A stretch of 41,522 nt of DNA from Haloterrigena salina JCM 13891 (GTDB taxonomy: Archaea > Halobacteriota > Halobacteria > Halobacteriales > Natrialbaceae): contig NZ_AOIS01000063.1 of the NCBI RefSeq assembly GCF_000337495.1, forward strand, positions 146,236 to 187,757. The letters run 5' to 3'. A model generated the notes under the pieces. That model did not search any database, was not told where the DNA came from, and was given only the letters and a program-made list of their open reading frames with translations. Shown piece after piece: positions 1-41,522 of the stretch. How positions within the stretch are numbered: the first letter of the stretch is position 1; every line of letters starts with the position of its first letter. The translations under genes were made by a program, and so were the position numbers.

Positions 1-49
1 GGACGTTCATCATATAACTCCGGTACGAGAATTCAATGACCCACAACTT

Positions 50-83
<34 letters not shown>

Positions 84-217
84 GACAACGTGATCTGCCT
101 CTGTCGTAGTTGTCATCGATATGCCGAAATCGAATCGATCGATAGCATCTCGCCAGTCGAGCAGGAGTAAACAATAACTCATAAGCCGTTCTGTCGTCAA
201 CCTACATCTGCCGATCA

Positions 218-290
218 AGTCCCGTGGTGTAGTGGCCAATCATCTGAGCCTTTGGAGCTCAGGACGGCGGTTCGAATCCGCCCGGGACTA
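218..290 (+). tRNA. tRNA-Gln (anticodon TTG)
   Basis: A full cloverleaf can be folded. The 7-bp acceptor stem is AGTCCCG (218-224) with CGGGACT (283-289), and A290 is the discriminator. The anticodon stem is TGAGC (245-249) with GCTCA (257-261), enclosing the seven-base loop 250-256 with TTG at 252-254. The T arm is GGCGG-TTCGAAT-CCGCC. Anticodon UUG reads CAA, so this is glutamine. No intron is present and CCA is not encoded. An AT-rich run follows at once and may end transcription. Confidence 0.96.
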
Positions 291-676
291 TATAAATAAT
301 TTCGCACTTCGCGGCCGGCAATACGACATCTCGAGTCCCAGTCCGATATGAATTAGATACCACGAAACGACAAGCACTGAACTCGAGAGTTTGTCCGATC
401 CCAATGGACGTCTCTCCTCGTGAGAGCATCGCCGTTCGCTGCGGTCGCTGGAACTGCCGATCTGCTCCCGTCGATTCCGACGGTTCCACCCGTAAGAGAC
501 ATGACGGGAATTCTCCGCATTTCGGGCGTCTCCGACCGTTTAACGGAACGATAATGAAGTGGTTGATCACTCTTTCAGTAAGTAGATAGCTGTGCCGTAT
601 CGACTGAAACCGCTGCCGGGAGGAAGTCGGCAGCGGTCGACCGAAGCGACCGACGACAACCAAATTTACTGCAACG
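291..676. other. Intergenic region between tRNA-Gln and the phosphatase gene
   Basis: This 386-bp stretch holds no coding region I would defend. A 61-codon plus-strand frame at 404-589 has no start signal or recognisable protein. The clear structural feature is the inverted repeat at 609-637. An AT-rich patch near 661-670 lies too close to the ATG at 677 to be its TATA box. Confidence 0.6.
609..637. promoter_or_regulatory. Perfect 10-bp inverted repeat upstream of the phosphatase gene
   Basis: The arms ACCGCTGCCG (609-618) and CGGCAGCGGT (628-637) are exact reverse complements separated by nine bases, ending 39 bp before the ATG at 677. The element could be a leader hairpin, a dimeric-regulator operator or a terminator. 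No T-tract follows, which weakens the terminator reading. Confidence 0.5.
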
Positions 677-2365
677 ATGACACGGACGTCTGACCGTGAC
701 GACACCACACCGACCGAGCGTACCGAGGGCGAAGCGGATGGGCTAGATACGCTCGTCATCGGGATCGACGCGGGGTGTCGACCGGTCTTCGAGCGACTCT
801 TCGAGGAGAACCGGATTCCGACCATCGAGCGGCTGTGTACCGAGGGCGCAACCGCGCCGTTAGAGTCCCAGATTCCGCCGTGGACGCCGAGCGCCTGGCC
901 ATCGATCTACACGGGCGTCAACCCCGGCAAACACGGCGTGGTCGGCTTCGTCGGCTACGACGGTTACGACTGGCACGTGACGAGCAACGACGACATCCAG
1001 GCGCACCCGCTGTGGACGCTGTTGGACCGACACGACCGCTCGAGCGTCGTCGTCAACGCGCCGGTGACGCACCCGCCCGACGAGTTCGACGGCGCGGTGA
1101 TCCCCGGCTTTCTGGGCCCGGAGGATCCGCCCTGCCACCCCGAGGGGCTCCTCGAGGAGGTCCGCGACGAAATCGGCGAGTACCGCGTCTACCCCGCCTA
1201 TACGCGCGGCGACGACTCGCTGTCCGACGACGAAAAGATCGCGGAGTACCGAAACCTAATTCAGATGCGCGGCGAGGCGTTTCGGTACCTCGCCGAGGAG
1301 TTCGATCCCGATCTCGGCTTTCTCCAGTTCCAGAAGACGGACACGGTCTTCCACGAGTTCGCCGGCGACGAGGAACTCGTCAACCGGGTCTACGAGGCGA
1401 CCGACGACCAGCTCGCGGCGGTGCTCGAGGACTGCGATCCGAATCGCGTCTTCCTCGTGAGCGATCACGGGATGGGGCCGTACGACGGCTACGAGTTCCG
1501 GATCAACGAGTTTCTGCGGGACGAAGGCTACCTCGAGACGACGACCGGCGGCAAGGGGATGCCGTCGTGGACGCCGATGCGCAGGCGGCTCCGCGAAGGC
1601 GAGGAGTGCGAGTCCTGGGAACCCGGCGCGACGGCGCGCGCGGCGTCGATCGCCGCCCGGTTCGGGATCACTGCCAGTCGCATCAGAGTCGCCCTCGAGC
1701 GGGTCGGCCTCGCCGATCTCGCGAGGGAGTACGCGCCGAGTGGCGTCTCGCGGACGGCCAACGAGCAGGTCGATTTCGTTAACTCCGCGGCCTACGTCCG
1801 GGCCCGAACCGAACTCGGCGTTCGGATCAACCTCGAGGGGCGGGATCCGAACGGGGTCGTCCCGCCCGAGGAGTACGAGTCGCTTCGCGAGGAGCTGATC
1901 CGGCGCCTGCAGTCGGTCGAGACTCCCGACGGCGAGGCGCTGTTCGAGACGGTCGCACCGCGCGAGCGGTATTTCCACGGTGACCGCGTCGAGGATACCG
2001 TCGATATCGTGACGATCCCCAACGGCTTCGACCACATGATCTCCGAACAGCTACGCGACGGGGAGTACTTCGGCCCGGCCGAACCGTGGAACCACAAGCT
2101 CGACGGGATCTTCGTGGCCGCCGGCGAGGGGATCGACGAGGAGGCGGCGCTCGATCGCGTCCACATTTTCGATGTCGCACCGACGGTCCTGTCTTCGATG
2201 GGCGTCCCGTACAGCGATCGCATGGACGGGAGCGTCGCGCCCGTCGCCGATCCGGTCGACCCGATATCGTATGCAACCTACGAGGACGACGGCGACGGTT
2301 CTGATCGGTCGGAGCCCGACGAAGACGTGACAGACCGGCTTGCCGATCTGGGGTATCTGAACTGA
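677..2365 (+). CDS. Alkaline-phosphatase-superfamily phosphodiesterase/phosphotransferase
   Basis: The 562-residue acidic protein belongs to the alkaline phosphatase superfamily, nearest the type I phosphodiesterase/nucleotide pyrophosphatase group. Residues 26-33 give the first strand ending in metal ligand D31. The block around residues 68-88 (PPWT..SIYTGVNPGKHGV) aligns with the NPP nucleophile motif and places T70 as nucleophile. SDHGM in the middle and WNHKLDGIF near the C-terminus supply further metal ligands. I see no signal peptide or membrane span, so it looks cytoplasmic. The ATG at 677 is the only good start because no in-frame ATG precedes the conserved core. It heads the glycan cluster and might cleave or transfer a phospho-group on a nucleotide sugar or lipid carrier. 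The substrate is not readable from sequence. Confidence 0.85.
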   Translation: MTRTSDRDDTTPTERTEGEADGLDTLVIGIDAGCRPVFERLFEENRIPTIERLCTEGATAPLESQIPPWTPSAWPSIYTGVNPGKHGVVGFVGYDGYDWHVTSNDDIQAHPLWTLLDRHDRSSVVVNAPVTHPPDEFDGAVIPGFLGPEDPPCHPEGLLEEVRDEIGEYRVYPAYTRGDDSLSDDEKIAEYRNLIQMRGEAFRYLAEEFDPDLGFLQFQKTDTVFHEFAGDEELVNRVYEATDDQLAAVLEDCDPNRVFLVSDHGMGPYDGYEFRINEFLRDEGYLETTTGGKGMPSWTPMRRRLREGEECESWEPGATARAASIAARFGITASRIRVALERVGLADLAREYAPSGVSRTANEQVDFVNSAAYVRARTELGVRINLEGRDPNGVVPPEEYESLREELIRRLQSVETPDGEALFETVAPRERYFHGDRVEDTVDIVTIPNGFDHMISEQLRDGEYFGPAEPWNHKLDGIFVAAGEGIDEEAALDRVHIFDVAPTVLSSMGVPYSDRMDGSVAPVADPVDPISYATYEDDGDGSDRSEPDEDVTDRLADLGYLN

Positions 2366-2468
2366 GTCGCCGACCGGCTCGAGGTCGTCCCGGGTACTGC
2401 AACGGTCGCTTAGTCTCCGTATAGGTTTGGACGCCGTTCCCGACCACGCGATAGGAAACGGGCATCGC

Positions 2469-3125
2469 ATGGGATTTATCGCTGAAGTTCATCTCGTTCA
2501 CGACGAGCTCGCGTTGGCATCGACGATCGCAAACCATCCCGAGACGACGTTCCGGTACGAGTACGAGGCGTCGACCGACGACCGTCGATACCAGTTTGTC
2601 TCCGTGTTCAGCGACGACGAGACGGCCGTCGAGGATTCGATGGCGTCGGACCCGACGGTCTCGGACCCGACCCGCATCGCGACGTTCGAGAACCGGACGA
2701 TCTTCCGCGTCGCACTCGAGACCGACCTCGCGGTCCTCCCCGACTGGGGCGGCGAGCACGGACTGTTCGTGTTCACGGTCACGAGCGGCGAACGCGGCTG
2801 GGTCGCTCGCATCTACCTGCCGAACCGGGACGCGCTGATCGCGTTTCGAGCGCGGTGTCGCGACCGCGGAATCTCCTTTCGCGTGACGCAGCTGTACGAC
2901 ACGTCGGTCTCCGACAGCGGCACCTTCCACCTGACCGACCAGCAACACGAGATCCTCATGATGGCCTACTACGGTGGCTACTTCGATATTCCCCGCGGAA
3001 TCACGCAGGACGATCTGGCCGAACGGCTCGGCATTTCGGACTCGGCGGTCTCCCAGCGAATCCGACGCGCCGTTGCGGAACTGATCGCGGCGACGATCGA
3101 GAACGATCGGATGCCGAACCAGTAA
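2469..3125 (+). CDS. Bat-type HTH-10 transcriptional regulator
   Basis: The 218-residue protein ends in the bacterio-opsin-activator type helix-turn-helix (HTH_10): residues about 158-210 contain the LTDQQ start, the GGYFDIPR hallmark, a first helix DDLAERLGIS and the recognition helix DSAVSQRIRRAV. The N-terminal 150 residues form the sensor-like region common in short Bat relatives, with no PAS or GAF motif that I can identify. An upstream in-frame GTG would add 14 residues, but the ATG at 2469 starts the conserved MGFIAEV segment. It lies 103 bp after the phosphatase gene and before the beta-helix gene on the same strand, so it may control this glycan cluster (inference). Confidence 0.85.
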   Translation: MGFIAEVHLVHDELALASTIANHPETTFRYEYEASTDDRRYQFVSVFSDDETAVEDSMASDPTVSDPTRIATFENRTIFRVALETDLAVLPDWGGEHGLFVFTVTSGERGWVARIYLPNRDALIAFRARCRDRGISFRVTQLYDTSVSDSGTFHLTDQQHEILMMAYYGGYFDIPRGITQDDLAERLGISDSAVSQRIRRAVAELIAATIENDRMPNQ

Positions 3126-3421
3126 CTGGGGAACGAAATGAGCGGGCACTCGAGGAGGTGTTCTATCGATGTCGGACGAGCGTCAGACGGGGTATTAGAT
3201 ATCTTATTGACAGCATTGCTGAACGAATTAGTAATTCAGGGAGGCGCCGAATATCGGCACGAGTGCGCTTCAAACCGGAGATTATTACCCCGGCAATCAG
3301 TTGTGGCTGCTGCAAGTGTTGGGTAATCTACCACTATCCCATAGGGTTTCGGACTTAAAAGCTTGCTATCCGAAGCCATAGTTACTGGACCCCGTCATCA
3401 CTCAGAAAGAAGTGAATATCA
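3126..3421. promoter_or_regulatory. Intergenic region with a TATA-like promoter flanked by a dyad
   Basis: No gene is supported here. The AT-rich CTTAAAAG at 3354-3361 is a TATA candidate for the beta-helix gene and would give a leader of about 35-40 nt before the start at 3422. It is flanked by TTCGGA (3348-3353) and TCCGAA (3369-3374), a 6-bp dyad that could be an operator. A dyad this short can arise by chance. Confidence 0.4.
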
Positions 3422-5077
3422 ATGGTGGAACGAAGCGATCTGCGGCGTTCGGATGGGATGAACTCGCCGCAGTTTCAGTCGGATGGGAACGGTGCCGATC
3501 GATCTACTGACGACGGACGAACAGATACAGGACAAACACGACGCACGGTGCTCGGTGGGCTCGTGGCTGCGGGTGCAGCTGGTCTCGGTCTGTCGACGAC
3601 CGCCGGCGCTTCGAGCGCGGCGGCCCCGTACGAGGAATACCACGACGAGTACGAGAACGTCGTCGACGTCGTCGAGGCCGGCGCGGACAACACCGGAACG
3701 GAATCGATCACGCCCGTCCTCGAGGACCTGCGCGCCGACGACACGCTGTTCGTCTTCCCGGAGGGGCGCTACTACATGGACGAGCAGTTCAGATACACGG
3801 GCTTCGAGAACATCGGCTTCGTCGGCGACGGCGCGACGCTCGTCCCGGCGGATTACCACACCTTCGACGGCCCGCAGTTTCGGCTGTTCCGTCTCGGCGT
3901 CACCTACAACCCCGGCAGTCGCCTCCGATTCGAGGGGTTCAAGGTCGATCAGACGGCCCCCGATACCGGGATCCGAGCGATCGAAGCCTACGTCTCCGAT
4001 CGGCTCGAGGTGCGCGACATCACCGTTCGCGGCCAGCACGACAGCGGGACGTGGGGTCCGGGACTGTTCAACATCACCGATCCCGACGGGACGGGACTCG
4101 TTGAGCGGTTTCGGGCACCGGACGGCGGTGCGTGGGTCGAGAACACGCCGAACGCGGGCCAGCGCTGGCGTGGCCCGATCGGGATCGAGGCCAACCAGAA
4201 CGCGGGTACCCTCGAGTTCAAACACTGCTGGCTCGGCGGCTTCCCGAACAACGGGCTCTACGCGGCGGGCAGCGAGGGACAGATCGTAGTCAGCGGCGGT
4301 CTCTACCGGAACAGTAACGGAGCGAACATCCGCGTCGGTGGCGCGAACAGCGTGATCCAGTGGCCGACGGTCGAGGTCGACGAGTCGCGACCGGAGGATC
4401 GATCCCAGCGTGGGATCCGAATCGAGAAAGGTCGAGACATCGAAATCTACGGTGCACTCGTCGATATCACCTCGCCGATGCCGACGAGCCACGCGATCTC
4501 GGTGATGAACACCTGCGAAAAGGCTCGGATCAAGAACACTGAGATTCGGATCAGCGGGTCGAGCGTCAACCACGGTATCGTCCTCTCGCCCGACTCCGGC
4601 GAGACGACGATCGCAGACACGTCGATCAGCCACGAGACCGCGGGCGGGTATCCGCTGTGGATCCGCGACAGCGACAGATCCGATCGGATCCTCGCCGAAC
4701 ACCTCACGATCTCGGGCCGATCCGGCGACGCCAGCGGCTTCCGCGACGGGATCCGTTGTGAACGGGACAACTGCCGGTTCAGCCACATCTCGGTCACCCA
4801 GGAGGGTCGTGACGGGACCGACCGGAACGCCATCGTCAACACGGGCGCGGACCTGACCGTCTACAAGAGCGAGCTGCGCGCCAGCCAGTATCCGTACCTC
4901 GACGTCGGGACCGACGCGCTGGTTCGCGACTCCGACCTCGAGTCGACGGGCGGTGAGGAAGCCGTCTGTCTCTACGCGTCCTCGGAGAACCCGACCTTCA
5001 AGAAGAATCGCCTCGCGGGCGGGATCCGCGACCTCGGCGCGAGTGGCGTCACGACCTGGGAGAACACGATCGAATAG
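3422..5077 (+). CDS. Tat-exported right-handed beta-helix protein
   Basis: The 551-residue protein starts with a twin-arginine signal: RR at 40-41 in TRRTVLGG, then a hydrophobic stretch and an Ala-rich exit near residue 65. There is no lipobox cysteine, so it is probably released or held by other contacts. The mature part begins VVDVVEAGADNTG, the usual opening of pectate-lyase-like solenoids, and continues as short beta-strand repeats rich in N, G and D. This is the fold of polysaccharide lyases, hydrolases and C5-epimerases, and no specific catalytic signature is visible. In-frame M13 (3458) is an alternative start that keeps the signal. It most likely binds or trims the polymer made by the surrounding genes. 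Confidence 0.85.
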   Translation: MVERSDLRRSDGMNSPQFQSDGNGADRSTDDGRTDTGQTRRTVLGGLVAAGAAGLGLSTTAGASSAAAPYEEYHDEYENVVDVVEAGADNTGTESITPVLEDLRADDTLFVFPEGRYYMDEQFRYTGFENIGFVGDGATLVPADYHTFDGPQFRLFRLGVTYNPGSRLRFEGFKVDQTAPDTGIRAIEAYVSDRLEVRDITVRGQHDSGTWGPGLFNITDPDGTGLVERFRAPDGGAWVENTPNAGQRWRGPIGIEANQNAGTLEFKHCWLGGFPNNGLYAAGSEGQIVVSGGLYRNSNGANIRVGGANSVIQWPTVEVDESRPEDRSQRGIRIEKGRDIEIYGALVDITSPMPTSHAISVMNTCEKARIKNTEIRISGSSVNHGIVLSPDSGETTIADTSISHETAGGYPLWIRDSDRSDRILAEHLTISGRSGDASGFRDGIRCERDNCRFSHISVTQEGRDGTDRNAIVNTGADLTVYKSELRASQYPYLDVGTDALVRDSDLESTGGEEAVCLYASSENPTFKKNRLAGGIRDLGASGVTTWENTIE

Positions 5078-5142
5078 TCGAGACGGTCTCCCCTGCGAGA
5101 CGAGATCGACTGTATCGGCCACTCACCGGGGTTTAACACCCG

Positions 5143-5150
5143 TATAATAA
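5143..5150 (+). promoter_or_regulatory. TATA box upstream of the mini-ORF and flippase gene
   Basis: TATAATAA is centred about 33 bp before the GTG at 5179 and about 110 bp before the flippase GTG at 5256. The spacing suits an almost leaderless transcript starting at the small upstream frame. Confidence 0.5.
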
Positions 5151-5178
5151 GTCTTCGCCGTCGCTACGTCGCACTACT

Positions 5179-5259
5179 GTGAGCACGTTGGATGCTGAAC
5201 GGGCGTCGGCGAGGGGAGCCGCCGACCCTCAGCACGGACGCTCCCCGGTGAGAGCGTGA
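5179..5259 (+). CDS. Possible 26-codon leader ORF coupled to the flippase gene
   Basis: The frame opens with GTG at 5179 and encodes 26 residues (begins MSTLDAERAS, ends SPVRA). Its TGA at 5257-5259 overlaps the flippase GTG at 5256-5258 as GTGA, the usual geometry of translational coupling. The TATA element at 5143-5150 fits a transcript beginning close to this GTG. The peptide resembles nothing I know and may simply serve as a leader. GC-rich DNA gives many chance frames, so this is a candidate only. Confidence 0.3.
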   Translation: MSTLDAERASARGAADPQHGRSPVRA

Positions 5260-6896
5260 ATCGAAGTATCGCGAGCGGCGTCTTCTCGGTTGTCAGTGTG
5301 AAGGTCGTCGTGCAGCTCCTCACTGCCCTCTCGACGCCGCTCCTCTATCGGTTTCTCGGCCCGTCGAAGTACGGGGACTACGCGTTCCTGCTGTCCGTGT
5401 TCGCCATCTACATGATCTTCGTGAGCTCCGGCGTCACCGACGGCGTCCGGAAGTTCCTCGCGGAGGATCGCAACGACGCGAACTGGAGCGAACACGTCGT
5501 CGGCTTCTACTTTCGGCTGGCCATCGGTCTCGCCGCTGTCGGCGCCTTCCTGTTGATACTCGCCGCCCGATTGGGAATTGTCGACCGCGCGTTCGGCGAC
5601 GGGTTCGCGATTTACTTCTACGCGCTCGCCGCCCTCGTCGTGACGGCGCAGTTTCGCGACTACGCCCGAAAGACGCTGATGGGCTTCGGTCTCGAGCGCT
5701 ACTCGGAGCCGCTGAAGATTCTCGATACGGTCGCGTTCATCGTCGTCGCCGTCCCGCTGGCGTACGTCGGGGTCGGCGTGATGGGGGTCCTCGCGGGCCA
5801 TCTGGTCGCGAGTCTGCTCGTGGCCGTCGCCGGACTGACCATCGTCAACCGCCGGGTTCCGCTGACGTGTCTCTCGAGTACGCCGACCGAACGGTTCCCG
5901 CGCAAGCAGATGCTCACGTTCAACACGATGAGCATCGTGCTCGTGTTCCTGCTGATGTCGCTGTACCACATCGACATCGTGATGCTCCAGCGGTTCCGGA
6001 CGAGCGCGGACGTGGGGAACTACAAGGCGGCGCTGACGCTGGCCGAGTTCCTCTGGTTCGTCCCGCTGGCGATCCAGACCGTCTTCGTCCACTCGACGTC
6101 GGAGCTGTGGTCCCAGAACCGCCGCCGAAAGATCTCGAAACTGGCGTCGCGGGCGACGCGGTACACGTTCCTCCTGACGGCCGTCATGGCGGTCGGGCTG
6201 GCGGCGCTGGCCGACGTCGCCGTGCCGATTTACTTCGGCGACGAAGCCGTTCCGGCGATCGAACCCCTCCTGTTGTTGCTGCCGGGGGCGCTCGGATTCG
6301 CGCTCGCACGACCGATCCTCGCGGTCTCGCAGGGCAAAGGGAACCTCCGGTATCCGATCGCGGCCACCGGCGTGGCGGCGCTGCTCAACGTCGTCCTCAA
6401 CGCCGCGCTCATTCCGCGCTACGGCATGCACGGTGCGGCCGTCGCGACCAGTATCGGCTACGGAACGATGTTCGTCTGTCACTGCTGGAGCGCCCGTCGC
6501 GTCGGTTTCGATCCACTCGCCGACGCGCGACTCGCTCGAGCGGCGTTGACGACCGTCCTCGCGGCCGGTCCCATCATCGCCCTCGCGACGGTAATCACGA
6601 ATCCATGGCTCGCGCTCGCGGTGGTCCCGCCGGTCGGGTTCGTGATCTTCGTCGGCTTCGCGCTGCTAGTCGGCGCGCTGGACTCGTCCGAACCGTTCGA
6701 GATCCTCTCGGTGTTTCCCGATCCGATCGGCTCCCGGGCGGCCGCGATACAGGTGTCGTTCGAGGGCGAGGGTGACGAGGACGGCGAAACGCGAAGTTGG
6801 CTTCAGAGCCTGCTGTTCGTCGCCGGGCTGTCGCTGTTCGTTTCCGGACTCGCGCTGGGCATTCTCGGCACCGGCATCCAGAGTCTCCTTCCCTGA
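5256..6896 (+). CDS. Polysaccharide/oligosaccharide flippase (MOP superfamily, Wzx/AglR-like)
   Basis: The 546-residue integral membrane protein has about twelve to fourteen hydrophobic helices. Its N-terminal layout (GVFSVVSVKVVVQLL..., then RFLGPSKYGDYAFLLSVFAIY) is typical of Wzx/RfbX-type flippases. Such proteins move lipid-linked glycans from the cytoplasmic to the outer leaflet, and haloarchaeal relatives include AglR of N-glycosylation. The GTG at 5256 overlaps the stop of the small upstream frame. An acidic loop precedes the last helix pair at residues about 495-512. It is followed by convergent glycosyltransferase genes, so it is the likely exporter for this locus. Whether the cargo is an N-glycan or an exopolysaccharide unit cannot be told. 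Confidence 0.9.
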   Translation: MNRSIASGVFSVVSVKVVVQLLTALSTPLLYRFLGPSKYGDYAFLLSVFAIYMIFVSSGVTDGVRKFLAEDRNDANWSEHVVGFYFRLAIGLAAVGAFLLILAARLGIVDRAFGDGFAIYFYALAALVVTAQFRDYARKTLMGFGLERYSEPLKILDTVAFIVVAVPLAYVGVGVMGVLAGHLVASLLVAVAGLTIVNRRVPLTCLSSTPTERFPRKQMLTFNTMSIVLVFLLMSLYHIDIVMLQRFRTSADVGNYKAALTLAEFLWFVPLAIQTVFVHSTSELWSQNRRRKISKLASRATRYTFLLTAVMAVGLAALADVAVPIYFGDEAVPAIEPLLLLLPGALGFALARPILAVSQGKGNLRYPIAATGVAALLNVVLNAALIPRYGMHGAAVATSIGYGTMFVCHCWSARRVGFDPLADARLARAALTTVLAAGPIIALATVITNPWLALAVVPPVGFVIFVGFALLVGALDSSEPFEILSVFPDPIGSRAAAIQVSFEGEGDEDGETRSWLQSLLFVAGLSLFVSGLALGILGTGIQSLLP

Positions 6897-7159
6897 TCGA
6901 TCGGCGGAGTGAATGCGACCGATCGGGTTCGATCTCGATTCACACGGAACGCCGTTGCTGTTCCTCGAATGAACCGCTCGAGTTGACGCTGACCCTTAGG
7001 CCGAGTGAGAGCTAGTTACGCTGCGACCGACGGGTCGGAACCTGACGCGAAGTGAACTCGAGAACAGCGAAAGTCGATGAAAGCAGAAACCGGACAGCTG
7101 GGCGAATCGCGACAACGGAACTGGAGACGCGACGAGCGATCTCGACGACGAACGCGGGA

Positions 7160-8215
7160 CTAGCGGACCTGGCGCTCGAGGTGTTCGCTCTCGGCCATGT
7201 CGAACACCATCGCGAACAGGAGGAACGCGATGCCGGCGACGAGCAGGAACACGGTCGTCGACCCCTGCACCGACGGACCGACCGTCGCGAGCGTCGCGAA
7301 CAGCGTCACGACGGCGGCGAGGATGCCGGTCGCGGCCAGTCCGGCGCCGACGAGGTAGAAGAACGCCAGCGGGTGGAAATCGAGCACGAGGTACTTCGTC
7401 TTCAGCCGCCACAGGAAGTTCCGCAGGAGCATCGTCGACACCTTCGGGATGTACTCCGAGTACGTGATGCTCGACTCCTCGTCGCCGTAGACGGCCGGCA
7501 TAGCCACGTCGGCAACGCGCATCCCGTGGACGTTCAGCTTCACTAAGAGGTCGTTACAGTAGCCGTAGTACTCGTAGAGGTTCTCCAAGTCGATCGCCTC
7601 GAGGGCGTCGCCGGAGACGGCCGTGTAGCCGTTCTGGGGATCCATCGTCTTCCAGTAGCCGGAGGCGATCTTGGTCAGGAACGAGAGGATCGCGTTCCCG
7701 ACGAACCGAAACCGCGGCATCGCCGCGCGGTACTCCCGCGAGAGGAGGCGGTTCCCCTTCGCGTAGTCGGCCTCGTTCTCGACGAGCGGGTCGAGCAGCC
7801 GGGGCATCTGCGAGAGGTCCATCTGCCCGTCGGCGTCGACCGTCACGGTCGCGTCCACGCCGTCGGCGCGCGCGGCGAGATAACCGGTTTTGATCGCTCC
7901 GCCGGCGCCGCGGTTCTCGCGGTGGCGGATCGGGACGACCCGTCCGATCGCGTCCCGGACGGACGCCCGTTCGGTCAGCATGGACGCGCCGCCGTCGGTC
8001 ACGAGCGCCGCGTCGTCGGCCGCGTCGCGTCCCGCGTTCGCATTGGCGTCGTCGCGGGCCGCCTCGAGGATCTCGTCCCAGGTCCCGTCGGTCGAGCGGT
8101 CGTCGATGGCGTAGATCCGATCGACGTAGTCGGGCATCTCGCGGATCACGTCGCCGACGAACCCCTCCTCGTCGTACGCCGGCACCACGACGCCGATCGA
8201 GGCACCGCGGTACAT
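7160..8215 (-). CDS. GT2 glycosyltransferase with C-terminal membrane anchor (dolichyl-phosphate sugar synthase-like)
   Basis: The 351-residue protein starts with the GT-A fold of family GT2: IGVVVPAYDEE at the N-terminus, then DDRSTDGT and the metal-binding DADGQMD. RGAGGAIKTGY follows the pattern of dolichyl-phosphate glucose/mannose synthases. Two hydrophobic helices near residues 270-340 anchor it in the membrane. The donor would be a nucleotide sugar and the acceptor probably a polyprenyl phosphate. Its ATG shares one base with the stop of the upstream deacetylase-like gene (TGATG at 8213-8217), so the two are co-translated. It is convergent with the flippase gene. Confidence 0.88.
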   Translation of the reverse strand: MYRGASIGVVVPAYDEEGFVGDVIREMPDYVDRIYAIDDRSTDGTWDEILEAARDDANANAGRDAADDAALVTDGGASMLTERASVRDAIGRVVPIRHRENRGAGGAIKTGYLAARADGVDATVTVDADGQMDLSQMPRLLDPLVENEADYAKGNRLLSREYRAAMPRFRFVGNAILSFLTKIASGYWKTMDPQNGYTAVSGDALEAIDLENLYEYYGYCNDLLVKLNVHGMRVADVAMPAVYGDEESSITYSEYIPKVSTMLLRNFLWRLKTKYLVLDFHPLAFFYLVGAGLAATGILAAVVTLFATLATVGPSVQGSTTVFLLVAGIAFLLFAMVFDMAESEHLERQVR

Positions 8216-9474
8216 CAGTACCCCTCCAGCAGGTCGGACGGGGTAACGACGTCGACGTCGGCGGCATCGACGTGTGCGAGCAGGTCCGCGAACGCCGACT
8301 CCGAGATCCCGTCGTCACCGATGTGTTCGAAGTGCAGGACCGCCAACTGGCCGTATTCGGCCGCGTAGTCGACGTAGTCCCGCGTCGTCTGGCCGGCGGT
8401 TCCCGAGAAGAACCCGACGTCGTGGGAGTCCGTCAGCGGGAGCCCGTTCGGGGCGCTGCCGAACCGGAACGCCGTCTCGTGGTGCTCCCGGACGAGGTCG
8501 AGCGTCTCCGATCCGAGGATGTTCCGCGGCGTCATGAAGTGTCTCGCGCCGTCCTCGAAGCCACGGCTCTCGAGGAAGCGCTTCGTCCGCTGAATGCGTT
8601 CCGCCTGCTGCTCGCGGGGGAACTCGTGGAGGAACCGCGCGCCGGTCCGGGGGCGTGCGATGGCCTCCCAGCCGGCGTTGCCCAGCGTCTCGAGCTGCCC
8701 CATCGAGAGGCGACCGGACTCACCGAGGGCCTCCGGGATGACGGCCTCGACGCCCGCGAACTCGAACGCGTCCAGGTACTTGAGCGCGCGTTTGTAGTGA
8801 TCCTCGAGTGTGGCGTCGAACAGGAGCATCACTGCGCCGCGGTCGGGGCGGTCGACCGTTCGGAGGTCGTCGATCCGACAGTCGATCGGGCCGGTCTGGT
8901 CGCCTCGGCGGCGGGCGGTCAGTCGGATCTCGCGGACGTCGCTCAGGTCCGGCGTTCCGTCGACGCCAATCGTCCCGAAGTCGACGCGCACCCAGCGATC
9001 GGTCGGGCCGGTCAGCGTCCGGTGCATCCGCACGGCGCTGCGCGCGTCGGGCGCGTACAGCTCGAGCGTCAGTCGCAACTGGTCGCGCTCCGAGAAGGAG
9101 ACCGCCAGCGAGAGGTTCCGGTCACGGAGGTCCAGTCCGTCGGCGACGGACCGATAGATCGACGCGGCCTCGGTGCCCTCGTCGGCCGTTAGCCGCGCCG
9201 ACTGCGAGTCCGCGTAGGGGTCGTCCGCGGTGGCTTCGAGGTCGCCGGCGTCGATCATTGCCGACCAGTCGTCGAGGGCTTCGAAGTCGTCGATCGATTC
9301 ACCTGGCAGGTCGAGTCCGTCGGTCTCGGCGCCGCCACCGTTTTCCTCCTGTTCCTGTGACGGCGTCGACTCGTCATCGTCGTCGCCGCGCAGGCTCGAG
9401 AGACAGCCGGCGAGCCCGATCGCTCCGGCGGTGCCGATCGTCGTCACGAACGTTCGTCGGTTCCGGTGGGTCAT
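8215..9474 (-). CDS. Tat lipoprotein with degenerate NodB-type polysaccharide deacetylase domain
   Basis: The 419-residue protein begins with RR at 6-7, a short hydrophobic core and lipobox LAGC with C24 as lipid-modified residue. An acidic linker leads to a beta-rich domain at about 60-205, then a NodB-like C-terminal domain. It is clearly paralogous to the protein at 13565-14902, sharing the DDLRT..P..G join and domain order. The catalytic residues are damaged: the usual DDG reads DAT (D220 kept, metal ligand replaced by A221), and the HSxxH metal motif reads ARFLH (only H283 kept). It is therefore probably not a metal-dependent deacetylase, and may bind glycan or modulate its paralogue. 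The pairing with a GT2 gene suggests a role in polymer export or tailoring. Confidence 0.82.
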   Translation of the reverse strand: MTHRNRRTFVTTIGTAGAIGLAGCLSSLRGDDDDESTPSQEQEENGGGAETDGLDLPGESIDDFEALDDWSAMIDAGDLEATADDPYADSQSARLTADEGTEAASIYRSVADGLDLRDRNLSLAVSFSERDQLRLTLELYAPDARSAVRMHRTLTGPTDRWVRVDFGTIGVDGTPDLSDVREIRLTARRRGDQTGPIDCRIDDLRTVDRPDRGAVMLLFDATLEDHYKRALKYLDAFEFAGVEAVIPEALGESGRLSMGQLETLGNAGWEAIARPRTGARFLHEFPREQQAERIQRTKRFLESRGFEDGARHFMTPRNILGSETLDLVREHHETAFRFGSAPNGLPLTDSHDVGFFSGTAGQTTRDYVDYAAEYGQLAVLHFEHIGDDGISESAFADLLAHVDAADVDVVTPSDLLEGY

Positions 9475-9669
9475 TGGCTGCGGCGACGAACCGTTCTACC
9501 TTTCTTATACAGCTATTAGCCCACGAGCGACGTCAGATCAGGGGTCGCGACCGGAGCCGCGCTCCGCGTCGGTCGCAGCCGGCAATCGATTCGAGTCGAT
9601 CCCTCGCGGCGTCGTCCCCGGCGTTTAGCGACGCGATAATAATGGCTCGACCGTTCGGAGGTGGGAAAA
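9475..9669. promoter_or_regulatory. Divergent promoter region
   Basis: On the minus strand TATAA (9505-9509) lies about 33 bp before the lipoprotein start, which suggests a very short leader. On the plus strand GATAATAA near 9635-9642 serves the GT2 gene at 9670. That gene also has a strong Shine-Dalgarno-like GGAGGTG at 9657-9663, six bases before its ATG. Confidence 0.5.
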
Positions 9670-10668
9670 ATGCCACGAGTCAGCGTCGTGATCCCGACCT
9701 ACGACAGAGCCGAGACGCTTCCGCGCGCGATCGATAGTGCGCTCGCGCAGACGATCGACGACCTCGAGGTGGTCGTCGTCGACGACGGTTCGACCGATGA
9801 GACGCCGTCCGTGCTCGCCGACTACGACGATCCCCGGGTCCGTCCCGTCGTCCACGCAACCAACCAGGGGGCCAACGTGGCCCGGAACACCGGCATCGAG
9901 CACGCCCGCGGCGAGTACGTGGCCTTCCTCGACTCCGACGACGAGTGGCGCCCCGAGAAACTCGAGCGCCAGCTCGCCGCCCTCGAGGGGCGATCCGAGG
10001 AGTGGGTCGGCGTCTACTGCGACTCGACCTACGAACTGTCGGGGGCGAACGACCGCCTCCGCGGAGTCGCCGCGTCCGCGCTCGCGCGGTCGGACGACGA
10101 ACCCGTCCGGGAGGGTGGCGAGGAACTGATCGGGCCGATCCTGTCCGACGAGGTGCAGCCGGACGCCGGCTCGACCCTACTCGTCCGGACCGACGTGGTC
10201 CGCGAGATCGGCGGTTTCGACGAGGAACTCGACCGGTTCCAGGACCCCGAATTCTGCCTGCGAGTGCTCAAGGCTGGCAAGCTCGCGTACGTCGACGAAC
10301 CACTGGTCGTCCGCGAGGAGACGGGCCAGCCGCCGGCGGCCGTCATCCGAACGGCCAGCGAGCAGTACCTTTCGATCTACGAGGACGAAGTCGAACGGTT
10401 CGAAGCCGAGGGGTACGAGATCCGCGCCGCCCACCGGCTCGTCATCGCGAAGGCCTACCTCTCCGAGGGGCGTCTCCTCCGCGGGCTGTGGTACCTGCGC
10501 GGCGCCGCCGCGTCCGCTCGGCAGTACCCCGGCCTCTGCTGGGCCGCCGGGAGCGGTGTCCGACGGCGTCCGCTCCCGATCGTCGCAACGGTCGCGCTCG
10601 TCTTCGGCGTCCTCGCCGTGACGGCACTCGAGCGGACTGCGATCGTCCGTCGCGTACTGACCGAATAG
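9670..10668 (+). CDS. GT2 family glycosyltransferase
   Basis: The 332-residue enzyme has a textbook GT2 GT-A domain: RVSVVIPTYDRA at the N-terminus, VVVDDGSTDETP for nucleotide binding, NQGANVARNTGI, and FLDSDDEW carrying the DxD-type metal site. The C-terminal part has one hydrophobic helix at about 300-320, so it is likely attached to the inner face of the membrane. The in-frame GTG at 9661 is rejected as start because it lies inside the Shine-Dalgarno-like GGAGGTG, which is correctly spaced for the ATG at 9670. The gene is divergent from the lipoprotein/GT2 pair and followed by the ATP-grasp gene on the same strand. The transferred sugar cannot be predicted. Confidence 0.92.
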   Translation: MPRVSVVIPTYDRAETLPRAIDSALAQTIDDLEVVVVDDGSTDETPSVLADYDDPRVRPVVHATNQGANVARNTGIEHARGEYVAFLDSDDEWRPEKLERQLAALEGRSEEWVGVYCDSTYELSGANDRLRGVAASALARSDDEPVREGGEELIGPILSDEVQPDAGSTLLVRTDVVREIGGFDEELDRFQDPEFCLRVLKAGKLAYVDEPLVVREETGQPPAAVIRTASEQYLSIYEDEVERFEAEGYEIRAAHRLVIAKAYLSEGRLLRGLWYLRGAAASARQYPGLCWAAGSGVRRRPLPIVATVALVFGVLAVTALERTAIVRRVLTE

Positions 10669-10804
10669 CCGTCACCGTATCTCCGCTTCTCAAGCGGCGA
10701 GCCCGCCCGATTTGCACGATTTCTGTTGGTCATATCGTCCGCGCTCTGACTGCAACTGTCTTGGTAGTTCGATAACTAACAGGATCCGCGTGGCAGGCTC
10801 ATTC

Positions 10805-11971
10805 GTGAACGTCAGAACGCTCTACCACACGGCCAGGGCGGTGCAGGGACTCGTCGGGTCCGAGTACGAGTCGGACGTCTCGCGACCGCTTCGCCGACGC
10901 CTCTGGCTCTGGCGGCGCGGCTTCCTGAGCAGATCCGACGCGGTCTACGACCTCGACTCGGAGAACTACCGCGACTACGTGAGCGACTACGAGCGGTTCG
11001 TGGGCACGAAACAGATCAACGGAACGTGGTCGGTGGCCCTCTCGAACAAGCTCCTCTTTCACCGGTTCATGCAGTCGTTCGACGCCGAGCAGATGACCGT
11101 CTACGGGCTGCTCCGCGACGGGACCTACCACCCCGTCGACGGCCGACGCGGCCGCGAGATGGCCGACGGGGGGCCGACGGTCCCGGAGCCGATCGGCATC
11201 GGTGGACCGGCGTCCGAGCCGGCCCGGTCGTCGCCGCGGACGGAGACGAGAAACGCCGCCCAGCGAGTCGTCGATCGACTCGAGGTCGAGGGGCGGCTGG
11301 TCCTCAAGTGGGTCCACGGCGGCGGCGGAAACAACGTTATGCTGTGTTCGCGCGCCGACGATGGCTACCGGGTCGACGGCGACCACTACGCCGAGGCGGA
11401 GTTCCGATCGCTGGTCGCCGACCTCGAGGACTACCTCGTCTGCGAGTTCGTCGACCAAGGAACGTTCCCGGCCGCGCTGTACCCGGCGACGCCGAACACG
11501 ATCCGGCTGATCACGATGTACGACGACGTCCTCGACGAACCGTTCATCGCCGCGGCGATCCAGCGGATCGGCACGACGGACTCCGTGCCGCTGGACAACT
11601 TCACGCAGGGCGGCCTCTCCGCGTCGATCGACCGCAGGACGGGCGAACTCGGCCCGGGCGCGCAACCCCCCGACAGCGACGGCGACGGCGACGGTGTCGA
11701 GTGGCACTCGGAGCACCCGGATACCGGAATGGCAATCGAGGGGAAACAGATCCCCGGCTGGCAGCGGATTCGATCGCGGGTCCTCGAGATGGCCGACGCG
11801 TGCTCGTACCTCCCGTACGTCGGCTGGGACGTTATCGTAACCGACGACGACGGCGGCTTCACCGTCATCGAAGCCAACAGCTATCCCGGCCTCAAATCCA
11901 TTCAGGTCCACGGACCCTTGCTGACTGACGACCGCATCCGGCGGTTCTACGAGCAACACGGTGTTCGGTAA
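10805..11971 (+). CDS. Sugar-transfer-associated ATP-grasp enzyme
   Basis: The 388-residue protein matches the ATP-grasp type found in polysaccharide loci (ATPgrasp_ST family). An N-terminal helical part (1-95) contains NKLLFHRFM. The ATP-binding lysine is K168 in LVLKWVHGGGGNNV, with a glycine loop at 172-175. CEFVDQG, NTIRLITM and the metal-binding IEANSYPG near the C-terminus complete the active site. ATP-grasp enzymes form an acyl-phosphate and join it to an amine or thiol, so this one may attach an amino acid or similar group to a sugar acid (inference). The GTG at 10805 is chosen because the conserved part begins right after it and the AT-rich GATAACTAA (about 10770-10778) sits about 30 bp before. 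A TTG/GTG start further upstream would add a Cys-rich, unlikely segment. Confidence 0.82.
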   Translation: MNVRTLYHTARAVQGLVGSEYESDVSRPLRRRLWLWRRGFLSRSDAVYDLDSENYRDYVSDYERFVGTKQINGTWSVALSNKLLFHRFMQSFDAEQMTVYGLLRDGTYHPVDGRRGREMADGGPTVPEPIGIGGPASEPARSSPRTETRNAAQRVVDRLEVEGRLVLKWVHGGGGNNVMLCSRADDGYRVDGDHYAEAEFRSLVADLEDYLVCEFVDQGTFPAALYPATPNTIRLITMYDDVLDEPFIAAAIQRIGTTDSVPLDNFTQGGLSASIDRRTGELGPGAQPPDSDGDGDGVEWHSEHPDTGMAIEGKQIPGWQRIRSRVLEMADACSYLPYVGWDVIVTDDDGGFTVIEANSYPGLKSIQVHGPLLTDDRIRRFYEQHGVR

Positions 11972-12121
11972 CGGCGTCGAACGGGGCGCAACTACCTCGG
12001 GTCTTCCGGATGGATTCGCTCTCTACAACCGTTTCATGACGGTTTCGAAAGAAGAAAAAGAATATCTGCTGACGTTATTCTCGCGATAGTAAACACATCC
12101 TATTCCGAATCGGGCGGTGGA

Positions 12122-13465
12122 ATGCAGCGGAATGCGCTTTCACGACGATCGGTACTGTCGTTCGCGGGCGCCTGCGCGATCGCTGGCGCCGGCGCGACGG
12201 CAGTCGATGGGGCACAGGCAGACGGAACATCACGGGAGTCCTTCACGATTCGCAAGGGAACGGCCGAGGAGACGACGGTCTACGTCACGAGCGCGGACGT
12301 CGACGGCCCAACGGTCGTCGTCATCGGCGGCGTCCACGGCAACGAGGTCGCGGGCTATACGGCGACGGGTTCGATCGCCGACTGGGAGATCGGCGCCGGA
12401 ACCCTCGTTACCATCCCCAAAGCGAACGCGGCCGCGGTCGAGAACGGGACGCGGACCGCCGACGACGGCGTCGACCTCAATCGACAATTCCTGGAGGGGC
12501 GCGAGCCGGAGACCGACCTCGCCAGGGCGCTCTGGAGTGTTGTCGTCGAGTACGATCCGGACGTTGTGATCGACCTCCACGAGTCGACGGGCATCTACGC
12601 AAACGATCCCGTCGACGGCGTCGGGCAGGCGATCTTCCACTCCGACGGCGAAGCCGCTGCGGCCGCGGCCGATGCGGCCGAGTACGTCACCCGGAACTAC
12701 ATCGACGACCAGGCGCTCGCGTTTCAGACCGGGCCGTTCTCCAGTCCCGACAATGACCCGAGGGGACTGCTCGTCCACAAGGCCGCTCGCGACCTCGGCG
12801 CCGACGCGTTCCTCGCGGAGACGCTCTCGACCGGCGTCCCCCTCGAGACCCGCGTGCAGTGGCACTCGGCGATCGTCGAGCGGCTCCTGACGGACGATCT
12901 CCGACTCGAGGCAGCCGATGCGAACTCCGGTGCCGACGAGAGCGAGTCGGACGACAGTGCTGACGAGAGCGAGTCGGACGACAGTGCTGACGAGAGCGAG
13001 TCGGACGACAGTGCTGACGAGAGCGAGTCGGACGATGGTGCCGACGAGAGCGAGTCGGGCGACAGTGCTGACGAGAGCGAGTCGGACGATGGTGCCGACG
13101 AGAGCGAGTCGGACGACGGTGCCAACGAGAACGAGACGGACGACAGTGCCGACGAGAACGAGTCCGCCGAAGACGAGACGGCGGCGGACGCGCCCGTCGC
13201 GTCCATTACCGCCTGTCCCCGGAACTTCATCGGGTCGGCGCTCGAGTCCGGGCAGACGGTTCAACTCGACGCGTCGGGATCCGAGGCGCGCGGCGGCGAG
13301 ATCGTCCGTTACGAGTGGGACGTCGGCCAGACGGCGCAGTTCGACAAGACCGGTGAGACGATCACGGTGACGGTCGGTACGAACGTCCGCGACACGATCG
13401 TGTTGCGCGTGACTACCGCTGACGGTGCGACCGACACCGACTCGATCACGCTCTCGACGAACTGA
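12122..13465 (+). CDS. Tat-exported M14-type zinc hydrolase (aspartoacylase/succinylglutamate desuccinylase-like) with acidic repeats and PKD domain
   Basis: The 447-residue protein has a twin-arginine signal (RR at 8-9, Ala/Gly-rich core to about 33). Residues 40-258 are an M14-family domain: H72 and E75 in GGVHGNE and H153 in DLHES are the zinc ligands, DLNR (118-121) binds substrate carboxylate, and E233 in AFLAETLS is the probable catalytic glutamate. Such domains cleave amide bonds, as carboxypeptidases or N-acyl amino acid deacylases do. Residues 270-350 are a nine-unit acidic repeat and residues about 360-447 a PKD domain of the type that binds surfaces or carbohydrate. It is therefore an extracellular amidohydrolase on a long flexible arm. 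Its place between the ATP-grasp, deacetylase and asparagine-synthetase-like genes suggests it removes or trims amide-linked groups on the glycan (inference). Confidence 0.85.
   Translation: MQRNALSRRSVLSFAGACAIAGAGATAVDGAQADGTSRESFTIRKGTAEETTVYVTSADVDGPTVVVIGGVHGNEVAGYTATGSIADWEIGAGTLVTIPKANAAAVENGTRTADDGVDLNRQFLEGREPETDLARALWSVVVEYDPDVVIDLHESTGIYANDPVDGVGQAIFHSDGEAAAAAADAAEYVTRNYIDDQALAFQTGPFSSPDNDPRGLLVHKAARDLGADAFLAETLSTGVPLETRVQWHSAIVERLLTDDLRLEAADANSGADESESDDSADESESDDSADESESDDSADESESDDGADESESGDSADESESDDGADESESDDGANENETDDSADENESAEDETAADAPVASITACPRNFIGSALESGQTVQLDASGSEARGGEIVRYEWDVGQTAQFDKTGETITVTVGTNVRDTIVLRVTTADGATDTDSITLSTN
12929..13171 (+). repeat. Nine tandem 27-bp units inside the M14-PKD gene
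   Basis: Nine in-frame copies of a 27-nt unit encode (S/G)ADESESDD and variants. Units two to four are almost identical at DNA level and the last two diverge (NENET, DENES). Copy number could change by recombination or slippage without a frameshift. The product is a highly acidic, disordered spacer. Confidence 0.93.
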
Positions 13466-13564
13466 TCGGTCCGGAACTCGCGCTACTGCGGGCTTCCTCT
13501 CCGGACGAGGGATGCGATAGAACCGTTCGTTACCGCAAGAATGGAATCAACAGACGACGCGGAC

Positions 13565-14902
13565 TCAGTAGAACTGTTCGGTCCGGTGCTTCCAGAGCTC
13601 GTCGAACGTGATAACCTCGACGTTCGCGTTGTCTATGTGTTCGAGCAGCTCCGCGTAGTTGGATTCGGGCATCGTGTTCTGTTCGGAGAACGCGTGGAAG
13701 TTCAGAATCGTACACTGGCGGTGCTGGGCGGCGCGATTGACGCACTGTTTCGCGATGTCCAGATCGTGGCCGATCGTCCGCGGTAACGCCAGCGGGTCGA
13801 AGCCGTAGACGCTGGTCGTGTTGATGTTACCGGCCTGGTTGAAGCCGCCGCAGTAGTGGTAGTCGGACGCAATCTCGAGGCTCGCCTTATCGTAGCTGTT
13901 GTTCGGGTAGATGATGTAGTCTGCACCCTCGAACCCCTTGTTGATGTACCACTGCTTGTCGTGCTTGAAGCGGTTCCGGATCCGCTCTTCGTCGTCGAGT
14001 TCGTGGAGCGGGCTGTGGGTCCCGTGGACGACGATCTGGTCGCCAGCGTCCTGACGTTCCTTAAGCTCCGCAGCCGTTACGCTGCCACCGTCGCTTCGTT
14101 CGACCCAGCGCGGTACCGGGGCCTGAACGGCCGGGAACCCGTACTCGTCGTGCATCGGCGCGGCCGTCTCGTAATAGTCGCGGGTGCCGTCGTCCCAGGT
14201 CAGCATGACGTACCCCTTTTCGGGCTTGTCGTGGGTCCGCAGGTCGTCGATCCAGACCTCGGCCTGGTCCATGGTGTGCAAAACCTGAATCTCGAGGCGA
14301 TCCAGGGCGTCGAGCGAGGGCTCGTAGTCGCTCTGTGAGAAGACGCCCGGACTCGAGCGGAACCAGGCGACGTCCGGGCTCCGGCAGGTGATCTCCCGCA
14401 GCGAGTACGCTTTCCAGCCGCCGAACTGGTCGACCAGCCGCAGGTTGATCGTGATGCTTTGTGGAGTCGTCGTTCGGATCGCAAACGAGAAGTCCGTATC
14501 GGTGAAGTCCTTGTCCGACACGTCCAGTTGGGCGACGACGTTTTGCTCGCCGTTCGACTCCAGTTTGAAGCTCTGGTCGCCGGTGAAGACGGTTTCCTGG
14601 TCGGCGCTTCCCGACCCACGGGTGACCTCCCACTCGGAGAGGTCGCTGAAGTCGTCGAGCGACTCGCCGGGCTGGCTGTACTTCTCGCGGCTGTTGTACT
14701 CCGTCTCGAGCGACGGAACGCCGTCGGCTAGCGCCGCCGCCTGTCCGGACGATTCGTCGTCCGTCTCTTCTTCCTCCTCCGAGTCGTCGTCCGATCCGCC
14801 GAGGACCGAACTGAGCTGATCGGTACATCCCGCGAGGCCGGCGGCCGCGGCTGCACTCGAGAGGGCGAGAACTCGTCGGCGGGTTGGTCGCTGCTGTGAC
14901 AT
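13565..14902 (-). CDS. Tat lipoprotein polysaccharide deacetylase (NodB domain, metal site intact)
   Basis: The 445-residue protein has RRR at 8-10, lipobox LAGC with lipidated C26, an acidic linker, a beta-sandwich-like domain (about 80-220) and a C-terminal NodB domain. The catalytic set is complete: D237-D238 in TWDDG (base and metal ligand) and H296-S-P-L-H300 matching HSxxH. Family members (carbohydrate esterase family 4) remove N-acetyl groups from amino-sugar polymers, and lipid-anchored ones such as PgaB act during export. It would work outside the cell on N-acetylhexosamine residues, which agrees with the amino-sugar genes further right. It is the active counterpart of the degenerate paralogue at 8215-9474. 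It is convergent with the M14 gene and divergent from the asparagine-synthetase-like gene. Confidence 0.88.
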   Translation of the reverse strand: MSQQRPTRRRVLALSSAAAAAGLAGCTDQLSSVLGGSDDDSEEEEETDDESSGQAAALADGVPSLETEYNSREKYSQPGESLDDFSDLSEWEVTRGSGSADQETVFTGDQSFKLESNGEQNVVAQLDVSDKDFTDTDFSFAIRTTTPQSITINLRLVDQFGGWKAYSLREITCRSPDVAWFRSSPGVFSQSDYEPSLDALDRLEIQVLHTMDQAEVWIDDLRTHDKPEKGYVMLTWDDGTRDYYETAAPMHDEYGFPAVQAPVPRWVERSDGGSVTAAELKERQDAGDQIVVHGTHSPLHELDDEERIRNRFKHDKQWYINKGFEGADYIIYPNNSYDKASLEIASDYHYCGGFNQAGNINTTSVYGFDPLALPRTIGHDLDIAKQCVNRAAQHRQCTILNFHAFSEQNTMPESNYAELLEHIDNANVEVITFDELWKHRTEQFY

Positions 14903-15150
14903 TGTCGACCCGAAGTTACTGACAGTCAGCCCATTATTATGGATCCGATAGGCCGAAATCTCCGGTTGCCTAGATCGCCGCTATACAGACGTTTCAGCCC
15001 TTAACAATGGCATAGTAATTGTCGTCTCGGTAGAAGAGAGGAGAGCCGCGTGCGCGGTCGAGGCGATGTGGACGAGCGAACCGCTGGTCGACCGCCGATC
15101 GGTCGACTCGGCGTCGTCCCCTCGATCGTGGGTCGCGACGGTGGTCTTCG
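14903..15150. promoter_or_regulatory. Divergent intergenic region with TATA candidates
   Basis: The minus-strand ATAATAATGG at 14931-14940 lies about 33 bp before the deacetylase start and is a good TATA box. On the plus strand AT-rich motifs occur near 15001-15020, which would leave a leader of over 100 nt before the ATG at 15151. Confidence 0.4.
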
Positions 15151-16842
15151 ATGAACAGGGAACTCTTCGGCGTATTCGGCGACAGAGAGACGTTCGAGCG
15201 ACACAGAGCGAGCGACGAATTCGATCGGGTACTGACGGGGCCGTTCGTCACCGTCGGCATCAGAGACGACGCGCTCGGCGCGCCCGGTTGGACCGCCAGC
15301 TACGCGGACGGCGACGACCGGTGTGTCGTCTGGGGCGAAGCGTACGTCCCGGGCGACGAGTCAAACGCCGCGCGCTGGCTGCTCGAGCGCTACAAGAACG
15401 TGGGTCGCGATGCCTTGGACTTGCTCAACGGATCGTATCTAGCCCTCGTCGACGCCGACAGGGGCGACACGTTCGTCGCGACGGATCCCGTCCGGTCTCG
15501 CGAGTGCTTCTACACCGACGCGCCGGGAACTCGCGTCTTCGGAACCGACGCCGCCGAAGTCGGGCGCACGGTCCCCGATCCGACGGTTAATCGAGACGGC
15601 GTTCTCGAATTCCTCCACCTCGGCGTGGCCCTCGGCGAGAAGACCGCCGTCTCGGAACTGCGTCGACTGCCCATCGACAGCGTGCTCGAGGCCGACTCGA
15701 TCGAACCTCTCAAGCGGTTCGTCTACCGTTCGGAGTCGTTCGATTACGTCGGCGAGCTCGCCGAGCGCCTCGAGCGGGCGTTCCGGCGGCGTTCGATGCT
15801 ACCCGGAACCAAAGGTCTCCTCCTGTCGGCGGGCTACGACTCGCGGGTCCTTCTCACGGGGATTCCCGAGATCGAGCGGAGTTTCACCGTCGGCGCACCG
15901 GACGCCCGGGAAGTCGAGGTCGCGGGTCAGCTCGCCGACCAGTACGGGGCGACACACACGGCGTTTCCGCCGGACGAACGGTATCTCCGTCCCGACGAAT
16001 CGAAGGTCCGCTACTCGCAGGGAATCAAGGAATCACTGCACATCCACCACGCCGGTTACGCCGACGAGATGGCCGTCGACACGATGTATCACGGACTGCT
16101 CTGTGATACGTTCCTTCGCGGTCACTTCACCGCCGAGAAGACCGTCGACGTCCTCGACAAGCGCATTCCGACCGGTCGACTCGAATCCGATCCCGATCCG
16201 GTCGAGGAACTGCTCGCGACCTTCGGCTACAGCCGAGATGCCAGTCGCGACCTCGCCGAACGAACGTCGTTCGGCGTCGATCCGGAGACGTTCGTCAGGG
16301 ACGCGATCGCCGACGAACTCGACGCACAGGACGCCCGCGCGGACTCCGTCCAGAACGCGCTGACCTGCGTCGGGATTTCGAACCAGCCCTCGATGCCGTT
16401 TCACACGCACTTGGCCGACCAGTTCGTGGCGTCGTTTCCCGCCATCGACCGCGAGCTACTCGACTGGCACCTTCGAGCGCCGCCGGAACACCGCACGACG
16501 GAGACGTTCCTCGAGGCCTGTACGCGGATCGACGACGACATCCTGCGACACAGACCGCCGGACCGGCCACACGACGAAACGATTCTCAACGAGGTCGAAC
16601 GCTTCGTCCGTCGGAAGACGCCGCTTCTCGAGTCGTTCCAGCCGCCGTGGCCCGATCGCCGGACGCTGTTCGATCGTTACGAGTTCGACCAGCGGTACCT
16701 GGACGACCTCGAGCACGTCCACGACCTGCCGGTCAGACACAAGCTGCGGCTCGTCGATCTCCGAACGTGGCTCGAGTGCTGGACCGCGCCGTCCGAGGCG
16801 TCGCTTCCGTGGCTCGCCCCGCCGGAATTCGCGACTGTTTGA
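15151..16842 (+). CDS. Asparagine-synthetase-like protein lacking the glutaminase cysteine
   Basis: The 563-residue protein has the two-domain plan of AsnB. An Ntn-hydrolase-like N-terminal half (1-190) includes LLNGSYLALVD and DPVRSRECFY. A PP-loop ATP-pyrophosphatase half carries LLSAGYDSR at 224-232, a variant of the SGGxDS loop. The protein begins MNR rather than MC, so the cysteine needed to hydrolyse glutamine is absent and this half cannot supply ammonia in the usual way. The family activates carboxylates with ATP and forms amides; asparagine-synthase-like proteins also occur in glycan and natural-product clusters. In this position it may amidate a uronic acid or amino acid on the polymer using a free amine (inference). 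ATG at 15151 gives the first conserved residues (ELFGVFG) at the right distance. Confidence 0.83.
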   Translation: MNRELFGVFGDRETFERHRASDEFDRVLTGPFVTVGIRDDALGAPGWTASYADGDDRCVVWGEAYVPGDESNAARWLLERYKNVGRDALDLLNGSYLALVDADRGDTFVATDPVRSRECFYTDAPGTRVFGTDAAEVGRTVPDPTVNRDGVLEFLHLGVALGEKTAVSELRRLPIDSVLEADSIEPLKRFVYRSESFDYVGELAERLERAFRRRSMLPGTKGLLLSAGYDSRVLLTGIPEIERSFTVGAPDAREVEVAGQLADQYGATHTAFPPDERYLRPDESKVRYSQGIKESLHIHHAGYADEMAVDTMYHGLLCDTFLRGHFTAEKTVDVLDKRIPTGRLESDPDPVEELLATFGYSRDASRDLAERTSFGVDPETFVRDAIADELDAQDARADSVQNALTCVGISNQPSMPFHTHLADQFVASFPAIDRELLDWHLRAPPEHRTTETFLEACTRIDDDILRHRPPDRPHDETILNEVERFVRRKTPLLESFQPPWPDRRTLFDRYEFDQRYLDDLEHVHDLPVRHKLRLVDLRTWLECWTAPSEASLPWLAPPEFATV

Positions 16843-16954
16843 CTGTTGGCACAGATTTCGGCCGCTGGTACCCTCACTTTTAACGACTCGAACAGTCGTT
16901 TCCACTCATTTAGGCCTACGACAAATCGTTTGCCCAGCTCAACCGTAACAATAC

Positions 16955-16961
16955 TTATATA
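16955..16961 (+). promoter_or_regulatory. TATA box for a leaderless gene
   Basis: TTATATA is centred 26 bp before the ATG at 16984, the spacing expected if transcription starts at the start codon. This supports the short form of the protein over an in-frame extension from 16846. Confidence 0.7.
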
Positions 16962-16983
16962 CCACGCAAGACTACCGCGGAAT

Positions 16984-17487
16984 ATGCGTCTGACGCCGTC
17001 TTGGTTGTTCGCGACACCGTCGGAGCCGTCCGAAGACGGGCCCGACGACGCCGAAGCCGAGACGGTTTCGGGTGTCACCATCTACCGGGACCCATCGACC
17101 GACCTCTCGAACGCCGACTCCGCGACCGAGTTTGTCCCGGACTCCAATACCGAATTGTTGTCCGTTCTGGACGGGATGGAGACGCCCGTCACCGTCGACG
17201 AAGTCGCCGACGAACTGATCCATCCGGCTCGGCCCTCAGTGGAAACGTGGGCGGCCGTGCACGAGCAACTCCACCAGTATCGCCTTCCGGAACTCGACGC
17301 GACGGGCCACGTCGAATTCGACGCGGAACAGGGGATCGTCGAGCGTCGAACAGTCCGATCGGACGCCGCTAACAGGAACGGCTCGAACGGGCTGGGACTC
17401 CGGAGACTGGTTCGACTCGCGGGACTCACAGCACTGGTTACGTCGGGGCTGGCGGTCGCGCTCCTCGCGGTCGTACTGCTCGTCTGA
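16984..17487 (+). CDS. Membrane-anchored winged-helix protein (DUF7344-like)
   Basis: The 167-residue protein has an acidic N-terminus, a winged-helix-like region at about 60-118 (ELLSVLDGMETPVTVDEVADEL ... YRLPELDATGHVEFD) resembling the haloarchaeal DUF7344 group, and a single C-terminal hydrophobic helix at about 142-165. It therefore looks like a DNA-binding domain tethered to the inner face of the membrane. Start choice rests on the TATA box 26 bp upstream. It is convergent with a second member of the same group at 17534-18136, and both sit between two blocks of glycan genes, so they may regulate them (inference). Confidence 0.75.
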   Translation: MRLTPSWLFATPSEPSEDGPDDAEAETVSGVTIYRDPSTDLSNADSATEFVPDSNTELLSVLDGMETPVTVDEVADELIHPARPSVETWAAVHEQLHQYRLPELDATGHVEFDAEQGIVERRTVRSDAANRNGSNGLGLRRLVRLAGLTALVTSGLAVALLAVVLLV

Positions 17488-17533
17488 ACCGACTCGAGAA
17501 ACACGCCGTATCGCACTGGGGCGACGTCAGATA

Positions 17534-18136
17534 TTACTCAAGAAGCCGTTTGATCGTCGATACCGTAAACAGCAGTAGGATACAGGCGCTCAGTGCGATT
17601 CCCGAGAGGAACGTCGTGAACGGCAGTTCGAGCACCGCGCCGAGCAGCAGCGCGAAGCCGAGGACCGTCGAGCCGACGTAGTAATCGTCCAGCCCCGCGT
17701 TGGACTCGTCCCCGTCGCTCGAGTCCGTCTCAGGGGCGTCCTGCAGGTACTGATCAACCATATCTGCGCGCGGTTGCCGTTCGACGATGCCGCGGTTCTT
17801 CTGGTAGTCGATGAGTCCCGCTTCGTCGAGCTTCGAGAGGTGAGACTGGTAGAGCGGAATGTAGACGCGCTGGCGTTGTTTCGACGTGAGTTCCTCGACA
17901 GTCGTATCGTGTTCCCACGCCGCGACCTGCTCAGCGATATCTCGCATACGCACGGGCTCGGTAGTGTCGCGAAGGTACCTGAGAACCAGCCGACGGCGTT
18001 CGTTTTGCAGGAGGTGGAAGATCTCGTCCTTAGAGAGGTCCTCCTCGTCAGCGGGCCGCTCGTCAGCGGACGAGCGGTCCGCATCGGCCGTCTCCTCCGT
18101 AGTATCTCCTTCGGAGCTGATATGTGCTGCGTTCAT
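17534..18136 (-). CDS. Membrane-anchored winged-helix regulator (DUF7344-like, two membrane spans)
   Basis: The 200-residue protein has an acidic, disordered N-terminus, then a clear winged-helix domain at about 35-120: KDEIFHLLQNERRRLVLRYL, a central helix set, RVYIPLYQSHLSKLDEAGLIDY and the wing region GIVE. Two adjacent hydrophobic helices at about 150-193 place the domain on the cytoplasmic face of the membrane. The LLQNERRR opening is the signature of this haloarchaeal regulator group. A TATA-like TTTATTA (18166-18172, minus strand) lies about 33 bp before the start. Confidence 0.85.
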   Translation of the reverse strand: MNAAHISSEGDTTEETADADRSSADERPADEEDLSKDEIFHLLQNERRRLVLRYLRDTTEPVRMRDIAEQVAAWEHDTTVEELTSKQRQRVYIPLYQSHLSKLDEAGLIDYQKNRGIVERQPRADMVDQYLQDAPETDSSDGDESNAGLDDYYVGSTVLGFALLLGAVLELPFTTFLSGIALSACILLLFTVSTIKRLLE

Positions 18137-18526
18137 TGCGCCAATCTCCCCTAATCAGAAGTGTGTAATAAAGGGTGGAAACCGTATCTCTCAACCGAAT
18201 TCGTTTTAACTATTTTCATAGACGGGATCGATCTTTTTACGTTATTTTAAAATAGCAATATCGGGAGATTCAGGTCATAATTCGGGCCATTCACGAATAG
18301 ACGATTATTTTGTTACTCGTATTTAATTCCGTAAATATATCTGGCGGGTTACGATAAATTTCTCACTGTTGTGTCGGATAGGACGTTCTAGAACCGACGA
18401 AAGATACTTATTGCAAATTATTGTCCTACATCTGGTAGGTAAGGGGGTAGGAACCACCCCATCGACCGGGTCAAAGCGGCTTATCGGGACGATAATAAAC
18501 CGCACGACGGTCGAATAACGCCGGTA
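18137..18526. other. AT-rich intergenic island with divergent promoters
   Basis: This 390-bp stretch is far more AT-rich than its surroundings, mainly 18180-18430, and has no gene. It holds the perfect palindrome TATTTTAAAATA (18243-18254). It also holds TATA candidates for both flanking genes: TTTATTA at 18166-18172 on the minus strand and GATAATAAA at 18491-18499 on the plus strand. GGGGT/ACCCC arms with a seven-base loop lie near 18445-18462. Confidence 0.6.
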
Positions 18527-19519
18527 ATGAGCGACAGTCAATGGTGGTTCCTCGACCTGGCAGCGGTGATCGCGTTCACCGGCGCCTTCACGTTCGGCAT
18601 TGTTTCCGGAGTCGGCGGCGTGATACGAACCGCGATAGCACTCCCGATGATTCTCTGTTTTCCCGGGTATGCGCTCGTCTCGATCCTGTTTCCGTCCGAA
18701 CCGAGCGACGAGTACCAGTCGTTCGATGCGCTGAAAAGCGGGCTCGAGACACCGCGTCTGGTAACCGGCGGACTCGAGTCTGTCGAACGGTTCGTCCTGT
18801 CGGTCGTCTTCAGTATCGCCCTCGTTCCGACGGTCACCCTTTTCGCGTCCGTTACCCCACGGGGTATCACCCCGGAAACGGTGCTCCTCGGGCTTGCATC
18901 GCTGACCGTCGTGCTGTCGCTGCTCGCGGTCGTGTCTCGCTACCGGTGTCCGGCGGAGCAACGGTTCGCGCCGTCGCTCTCGATCGGATCGCTGTTCTTC
19001 TCCCGGGAGCGACCGAACGTCTACGAGCGAGTCAATCCGCGGCCGTACAACGTCGCGATCGTCATCGGACTGGTAGTACTGCTCGCGAGCGCCGGCTTCG
19101 CTGCCACCAACCCGCCACAGGGCGAGAGCTTCACCGAACTGTCGGTCCAAACCGAGAACGTCACGGGCGACACTGACACGATGTACGAGTCGACGTACGC
19201 CGCCGGCGAGACCGAGCCGTTGACGGTGTCGATCACGAATCAAGAGAACGCCGAGCGCGACTACACGACGGTCGTCCTGCTCGAGCGAATCGAACAGGGT
19301 GACGGTGACGAAGTGAACGTTACGGACCGCGACGAACTCGCTCGAGCATCCGCGACGGTCGCTGACGGAGAGACACGCGAGCAGTCGCTCGAAATCACGC
19401 CGACGATGTCCGGCGACGACCTTCGGATCACGGTGTTGCTCTACCAGGGGGAGGCGCCGTCGGAGCCCGCAGCAGGAGACGCCTACCGAACGATGCACCT
19501 CCCGGTCGTGGTTGAGTAG
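18527..19519 (+). CDS. DUF1616 family membrane protein
   Basis: The 330-residue protein matches the DUF1616 architecture: hydrophobic helices at about 8-28, 34-54, 90-110, 115-135 and 180-198, with IALPMILCFPGYALVSILFP near the N-terminus being characteristic. The last 120 residues form an extracellular beta-rich domain (ETEPLTVSITNQE onward) like those that bind partner proteins or glycans at the surface. The family is common in archaeal surface-glycan loci but its biochemical role is unknown. The ATG at 18527 lies about 30 bp after a TATA-like GATAATAAA, so the mRNA is probably leaderless or nearly so. Confidence 0.82.
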   Translation: MSDSQWWFLDLAAVIAFTGAFTFGIVSGVGGVIRTAIALPMILCFPGYALVSILFPSEPSDEYQSFDALKSGLETPRLVTGGLESVERFVLSVVFSIALVPTVTLFASVTPRGITPETVLLGLASLTVVLSLLAVVSRYRCPAEQRFAPSLSIGSLFFSRERPNVYERVNPRPYNVAIVIGLVVLLASAGFAATNPPQGESFTELSVQTENVTGDTDTMYESTYAAGETEPLTVSITNQENAERDYTTVVLLERIEQGDGDEVNVTDRDELARASATVADGETREQSLEITPTMSGDDLRITVLLYQGEAPSEPAAGDAYRTMHLPVVVE

Positions 19520-20503
19520 AGTAGGTGTAGCCCCGGGAGCACTCACCTCGCGTACGCGCTACGAACGTGCGTGATCGATCACCGATCGCCGTCGGCGCCA
19601 GAGGCGATCGGTACTGTCGTCGGCGCTCTGCTGTCCGTTCTTGTCGACAAGCCACCGTTCCGGACGGCTGGCGTCACGAAGACTAACTACGGGAATCGCC
19701 CACTTACTGTTCGTCGCGCCGCTGTTCTAGCTCGCTCTCGCCGCCGTCGCCGGCCGGCGTGGCGCCGAGAGCCGCGGCGCACGGGTGCGTTTGCGCTCGC
19801 TCACCGTTCACCTGATTACTGACGTGTACGTCGACGCGACCGGAACACGGGATCGTGGTTCGGGTCGTCCTGCGGGCGTTCGCCTCGGCGCCGCCGGCCA
19901 ATTACGGCGGCTGTTTCGACCACGTCGTCTATCTCTCCGAAAGGTCCGCCGGTTCGTCACGGGCGGACTGACGTCGCAGCTCCTCCGTCAGATCGAGCTC
20001 GTGATTGCCCTCACCGTGCTGTGGCTGTCCGAATGGGTGTTGACCATCGCTGAATCCGGTGCTAGCTGTACGGCTATCACGAATCGTAACAGGCGCCTCA
20101 CCCTGACGCCGAAACAGTCGTGCTCCGTCGGTCGTCGACGAGCGCTGACCGCGCTGCGATCGCCGCGATTGGTTTGATCGGGGACGCCGTTTTCGAGAGT
20201 CCGCGACTCAGCGTAGTCGATCGTGACTCGAGTTACACAGCGGATCACCGGAACCGTATCTGGTGGCCGCGTCCGGGAGACGCCACTCGCTCCCTCGAAC
20301 GGATACGAGCAAAGCGACCGGAGGATGGACGGACTCGAGGTCGCCGTGGGTGCTCGTTGCGATCGAATCCTACCGACACTCGATGAGCGTCCGGTGTCGT
20401 CCGTCCTCGCTTGCCTCGAGATGCCAACGCTCGCTTCCGTTGTGACGTCGATGTCGGTTCGGTCGAAAAAAGGGACGGCGAGAGTCGCGGTAACGTCGGT
20501 CGC
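19520..20503. other. 984-bp region without a supportable gene
   Basis: Open frames exist on both strands (for example plus 19785-20177 and minus 19988-20248) but none has a coding-like start, conserved domain or consistent haloarchaeal codon pattern. One plus-strand frame has a short hydrophobic run (near LVIALTVLWLSEW) that could be chance. No terminal inverted repeats or transposase motifs were seen. The region may be decayed sequence between the two glycan blocks. Confidence 0.5.
20466..20471 (-). terminator. Oligo-T terminator of the glycan operon
   Basis: Six consecutive A on the plus strand read as TTTTTT on the minus strand, about 35 bp after the stop of the GT-C-like gene. Oligo-T tracts end archaeal transcription. 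Confidence 0.5.
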
Positions 20504-22504
20504 TTACTCGGTGGCCGGCGAGGGCGTACACATCGTCACGTCGCCGTTCGTGTACACGGTGGCTTGGTCCGGGCGACAGAGGCGGTCCACGGTGGCCTGT
20601 TCGATCCGACCCTGCCCGTCGGCGTTATTGAAGTAGACCGCCTCGTTCGCGGCGGTCGTCCGATAGACCGCGTAGTTGTGATCGGCGGTCCCGCCCTCTG
20701 GGACCGTCGCGATGTCCGTCGACGGATAGGCTCCTGTGCGGCTGAACAGCGTCTGATACGGATGGTCAGTGTACAGCCCCTGGTCGGGTCGGATCTCGTC
20801 GCCGTCGGGCGAACCGGTCATCTCGCCGATCGAGCCGACCGCAGCCAGTTCCGACTCCGTGTAGGCGAGTTGTTCGTGGTGCTCCTCGAAGACCGGGTTG
20901 TCGATGTTGCTCTCCGTCGCGAAGAGCATCGCGCCCGGATAGACGAGCGTGAACAGCAATAGGACGGCGACGACGAGCGCCGGCGCGAGTCCGCGGTCGA
21001 GGGTCCGCAGTCCGATCGCGCCGAGGATCGCCATCGGCGCATAGAGGAACGCGAACCAGCGGTTCGGGATGAACGAGTGGATCCCGAACATCGGGAAGCC
21101 CATGACGAACACGAGCATGAACGCCGTCGCCAGCAGCAGCGTGAACACCGACTGCTCGGCCCGGCGCCGGTGGACGATGTACAGGCAGCCGACGAACGTC
21201 GCCCCGAGCAGGATGAGGAAGCCGAGCTCATCGATGTAGGGGACGAGCTCGTCGAGCAGCGTCGTCGCCGCTTCCGCGGCCCCGCCCTCGGCCGCGTCCC
21301 CGCTGGAGCCGCTCGCGATGTTGAGGAAGCCGGCGCTCTCCCTGACCGTTTCACTGAAGTACCTCAGCACGGTCTCGAGGAACGAGTCGTCGCGGTACGG
21401 CGTCAGCGACCAGACGAAGATCGTCAGCCCGACGTTGAAGACGACGAGGCCGAGGAGGTTGACCGGTTTCTTCGTCCGGAACACGCTCGCATCGAGGCGC
21501 GTCAACCCGAGCGGGCCGATCTCGAAGACCAGTTGGGCGACGAACGCCGCGAGCAACAACACGAGCATGATGAACGTCGACACTTGGTGGGTGAGGATCA
21601 CCGCGACGCTCGAGAGCAGCAACAGCGAGAAGTCCCGGGTCGTGTACTCGATGCGCATCACCCGGAGCAACGCGTACAGCATCGCGAGGAAGAAGACCAG
21701 TCCCATGCTCGTGGGGATGAGGTGCACCCCCCACATCGAGACGTGGCTGGCGAGAGCGTACAGCGCCGCCGCCAGCGTCGCCCATCGCTGCGAGACGAGC
21801 AGGTTCCCCCCGGCGTAGACGAGCAGCACTGAGATCGGCATCACGAGACCCAGCGTGAGGTACAGCGCGCTCCGCAGCGAGACGTCGAACAGCATCGACG
21901 AGGCGGTGACCAGCAGGTGATAGAACGGCGAGGCGTAGTGCTTGTCGTGGGAAATCGCGCCGACTCGCCCCTCCGAGACGATCTGCTCGGTCAGCTCCCC
22001 CATGTGCGTCCAGACGTCGATCCCGATGAACCCCGGCGTTACGTACAGCGCGGTGCCGCGAACGACCAGCGCGAAGAGGACGATCTGGAGCAACAACAGT
22101 CGGGCGTTGAAATCCCGGTCGCTCGCGAAGCAGATCTGGCCGACCACGAGGGTCCCGACGACGCTCGCGAGGACGAAAAACGAAATCGTTCGGGCGCCCT
22201 GGTGGACCGCCAGAACGACCAGCGCCGCGAGCCCGAGGAGGACGGCCGTCGGGAGCGCCATCGTCACCCGGGACGGGAGCGTCAAGCGGACGTCGTCGAT
22301 CGCCTGCTGTTGGTAATACAGGCGGACGAGATACAGGATACACGCCGTCCCGAGGACCACTGGAACGGTGTTGAGGTAGACCTGCGACGCGAAAAATCGC
22401 AGCGGGAACAACACCAGTGCGATCAGGAGCCCGCCGATCGCCGCGACGGTGTCGAGTCGCAGCGGTCGGAGCTCCGAGAGCCGCTCGACCGGATTACGTC
22501 CCAT
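20504..22504 (-). CDS. Multi-span membrane glycosyltransferase-like protein (GT-C type)
   Basis: The 666-residue protein has about twelve to fourteen hydrophobic helices and a soluble extracellular C-terminal part of about 110 residues. The first long outer loop contains GIDVWTHMGELTEQI followed by HDKHYASPFYH, which resembles the acidic first-loop motif of GT-C transferases that use lipid-phosphate sugars. It also recalls haloarchaeal membrane proteins of unknown function in glycosylation clusters. The C-terminal part has TDHPYQTLFSRTGAYPS and a final CRPDQATVYTNG stretch. It is the last gene of a minus-strand operon. Its ATG overlaps the stop of the GT4 gene by 11 bp. It could transfer sugars outside the membrane or polymerise units, and no polymerase is otherwise evident. 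Confidence 0.72.
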   Translation of the reverse strand: MGRNPVERLSELRPLRLDTVAAIGGLLIALVLFPLRFFASQVYLNTVPVVLGTACILYLVRLYYQQQAIDDVRLTLPSRVTMALPTAVLLGLAALVVLAVHQGARTISFFVLASVVGTLVVGQICFASDRDFNARLLLLQIVLFALVVRGTALYVTPGFIGIDVWTHMGELTEQIVSEGRVGAISHDKHYASPFYHLLVTASSMLFDVSLRSALYLTLGLVMPISVLLVYAGGNLLVSQRWATLAAALYALASHVSMWGVHLIPTSMGLVFFLAMLYALLRVMRIEYTTRDFSLLLLSSVAVILTHQVSTFIMLVLLLAAFVAQLVFEIGPLGLTRLDASVFRTKKPVNLLGLVVFNVGLTIFVWSLTPYRDDSFLETVLRYFSETVRESAGFLNIASGSSGDAAEGGAAEAATTLLDELVPYIDELGFLILLGATFVGCLYIVHRRRAEQSVFTLLLATAFMLVFVMGFPMFGIHSFIPNRWFAFLYAPMAILGAIGLRTLDRGLAPALVVAVLLLFTLVYPGAMLFATESNIDNPVFEEHHEQLAYTESELAAVGSIGEMTGSPDGDEIRPDQGLYTDHPYQTLFSRTGAYPSTDIATVPEGGTADHNYAVYRTTAANEAVYFNNADGQGRIEQATVDRLCRPDQATVYTNGDVTMCTPSPATE

Positions 22505-23453
22505 GGCTCACCCCCGTGGGCTGCCCCGAGCGGTCGGGGCGTTCGAGGACGCGCCGGTACACTTCGTGAAGACGGTCCCCCAGCGCCTCGAGGCGCAGTC
22601 CGTCGATGACGTCGCGGCCGTCGGACCGCCCGCGATCGGCGGCGACCCGCTCGAGTCCGGCGACCAGGTCGTCGTCGTCGTCGCTGACGACGCAGTTGGC
22701 CAGGCCGTCGATCGTCTCGCGGACGAAGCCGACGTCGGTCGAGACGATCGGCAGGTTACACGCGGCGGCCTCTTTGACGACCATCGGTCCGCTCTCGCGT
22801 TTCGACGTGACGAGGAGGACGTCGCTGGCGTTCATGTAGTAGGGAATCTCCTCGTAGTCGACGCCACAGACCGGGCGCAACTCGAGATCGGCGTCGGCTC
22901 GTTCGACGAGTCGACGCGCCCGGGGGAAGTCCTTGACTCCGCGCTCGGTGTCGTACGGGAAGAGCGCGATCGGTCGGTCGGTCTCCCAGCCGATGCGCTC
23001 GCGAGCCTCCGCCTGTGGAATCGGTCTGAACTGCTCGGTGTCGACGCCGAACGGGATCACGTGGTGGTCGGTCTCGAGCGCGTCGGACATGGGTTGACTC
23101 GGAACGATCGTAGCGTCGGCGCTGCGGGCCGCGCGTCGACTGAGCCACCGGAGCCACGAGTGGTCGCTCATCAGGTCCGTGCCCCAGAGACTCACCACGA
23201 CCGGTCGGACCGGCTGGGTGAACGCGAACGGCGTCGTGAGTCCGTAGTTCGCGTGGATCAGATCGTACTCTCCCGATCGGATCTCGGAGAGGACGGCCGG
23301 ATAGAACCGGGCGTAGTCCGACGGCGATCGGCCGCCGGCGTCGTCCACTCCGGGGACGGTACAGACCGTGCAGTCGACGCCGCGCGCTTCGAGGACCGAT
23401 ACTTGGTGGTCGAAAAACGGCCGCGGCGAGGTGACCAACTGGAGTACATTCAT
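22494..23453 (-). CDS. GT4 family glycosyltransferase
   Basis: The 319-residue enzyme has the GT-B fold of family GT4. The N-terminal half contains MNVLQLVTSP and HANYGLTTPFA, a central VVSLWGTDLM, then PFGVDTEQF. The C-terminal half has the E-x7-E motif E220-E228 (RESGPMVVKEAA) followed by LPIVSTDVGFVRE, which bind the nucleotide-sugar donor. It is slightly short for the family, so the N-terminal lobe is compact. The ATG at 23453 overlaps the DUF354 gene stop as ATGA, and its own stop overlaps the next ATG. A longer in-frame reading to 24125 only reads through the DUF354 gene. Confidence 0.9.
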   Translation of the reverse strand: MNVLQLVTSPRPFFDHQVSVLEARGVDCTVCTVPGVDDAGGRSPSDYARFYPAVLSEIRSGEYDLIHANYGLTTPFAFTQPVRPVVVSLWGTDLMSDHSWLRWLSRRAARSADATIVPSQPMSDALETDHHVIPFGVDTEQFRPIPQAEARERIGWETDRPIALFPYDTERGVKDFPRARRLVERADADLELRPVCGVDYEEIPYYMNASDVLLVTSKRESGPMVVKEAAACNLPIVSTDVGFVRETIDGLANCVVSDDDDDLVAGLERVAADRGRSDGRDVIDGLRLEALGDRLHEVYRRVLERPDRSGQPTGVSHGT

Positions 23454-24559
23454 GATTCGGTCGGATTCGTTGTGGAGGTCGAGCGGCCCGGTTCGGGCGT
23501 TTTCGCGTGCGTTTCTAACTGGGCGACGACGAACTCGGTTACGTCGATCCGTTCCGACAACAACTGCTGGTGGCGTTGCGTCCACGTTTCGGACGGCTCC
23601 TCGAGGACCGACACGGCCTGCTCGAGCCCGCGGACGTGTCGCCGCTCGCCGGTGTACTCGAACAGGAGGCCGAACTCCGACTCGAGCTCCGTCGTGTATC
23701 CCAGCGAGAGCGGATTGACGTAGACCGCCGGCGTACCGAGGACAGCGGCTTCCGCCGCGGTCGTCGCGCCCTCGCTCAGAACGACGTCGGCGTACGCGAG
23801 CAGGTCGTGTAGCCGCTCGGGGGCCGTCTCGAACGCGTAGTCCGCGAGCTCCGCGGGCGGTGTGCCTTCGGCCGAGAGCAGGACCTCTACGCCGGCGTCC
23901 TCGAGCCGGTCGACGACCGCTCGGGGGTCGTCGAACCCGCCGTGGCCGACGTCGTGGGACGCCTCCCAACTGCTGAGTCGAACGACGGCGAACCGATCGT
24001 CGGGCGACAGTCCGAGCGACTCGAGGACGGTCGGATCCGGCTCGAACCGGTCGGGATGGAGGTAGGCGAGCTCGTGGTAGCCCGGGTAGCGAACCTGTTT
24101 CGACCCGATTTCCCCCCGATAGCACGACGGCGTGCAGATCACGTCCGCGAACGGGTAGGCGAGCTTCGTGACGAGCGTCGCGTGTTCGGTGTCGTAGAAG
24201 ACGACGCTCGTCGTCCGCAACACCGACGCGACGTGGGCGGCCGCAGCGCCGCCGATAGCCGTGATTACGTCCGGATCGATCCGACGGGCCCGGGCCAGTA
24301 GTTTCGCCTCGTAGGTCGCCTGGACCGCGGCCATCGAGACTAACGAGTCAGACGCGCCGGCGAGCACCTCGTGGTCGATGTCGTAGGCCTCGAGGAGGTC
24401 GATCGCCACGTCGCTCTCGCGAGCGAAGACGTGGACCTCGTGGCCGCGGGCCCGAAGCTCCGTGATGGGGTGACGGAAGAAGTGGACGTGACCCGGGTGC
24501 TGGATCGTCACGATGATCCGCTTCGTCCCCGTCGAGGTCGGGTGGGAGTGTGCCGTCAT
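23450..24559 (-). CDS. DUF354 family protein (GT-B-like)
   Basis: The 369-residue protein is a DUF354 member: IVTIQHPGHVHFFRHPITEL at the start, FARE, AIGGAAAAHVASVL in the middle, FYDTEHATLVTKLAYPFADVI, then SEGATTAAEAAVLGTPAVYV near the end. The fold resembles UDP-GlcNAc 2-epimerase and GT-B transferases, and the late E/TTAAEAA segment matches a nucleotide-sugar site. The family's reaction is not established in what I know. In this operon a transferase or an epimerase-like step on UDP-N-acetylhexosamine is plausible. Start and stop both overlap neighbours as ATGA, so translation is coupled to the dehydrogenase and GT4 genes. Confidence 0.85.
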   Translation of the reverse strand: MTAHSHPTSTGTKRIIVTIQHPGHVHFFRHPITELRARGHEVHVFARESDVAIDLLEAYDIDHEVLAGASDSLVSMAAVQATYEAKLLARARRIDPDVITAIGGAAAAHVASVLRTTSVVFYDTEHATLVTKLAYPFADVICTPSCYRGEIGSKQVRYPGYHELAYLHPDRFEPDPTVLESLGLSPDDRFAVVRLSSWEASHDVGHGGFDDPRAVVDRLEDAGVEVLLSAEGTPPAELADYAFETAPERLHDLLAYADVVLSEGATTAAEAAVLGTPAVYVNPLSLGYTTELESEFGLLFEYTGERRHVRGLEQAVSVLEEPSETWTQRHQQLLSERIDVTEFVVAQLETHAKTPEPGRSTSTTNPTES

Positions 24560-25950
24560 AACCGACGGTAGACGAACCCCGCTTCGCAGGCCGCATCCTC
24601 GTCGAACGATCCCGTCACGTCGACCAGCGCCGGGTCCTCGGCGAGTTCGGAGGCTACCGCCTCGAGGTCGAGTTCCTCGAACTCTGCGTGCGGCGTCGTG
24701 ACCACGACGGCGTCGAATCCCTCGAACGAGAGACGCTCTTGGACGTCCAGATCGAACGCGTCGCGGACCGCATCGTCGTCCGCGAACGGATCGAAGCCGG
24801 CGATGTCGATATCGTACTCCGCGAGGCGATCGACGACATCCGCGACCTTCGAACTCCGGATGTCGCCGACGCCCGACTTGTACGACAGCCCCAGGACGAG
24901 CACGCGACTGTCCCGGAGCGTCTTGTGGCAGTTGTTCAGCGCCTTGATCGTCAGATCGGCGATGTGGTCGGGGACCGACTCGTTGACGGTCCGACTCGTG
25001 CGCACGAGTTCGGGTTCGAACCCTTCGCGAGCCGAGCGGTGGGCCAGGAAGTACGGATCGACCGGAATGCAGTGGCCGCCGACCAGTCCCGGCCGGTAGT
25101 CGTGGAAGTTCCACTTCGTTCCCGCGGCCTCGAGGACCGCCTGCGTGTCGACGTTCATCCGCTCTAAGGCCATCGAGAGCTCGTTGACGAAGGCGATGTT
25201 GAGGTCACGCTGGGTGTTCTCGACGACCTTGCTGGCCTCGGCGACTTCGATCGACGGCGCGCGGTGGACGCCGGCGTCGACGACCGATTCGTAGAGCGCC
25301 GCCACGTCCTCGAGGACCTTCTCGTCCTGAGCGCCGACGACCTTGACGACGTCCGCGAGGCCGTGTTCCTCGTCGCCGGGCGTCGCGCGCTCCGGCGAGT
25401 AGCCGACGAAGAATCCCTCGCCGGCGGTCAGATCGGAGGCGTCCTCGAGTGTGGGTACGAGAACCTCGCGCGTCGTCCCCGGGTAGACGGTCGACTCGAG
25501 GATCACCGTTGTCCCGGGTTTCATCTTCGAGCCGACGGTGGTCGCGGCGCTCTCGACGTAGTTCAGGTCCGGCCGATCGTCCTCGTCGATGGGCGTCGGG
25601 ACGGCGATAATGACGTAATCCGCGTCGCCGATCTGGCTGGCGTCGGTCGTGTAGGAGATGTCGTCGTTCTGGACCGCCTCGTCAGAGAGATCACCGGTCG
25701 TATCGACGCCGGCCTGCAGCTGCTCGACCGTCGACTCGTCGACGTCGTAGCCGATAACGCGGTAGTCCGACCGCGCGAAACCGACCGCGAGCGGAAGGCC
25801 GACGTAGCCGAGGCCGACGACGCAGATCGTCGCCGCTCGACTGGACTGTTCGTCGGCGTGTTCCTCGGTCGCGCCCTCGCTGTCCGAGAACGAGTACTCG
25901 CTGCGTGCTTCGTCCGCTCGGTTCGTCGTGTCGCTCAGTGTCGTAGTCAT
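24556..25950 (-). CDS. Nucleotide-sugar 6-dehydrogenase (UDP-GlcNAc/ManNAc or UDP-glucose type)
   Basis: The 464-residue enzyme oxidises the C6 hydroxyl of a nucleotide sugar to a carboxylate with NAD+. VVGLGYVGLPLA (44-55) is the Rossmann NAD loop, SKMKPGTTVILESTVYPGTT is the family core, and C294 in GGHCIPVDPY is the catalytic cysteine. The spacing and the RTVNESVPDHIAD segment look more like WecC/TviB (UDP-N-acetylhexosamine) than UDP-glucose dehydrogenases, but this is a judgement by eye. The start is the ATG at 25950 (MTTTLSD); the in-frame upstream part is not conserved-looking. A disordered acidic N-terminus of about 35 residues precedes the enzyme. It leads a four-gene coupled operon and, with glmS nearby, points to an amino-uronic-acid glycan. 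Confidence 0.9.
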   Translation of the reverse strand: MTTTLSDTTNRADEARSEYSFSDSEGATEEHADEQSSRAATICVVGLGYVGLPLAVGFARSDYRVIGYDVDESTVEQLQAGVDTTGDLSDEAVQNDDISYTTDASQIGDADYVIIAVPTPIDEDDRPDLNYVESAATTVGSKMKPGTTVILESTVYPGTTREVLVPTLEDASDLTAGEGFFVGYSPERATPGDEEHGLADVVKVVGAQDEKVLEDVAALYESVVDAGVHRAPSIEVAEASKVVENTQRDLNIAFVNELSMALERMNVDTQAVLEAAGTKWNFHDYRPGLVGGHCIPVDPYFLAHRSAREGFEPELVRTSRTVNESVPDHIADLTIKALNNCHKTLRDSRVLVLGLSYKSGVGDIRSSKVADVVDRLAEYDIDIAGFDPFADDDAVRDAFDLDVQERLSFEGFDAVVVTTPHAEFEELDLEAVASELAEDPALVDVTGSFDEDAACEAGFVYRRL

Positions 25951-26299
25951 GATTGAGACGGGTTCTGGACCGTTGCACGACTGCGTGAAACGGTGGCTGT
26001 CAGGACCTGTACAGCTCTTGGTCTTCGAGCGAACCAAGACGGCTGGGGCGGTTTACTATAGCCGAGATAAACGATTGCAACAGCCACATCCGACGAGCGA
26101 CCCGTTTGCTGGGCCTCTTCCCGCCGACGAACCGCCGCTCACGGGAACTGGGATGACAGCGGCTTAGAAGGGTGTTAAACGGACTTATACGGATCTATAA
26201 TGAAGAGGGAAGAGCGCCCACGCACCAATACGGTCGGCGAGATTCCATGACGTTCCAACGTCGATAGGCCACCGCCGACCGTCACAGAACCGAATACCC
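25951..26299. promoter_or_regulatory. Divergent intergenic region
   Basis: This 349-bp region separates the dehydrogenase operon (minus) from a winged-helix gene (plus). AT-rich candidates are TTTATCTCGGCTATAG on the minus strand (about 26054-26072) and CTTATAC/TCTATAATG on the plus strand (about 26183-26202). No small gene is convincing. Confidence 0.4.
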
Positions 26300-26950
26300 A
26301 TGGTCTCACTGCCCCAGTTCGGAGTTTCCGTCCCGCTCGCGTCGATGCACGCGCCAGTTCGGCTCGGTGCGATCCGCACGCCGGATTACCGACTCGACAC
26401 GCGTGCAATCGTCTCGGCTCTCGTCGGCGATAACGATGTGCTCTCGTCCGGGACGTCACTCTTGGGGCGGACGTCGGCTCTGGAAGTGGCCCTGATCACG
26501 GTGCTGTTCTTGCTGGTCAGTAGCCTCGTCGCGATCCGCGTCGCCGAGGGGTTGTCCGACCGAGACATCAATCTGGCCGCACTCCAGTCGCGATCAGCGA
26601 TCGCAAACGGGTCGTCAGAACCGGATCAACGGCGAGGAACGGACCGCTCACCCACCGACGATCACCAGTCGTTCGATCGGTATATCGCACCTGACACACC
26701 ATCAGTACTGCTGAGCGACGAGGGGGAGGTCGTCCGCCTGCTCGTCGCAAACGACGGTCGGCTCCGTCAGCACCGGATCGCCGACGAAACCGATTGGTCG
26801 AAGTCGAAAGTCAGTCGGCTCTGCTCTCAGCTGGACGCCGACGGGATCATCGAGAAAGTGTCGGTCGGCCGGGAGAACGTCATCACCCTGTCTGACCCGT
26901 CGGCCGACGACTCGACCGAGACGGACGACGTCGAGAACCCCGTCGCATAG
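26300..26950 (+). CDS. Membrane-linked winged-helix (MarR/DUF7343-like) regulator
   Basis: The 216-residue protein has an outer or signal-like N-terminal segment, one strong membrane helix at about 61-82 (ALEVALITVLFLLVSSLVAI), a disordered linker and a winged-helix domain at about 132-200: LLSDEGEVVRLL, then HRIADETDWSKSKVSRLCSQLDADGIIEKVSVGRENVITL. This is the DUF7343-type MarR-like domain found in haloarchaeal membrane regulators. It sits between the dehydrogenase operon and glmS and is a candidate regulator of both (inference). The stated ATG is the first in frame; M16 is a possible later start. Confidence 0.8.
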   Translation: MVSLPQFGVSVPLASMHAPVRLGAIRTPDYRLDTRAIVSALVGDNDVLSSGTSLLGRTSALEVALITVLFLLVSSLVAIRVAEGLSDRDINLAALQSRSAIANGSSEPDQRRGTDRSPTDDHQSFDRYIAPDTPSVLLSDEGEVVRLLVANDGRLRQHRIADETDWSKSKVSRLCSQLDADGIIEKVSVGRENVITLSDPSADDSTETDDVENPVA

Positions 26951-27545
26951 TCGTTCCGACGACGCCCACCGTTCCCGAATCCGTACGGAAACCCGGGTGG
27001 ACCCGACTGGCCTACTGACTGTTGTTCTGCACGTTCTCCGACCTCGAGCGGCTGAGCCGGCGATTATCTCCCTGGTAAGCGGTCCGACCGCGGTCGAGAC
27101 GGGGGTCAGTGTTGCTCGCGGTATCGGGTTGATCTGTTCGCATTCGTCGGATTGATCGCTCCATCTGGTCGCAGTTTCGAACCTGAACCGGATTTTCGAA
27201 CCCGAAGAATCGAACGAATGGAGAGATTTGTCTGACATTTTAACCCATTTCAGCGACGATTTCAACAGCTGAAACGGATTTCAGCCATATACAACCGATA
27301 AGCGGTATCTTATTCGTGGTATAGTAATGGGCCGTACGGACGTTGGAGCGAGTAGTGACCCGGTCCGCCGGCGGTACGGACGGACCAGGGTGTTAGGAAA
27401 CAATGACACGCACTCCGACCCTCCAGACTGCTGGCTCGAATCGCGTCACGACGACCGCCCGACCGACGGCCCGGTTCGCGCTTCGACGGCCGGCCGGCCG
27501 AAGGACGCGTCGTCAGACGCCCGCTCGAGCGGAGGTGAACGGCTG
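26951..27545. promoter_or_regulatory. Long region upstream of glmS with repeated TTTCAGC/TTTCGAAC elements
   Basis: The 595-bp region has no protein gene I would defend. TTTCAGC occurs at 27248-27254, inverted at 27268-27274 and again at 27279-27285. Two TTTCGAACC copies lie upstream, around 27173-27200. TATA-like strings follow (CATATAC near 27286-27292 and GGTATAGTAA near 27318-27327), implying a glmS leader of roughly 200 nt. This layout suggests regulated expression. Confidence 0.4.
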
Positions 27546-27546
27546 A
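27403..27546 (+). CDS. Possible 47-codon leader ORF overlapping glmS
   Basis: ATG 27403 opens a 47-codon frame whose TGA (27544-27546) overlaps the glmS ATG as TGATG. The peptide is Arg/Thr/Ala-rich (begins MTRTPTLQTA) and resembles nothing I know. The glmS Shine-Dalgarno GGAGGTGA lies inside it. It may be a coupled leader or a chance frame in GC-rich DNA. Confidence 0.22.
   Translation: MTRTPTLQTAGSNRVTTTARPTARFALRRPAGRRTRRQTPARAEVNG
27531..27538 (+). promoter_or_regulatory. Shine-Dalgarno sequence deciding the glmS start
   Basis: GGAGGTGA is complementary to the 16S rRNA 3' end and lies seven bases before the ATG at 27546. It fixes the start that leaves Cys as residue 2, although the frame stays open for 73 codons upstream. 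Confidence 0.8.
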
Positions 27547-29354
27547 TGTGCGGGATCATCGCCCGCATCGGCCACGGTGACGCGACCGAGACTCTGCTGT
27601 CGGGTCTCGAGAACCTCGAGTACCGGGGCTACGACTCGGCGGGGATCGCCGTCCAGAACGGCTCCGGTGTCAAGGTTCGCAAGTGTTCGGGGGAGGTCGA
27701 CGAGCTCAAGTCGTCGCTCGAGCAGAGCCTCCACGGGAACATGGGGATCGGCCACACGCGCTGGAGTACCCACGGCCCGCCGACCGACGAGAACGCCCAT
27801 CCGCACACGGACACGGCGGGCGACGTCGCCGTCGTCCACAACGGCGTCATCGATAACTACGACGAACTCCGGGCGGACCTCCAGGCGCGGGGCCACGAGT
27901 TCGACAGCGACACCGACACGGAGGTCATCCCCCACCTGATCGATGACTACCGCGAGCAGTTCGGCGACACCGAGCGTGCGGTTCGAGAGGCAGTCGAAAC
28001 GCTCGAGGGGAGCTACGCGATCGCCGCGATCGTCGACGGCGAGGAGCGCGTCTACGCGGCGCGGGAGGGGTCGCCGCTCGTCCTCGGTCTCGACGACGAG
28101 GAGTGGTACCTCGCCAGCGACGTCCCGGCGTTCCTCGAGCACACCGACGAGGTGATCTACCTCGAGGACGGCGACCTGGTCGTCCTCGAGCCCGACGACT
28201 ACCGGATCACCGACGTTGCGGGGTCGCCGATCGAGCGGTCGGTCGACACCGTCGACTGGGACCCGGAGGACGCGGGGAAAGGCGAGTACGATCACTACAT
28301 GGCCAAGGAGATCGACACGCAGCCGACGGCCCTCTCGAACACGATCGAGGGCCGCGTCGAAGACGGCAACGTCGCGTTCGAGGACCTGCCGGCGGGGACG
28401 TTCGCGGACGTCGAGACCGTCCAGTTCGTCGCCTGCGGCACCTCTTATCACGCGGCGATGTACGGGAACCAACTGCTGCGTTCGGCCGGCGTCCGGGCCG
28501 ACGTGCTCCGCGCGAGCGAGTACGACCAGACGGCCGGCCCGGTCGACGAGAACACCCTCGTCGTCGCGGTCACCCAGAGCGGCGAGACCGCGGACACGCT
28601 CGATGCGGTCCGCAAGGCGACCGACCGCGGCGCTCGTTCGCTGGCCGTCACCAACGTCGTCGGCTCGACGGCCGCCCGCGAGGCCGACGACGCGATCTAC
28701 ATCCGGGCCGGGCCGGAGGTCGGCGTCGCCGCGACGAAGACCTTCTCCTCGCAAGCGGTGACGCTCGCGTTGCTCACTCAGCGCATCGCCACCGACGTGC
28801 CGACCGCGACGCCGGTCGAGGACCGCGAGGCGATGCTCGGATCGCTCGCAGATCTTCCCGAACACGTCGAAACCGTCCTCGAGACCACGAACGCCGAGTC
28901 CCTCGCCCGGGAGTACTTCGACAGCGACTCGTACTTCTTCATCGGCAACGGCCTGGGTCACTCGGTGGCTCTCGAAGGCGCACTGAAGTTCAAGGAGATC
29001 ACCTACGAGCACGCCGAGGGGTTCGCTTCGGGCGAGCTCAAACACGGTCCGCTGGCGCTCGTGACGCCGGAGACGCCCCTATTCGCGGTCGCGACCGGCG
29101 GCGACGACGAGAAGACGAAGACGAACGCGATCGAGGCCCGGACGCGCGGCGCGCCGATCGTCGCGGTGGCGCCGGACGACCATCCGCTCGCCGACGCCGC
29201 CGACTGGCAGCTGTCGATCCCCGACACCCACCCCGTCTGGGCCGGGCTGCTCGCGAACGTCCAGTTGCAACTGGTCTCTTACCACGCCGCCGCCCTGCTC
29301 GAGCGACCGATCGACAAGCCGCGAAACCTCGCGAAGAGCGTGACGGTCGAATGA
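27546..29354 (+). CDS. glmS: Glutamine-fructose-6-phosphate aminotransferase (isomerizing)
   Basis: The 602-residue enzyme converts fructose-6-phosphate and glutamine to glucosamine-6-phosphate, the first step to UDP-GlcNAc. MCGIIARIGHG gives the Ntn glutaminase with the catalytic Cys exposed after Met removal. HTRWSTHGPPTDENAHPH and HNGVIDNY complete that domain. Two SIS sugar-isomerase domains follow (CGTSYHAAMYGN, TQSGETADT, then ALEGALKFKEI) and the enzyme ends with the invariant-like KPRNLAKSVTVE. All key residues are present and length is normal. It supplies hexosamine to the neighbouring dehydrogenase and deacetylase steps. Confidence 0.98.
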   Translation: MCGIIARIGHGDATETLLSGLENLEYRGYDSAGIAVQNGSGVKVRKCSGEVDELKSSLEQSLHGNMGIGHTRWSTHGPPTDENAHPHTDTAGDVAVVHNGVIDNYDELRADLQARGHEFDSDTDTEVIPHLIDDYREQFGDTERAVREAVETLEGSYAIAAIVDGEERVYAAREGSPLVLGLDDEEWYLASDVPAFLEHTDEVIYLEDGDLVVLEPDDYRITDVAGSPIERSVDTVDWDPEDAGKGEYDHYMAKEIDTQPTALSNTIEGRVEDGNVAFEDLPAGTFADVETVQFVACGTSYHAAMYGNQLLRSAGVRADVLRASEYDQTAGPVDENTLVVAVTQSGETADTLDAVRKATDRGARSLAVTNVVGSTAAREADDAIYIRAGPEVGVAATKTFSSQAVTLALLTQRIATDVPTATPVEDREAMLGSLADLPEHVETVLETTNAESLAREYFDSDSYFFIGNGLGHSVALEGALKFKEITYEHAEGFASGELKHGPLALVTPETPLFAVATGGDDEKTKTNAIEARTRGAPIVAVAPDDHPLADAADWQLSIPDTHPVWAGLLANVQLQLVSYHAAALLERPIDKPRNLAKSVTVE

Positions 29355-29468
29355 CCCCATCCACCGCCGACTAACGCCTTTTCTCGAGCGACGCCCCAAC
29401 CGACGACAACGAAAGCCGCCGGCTTCCGCTTCGGTATCGATGTAATGGACGAGGAGCCGAACCCGCAC

Positions 29469-30641
29469 TCACCGGACGAGCACAGTTTCGGCGAGATCGA
29501 TCCCTCGGAGGACGCGACTGCCGGTCAGATACGCACGGTCGCCGTCGACGGACAGCCGGTCGATCCCGTCGTCGTGAGCAGTCGTCGCGGCGCGGAAGCG
29601 ACCGGCGTCCGGGTCGATCGTCGCGAGGTGTCCGGACGAGGTTCCGACGAGGATCGTTCCGCCGTAGACGGTGATATCGGTGGTGACGCGGCCGTACTCC
29701 CACCCCTCGAAGTCGAGTGAGGCGATCTTCTCCCACAGGATTTCCCGGTCGTCGAGATCGATCACACCGAACTGGGAGTTCCCGGCGTCCGTTTCGAGAC
29801 AGTAAACCAGACCGTCGTCGGTCGCGGCCAGCGACCGGAACGTTCCGGGGTCCTCGGCGGTCCACTCCAGGCTCCCGGCGTTCGCGTCGACGGCGTAGAG
29901 CGTACCACTGTTCGTTCCGAACAGGAGGTCCCGTTGGGAATCGAGGACGAAGTTGAACGACGGCCCGCCGACACGGTCGCCGTTGTCGAACTGCCAGACC
30001 GTCGAGCCGTCGCGGAGGTCCAGTTTCGCCGTGTTCCGGTGGTCCCCGACGTAGAGGTGTCGGCCGGATCGGAGGGTCCGCGGTGACGTGAATCGATCGG
30101 ACGACGACCACTGCGGCTCACCGGAGTCGATCCCGTAGGCGGACACGTACTGTCCGGCGACGACCACGGTCTCGTCGACCACTATCGGGCGCGCCGGCGA
30201 GAACGCGTTCGTGTCCTCGAACCAGAGACGGTCGCCACCGTCTCGACCGGCCGCGACCAATCGCCCGTGTCGGCCGACCGCGAAGACAGTCTCGTCGCCC
30301 ACGGCGACGGGTTCCTCGATCGACTGCTCGGACTCGACGTCCCACTCGACCTCGCCCGACCCGGCGTCGATCCGCTCCACCGTGGTACCGCGCGAGACGT
30401 AGAGTTCGTCGCCGGTCGTATCGGTGACGAGTCCGGAGACGCCGCCGAAGACATCGTCGGTCCACAGGTAGTGTGACGGTCGCTCCGTTTCGGTCGGTTC
30501 CTCCGACGATGTCGGTGTCGTCGTTTCCGCAGACGCTTCGCGCCTCGAGTCTGGAGCGAGCGGGTTGAGTGGCGTCAGTCCAATGGCGGCGCTCACACCG
30601 ACGCCCGCGGCCGCCCGCACGAGGAACGTGCGGCGGTTCAT
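29469..30641 (-). CDS. Tat-exported PQQ-like beta-propeller protein
   Basis: The 390-residue protein starts with RR at 3-4 (MNRRTFLVRAAAG) and a Tat-type hydrophobic segment without a lipobox. The mature part is built of about seven beta-propeller blades with the pattern (D)G.VYA.DA..G...W, as in GTLYAVDANAGSLEW and VSAYGIDSGEPQW. This is the PQQ-binding-like fold also found in non-enzymatic scaffold proteins such as BamB. No quinone-binding or metal residues typical of dehydrogenases are evident, so a structural or binding role is likelier. Its ATG overlaps the stop of the preceding membrane-protein gene as ATGA. Confidence 0.85.
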   Translation of the reverse strand: MNRRTFLVRAAAGVGVSAAIGLTPLNPLAPDSRREASAETTTPTSSEEPTETERPSHYLWTDDVFGGVSGLVTDTTGDELYVSRGTTVERIDAGSGEVEWDVESEQSIEEPVAVGDETVFAVGRHGRLVAAGRDGGDRLWFEDTNAFSPARPIVVDETVVVAGQYVSAYGIDSGEPQWSSSDRFTSPRTLRSGRHLYVGDHRNTAKLDLRDGSTVWQFDNGDRVGGPSFNFVLDSQRDLLFGTNSGTLYAVDANAGSLEWTAEDPGTFRSLAATDDGLVYCLETDAGNSQFGVIDLDDREILWEKIASLDFEGWEYGRVTTDITVYGGTILVGTSSGHLATIDPDAGRFRAATTAHDDGIDRLSVDGDRAYLTGSRVLRGIDLAETVLVR

Positions 30642-31339
30642 CGGTCCGGTCCCTCCGTCGCTGGGGTCGCGACCGCGGACTCATCGGACGAGTACCGGGT
30701 GTAGAGTCCGATTCCGGGAAGCGAACAGATCGCGAAGACGACCGCTCGTCCGACGGGGCTCTCGACGACGAACGCGCCGCTGAGGAGCCAGGTCAGCACG
30801 AAGGCGGCCGCGAGTCCGCTCGCGATCGGTTTCAGGTACGCCGAGAGACCGCGGCCGCTCGCCGAGCGGGTCGACTCGGCACTCGGTTCCGCTGTCGGTA
30901 GGGTCGTCTCGCCGACGGTGTCGACCGAGTCGGTTCGGACCGACGGGTCGGTGTCCGCCGTCCGTTCCGGGTTCGTCTCCGCGTCCAGTTGCTCGCGTAG
31001 AGTCATCGCGTCGGTCCTTCGGTCGTCCGTTGCGTCGGTGCCCACGCTCGACGATCTCGGCGGCGACGGCGCCGTCGATTGCAGCGAGTTCCCGCTTCGG
31101 GCGGCACCGATGCCGTACGTGGTCAGTCCCGAAACCAGGAAGAACGCGCCGCCGCCGAACAGCTGCGACCGCGTTTGATTGGGGCGTTCGTATTCGACCG
31201 TCGAGCAGTCCTGTCCGTAGTACGTCGTGTCGACGCACGTCGTGCTCGTCTCCGTAACGGTCGCCGGCTGCGCGAACGCGGCCAGCAGTAACAGGAGTCC
31301 CAGTACGATACCGCATCCGCCGATGAACTTGAATGCCAT
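30638..31339 (-). CDS. Multi-span membrane protein of unknown function
   Basis: The 233-residue protein has hydrophobic helices at about 5-23, 58-78, 184-205 and 208-225. The segment between the first two has two cysteines (CVDTTYYGQDC) that could form an outer-face disulphide. A long acidic, Ser/Thr-rich loop lies between helices two and three. I do not recognise the family. Start M (MAFKFIGG) at 31339 begins directly at the first helix; upstream in-frame residues are Arg/Ser-rich and look non-coding. It sits between the propeller gene (ATGA overlap) and a tail-anchored protein 22 bp upstream, forming a three-gene operon. Confidence 0.7.
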   Translation of the reverse strand: MAFKFIGGCGIVLGLLLLLAAFAQPATVTETSTTCVDTTYYGQDCSTVEYERPNQTRSQLFGGGAFFLVSGLTTYGIGAARSGNSLQSTAPSPPRSSSVGTDATDDRRTDAMTLREQLDAETNPERTADTDPSVRTDSVDTVGETTLPTAEPSAESTRSASGRGLSAYLKPIASGLAAAFVLTWLLSGAFVVESPVGRAVVFAICSLPGIGLYTRYSSDESAVATPATEGPDR

Positions 31340-31361
31340 GGTAGTGGGTTCGGAAGCGCCG

Positions 31362-31829
31362 TTAGATGGCGACGATTGAGAGTACGAACAGCAGGAAAAT
31401 CGCCAGCACGACCACCGCGAGAACGGCCGAGCCATCGCGGTGATCGGTCGGCGACATGACCTCCTTGCTGTGGTCGCTCGTTCGCTCGTCCAACAGAGAG
31501 ATCACGTCTTCCATCGGATAGTCGACGAGCGTATCGAGCGTGCGAACGAACTCCAGTACGTACTTCTCCGGGTTCGCACCGACGTTGACAGCGACGTTCT
31601 TCTCGCCGGTAACGGTGATCTCCGTCACGCTCTCGCCGACAGACCGGAGGTCGATCGTGAGCGATTCGCCGTAACTCGAGACGATGAAGCCGAACCGGAA
31701 CCCGGTCTTTGCAGTGATCACGCCGCGGTCAGTGTCGTAATAGGCTTCGATGTCGTCGACGAGTTCGAGCGCACCCTTGACCAGCATGCGAGCTTCTTCG
31801 GGCGGTCGCTCCAGCGTTCGTGTGATCAC
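31362..31829 (-). CDS. Small tail-anchored protein of unknown function
   Basis: The 155-residue protein has a soluble alpha/beta domain (residues about 12-105, with VDDIEAYYDTD and ITAKTGFRFGFIVSSYGES) and a single C-terminal hydrophobic helix at about 136-154, so it is tail-anchored with the domain in the cytoplasm. No motif gives a reaction. M15 (MLVKGALEL) is an alternative start. An AT-rich promoter at 31847-31861 on the same strand supports a leaderless transcript for the whole operon. Confidence 0.65.
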   Translation of the reverse strand: MITRTLERPPEEARMLVKGALELVDDIEAYYDTDRGVITAKTGFRFGFIVSSYGESLTIDLRSVGESVTEITVTGEKNVAVNVGANPEKYVLEFVRTLDTLVDYPMEDVISLLDERTSDHSKEVMSPTDHRDGSAVLAVVVLAIFLLFVLSIVAI

Positions 31830-31846
31830 GATATGCCGAGAGTCAG

Positions 31847-31861
31847 TTTATATTACATATA
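31847..31861 (-). promoter_or_regulatory. TATA-like promoter of the propeller operon
   Basis: The minus strand reads ATATGTAATATAAA across this stretch, centred about 25 bp before the ATG at 31829. This fits a leaderless haloarchaeal promoter. Confidence 0.55.
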
Positions 31862-31862
31862 G

Positions 31863-32166
31863 GTGTCGATGATCGACGATATCAGGTTGGAAAAGTACAA
31901 TTATTATACACCTGTCCAGAAATTAATTCGATGGAACGGCGTTGTCTTTTGGCGATACTGACCGACAGAGAGGGTCTCGGCCTCGCTCGATCCGGTCGAG
32001 ACGCCCCTTCGAAACTCGATAGCGCGTCGTCTCGTCGAACCAAACCGTGCGAGCAGCCGAACGATCGTCGATTCGGCCGCAGCGAGAACAGTGATGGAGA
32101 GCGCCGAGGCTGCCACGGTCGGCCCGGTCCGTCGATGGACTGCAGTGAGAGACGCGAGGGTCGACG
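31863..32166. other. 304-bp intergenic stretch
   Basis: It separates the propeller operon from the next minus-strand gene. Small frames on both strands (such as a 70-codon GTG frame on the minus strand at 31904-32116) lack recognisable domains or start signals. The left edge is AT-rich promoter sequence. Confidence 0.4.
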
Positions 32167-33195
32167 TCAGTCCTCCTCGAGGGTCAGCCTAATCGTCTTG
32201 TCGTTGCCGTTGATCGTGACCGAGTCAGTGGCTGGCTCGTAGTCGTTCGCATTGGCGGTCACCTCGTACTCGCCGTCCTCAAGGTCGAACTCGGCCTTGC
32301 CGGTGGCGTCGACGTCTTGTTCACCCACCGTCTCGCTGGAGAAGAACCCGTCTTCTTCGACGGTGACGGTTGCGTCGTCGACAGCGTCGCCCTCGTCGTC
32401 CTGGACGACGACCGTCAAGGTCTGCATGCCGTTGGAATCGCTCGCGTTGTCCCCGTCGCTGTCGTTGTCATTATCGTTGTCGTTGTTCCCGCCGCCTCCG
32501 TTGCTATCGTTCGAACCGTCATTCGTCGACTCGAGGGTCAGCGTGGTCGTCTTGTCGTTGCCGTCGATCGTGACCGAGTCGGTGGCCGGCTCGTAGCCGT
32601 TCGCGTTGGCAGTCACCTCGTACTCGCCGTCCCCGAGGTCGAACTCGGCCTCGCCGGTGGCGTCGACGGTTTGCGTTTCGTTCGAACCGCTTTCGGGAGC
32701 GACGGTAACGGTCGCGCCGTCGATCGGTGTGCCGGTGGCGTCCACGACGGTCGTCGTCAGCGTGTGGGTCCCGTCGCCGCCGCCGCCGTCCGTGTCGCTC
32801 CCGCTACCGTCATCGTTCGCGTCGGACCCGTCGTCGCTATCGGTCGCTCCGTCGTCGGCGTCGCCGCTGTTGTTCCCGGTGGAGTCGCCGCTGTCGGAAC
32901 CGACTTCGTCGGAACCGCCGGGTTCATCGGTGCTGTTCGAGTCGCCGGCTTCCGTTTCGTTCCCGCCGGCGGACGCGTTGGAATCGTCGCTCGCAGTGGA
33001 ACCTGTGTCGTCGGAACCGCCGGAACCGCCCAACTCGTCGGAGACCGATCCGATCGCGCTGTTGATGGACGTTCCGCTCGCGGCGAGTACCAGCCCGAGG
33101 GCCAGTAACACGATACCACAGACGGTGAGCAGGATCTGGACGGTTTTCTGCGTCGTTTGATCCTCCGTTTGCCGATTTGAGGTGTTTCCTCTCAT
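32167..33195 (-). CDS. Membrane-anchored surface protein with two carboxypeptidase-regulatory/PEGA-like beta-sandwich domains
   Basis: The 342-residue protein has one N-terminal membrane helix at about 20-41 after a short basic cytoplasmic tail, then a disordered linker (about 50-145) rich in D, S, G and N. Two similar beta-sandwich domains follow at about 147-225 and 258-340, with the pattern VxDxxGxPxDGATVTV ... GEYEVTANANGYEPATDSVTIDG. A second acidic N/D-rich linker separates them. Such domains usually act as rigid spacers or binding modules. Several N-x-S/T sequons in the linkers could carry N-glycans. No enzyme motif is present. The domains are near-identical at DNA level, so one copy duplicated recently. 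Confidence 0.8.
   Translation of the reverse strand: MRGNTSNRQTEDQTTQKTVQILLTVCGIVLLALGLVLAASGTSINSAIGSVSDELGGSGGSDDTGSTASDDSNASAGGNETEAGDSNSTDEPGGSDEVGSDSGDSTGNNSGDADDGATDSDDGSDANDDGSGSDTDGGGGDGTHTLTTTVVDATGTPIDGATVTVAPESGSNETQTVDATGEAEFDLGDGEYEVTANANGYEPATDSVTIDGNDKTTTLTLESTNDGSNDSNGGGGNNDNDNDNDSDGDNASDSNGMQTLTVVVQDDEGDAVDDATVTVEEDGFFSSETVGEQDVDATGKAEFDLEDGEYEVTANANDYEPATDSVTINGNDKTIRLTLEED
32176..32313. repeat. Intragenic 138-bp direct repeat, copy 1
   Basis: This encodes the end of the second beta-sandwich domain and closely matches 32530-32667, 354 bp away, with mainly silent differences. Confidence 0.9.
32530..32667. repeat. Intragenic 138-bp direct repeat, copy 2
   Basis: This encodes the corresponding part of the first beta-sandwich domain. 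Sequence identity to copy 1 is high even at third codon positions, pointing to recent duplication or gene conversion. Confidence 0.9.
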
Positions 33196-33766
33196 AGTTG
33201 ACGCGGTGACGTTAGGCGTTCCTCGTCGTCCCTGTTCCCGGCGACGGCGACGGCGACCGGTCGCTGATCGGCGAACCGAACGGTCGCGTCCGATCGGTCG
33301 CCAGCGCTGTCTCTGCGGCTCGCTCCGGCGTCTGGTCCGAGTCCGACCGCGGCGGCCGGAGCCCGGTGACGGGACCAGCAGGGTGCATTACGTGCCCGTT
33401 TAGGACACCAACGGTTCACTATGGCTCTGTTAAGGACACCTATCGCTCCGCTAAACTGTTGTGCTAGCTATAACTACGCCAATAAATCCACTACCCTCGC
33501 CCGTATTGGAGCGCGCTCGAGTCCCTCGGTACGCGAAATACGATCCGCATCACCCGGGATCGCGTTCGCGGATCGCCGACTCCGCTCCGGGCGGAGCGTC
33601 GCGATCGCGCAGCGTCTCGCGGACCCCCCTCGTCATCTCGATCGAAAACAGGTGGTCTCGGGGTTTTCCAATACGGCCGATAATCCGTTTGCGCGGCTGA
33701 AATCGGCCGTTTCGCCCGTACCAACTGTGGTTGCGCGTCTCCGGACAGAACGGTCGTGGCGGGTCA
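33196..33766. other. 571-bp intergenic region with a 9-bp inverted repeat
   Basis: No convincing gene lies here. GGACACC occurs twice (near 33400-33406 and 33434-33440). A 9-bp perfect inverted repeat is listed separately. A short AT-rich patch (about 33468-33490) could be a promoter on either strand. Confidence 0.4.
33673..33710 (-). terminator. Inverted repeat downstream of the RIO-like kinase gene
   Basis: ACGGCCGAT (33673-33681) and ATCGGCCGT (33702-33710) are exact reverse complements with a 20-base loop, 56 bp past the kinase stop. It may help termination or be a protein-binding site. No long T-tract follows. Confidence 0.35.
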
Positions 33767-34573
33767 CTACCGGCGCAGTTCCGCCGCCTGCTCGAGCTCG
33801 AGTCGCACGCGGTTGGCGTCGAACTCGTGGTCGGGACGCAGCCGAACGAAGTCCAGAAACCGTCGCGCTGCGAGTAACTCCTCGGGCTCGTAGACCGACG
33901 CGGCCGCACCGACGGCATCGGGGGCGCCGATTCGGGGCTCGAGGACCGCCAGCGCGCAGGCCAGATCGTAGGCAGTGGTCTCGGCGACGCGGTCGTCGTG
34001 GACGTTGGTGGCGTCGATGAAGTAGAACTCGCCGTCGCACAGCAGGATGTTCTCCGCGCGCAGGTCGCCGTGGGCCATCCCGTGATCGCGCAGCGTGGCC
34101 AGGATCTCGAACAGTTCCGGCGCGCGCTCGGCGACCAGCCAGTCGGGCGCGTCGTCGAGCGAGCGAAACTCGGGGAGGTACTCGAGGACGAGCACGCCGA
34201 GTCCGTTGACCTCGAAGGCGTCGATCGGCCGGGGCGCGTTGATGCCGATCTCGCGCATGCGCTCGGTCGCCTCGTACTCGTGTTCGACCATCGCGCGGGG
34301 CGTATCGAACCGGCCGAAGAAGCCGTCGGTACCCGCCGACACCGCGCCGACGTTGCGCCCGGCCGTCAACAGCGCGTGGACCAGCGCGTTCTGCCGGGAG
34401 ACGATCTTGACAAACCACTCGTCGTCGATGACACAGGGGGTCGACAGCCAGTTGTCGGCCTCCAGAAACTCCACGCGGACCGCCTCGCGGTCGTAGCGAT
34501 CCGCCAGCGTCCGGACCACGCGCTCGAGGCGATCCCACTCGACGGTCCCTCGGGCGAGCCGGCGGATGTCCAT
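33767..34573 (-). CDS. RIO-like/atypical protein kinase
   Basis: The 268-residue protein has a compact kinase core: K56 in FVKIV is the probable ATP-binding lysine, E100 in EHEYEA may be its ion-pair partner, VLEYLPEF forms the hinge, H168-G-D170-LRAEN175 is the catalytic loop, and D187 in FIDATN replaces the DFG aspartate. These match the RIO/ABC1-type atypical kinases annotated in haloarchaea. The target is unknown. The start at 34573 (MDIRR) is chosen over the ATG nine bases upstream because TTTAA on the minus strand (34598-34602) lies 27 bp before it, as expected for a leaderless mRNA. The gene is divergent from a membrane-protein gene. Confidence 0.85.
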   Translation of the reverse strand: MDIRRLARGTVEWDRLERVVRTLADRYDREAVRVEFLEADNWLSTPCVIDDEWFVKIVSRQNALVHALLTAGRNVGAVSAGTDGFFGRFDTPRAMVEHEYEATERMREIGINAPRPIDAFEVNGLGVLVLEYLPEFRSLDDAPDWLVAERAPELFEILATLRDHGMAHGDLRAENILLCDGEFYFIDATNVHDDRVAETTAYDLACALAVLEPRIGAPDAVGAAASVYEPEELLAARRFLDFVRLRPDHEFDANRVRLELEQAAELRR

Positions 34574-34597
34574 ACCTCGCATGTGGGAGCTTCGAGG

Positions 34598-34602
34598 TTA
34601 AA
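34598..34602 (-). promoter_or_regulatory. TATA element of the RIO-like kinase gene
   Basis: The minus strand reads GCATTTAACC here, centred 27 bp before the ATG at 34573. It decides the start in favour of the shorter form. Confidence 0.55.
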
Positions 34603-34747
34603 TGCGTCCCGAACTGTTTTCGGAGCGACGTATCGGCGGTGAATGACAGCTGAGTCGGCGGCTGGCGGGCGAACAGTCGCCGACGCGACCCGCTCGGATC
34701 GGAGAGCAGTATTGTTATCAACAGCGCAACTGAACAACAGGGTACGT

Positions 34748-36169
34748 ATGGACGCGATCGACGACCTCGGCGACGCGATCGAGGCCAGTCGGAACTTCCT
34801 GACGCCGATACGCCTGGGTACGTGGGTCAAACTCGCGTTCGTCGTCGTCTTCGTGAGTTCGCTCGGGTTCGGCCTCAGCACGTCGGTGCCAGGGAGCGAC
34901 GCGCTGTCGGTCTCCGGCGATCCGACGGGCGGAGGGTGGCAGATCGAAAACCTCGACGGTGCGGTGCCGACCGACGAAGTCGCCGCGATCGGGCTTGCCC
35001 TCGTCGGACTCGCGCTGTTCGCGTGGCTGTGTTACGCGTTCGTCGCCGCCATCATGGAGTTCGTGTTCCTCGAGTCGTTGCGCTCGGACGAAGTCCGCGT
35101 GCGGCGGTATTTCGCCGGGAACGTCGGGAAGGGGATCCGTCTGTTCTGCTTTCGCCTCGGACTCTTGCTCGTCGCCAGCGGGCTCGGCGCGGCACCCACT
35201 TACTTCGTCGCCGCCGGCGGCGGCAGCCCGACCGACCTCTCGCCGGGGCTGTTCGGACTGTACTCGATCTACGGCTTCGCGCTGTACCTCGGCTATTCGG
35301 TCGTGCGCCGCTTTACCGAAGCGTTCGTCGCGCCGATCATGCTCCTCGAGGACCGGGGCGTCATCGGCGCCTGGAGCCGATTTTGGGCGACGCTAACGGC
35401 CGACTGGACCGAATACGCGCTCTACCTGGTGTTGTTCTGGTTCCTCTACATCGCGGTCCTGATCAGCGCCTGGATCGTCGTCGGTATCGGGCTCTTCCTG
35501 CTCTTGACCCCCATCGTGATCGTGACGTTCGTACTGGTCCTCCTCGGCCCGATCGGGCTGCTGGTGTTCGTCGTCGTCGGTCCGCTCTCGCTCGCGGCCG
35601 TCCTGCTGTTTATGGGGTTGATCTGGACGCCGATCGCGACGTTCTTCCGGTACTACGCCCTCCTGTTGCTCGGCGATACGGACGACGCCCTCGATTTCGT
35701 CCCCGAACAGCGGGCCGCGGTTCGAGGAACCGACGCCCCCGCAGTCGGTCGGGACGACCACTGGACCGGAACCACTGACGGCCCGTCGCGGCGCGCCGAT
35801 CGGTCCTCGCGAGACGGGCGAGCGATCGACGACGGCGATCCGTGGGCAGAAACGGATCCCTGGACCGACACCGACGGCGCCGACTCGTGGGACGATTCCG
35901 ACGGTGTTGATTCCGACTCCGGTCCCGATCGCGACCCGTGGGGCGAGGCGTCGGACTCCGACCGCGAGAGCGATCCGTGGGACGAGACGGACGACTCGAG
36001 TGGCACCGATCAATGGGACGACGAAGCCGGAACCGATAGTGACGATCCGTGGGATCGGCCAGTCGAGTCCGGCGAGACGACGCCCTGGGACGAGACGACG
36101 GAGTCCGACTTGGAGAACGAGACGAACGGAGCAGACGATACCGACGACGAGAACGATCGAACCTGGTAG
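34748..36169 (+). CDS. Multi-span membrane protein with acidic DPW-repeat tail (DUF7544-like)
   Basis: The 473-residue protein has about seven to eight hydrophobic helices in residues 22-310, with an amphipathic opening MDAIDDLGDAIEASRNFLTPI that resembles haloarchaeal DUF7544 membrane proteins. Residues about 330-473 are a highly acidic, disordered cytoplasmic or outer tail containing eight regularly spaced W motifs (DPWAE, DPWTD, DSWDD, DPWGE, DPWDE, DQWDD, DPWDR, TPWDE). Such short Trp motifs on an acidic chain can recruit partner proteins. The in-frame extension to 34643 is rejected because an AT-rich TTGTTATC (34710-34717) sits about 33 bp before the ATG at 34748. Function is unknown. 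Confidence 0.75.
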   Translation: MDAIDDLGDAIEASRNFLTPIRLGTWVKLAFVVVFVSSLGFGLSTSVPGSDALSVSGDPTGGGWQIENLDGAVPTDEVAAIGLALVGLALFAWLCYAFVAAIMEFVFLESLRSDEVRVRRYFAGNVGKGIRLFCFRLGLLLVASGLGAAPTYFVAAGGGSPTDLSPGLFGLYSIYGFALYLGYSVVRRFTEAFVAPIMLLEDRGVIGAWSRFWATLTADWTEYALYLVLFWFLYIAVLISAWIVVGIGLFLLLTPIVIVTFVLVLLGPIGLLVFVVVGPLSLAAVLLFMGLIWTPIATFFRYYALLLLGDTDDALDFVPEQRAAVRGTDAPAVGRDDHWTGTTDGPSRRADRSSRDGRAIDDGDPWAETDPWTDTDGADSWDDSDGVDSDSGPDRDPWGEASDSDRESDPWDETDDSSGTDQWDDEAGTDSDDPWDRPVESGETTPWDETTESDLENETNGADDTDDENDRTW

Positions 36170-36275
36170 CGCAGCGCTCGAGTCCGCGCGTCGACGGTTG
36201 TTCGGCCGTCTCGATTCGCCCGCCCGCCTCGAGTCTACGGGCCGCTCGTCACACTCTCCGTACTCCGGCGGTGCG

Positions 36276-36281
36276 TTTATT
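36276..36281 (+). promoter_or_regulatory. TATA box of the acyl-CoA dehydrogenase gene
   Basis: TTTATT is centred about 26 bp before the ATG at 36305, which gives a leaderless transcript and favours that ATG over the TTG at 36296. Confidence 0.6.
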
Positions 36282-36304
36282 CTTCATCCCGGCAAGTGTT
36301 GCGT

Positions 36305-37447
36305 ATGGACACGGAACTACCCGACGAACACCGGATGGTCCGGGAGACCGTCAGAGACTTCTGCGAGACCGAAATCGAGCCGATCGCCCAGGAGATCGAG
36401 GACGAACACCGGTTCCCCGCGGAGATCTTCGACCAGCTCGCGGACCTCGATATGATGGGCGTTCCCGTCGACGAGGAGTACGGCGGCCTCGGCGGCGACA
36501 CGCTCATGTACGCGCTGGTCGCCGAGGAGCTCGGTCGCGTCTCGGGCTCGATCGGACTCTCCTACGTCGCCCACACGTCGTTGGCCTCAAAGCCCCTCGA
36601 GCAGTTCGGCACGCGGGCACAGCAGGAACGCTGGCTGCGGCCCCTAGCGGAGGGCGAGCACCTCGGCGGCTGGGCGTTGACCGAACCCGACAGCGGCTCC
36701 GACGCCTCGGACATGGACACGACCGCAGAGCGCGACGGCGACGAGTGGGTCCTGAACGGGACCAAGCAGTTCATCACGAACGCCAGCGAGGCGGGCTCGA
36801 TCCTCGTCAAGGCCGTCACCGAACCCGACGCAGGCTACGACGGGATTTCGACGTTCATCGTCGACCCCCATGAGGACGACGGCTTCGAGGTGACGACCGT
36901 CTGGGACAAGATGGGGCTAAACGCCTCGCCGACCTGCGAGATTCGCCTCGAGAACGTTCGGCTTCCCGAGGATCGACTACTGGGCGAGGAGGGAGAGGGG
37001 TGGACCCAGACCAAGCAAACGCTCGACGGCGGCCGCATCTCGATCGCCGCGCTCTCGACGGGACTGGCCCAGGGCGCCTACGAACACGCAAAGGAGTACA
37101 GCAAAGAGCGCGAGCAGTTCGGCCAACCGATCTGCGAGTTCGACGCCGTCCGCGACAAGATCGTCGACATGCACCGCAAGACCGAGCGCGCGCGCCTGCT
37201 CACGCACCGCGCGGCCCGCACCTACGGCAAGGGCGAACCCGTGACCCGCGAGTCCGCGCTCGCGAAACTCGACGCCAGCGAAGCCGCCCGCGAGGTCGCC
37301 GAGGACGCCGTCCAGGTGCTTGGCGGCTACGGCTACACCACCGACTTCGCGCCCCAGCGGTTCTACCGCGACGCGAAACTGATGGAGATCGGCGAGGGCA
37401 CCAGCGAGATCCAGCACCTCGTCATCGGACGCGAACTGGGGCTCTGA
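36305..37447 (+). CDS. Acyl-CoA dehydrogenase
   Basis: The 380-residue FAD enzyme oxidises an acyl-CoA to a 2,3-enoyl-CoA and passes electrons to ETF. The N-terminal helical domain (RETVRDFCETEIEP), the flavin-binding block GGWALTEPDSGSDAS with FITNAS, and the C-terminal QVLGGYGYT ... GEGTSEIQ are all present. E364 in GEGTSEIQ is at the catalytic-base position of short/medium-chain dehydrogenases. Length is normal. The acyl chain specificity cannot be read from sequence. It is unrelated to the glycan genes and convergent with the lipoprotein gene that follows. Confidence 0.95.
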   Translation: MDTELPDEHRMVRETVRDFCETEIEPIAQEIEDEHRFPAEIFDQLADLDMMGVPVDEEYGGLGGDTLMYALVAEELGRVSGSIGLSYVAHTSLASKPLEQFGTRAQQERWLRPLAEGEHLGGWALTEPDSGSDASDMDTTAERDGDEWVLNGTKQFITNASEAGSILVKAVTEPDAGYDGISTFIVDPHEDDGFEVTTVWDKMGLNASPTCEIRLENVRLPEDRLLGEEGEGWTQTKQTLDGGRISIAALSTGLAQGAYEHAKEYSKEREQFGQPICEFDAVRDKIVDMHRKTERARLLTHRAARTYGKGEPVTRESALAKLDASEAAREVAEDAVQVLGGYGYTTDFAPQRFYRDAKLMEIGEGTSEIQHLVIGRELGL

Positions 37448-37507
37448 ACGACCCCGAGCCGGAGTCAGGAACGGTGCGACGGTGCGAGGAACGGGAGCGG
37501 GAGCGGG

Positions 37508-38299
37508 TTACTCCAGGGTCTCGAGCAGATCGTCACCGCTCTCGTTGTTCCCGTTGCCGCCGCCGCTCTCTTCGGATCCGGTGTCACTCCCGTCGTCGGA
37601 TTCGTTGGCGTCGCCGTTGCCGTCGCTCTCGTTTCCGCCGGCGGTATCCTCCTCTTCCTCGGCGTCCGTGTCAACGGCCTCCATGAGCGAGAACACGTTG
37701 TCCATCTCCTGGTCCCGGGCGTACTGCGGGTAGACGCCGATGGTCACGAGCAGGTCGTCGTCGGCTTCGACGGCCTCGGTGACGTGGATGTCGACCTCGA
37801 GATCGTGCCCGTTGAACGTCGCGTCGGCGCTGAATCTCGATCGCTTCGTCGTCTCGTCGAGGATCGTGATCTCGCCGTCCTCTTCGTGGGAGATGTCGCC
37901 GATATCGTCGTAGTTCTCCGCGATCAGATCGACGAGTTCGTTCGTCGACATGTCTTCGACGGGGTTGAAGTTCCGGCCCGCGATCCCGATCTGGGGGGAG
38001 GTGAGCACGGTGAAGACGGCGGCGCGCCGGCTCCCGAGCGGCGGAAGTTCCACGGACTTCTCGTGGGTGGTCTTGTAGTTCGTAACGGTGATCGTCTCGG
38101 AGTAGGCGCTGACCTCGACCTCCTTTTCGACGACGACCTCGCTGATCGCGGTCTGTTCGTAGCTGGTTTCCTCGCGGACGGCCGGATCGACGCCGGCCGG
38201 CGACGATTCGTGGCTGTCCATTCCGACCAGTCCCAGACAGCCCGACAGGCTCGCCAGTCCGACGGCACCGAGTCCACCGAGTAGCGCTCTTCGATTCAT
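37508..38299 (-). CDS. DUF6517 family lipoprotein
   Basis: The 263-residue protein has RR at 3-4, a short hydrophobic core and lipobox LSGC with C21 lipidated, so it is a Tat lipoprotein on the outer face. Residues about 40-200 match the haloarchaeal DUF6517 pattern (VVEKEVEVSAYSETITVTNYKTTHEKS, then VFTVLTSPQIGIAGRNFNP). The last 55 residues are an acidic Gly/Asn/Ser-rich tail. The start is the ATG at 38299; a TTG six bases earlier is less likely. An AT-rich promoter lies at about 38326-38336. Function is unknown. Confidence 0.83.
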   Translation of the reverse strand: MNRRALLGGLGAVGLASLSGCLGLVGMDSHESSPAGVDPAVREETSYEQTAISEVVVEKEVEVSAYSETITVTNYKTTHEKSVELPPLGSRRAAVFTVLTSPQIGIAGRNFNPVEDMSTNELVDLIAENYDDIGDISHEEDGEITILDETTKRSRFSADATFNGHDLEVDIHVTEAVEADDDLLVTIGVYPQYARDQEMDNVFSLMEAVDTDAEEEEDTAGGNESDGNGDANESDDGSDTGSEESGGGNGNNESGDDLLETLE

Positions 38300-38408
38300 T
38301 TTCAAAACAATGTGAATTCCGTTCCTATGAATTTATCGGATTTCTTAGATTATGTTGAATCGATAAGATGTTTCGAATTCTCGATTCCGAATTCCGAAAC
38401 TGCGGTTT

Positions 38409-38906
38409 TCAGCGACGGAGATTGCCGAATAAATCCGATTCGGCTGGCACCTCGAATCGATCCGACCGGCGGCGGTGAAGTAATGTTACATACCGGAGCA
38501 GTACGTATCCGACGACTGCCAATCCGACGGCGACCACGACGTTTCCGAGTACAAGTTGACGGATCGCCACCTGCGCCAACTCGCCGGACAGCGCGTCTCG
38601 AGAGGCCACCGAGTCCGATCCCAGTAGGACGGATCCGACGTGAAAACTCGAGAGATACACCGCGGGTTTTACGATTGGGTTGAGCACGGCGACGGAGGCG
38701 AAAATCGCGGGTTTGCTGATCCAGGCCTGTAGCGAGACGAGGACGAAAAACAGCCCGACGCCCAGCCCGCCGGTCGGAAGCGCCGTCACGAAGATGCCGA
38801 TCGCGAAGCTCGCGGCGATCTGATGGGGAGTATGCTCCTCGCGGAACGCGGCGACGAGTTTCCGGCGGACGCGATCACGATACCTGGCGAGCCGTTCCCG
38901 AACCAT
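38409..38906 (-). CDS. DUF2062 family membrane protein
   Basis: The 165-residue protein shows the DUF2062 layout: a basic helix (REEHTPHQIAASFAIGIFVTALPTGG) followed by about three to four hydrophobic helices with ISKPAIFASVAVLNPIVKPAVY, and a short C-terminal tail. DUF2062 members are integral membrane proteins, sometimes fused to glycosyltransferases; their role is unknown. The ATG at 38906 is preferred to the TTG at 38939 because it directly precedes the basic amphipathic helix. Confidence 0.85.
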   Translation of the reverse strand: MVRERLARYRDRVRRKLVAAFREEHTPHQIAASFAIGIFVTALPTGGLGVGLFFVLVSLQAWISKPAIFASVAVLNPIVKPAVYLSSFHVGSVLLGSDSVASRDALSGELAQVAIRQLVLGNVVVAVGLAVVGYVLLRYVTLLHRRRSDRFEVPAESDLFGNLRR

Positions 38907-38996
38907 TCGCTTTGTGCGTGGGTTACCAGCGGCGACCAAAAAGATACCGAGAGCGACCGCCCGTTCGCCGGCTCGGTTCCGCGGAAAACCGACGGC

Positions 38997-40253
38997 TTAC
39001 GGGAACGAGCCGGCTTCCTCGAAGGAATCGGCGACCCGCTGGATCGCGACCACGTACGTCGCGGTGCGGGGGTTGGCGATGTCGTGTTCCTCGATGGTCT
39101 CGACCAGCGAGTCGAAGGCGTCGACGATGTGGTCTTCGAGTTCCTCGTTGACGCGCTCCTCGCTCCAGTAGAAGCGCTGTCGGTTCTGGACCCACTCGAA
39201 GTACGAGACGGTGACCCCGCCGGCGTTCGCGAGGATGTCCGGGATCACGAACACGTCCTTGTCCTCGAGGACGGCGTCAGCGTCGGGCGTCAACGGCCCG
39301 TTGGCGGCCTCGGAGATGACGTCCGCTTGCACGTCCTCCGCGAGGTCGGCGTCGATGGCGTTCTCGAGGGCCGCGGGGATCAGCAGGTCGACGTCCATCG
39401 TCAGGACGTCCTCGTTGGTGATCTCCTCCTCGCTTTCCTCGTAGCCGACGACGCTGCCGGTCTCGTTCTTGTGATTTTTCGCGGCGACGGGATCGAAGCC
39501 GTCGGGGTTGTAGATCCCGCCCGAAGAGTCGCTGGCGGCGACGACGGTCGCGCCCATCTCGTCGATCAGTTTGGCGGCGATCCAGCCGGCGTTCCCGTAG
39601 CCCTGGACGGCGACGGTCGCGCCCTCGAGGTCCTTGTCGAGGTAGTCGAAGGCCTCGCGAGCGGCGATGACGGTCGAGCGGCCCGTCGCCTCGACGCGAC
39701 CCTCGCTGCCGCCGCTGGCGAGGTTCTTGCCCGTGATCACGCCCGGTTCGGTGGTGTTCTCCAGGGTCTCGTAGGTGTCTTTGATCCAGTTCATCTCCCG
39801 CTGGCCCGTGTTGACGTCGGGCGCGGGGACGTCGCGGTCTTCGCCGATCAGCGGACGGAGTTCCTTCGCGAACGCGCGGGTGATCCGCTCGAGTTCGCTC
39901 TCGGAGTACTCGGCGGGATCGATGATGATACCGCCCTTCCCGCCGCCCAGCGGGATGTCGACGGTCGCCGTCTTGTAGGTCATCCAACCCGAGAGGGCCT
40001 TGACCTCGTCGCGGGAGACCTGCGGGTGATAGCGGATGCCGCCCTTGTAGGGGCCGCGATCGCCGTTGAACTGCGAGCGGAAGGCTTTGAATCGCTCGAG
40101 GCTTCCGTCGTCCATCTCCACCGTGAGGTTCGTCTCGAGCACGCGTTCGGGGTGTTTGAGCCGCTCGATCACGTCGTCCTCGACGTCGAGGTACGCGGCG
40201 GCGTCGTCGATCTGGGACTGCAGACTTTCGAACGGGTTGGTACCCTGGGTCAT
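38997..40253 (-). CDS. gdhB: Glutamate dehydrogenase
   Basis: The 418-residue enzyme interconverts glutamate and 2-oxoglutarate plus ammonia with NAD(P). The N-terminal domain has YKGGIRYHP and substrate-binding K94, and the catalytic lysine is K106 in PLGGGKGGI. The Rossmann domain contains [10 protein letters not shown]. All catalytic residues are present and the length is normal for the hexameric haloarchaeal type. The sequence closely resembles proteins annotated GdhB in haloarchaea; coenzyme preference is not certain. GTTTATCC on the minus strand (40278-40285) is centred 28 bp before the ATG at 40253, giving a leaderless mRNA. Confidence 0.95.
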
Positions 40254-40277
40254 ACCCAGTGATTTTCACGACGGGGG

Positions 40278-40285
40278 GATAAACG
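40278..40285 (-). promoter_or_regulatory. TATA box of the glutamate dehydrogenase gene
   Basis: The minus strand reads GTTTATCC, centred about 28 bp before the ATG at 40253, as expected for a leaderless transcript. Confidence 0.6.
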
Positions 40286-40361
40286 TAGCGAATATCTACC
40301 ATACCTCATGATCGACTATCCACCAAGGTGATTGGTCTCTCCTTGTATTTTGAACGCTCAG

Positions 40362-41228
40362 TCAGTTCTCGTCGTCGGCCGCCGCTCGCTCCTGGATTCG
40401 TTCAGCCTGGGCGATCAGCGGTGCGTCGATCATCTCGCCGTCGACTTCGAAGACCCCGTGGCCTTCGGCGTCGGCCTCGCGTTTGGCCTCGAGGACGCGC
40501 TCGGCCCACTCCCGATCGGCTTCGCTGGGAGTGAAAGCCTCGTTGATCGGGTCGACCTGGGCCGGGTGGATCGCCAGCTTGCCGTCGTAGCCGAGCCGGA
40601 CGGAACGGTCGGCGTCCTCGCGGAGCCGCCGCTCGTCCTCGAAGTCGGTCACGAGCGTATCGATCGCCGTACAGTCGTGGGCAGCGGCGGCGATCACGAC
40701 GCGCTCGCGCGCATAGAGCACTTCCGTCCCCTCGGCGCTGCGGGTCGCGCCGATATCTGCCGAGAGGTCCTCGGCGCCGAAGACGAGCGCGTCGGTCGCC
40801 CGCGCGGCGGCGATTTCCGGAGCGGCGAGGACCCCGGCCGCGCTCTCGATCAGCGCGAAGACGGGCAGCGTGAGGTCGTACTTCGCGATTTCGTCCGCGA
40901 GGTGGCGGATGTCTGCTGCCGAGGCGACTTTCGGAGCCATGACGCTATCGAGCCGACGATCGACGTCCGTTTCCGCCGGCTCGAGAACGGTCTGGAGGTC
41001 GGCCGCCAGCGCCGAGTCGCCCGCATTGACGCGAACGCAGACCTCGCAGTCGGGATCGAACGCGGGATCGGTGAGCACCTCGCGGACCGACTCGCGGGCC
41101 TCGTCCTTTCGTCGGGGTGCGACGGCATCCTCGAGGTCGAACACGATCACGTCCGCTCCGGCGGCGGGCGCCTTGCGAAGCATCTCGGGGCGGTCACCGG
41201 GCGTGAACAGAACGCTTCTGCGGACCAT
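40362..41228 (-). CDS. HpcH/HpaI aldolase-citrate lyase family protein (CitE-like)
   Basis: The 288-residue protein belongs to the CitE/malyl-CoA lyase family. RRSVLFTPGDRPEM and DVIVFDLEDAV form the first strands, R66 in VRVN binds the acyl-CoA carboxylate, and E128 (ALIESAAG) and D154 (FGAEDLSADIG) coordinate Mg2+. DGKLAIHPAQVDPINEAF is the typical late motif. Family reactions are reversible C-C cleavage of malyl-, citramalyl- or methylmalyl-CoA. The exact substrate cannot be set by sequence alone. It lies near an acyl-CoA dehydrogenase and glutamate dehydrogenase but is not in an operon with them. Confidence 0.9.
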   Translation of the reverse strand: MVRRSVLFTPGDRPEMLRKAPAAGADVIVFDLEDAVAPRRKDEARESVREVLTDPAFDPDCEVCVRVNAGDSALAADLQTVLEPAETDVDRRLDSVMAPKVASAADIRHLADEIAKYDLTLPVFALIESAAGVLAAPEIAAARATDALVFGAEDLSADIGATRSAEGTEVLYARERVVIAAAAHDCTAIDTLVTDFEDERRLREDADRSVRLGYDGKLAIHPAQVDPINEAFTPSEADREWAERVLEAKREADAEGHGVFEVDGEMIDAPLIAQAERIQERAAADDEN

Positions 41229-41373
41229 ACGCTGTGTCCTCGAGCCACGCCCATAGGAATACGTGTGTCAGTGTCACGTCTCGTGGTGACGGTCGTCGCT
41301 GCCGAAACGAGCGCGCTTCGAGGTCACGGGGCGACCGGCCGAATCGCCGAATGGGAGTGACGGACACCCCCAG

Positions 41374-41385
41374 TTCAGAGTGAAA
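41374..41385 (-). repeat. ORB-like repeat, copy 1
   Basis: The minus strand reads TTTCACTCTGAA followed two bases later by GGGGG (plus-strand C at 41367-41371). A dyad-like core plus G-string is the plan of haloarchaeal origin recognition boxes. Confidence 0.45.
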
Positions 41386-41442
41386 GGAGCAATGGGACAA
41401 GAAACGGGCGGTGGACCGTCCTGGTATCGGACGGACCCGTCG

Positions 41443-41454
41443 TTCAGAGTGAAA
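41443..41454 (-). repeat. ORB-like repeat, copy 2
   Basis: The minus strand reads the identical TTTCACTCTGAA core, followed by CGAC and GGG. It is 69 bp from copy 1 in the same orientation. Confidence 0.45.
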
Positions 41455-41497
41455 CGATTCCGAGGGCGTCGGCCCGATTCTGACAGGGAGAGATGAC

Positions 41498-41522
41498 TTT
41501 CACTCTGAGCGAGGGGGGGGGG
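41498..41522 (+). repeat. ORB-like repeat, copy 3, with G-tract at window end
   Basis: The plus strand reads TTTCACTCTGA, then GCGA and ten G to the last base of the window. The orientation is opposite to copies 1 and 2, as in inverted origin boxes. Confidence 0.45.

Follow-up and report, generated by a model that had tools for sequence, protein, structure and literature searches.

The locus studied here is a real and conserved gene cluster, common to many haloarchaea. It probably makes and modifies an acidic amino-sugar polysaccharide of the surface or an exopolysaccharide; amidation by an asparagine-synthetase-fold protein, ASNB, would be the core of the modification, and addition and trimming of amino-acyl groups would be optional. 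The locus spans about 3.4-29.4 kb of the window, as we call the whole analyzed stretch of 41,522 nt; the original prediction was drawn from 7160-16842. The genes are as follows (coordinates, strand, assignment and basis).

3422..5077, +, right-handed beta-helix protein exported by Tat, resembling pectate lyases/epimerases; Beta_helix (Pfam) 2.9e-5, under cut-off; conserved neighbour
5256..6896, +, Wzx/MurJ-type polysaccharide flippase; Polysacc_synt_3 1.5e-15, MurJ 6e-11; position conserved
7160..8215, -, GT2a, GT2 resembling polyprenyl-phosphate glycosyltransferases, with membrane segments at the C-terminus; Glycos_transf_2 1.2e-16
8215..9474, -, NODd, lipoprotein with degenerate NodB fold; Pfam NodB E 0.049, not above cut-off
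9661..10668, +, GT2b, GT2 glycosyltransferase; Glycos_transf_2 2.4e-38
10805..11971, +, ATPg, ATP-grasp ligase of the sugar-transfer associated type, predicted to form amide bonds, optional insert; PF14397 1.7e-30
12122..13465, +, M14, zinc amidase or carboxypeptidase of the M14/AstE-AspA/M99 type, exported by Tat and carrying an acidic linker and a C-terminal PKD, optional insert; PF24827, PF17033, PKD
13565..14902, -, NODB, lipoprotein with Tat/lipobox signal, made up of a beta-sandwich and a NodB (CE4) deacetylase domain; PF01522 (Polysacc_deac_1) 1.5e-12
15151..16842, +, ASNB, core gene, PP-loop enzyme of asparagine-synthetase fold that lacks the glutaminase cysteine; fold and motif
16846..17487, +, small membrane protein carrying part of a DUF7344 domain, conserved neighbour; PF24035 6.6e-6, narrowly under cut-off
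17534..18136, -, DUF7344 wHTH-type membrane protein, probable regulator, conserved; PF24035 1.8e-30
18527..19519, +, DUF1616 membrane protein, conserved; PF07760 6.4e-83
20504..22504, -, membrane protein of GT-C type (PMT_2-like), putative polymerase or transferase; PMT_2 E 0.003, under cut-off; matching position in relatives
22494..23528, -, GT4 glycosyltransferase; Glycos_transf_1 1.7e-13
23528..24562, -, DUF354 (GT-B, MurG/WecB-like) glycosyltransferase; PF04007 8.9e-13
24556..26037, -, nucleotide-sugar 6-dehydrogenase; TIGR03026 392 bits, over cut-off
26300..26950, +, DUF7343/MarR-type wHTH regulator; PF24034 4.8e-27
27327..29354, +, glmS, glucosamine-6-phosphate synthase; TIGR01135 711 bits, over cut-off

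All gene types named in the original prediction (ATP-grasp, M14, NodB, AsnB-like, flippase, glycosyltransferases, dehydrogenase and glmS) are present, the AsnB-like one by fold and the others by profile matches; the flippase is indeed in the locus, but it is located to the left of 7160-16842. Flippase, glycosyltransferases and nucleotide-sugar supply genes are all found in one locus, as in a Wzx/Wzy-like system, and the sole candidate for a dedicated polymerase is the GT-C protein with its sub-threshold PMT_2 match. For the nucleotide-sugar dehydrogenase, the best specific model is TviB (UDP-GlcNAc C6 dehydrogenase, 349 bits), followed by archaeal UDP-ManNAc dehydrogenase (245 bits) and AglM (185), each scoring below its own cut-off. 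Several relatives have a second, more distant copy of the beta-helix protein, placed between NODd and GT2b.

The best NCBIfam model for GT2a is AglJ (78 bits; cut-off 325). Such resemblance to AglJ-type polyprenyl-phosphate transferases would be expected of a protein glycosylation pathway, in which the enzymes decorate a protein-bound S-layer or pilin glycan and not an exopolysaccharide; the GT-C protein could then transfer to protein, and haloarchaeal loci of this kind can first be annotated as agl, as was aepG. However, the oligosaccharyltransferase AglB is on contig C31 and an AglJ scoring over cut-off is on contig C36, neither of them in the window; the exported deacetylase and glycan-processing enzymes better fit a polymer; and AepG, which looks similar, was subsequently shown to act in exopolysaccharide (PMC9943897). 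We consider a protein glycosylation pathway unlikely.

In most genera of Natrialbaceae, the gene order is flippase – GT2 – degenerate NodB – GT2 – (ATP-grasp) – (M14-PKD) – NodB – AsnB-like, brackets marking optional genes; downstream of AsnB-like follow DUF1616, the GT-C protein, GT4, the DUF354 glycosyltransferase and the UDP-aminosugar dehydrogenase. The locus is more than a chance assembly, since this order is kept in most of the ~120 loci compared, also beyond Natrialbaceae. GT2b is among the most constant genes and occurs in nearly all core clusters. In many other families, glmS is located directly upstream of ASNB; given this adjacency, supply of ammonia to ASNB by GlmS is only a thought.

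The original prediction had named lack of co-occurrence in other genomes as grounds for refutation; the genes do co-occur. Among 121 genomes, ASNB is present in 80; ATPg and M14 orthologues were never found without it, all 55 genomes with ATPg and all 54 with M14 being ASNB-positive, and NODB occurs together with ASNB in 72. The nesting also holds within genera (shuffling inside each genus gave p of about 1e-4 or less); in the nine genera that include both ASNB-positive and ASNB-negative genomes, the negative ones contain neither ATPg nor M14 (0 of each). As for the optional slot, both genes are present in 21 clusters, only ATPg in 5, only M14 in 28, and neither in 15 (Fisher 0.19). ATPg and M14 are optional, nearly independent inserts, whereas ASNB is constant; such assortment rules them out as an obligate writer/eraser pair. 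Amides 'installed inside and trimmed outside', as originally proposed for the system as a whole, can only describe an optional layer, many loci being without ATPg, without M14 or without both.

Some ATPg copies adjoin dnaK/dnaJ or other unrelated genes. In Natrinema and Natronococcus, two loci with ATPg elsewhere in the genome were read, and a second glycan locus was ruled out for both: one copy adjoins grpE-dnaK-dnaJ, and the other adjoins a PAPS-reductase-like gene and a tricarboxylate transporter.

Sequence matches of ASNB are weak (PF00733, 7.8e-4; TIGR01536, 6.6e-11, below cut-off). The AF2 model, built with 50 diverse sequences, has a pLDDT of 91.3; by fold comparison (Z 25.0 to TsnB9, 23.8 to E. 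coli AsnB and 23.5 to beta-lactam synthetase), the modelled protein was confirmed to possess the whole two-domain asparagine-synthetase fold. Like these families, ASNB has an SGGxDS-type PP-loop; its S-x-G-x-DSR motif is invariant in a 54-row orthologue alignment. With 12-16% identity to the three, however, ASNB is a separate haloarchaeal family. None of the 54 orthologues has a Cys in the first 8 residues, and most have N2. Lacking the glutaminase cysteine, like beta-lactam synthetase, ASNB is not a glutamine-dependent amidotransferase; the catalytic Lys shared by AsnB and beta-lactam synthetase has no obvious counterpart in the alignment. The two amide-forming enzyme types claimed for the locus are thus recovered as an ATP-grasp enzyme and an AsnB fold, but the latter comes without the glutaminase nucleophile.

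In bacterial O-antigen loci, uronamides are thought to be the products of AsnB-type proteins. ASNB might likewise only make uronamides, from free ammonia, on the same polymer, with ATPg and M14 acting elsewhere, on a peptide or scavenged amino-acid conjugates, and no amino-acyl editing of the glycan. The constancy of ASNB against the variable presence of ATPg and M14, the 28 clusters with M14 and without ATPg, and the ATPg copies outside glycan loci are all in line with it. Against it stand the strict nesting of both genes within ASNB-positive genomes, the retention of an ATP-grasp gene and M14 in the same Haloferax locus, and the flippase beside the ATPgrasp_ST genes of Halococcaceae (see below). 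On balance, we hold the restriction to uronamides to be possible but doubtful, and optional amino-acyl modification around an ASNB core to be the better account.

ATPg matches PF14397 (ATPgrasp_ST) with 106.6 bits against a cut-off of 31.4, and translation probably starts at the GTG at 10805 rather than at the TTG chosen in the mechanical ORF. K166, E212, D340, E354 and N356 are kept in 29-30 of 30 rows (K166, E354 and N356 in 30/30); a sequence search against the PDB gave spurious RecA matches only. Judged by sequence, ATPg is predicted to ligate amides onto a sugar or polymer. M14 contains an AstE/AspA catalytic domain (PF24827, 2.4e-10, 40.7 bits against a cut-off of 25) and also matches Peptidase_M99 (PF17033, 8.7e-7); its relatives are Mlr6093, DoeB and Csd4. 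H72, E75, H153, R111, N120, R121 and E233 are invariant in 31/31 orthologues, and they fit the H-x-x-E...H zinc site, the Arg/Asn-Arg carboxylate site and the general-base Glu of the AstE/AspA-M99 branch.

Two NodB-type lipoproteins are encoded: NODB, with its Pfam match, and NODd, which has lost its metal ligands. In NODB, D237, D238, H293, H296 and H403 are invariant (48 orthologues); the His spacing is H-x-x-H, whereas usual NodB enzymes have H-x-x-x-H. NODd lacks the Asp-His-His metal triad of NodB/CE4: the second Asp is G/A/S in 36/37 orthologues, and the H-x-x-x-H motif is replaced by RPRTG in nearly all 37. From these substitutions, NODd is probably a pseudo-deacetylase or glycan-binding protein.

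Residues 60-438 of NODB match the turret head protein 8qpg of the haloarchaeal virus HFTV1 (E 2.9e-22). A full-length homologue on the capsid turrets (PMC12494034) suggests that viruses also use such enzymes on host glycans, and it lends something to the notion that M14 and NODB serve in defence or remodelling against viruses or neighbours instead of polymer maturation. We regard this notion as very improbable: NODB is fixed beside ASNB in most of the 72 genomes, throughout the family and with identical catalytic residues, as expected for a maturation enzyme.

Another version of the set is found on plasmids of Haloferax mediterranei and gibbonsii. It comprises a different ATP-grasp family non-orthologous to ATPg, an M14 that is 40% identical to ours, AsnB-like, glmS and two sugar dehydrogenases; the DUF1616 gene is present in the Haloferax locus too. 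In Haloferax mediterranei, the AsnB-like gene is E6P09_RS17200, the ATP-grasp gene RS17185 and the M14 gene RS17210. Haloferax mediterranei is a well-known exopolysaccharide producer and is genetically manipulable. With a conserved core and optional modifying genes in many haloarchaeal genera and in this species, the question is directly testable. In Halococcaceae, 10/10 genomes have ASNB, and most have several ATPgrasp_ST genes; wherever the flank was read, glmS adjoins ASNB. The ATPgrasp_ST genes sit with a flippase, and Halococcus has a four-gene ATPgrasp_ST cluster.

Polymer structure, substrates, reaction directions and the localization of each step are those that we infer from the genes. 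GlmS and the UDP-aminosugar dehydrogenase would supply hexosamine and hexosaminuronic acid; the GT2, GT4 and DUF354 transferases would build a lipid-linked unit inside, the Wzx/MurJ-type flippase would export it, and the GT-C protein may polymerize or attach the exported unit. ASNB would activate a carboxylate, probably of the uronic acid, as acyl-adenylate and join it to ammonia or an amine whose source is not its own glutaminase. In ATPg-positive strains, an amino acid would also be amide-linked to sugar, inside. Outside the membrane, NODB may remove N-acetyl groups from hexosamine, M14, where present, may trim amide-linked acyl or amino-acyl groups, and NODd probably binds the polymer. We favor this explanation because of the conserved order, the nesting of ATPg and M14, the glmS-ASNB adjacency, the Haloferax version, the TviB-like dehydrogenase, the intact catalytic residues of ATPg, M14 and NODB, the ASNB fold, the location of AglB and true AglJ elsewhere, and the exopolysaccharide and Halococcus precedents. 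A more specific proposal is tentative: ASNB and ATPg may write amides that link amino acids or sugars, possibly as cross-links between uronic carboxyl and glucosamine amine, M14 may erase them outside, and the same families may make the N-glycyl-glucosamine bridges of Halococcus.

A comparable pairing is known in alkaliphilic Bacillus, where the TupA ATP-grasp ligase is tied to teichuronopeptide, an acidic uronic polymer with amide-linked amino acids; ATP-grasp family, organism and cell wall all differ. Among haloarchaea, the Haloarcula hispanica AepG system combines, as here, a polyprenyl-phosphate GT2 with uronic-acid exopolysaccharide, but AsnB-like, ATP-grasp and deacetylase genes are not reported for its cluster (PMC9943897). 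Our literature search found no described haloarchaeal system with this gene set; for the chemistry, however, the suggestion that haloarchaea offer nothing comparable goes too far. The Halococcus morrhuae wall is a sulfated heteropolysaccharide with N-glycyl-glucosaminyl bridges (PMC4187196), similar to the predicted polymer in that it contains hexosamine, uronic acid, aminouronic acid and glycine in amide linkage. It is a rigid wall, whereas a loose coat is expected here; NODB and M14-PKD belong to the Natrialbaceae cluster, and the likeness to Halococcus rests on ASNB and the ATPgrasp_ST genes. The exopolysaccharide of Haloterrigena turkmenica contains Glc:GlcN:GlcA:Gal:GalN at 1:0.65:0.24:0.22:0.02 (PMC6950075), and hence both the glucosamine and the glucuronic acid of the amino-uronic polymer that was predicted, in which uronic carboxyls or hexosamine amines are the presumed amide sites; in the portions of the published analyses available to us, amide-linked amino acids are not reported for Haloterrigena exopolysaccharide, and no genes are assigned to that of H. 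turkmenica. Taken together, the chemistry originally proposed is plausible and has precedent, because an exopolysaccharide with amino sugar and uronic acid is reported from Haloterrigena, and Halococcus walls are known to have glycine bound to glucosamine by an amide.

The locus encodes a genuine surface-polymer system that is conserved in haloarchaea, and there is good support for calling it an acidic aminosugar polymer locus. It had been predicted as an amide-editing surface glycan system at 7160-16842, and all the gene types named in that prediction were found in the sequence by Pfam and NCBIfam searches:

5256-6896, flippase of Wzx/MurJ type (Pfam/NCBIfam)
7160-8215, minus strand, GT2a, first of the two GT2 genes (Pfam/NCBIfam)
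8215-9474, minus strand, NODd, NodB-type lipoprotein
9661-10668, plus strand, GT2b, second GT2 gene
10805-11971, plus strand, ATPg, sugar-transfer ATP-grasp (PF14397, 1.7e-30)
12122-13465, plus strand, M14, zinc hydrolase of the AstE/AspA-M99 branch with a PKD domain (Pfam)
13565-14902, minus strand, NODB, predicted NodB deacetylase lipoprotein (Pfam)
15151-16842, plus strand, ASNB, AsnB-like protein, recognised weakly by sequence (Pfam, NCBIfam)

The flippase is present as predicted, but it sits just left of the predicted range; likewise a NodB protein is present, but the second one, NODd, had not been told apart from it. To the right of ASNB, Pfam and NCBIfam identified DUF1616, GT-C, GT4 and DUF354 proteins, one nucleotide-sugar dehydrogenase with TviB as its closest model, and glmS. 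The translations of M14 and NODB carry twin-arginine motifs, and those of NODB and NODd the lipobox LAGC. Winged-helix proteins of DUF7344 (16846-18136) and DUF7343 (26300-26950) accompany the locus almost everywhere, and are probable regulators of the polymer.

ATPg, M14, ASNB and NODB were used as queries on 121 genomes of the same family, the Natrialbaceae, and all window genes were mapped onto 60 regions and 59 further named loci. The common order is flippase+, GT2a-, NODd-, GT2b+, [ATPg+], [M14+], NODB-, ASNB+, DUF7344-, DUF1616+, GT-C-, GT4-, DUF354-, dehydrogenase-, DUF7343+, with optional genes in brackets. The full order is common to Natrinema, Natronorubrum, Natrialba, Natronolimnohabitans, Natronosalvus, Halobiforma, Natrarchaeobius and others, and most of it is retained in Natronococcus, Halostagnicola, Halostella, Saliphagus and Haloprofundus. 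The gene directly before ASNB is glmS in Haloarcula, Halomicroarcula, Halorientalis, Halobacterium, Halorussus, Halovivax and Halococcaceae; in Halogranum, Halocatena and Haloglomus, that place is taken by a second AsnB-like protein, which starts with MVGLCG and is about 20-23% identical (five loci, at about 8.0-9.95 kb). At seven loci from several genera, a second β-helix protein, 41-45% identical to that of the window (3422-5077), is inserted just before GT2b; it is possibly a polymer lyase or C5-epimerase.

With orthologues called at thresholds of our choice and compiled by hand from four family searches, ASNB was found in 80 of the 121 genomes and NODB in 73, 72 of them with ASNB. All 55 genomes with ATPg and all 54 with M14 possess ASNB, so the co-occurrence check proposed with the prediction was passed. 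Labels were shuffled within genera 20,000 times, incomplete genomes being excluded; for M14 and for NODB, no shuffle reached the observed overlap with ASNB, while ATPg gave p = 1.5e-4. In the nine genera of mixed ASNB state, the genomes lacking ASNB also lacked ATPg and M14, and a single NODB occurred among them. The slot between GT2b and NODB holds both ATPg and M14 in 21 cases, only ATPg in 5, only M14 in 28 and neither in 15 (Fisher 0.19). ATPg remnants in two genomes (G065 and G071) show that ATPg has been lost. These mixed states and remnants show a constant core of GT2b, NODB and ASNB, to which ATPg and M14 add optional layers. One ATPg orthologue, in a Natrinema-like genus (L099, 4406-10771), lies right after grpE-dnaK-dnaJ, outside any glycan locus. 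One M14 paralogue (G000:C11:180424-181296; 58% identical) has its frame broken by TGA, and broken copies of similar identity occur in three other genomes.

A separate version of the set lies on plasmid pHGLR2 of Haloferax gibbonsii LR2-5 and on plasmid pHM505 (record name pHME505) of Haloferax mediterranei, where a single stretch holds DUF1616, hexapeptide acyltransferase, two nucleotide-sugar dehydrogenases, DUF354, ATP-grasp, GT39, glmS, ASNB, glmU and AstE/AspA-type M14. This M14 is 40% identical to the window enzyme across the catalytic domain, but its N-terminal domain differs; it is thioredoxin/DsbA-like (weak Pfam match), and the C-terminal PKD domain is lacking. The ATP-grasp belongs to another family than ATPg (ATPgrasp_Ter/PylC-like). 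Since the same functions recur here with an ATP-grasp that is not orthologous to ATPg, there is good reason to regard the predicted ligase, AsnB-like and M14 activities as parts of one set.

Over residues 3-547, the AF2 model of ASNB (pLDDT 91.3) can be aligned to TsnB9 (Z 25.0), E. coli AsnB (23.8) and β-lactam synthetase (23.5). All 54 aligned orthologues lack a Cys near the N-terminus but keep the PP-loop and D319 unchanged; therefore, ASNB probably adenylates a carboxylate without glutamine hydrolysis. β-lactam synthetase, which it resembles in fold, and lasso cyclases are also Cys-less, and they show that enzymes of this fold can use amines other than ammonia for the joining reaction. All M14 orthologues share the same zinc ligands, base Glu and carboxylate site (Arg and Asn-Arg). 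Among solved structures, the closest to M14 are those of acyl-amino-acid hydrolases and of Csd4, a peptidoglycan carboxypeptidase, which agrees with M14 cutting an amide that bears a free carboxylate. NODB retains invariant Asp-Asp and three His residues, with unusual H-x-x-H spacing. NODd matches Pfam NodB only at E 0.049; because Gly, Ala or Ser stands in place of the second Asp in 36 of 37 aligned orthologues and RPRTG replaces the His motif, NODd is, judged by sequence, most likely a pseudoenzyme.

NODB matches the entire head protein of the capsid turrets of the haloarchaeal virus HFTV1 (8qpg, E 2.9e-22; tblastn, 24.5% over 84%), which its authors describe as glycan-binding plus zinc deacetylase-like, with host glycans as its target (PMC12494034). 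The homology spans both the carbohydrate-binding-like and NodB domains, and it suggests that such enzymes are exchanged between hosts and viruses. HFTV1 infects H. gibbonsii LR2-5 (PMC7921747), which possesses an ASNB locus.

The presence of glmS, the TviB-like dehydrogenase and the predicted deacetylase points to a polymer with hexosamine and hexosaminuronic acid. For Haloterrigena turkmenica, of the same genus as the organism of the window, the exopolysaccharide is reported to contain Glc:GlcN:GlcA:Gal:GalN at 1:0.65:0.24:0.22:0.02 (PMC6950075). AglB and an over-cut-off AglJ are encoded elsewhere in the genome and neither in the locus, which argues against a role in N-glycosylation. Our literature search found no paper describing this gene set. 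Amide editing is plausible as an optional layer that includes a core Cys-less AsnB step, but not as the defining feature of the locus; this reading is now testable.

Glucosamine occurs in the walls of Halococcus morrhuae with uronic and gulosaminuronic acids, and N-glycyl-glucosaminyl bridges are present there as well (PMC4187196). ASNB is present in all ten Halococcaceae genomes covered, and seven in the order-level sample have at least three ATPgrasp_ST matches, some being split pieces of one gene; in one genome (locus L167), four complete ATPgrasp_ST genes are grouped with genes for an AMP-binding enzyme and a MurJ-like flippase. Groups of three to four such genes beside a flippase (L167, 9297-16001, from G166; L168; L171) occur in genus g34 and in g42, which is likely Halococcus, and are candidate genes for the glycine-glucosamine bridges. 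The Halococcus wall thus provides a precedent, amide-linked glycine on glucosamine, for the chemistry predicted here; together with the Halococcaceae genes, it raises the plausibility of the amide idea and removes part of its claimed chemical novelty.
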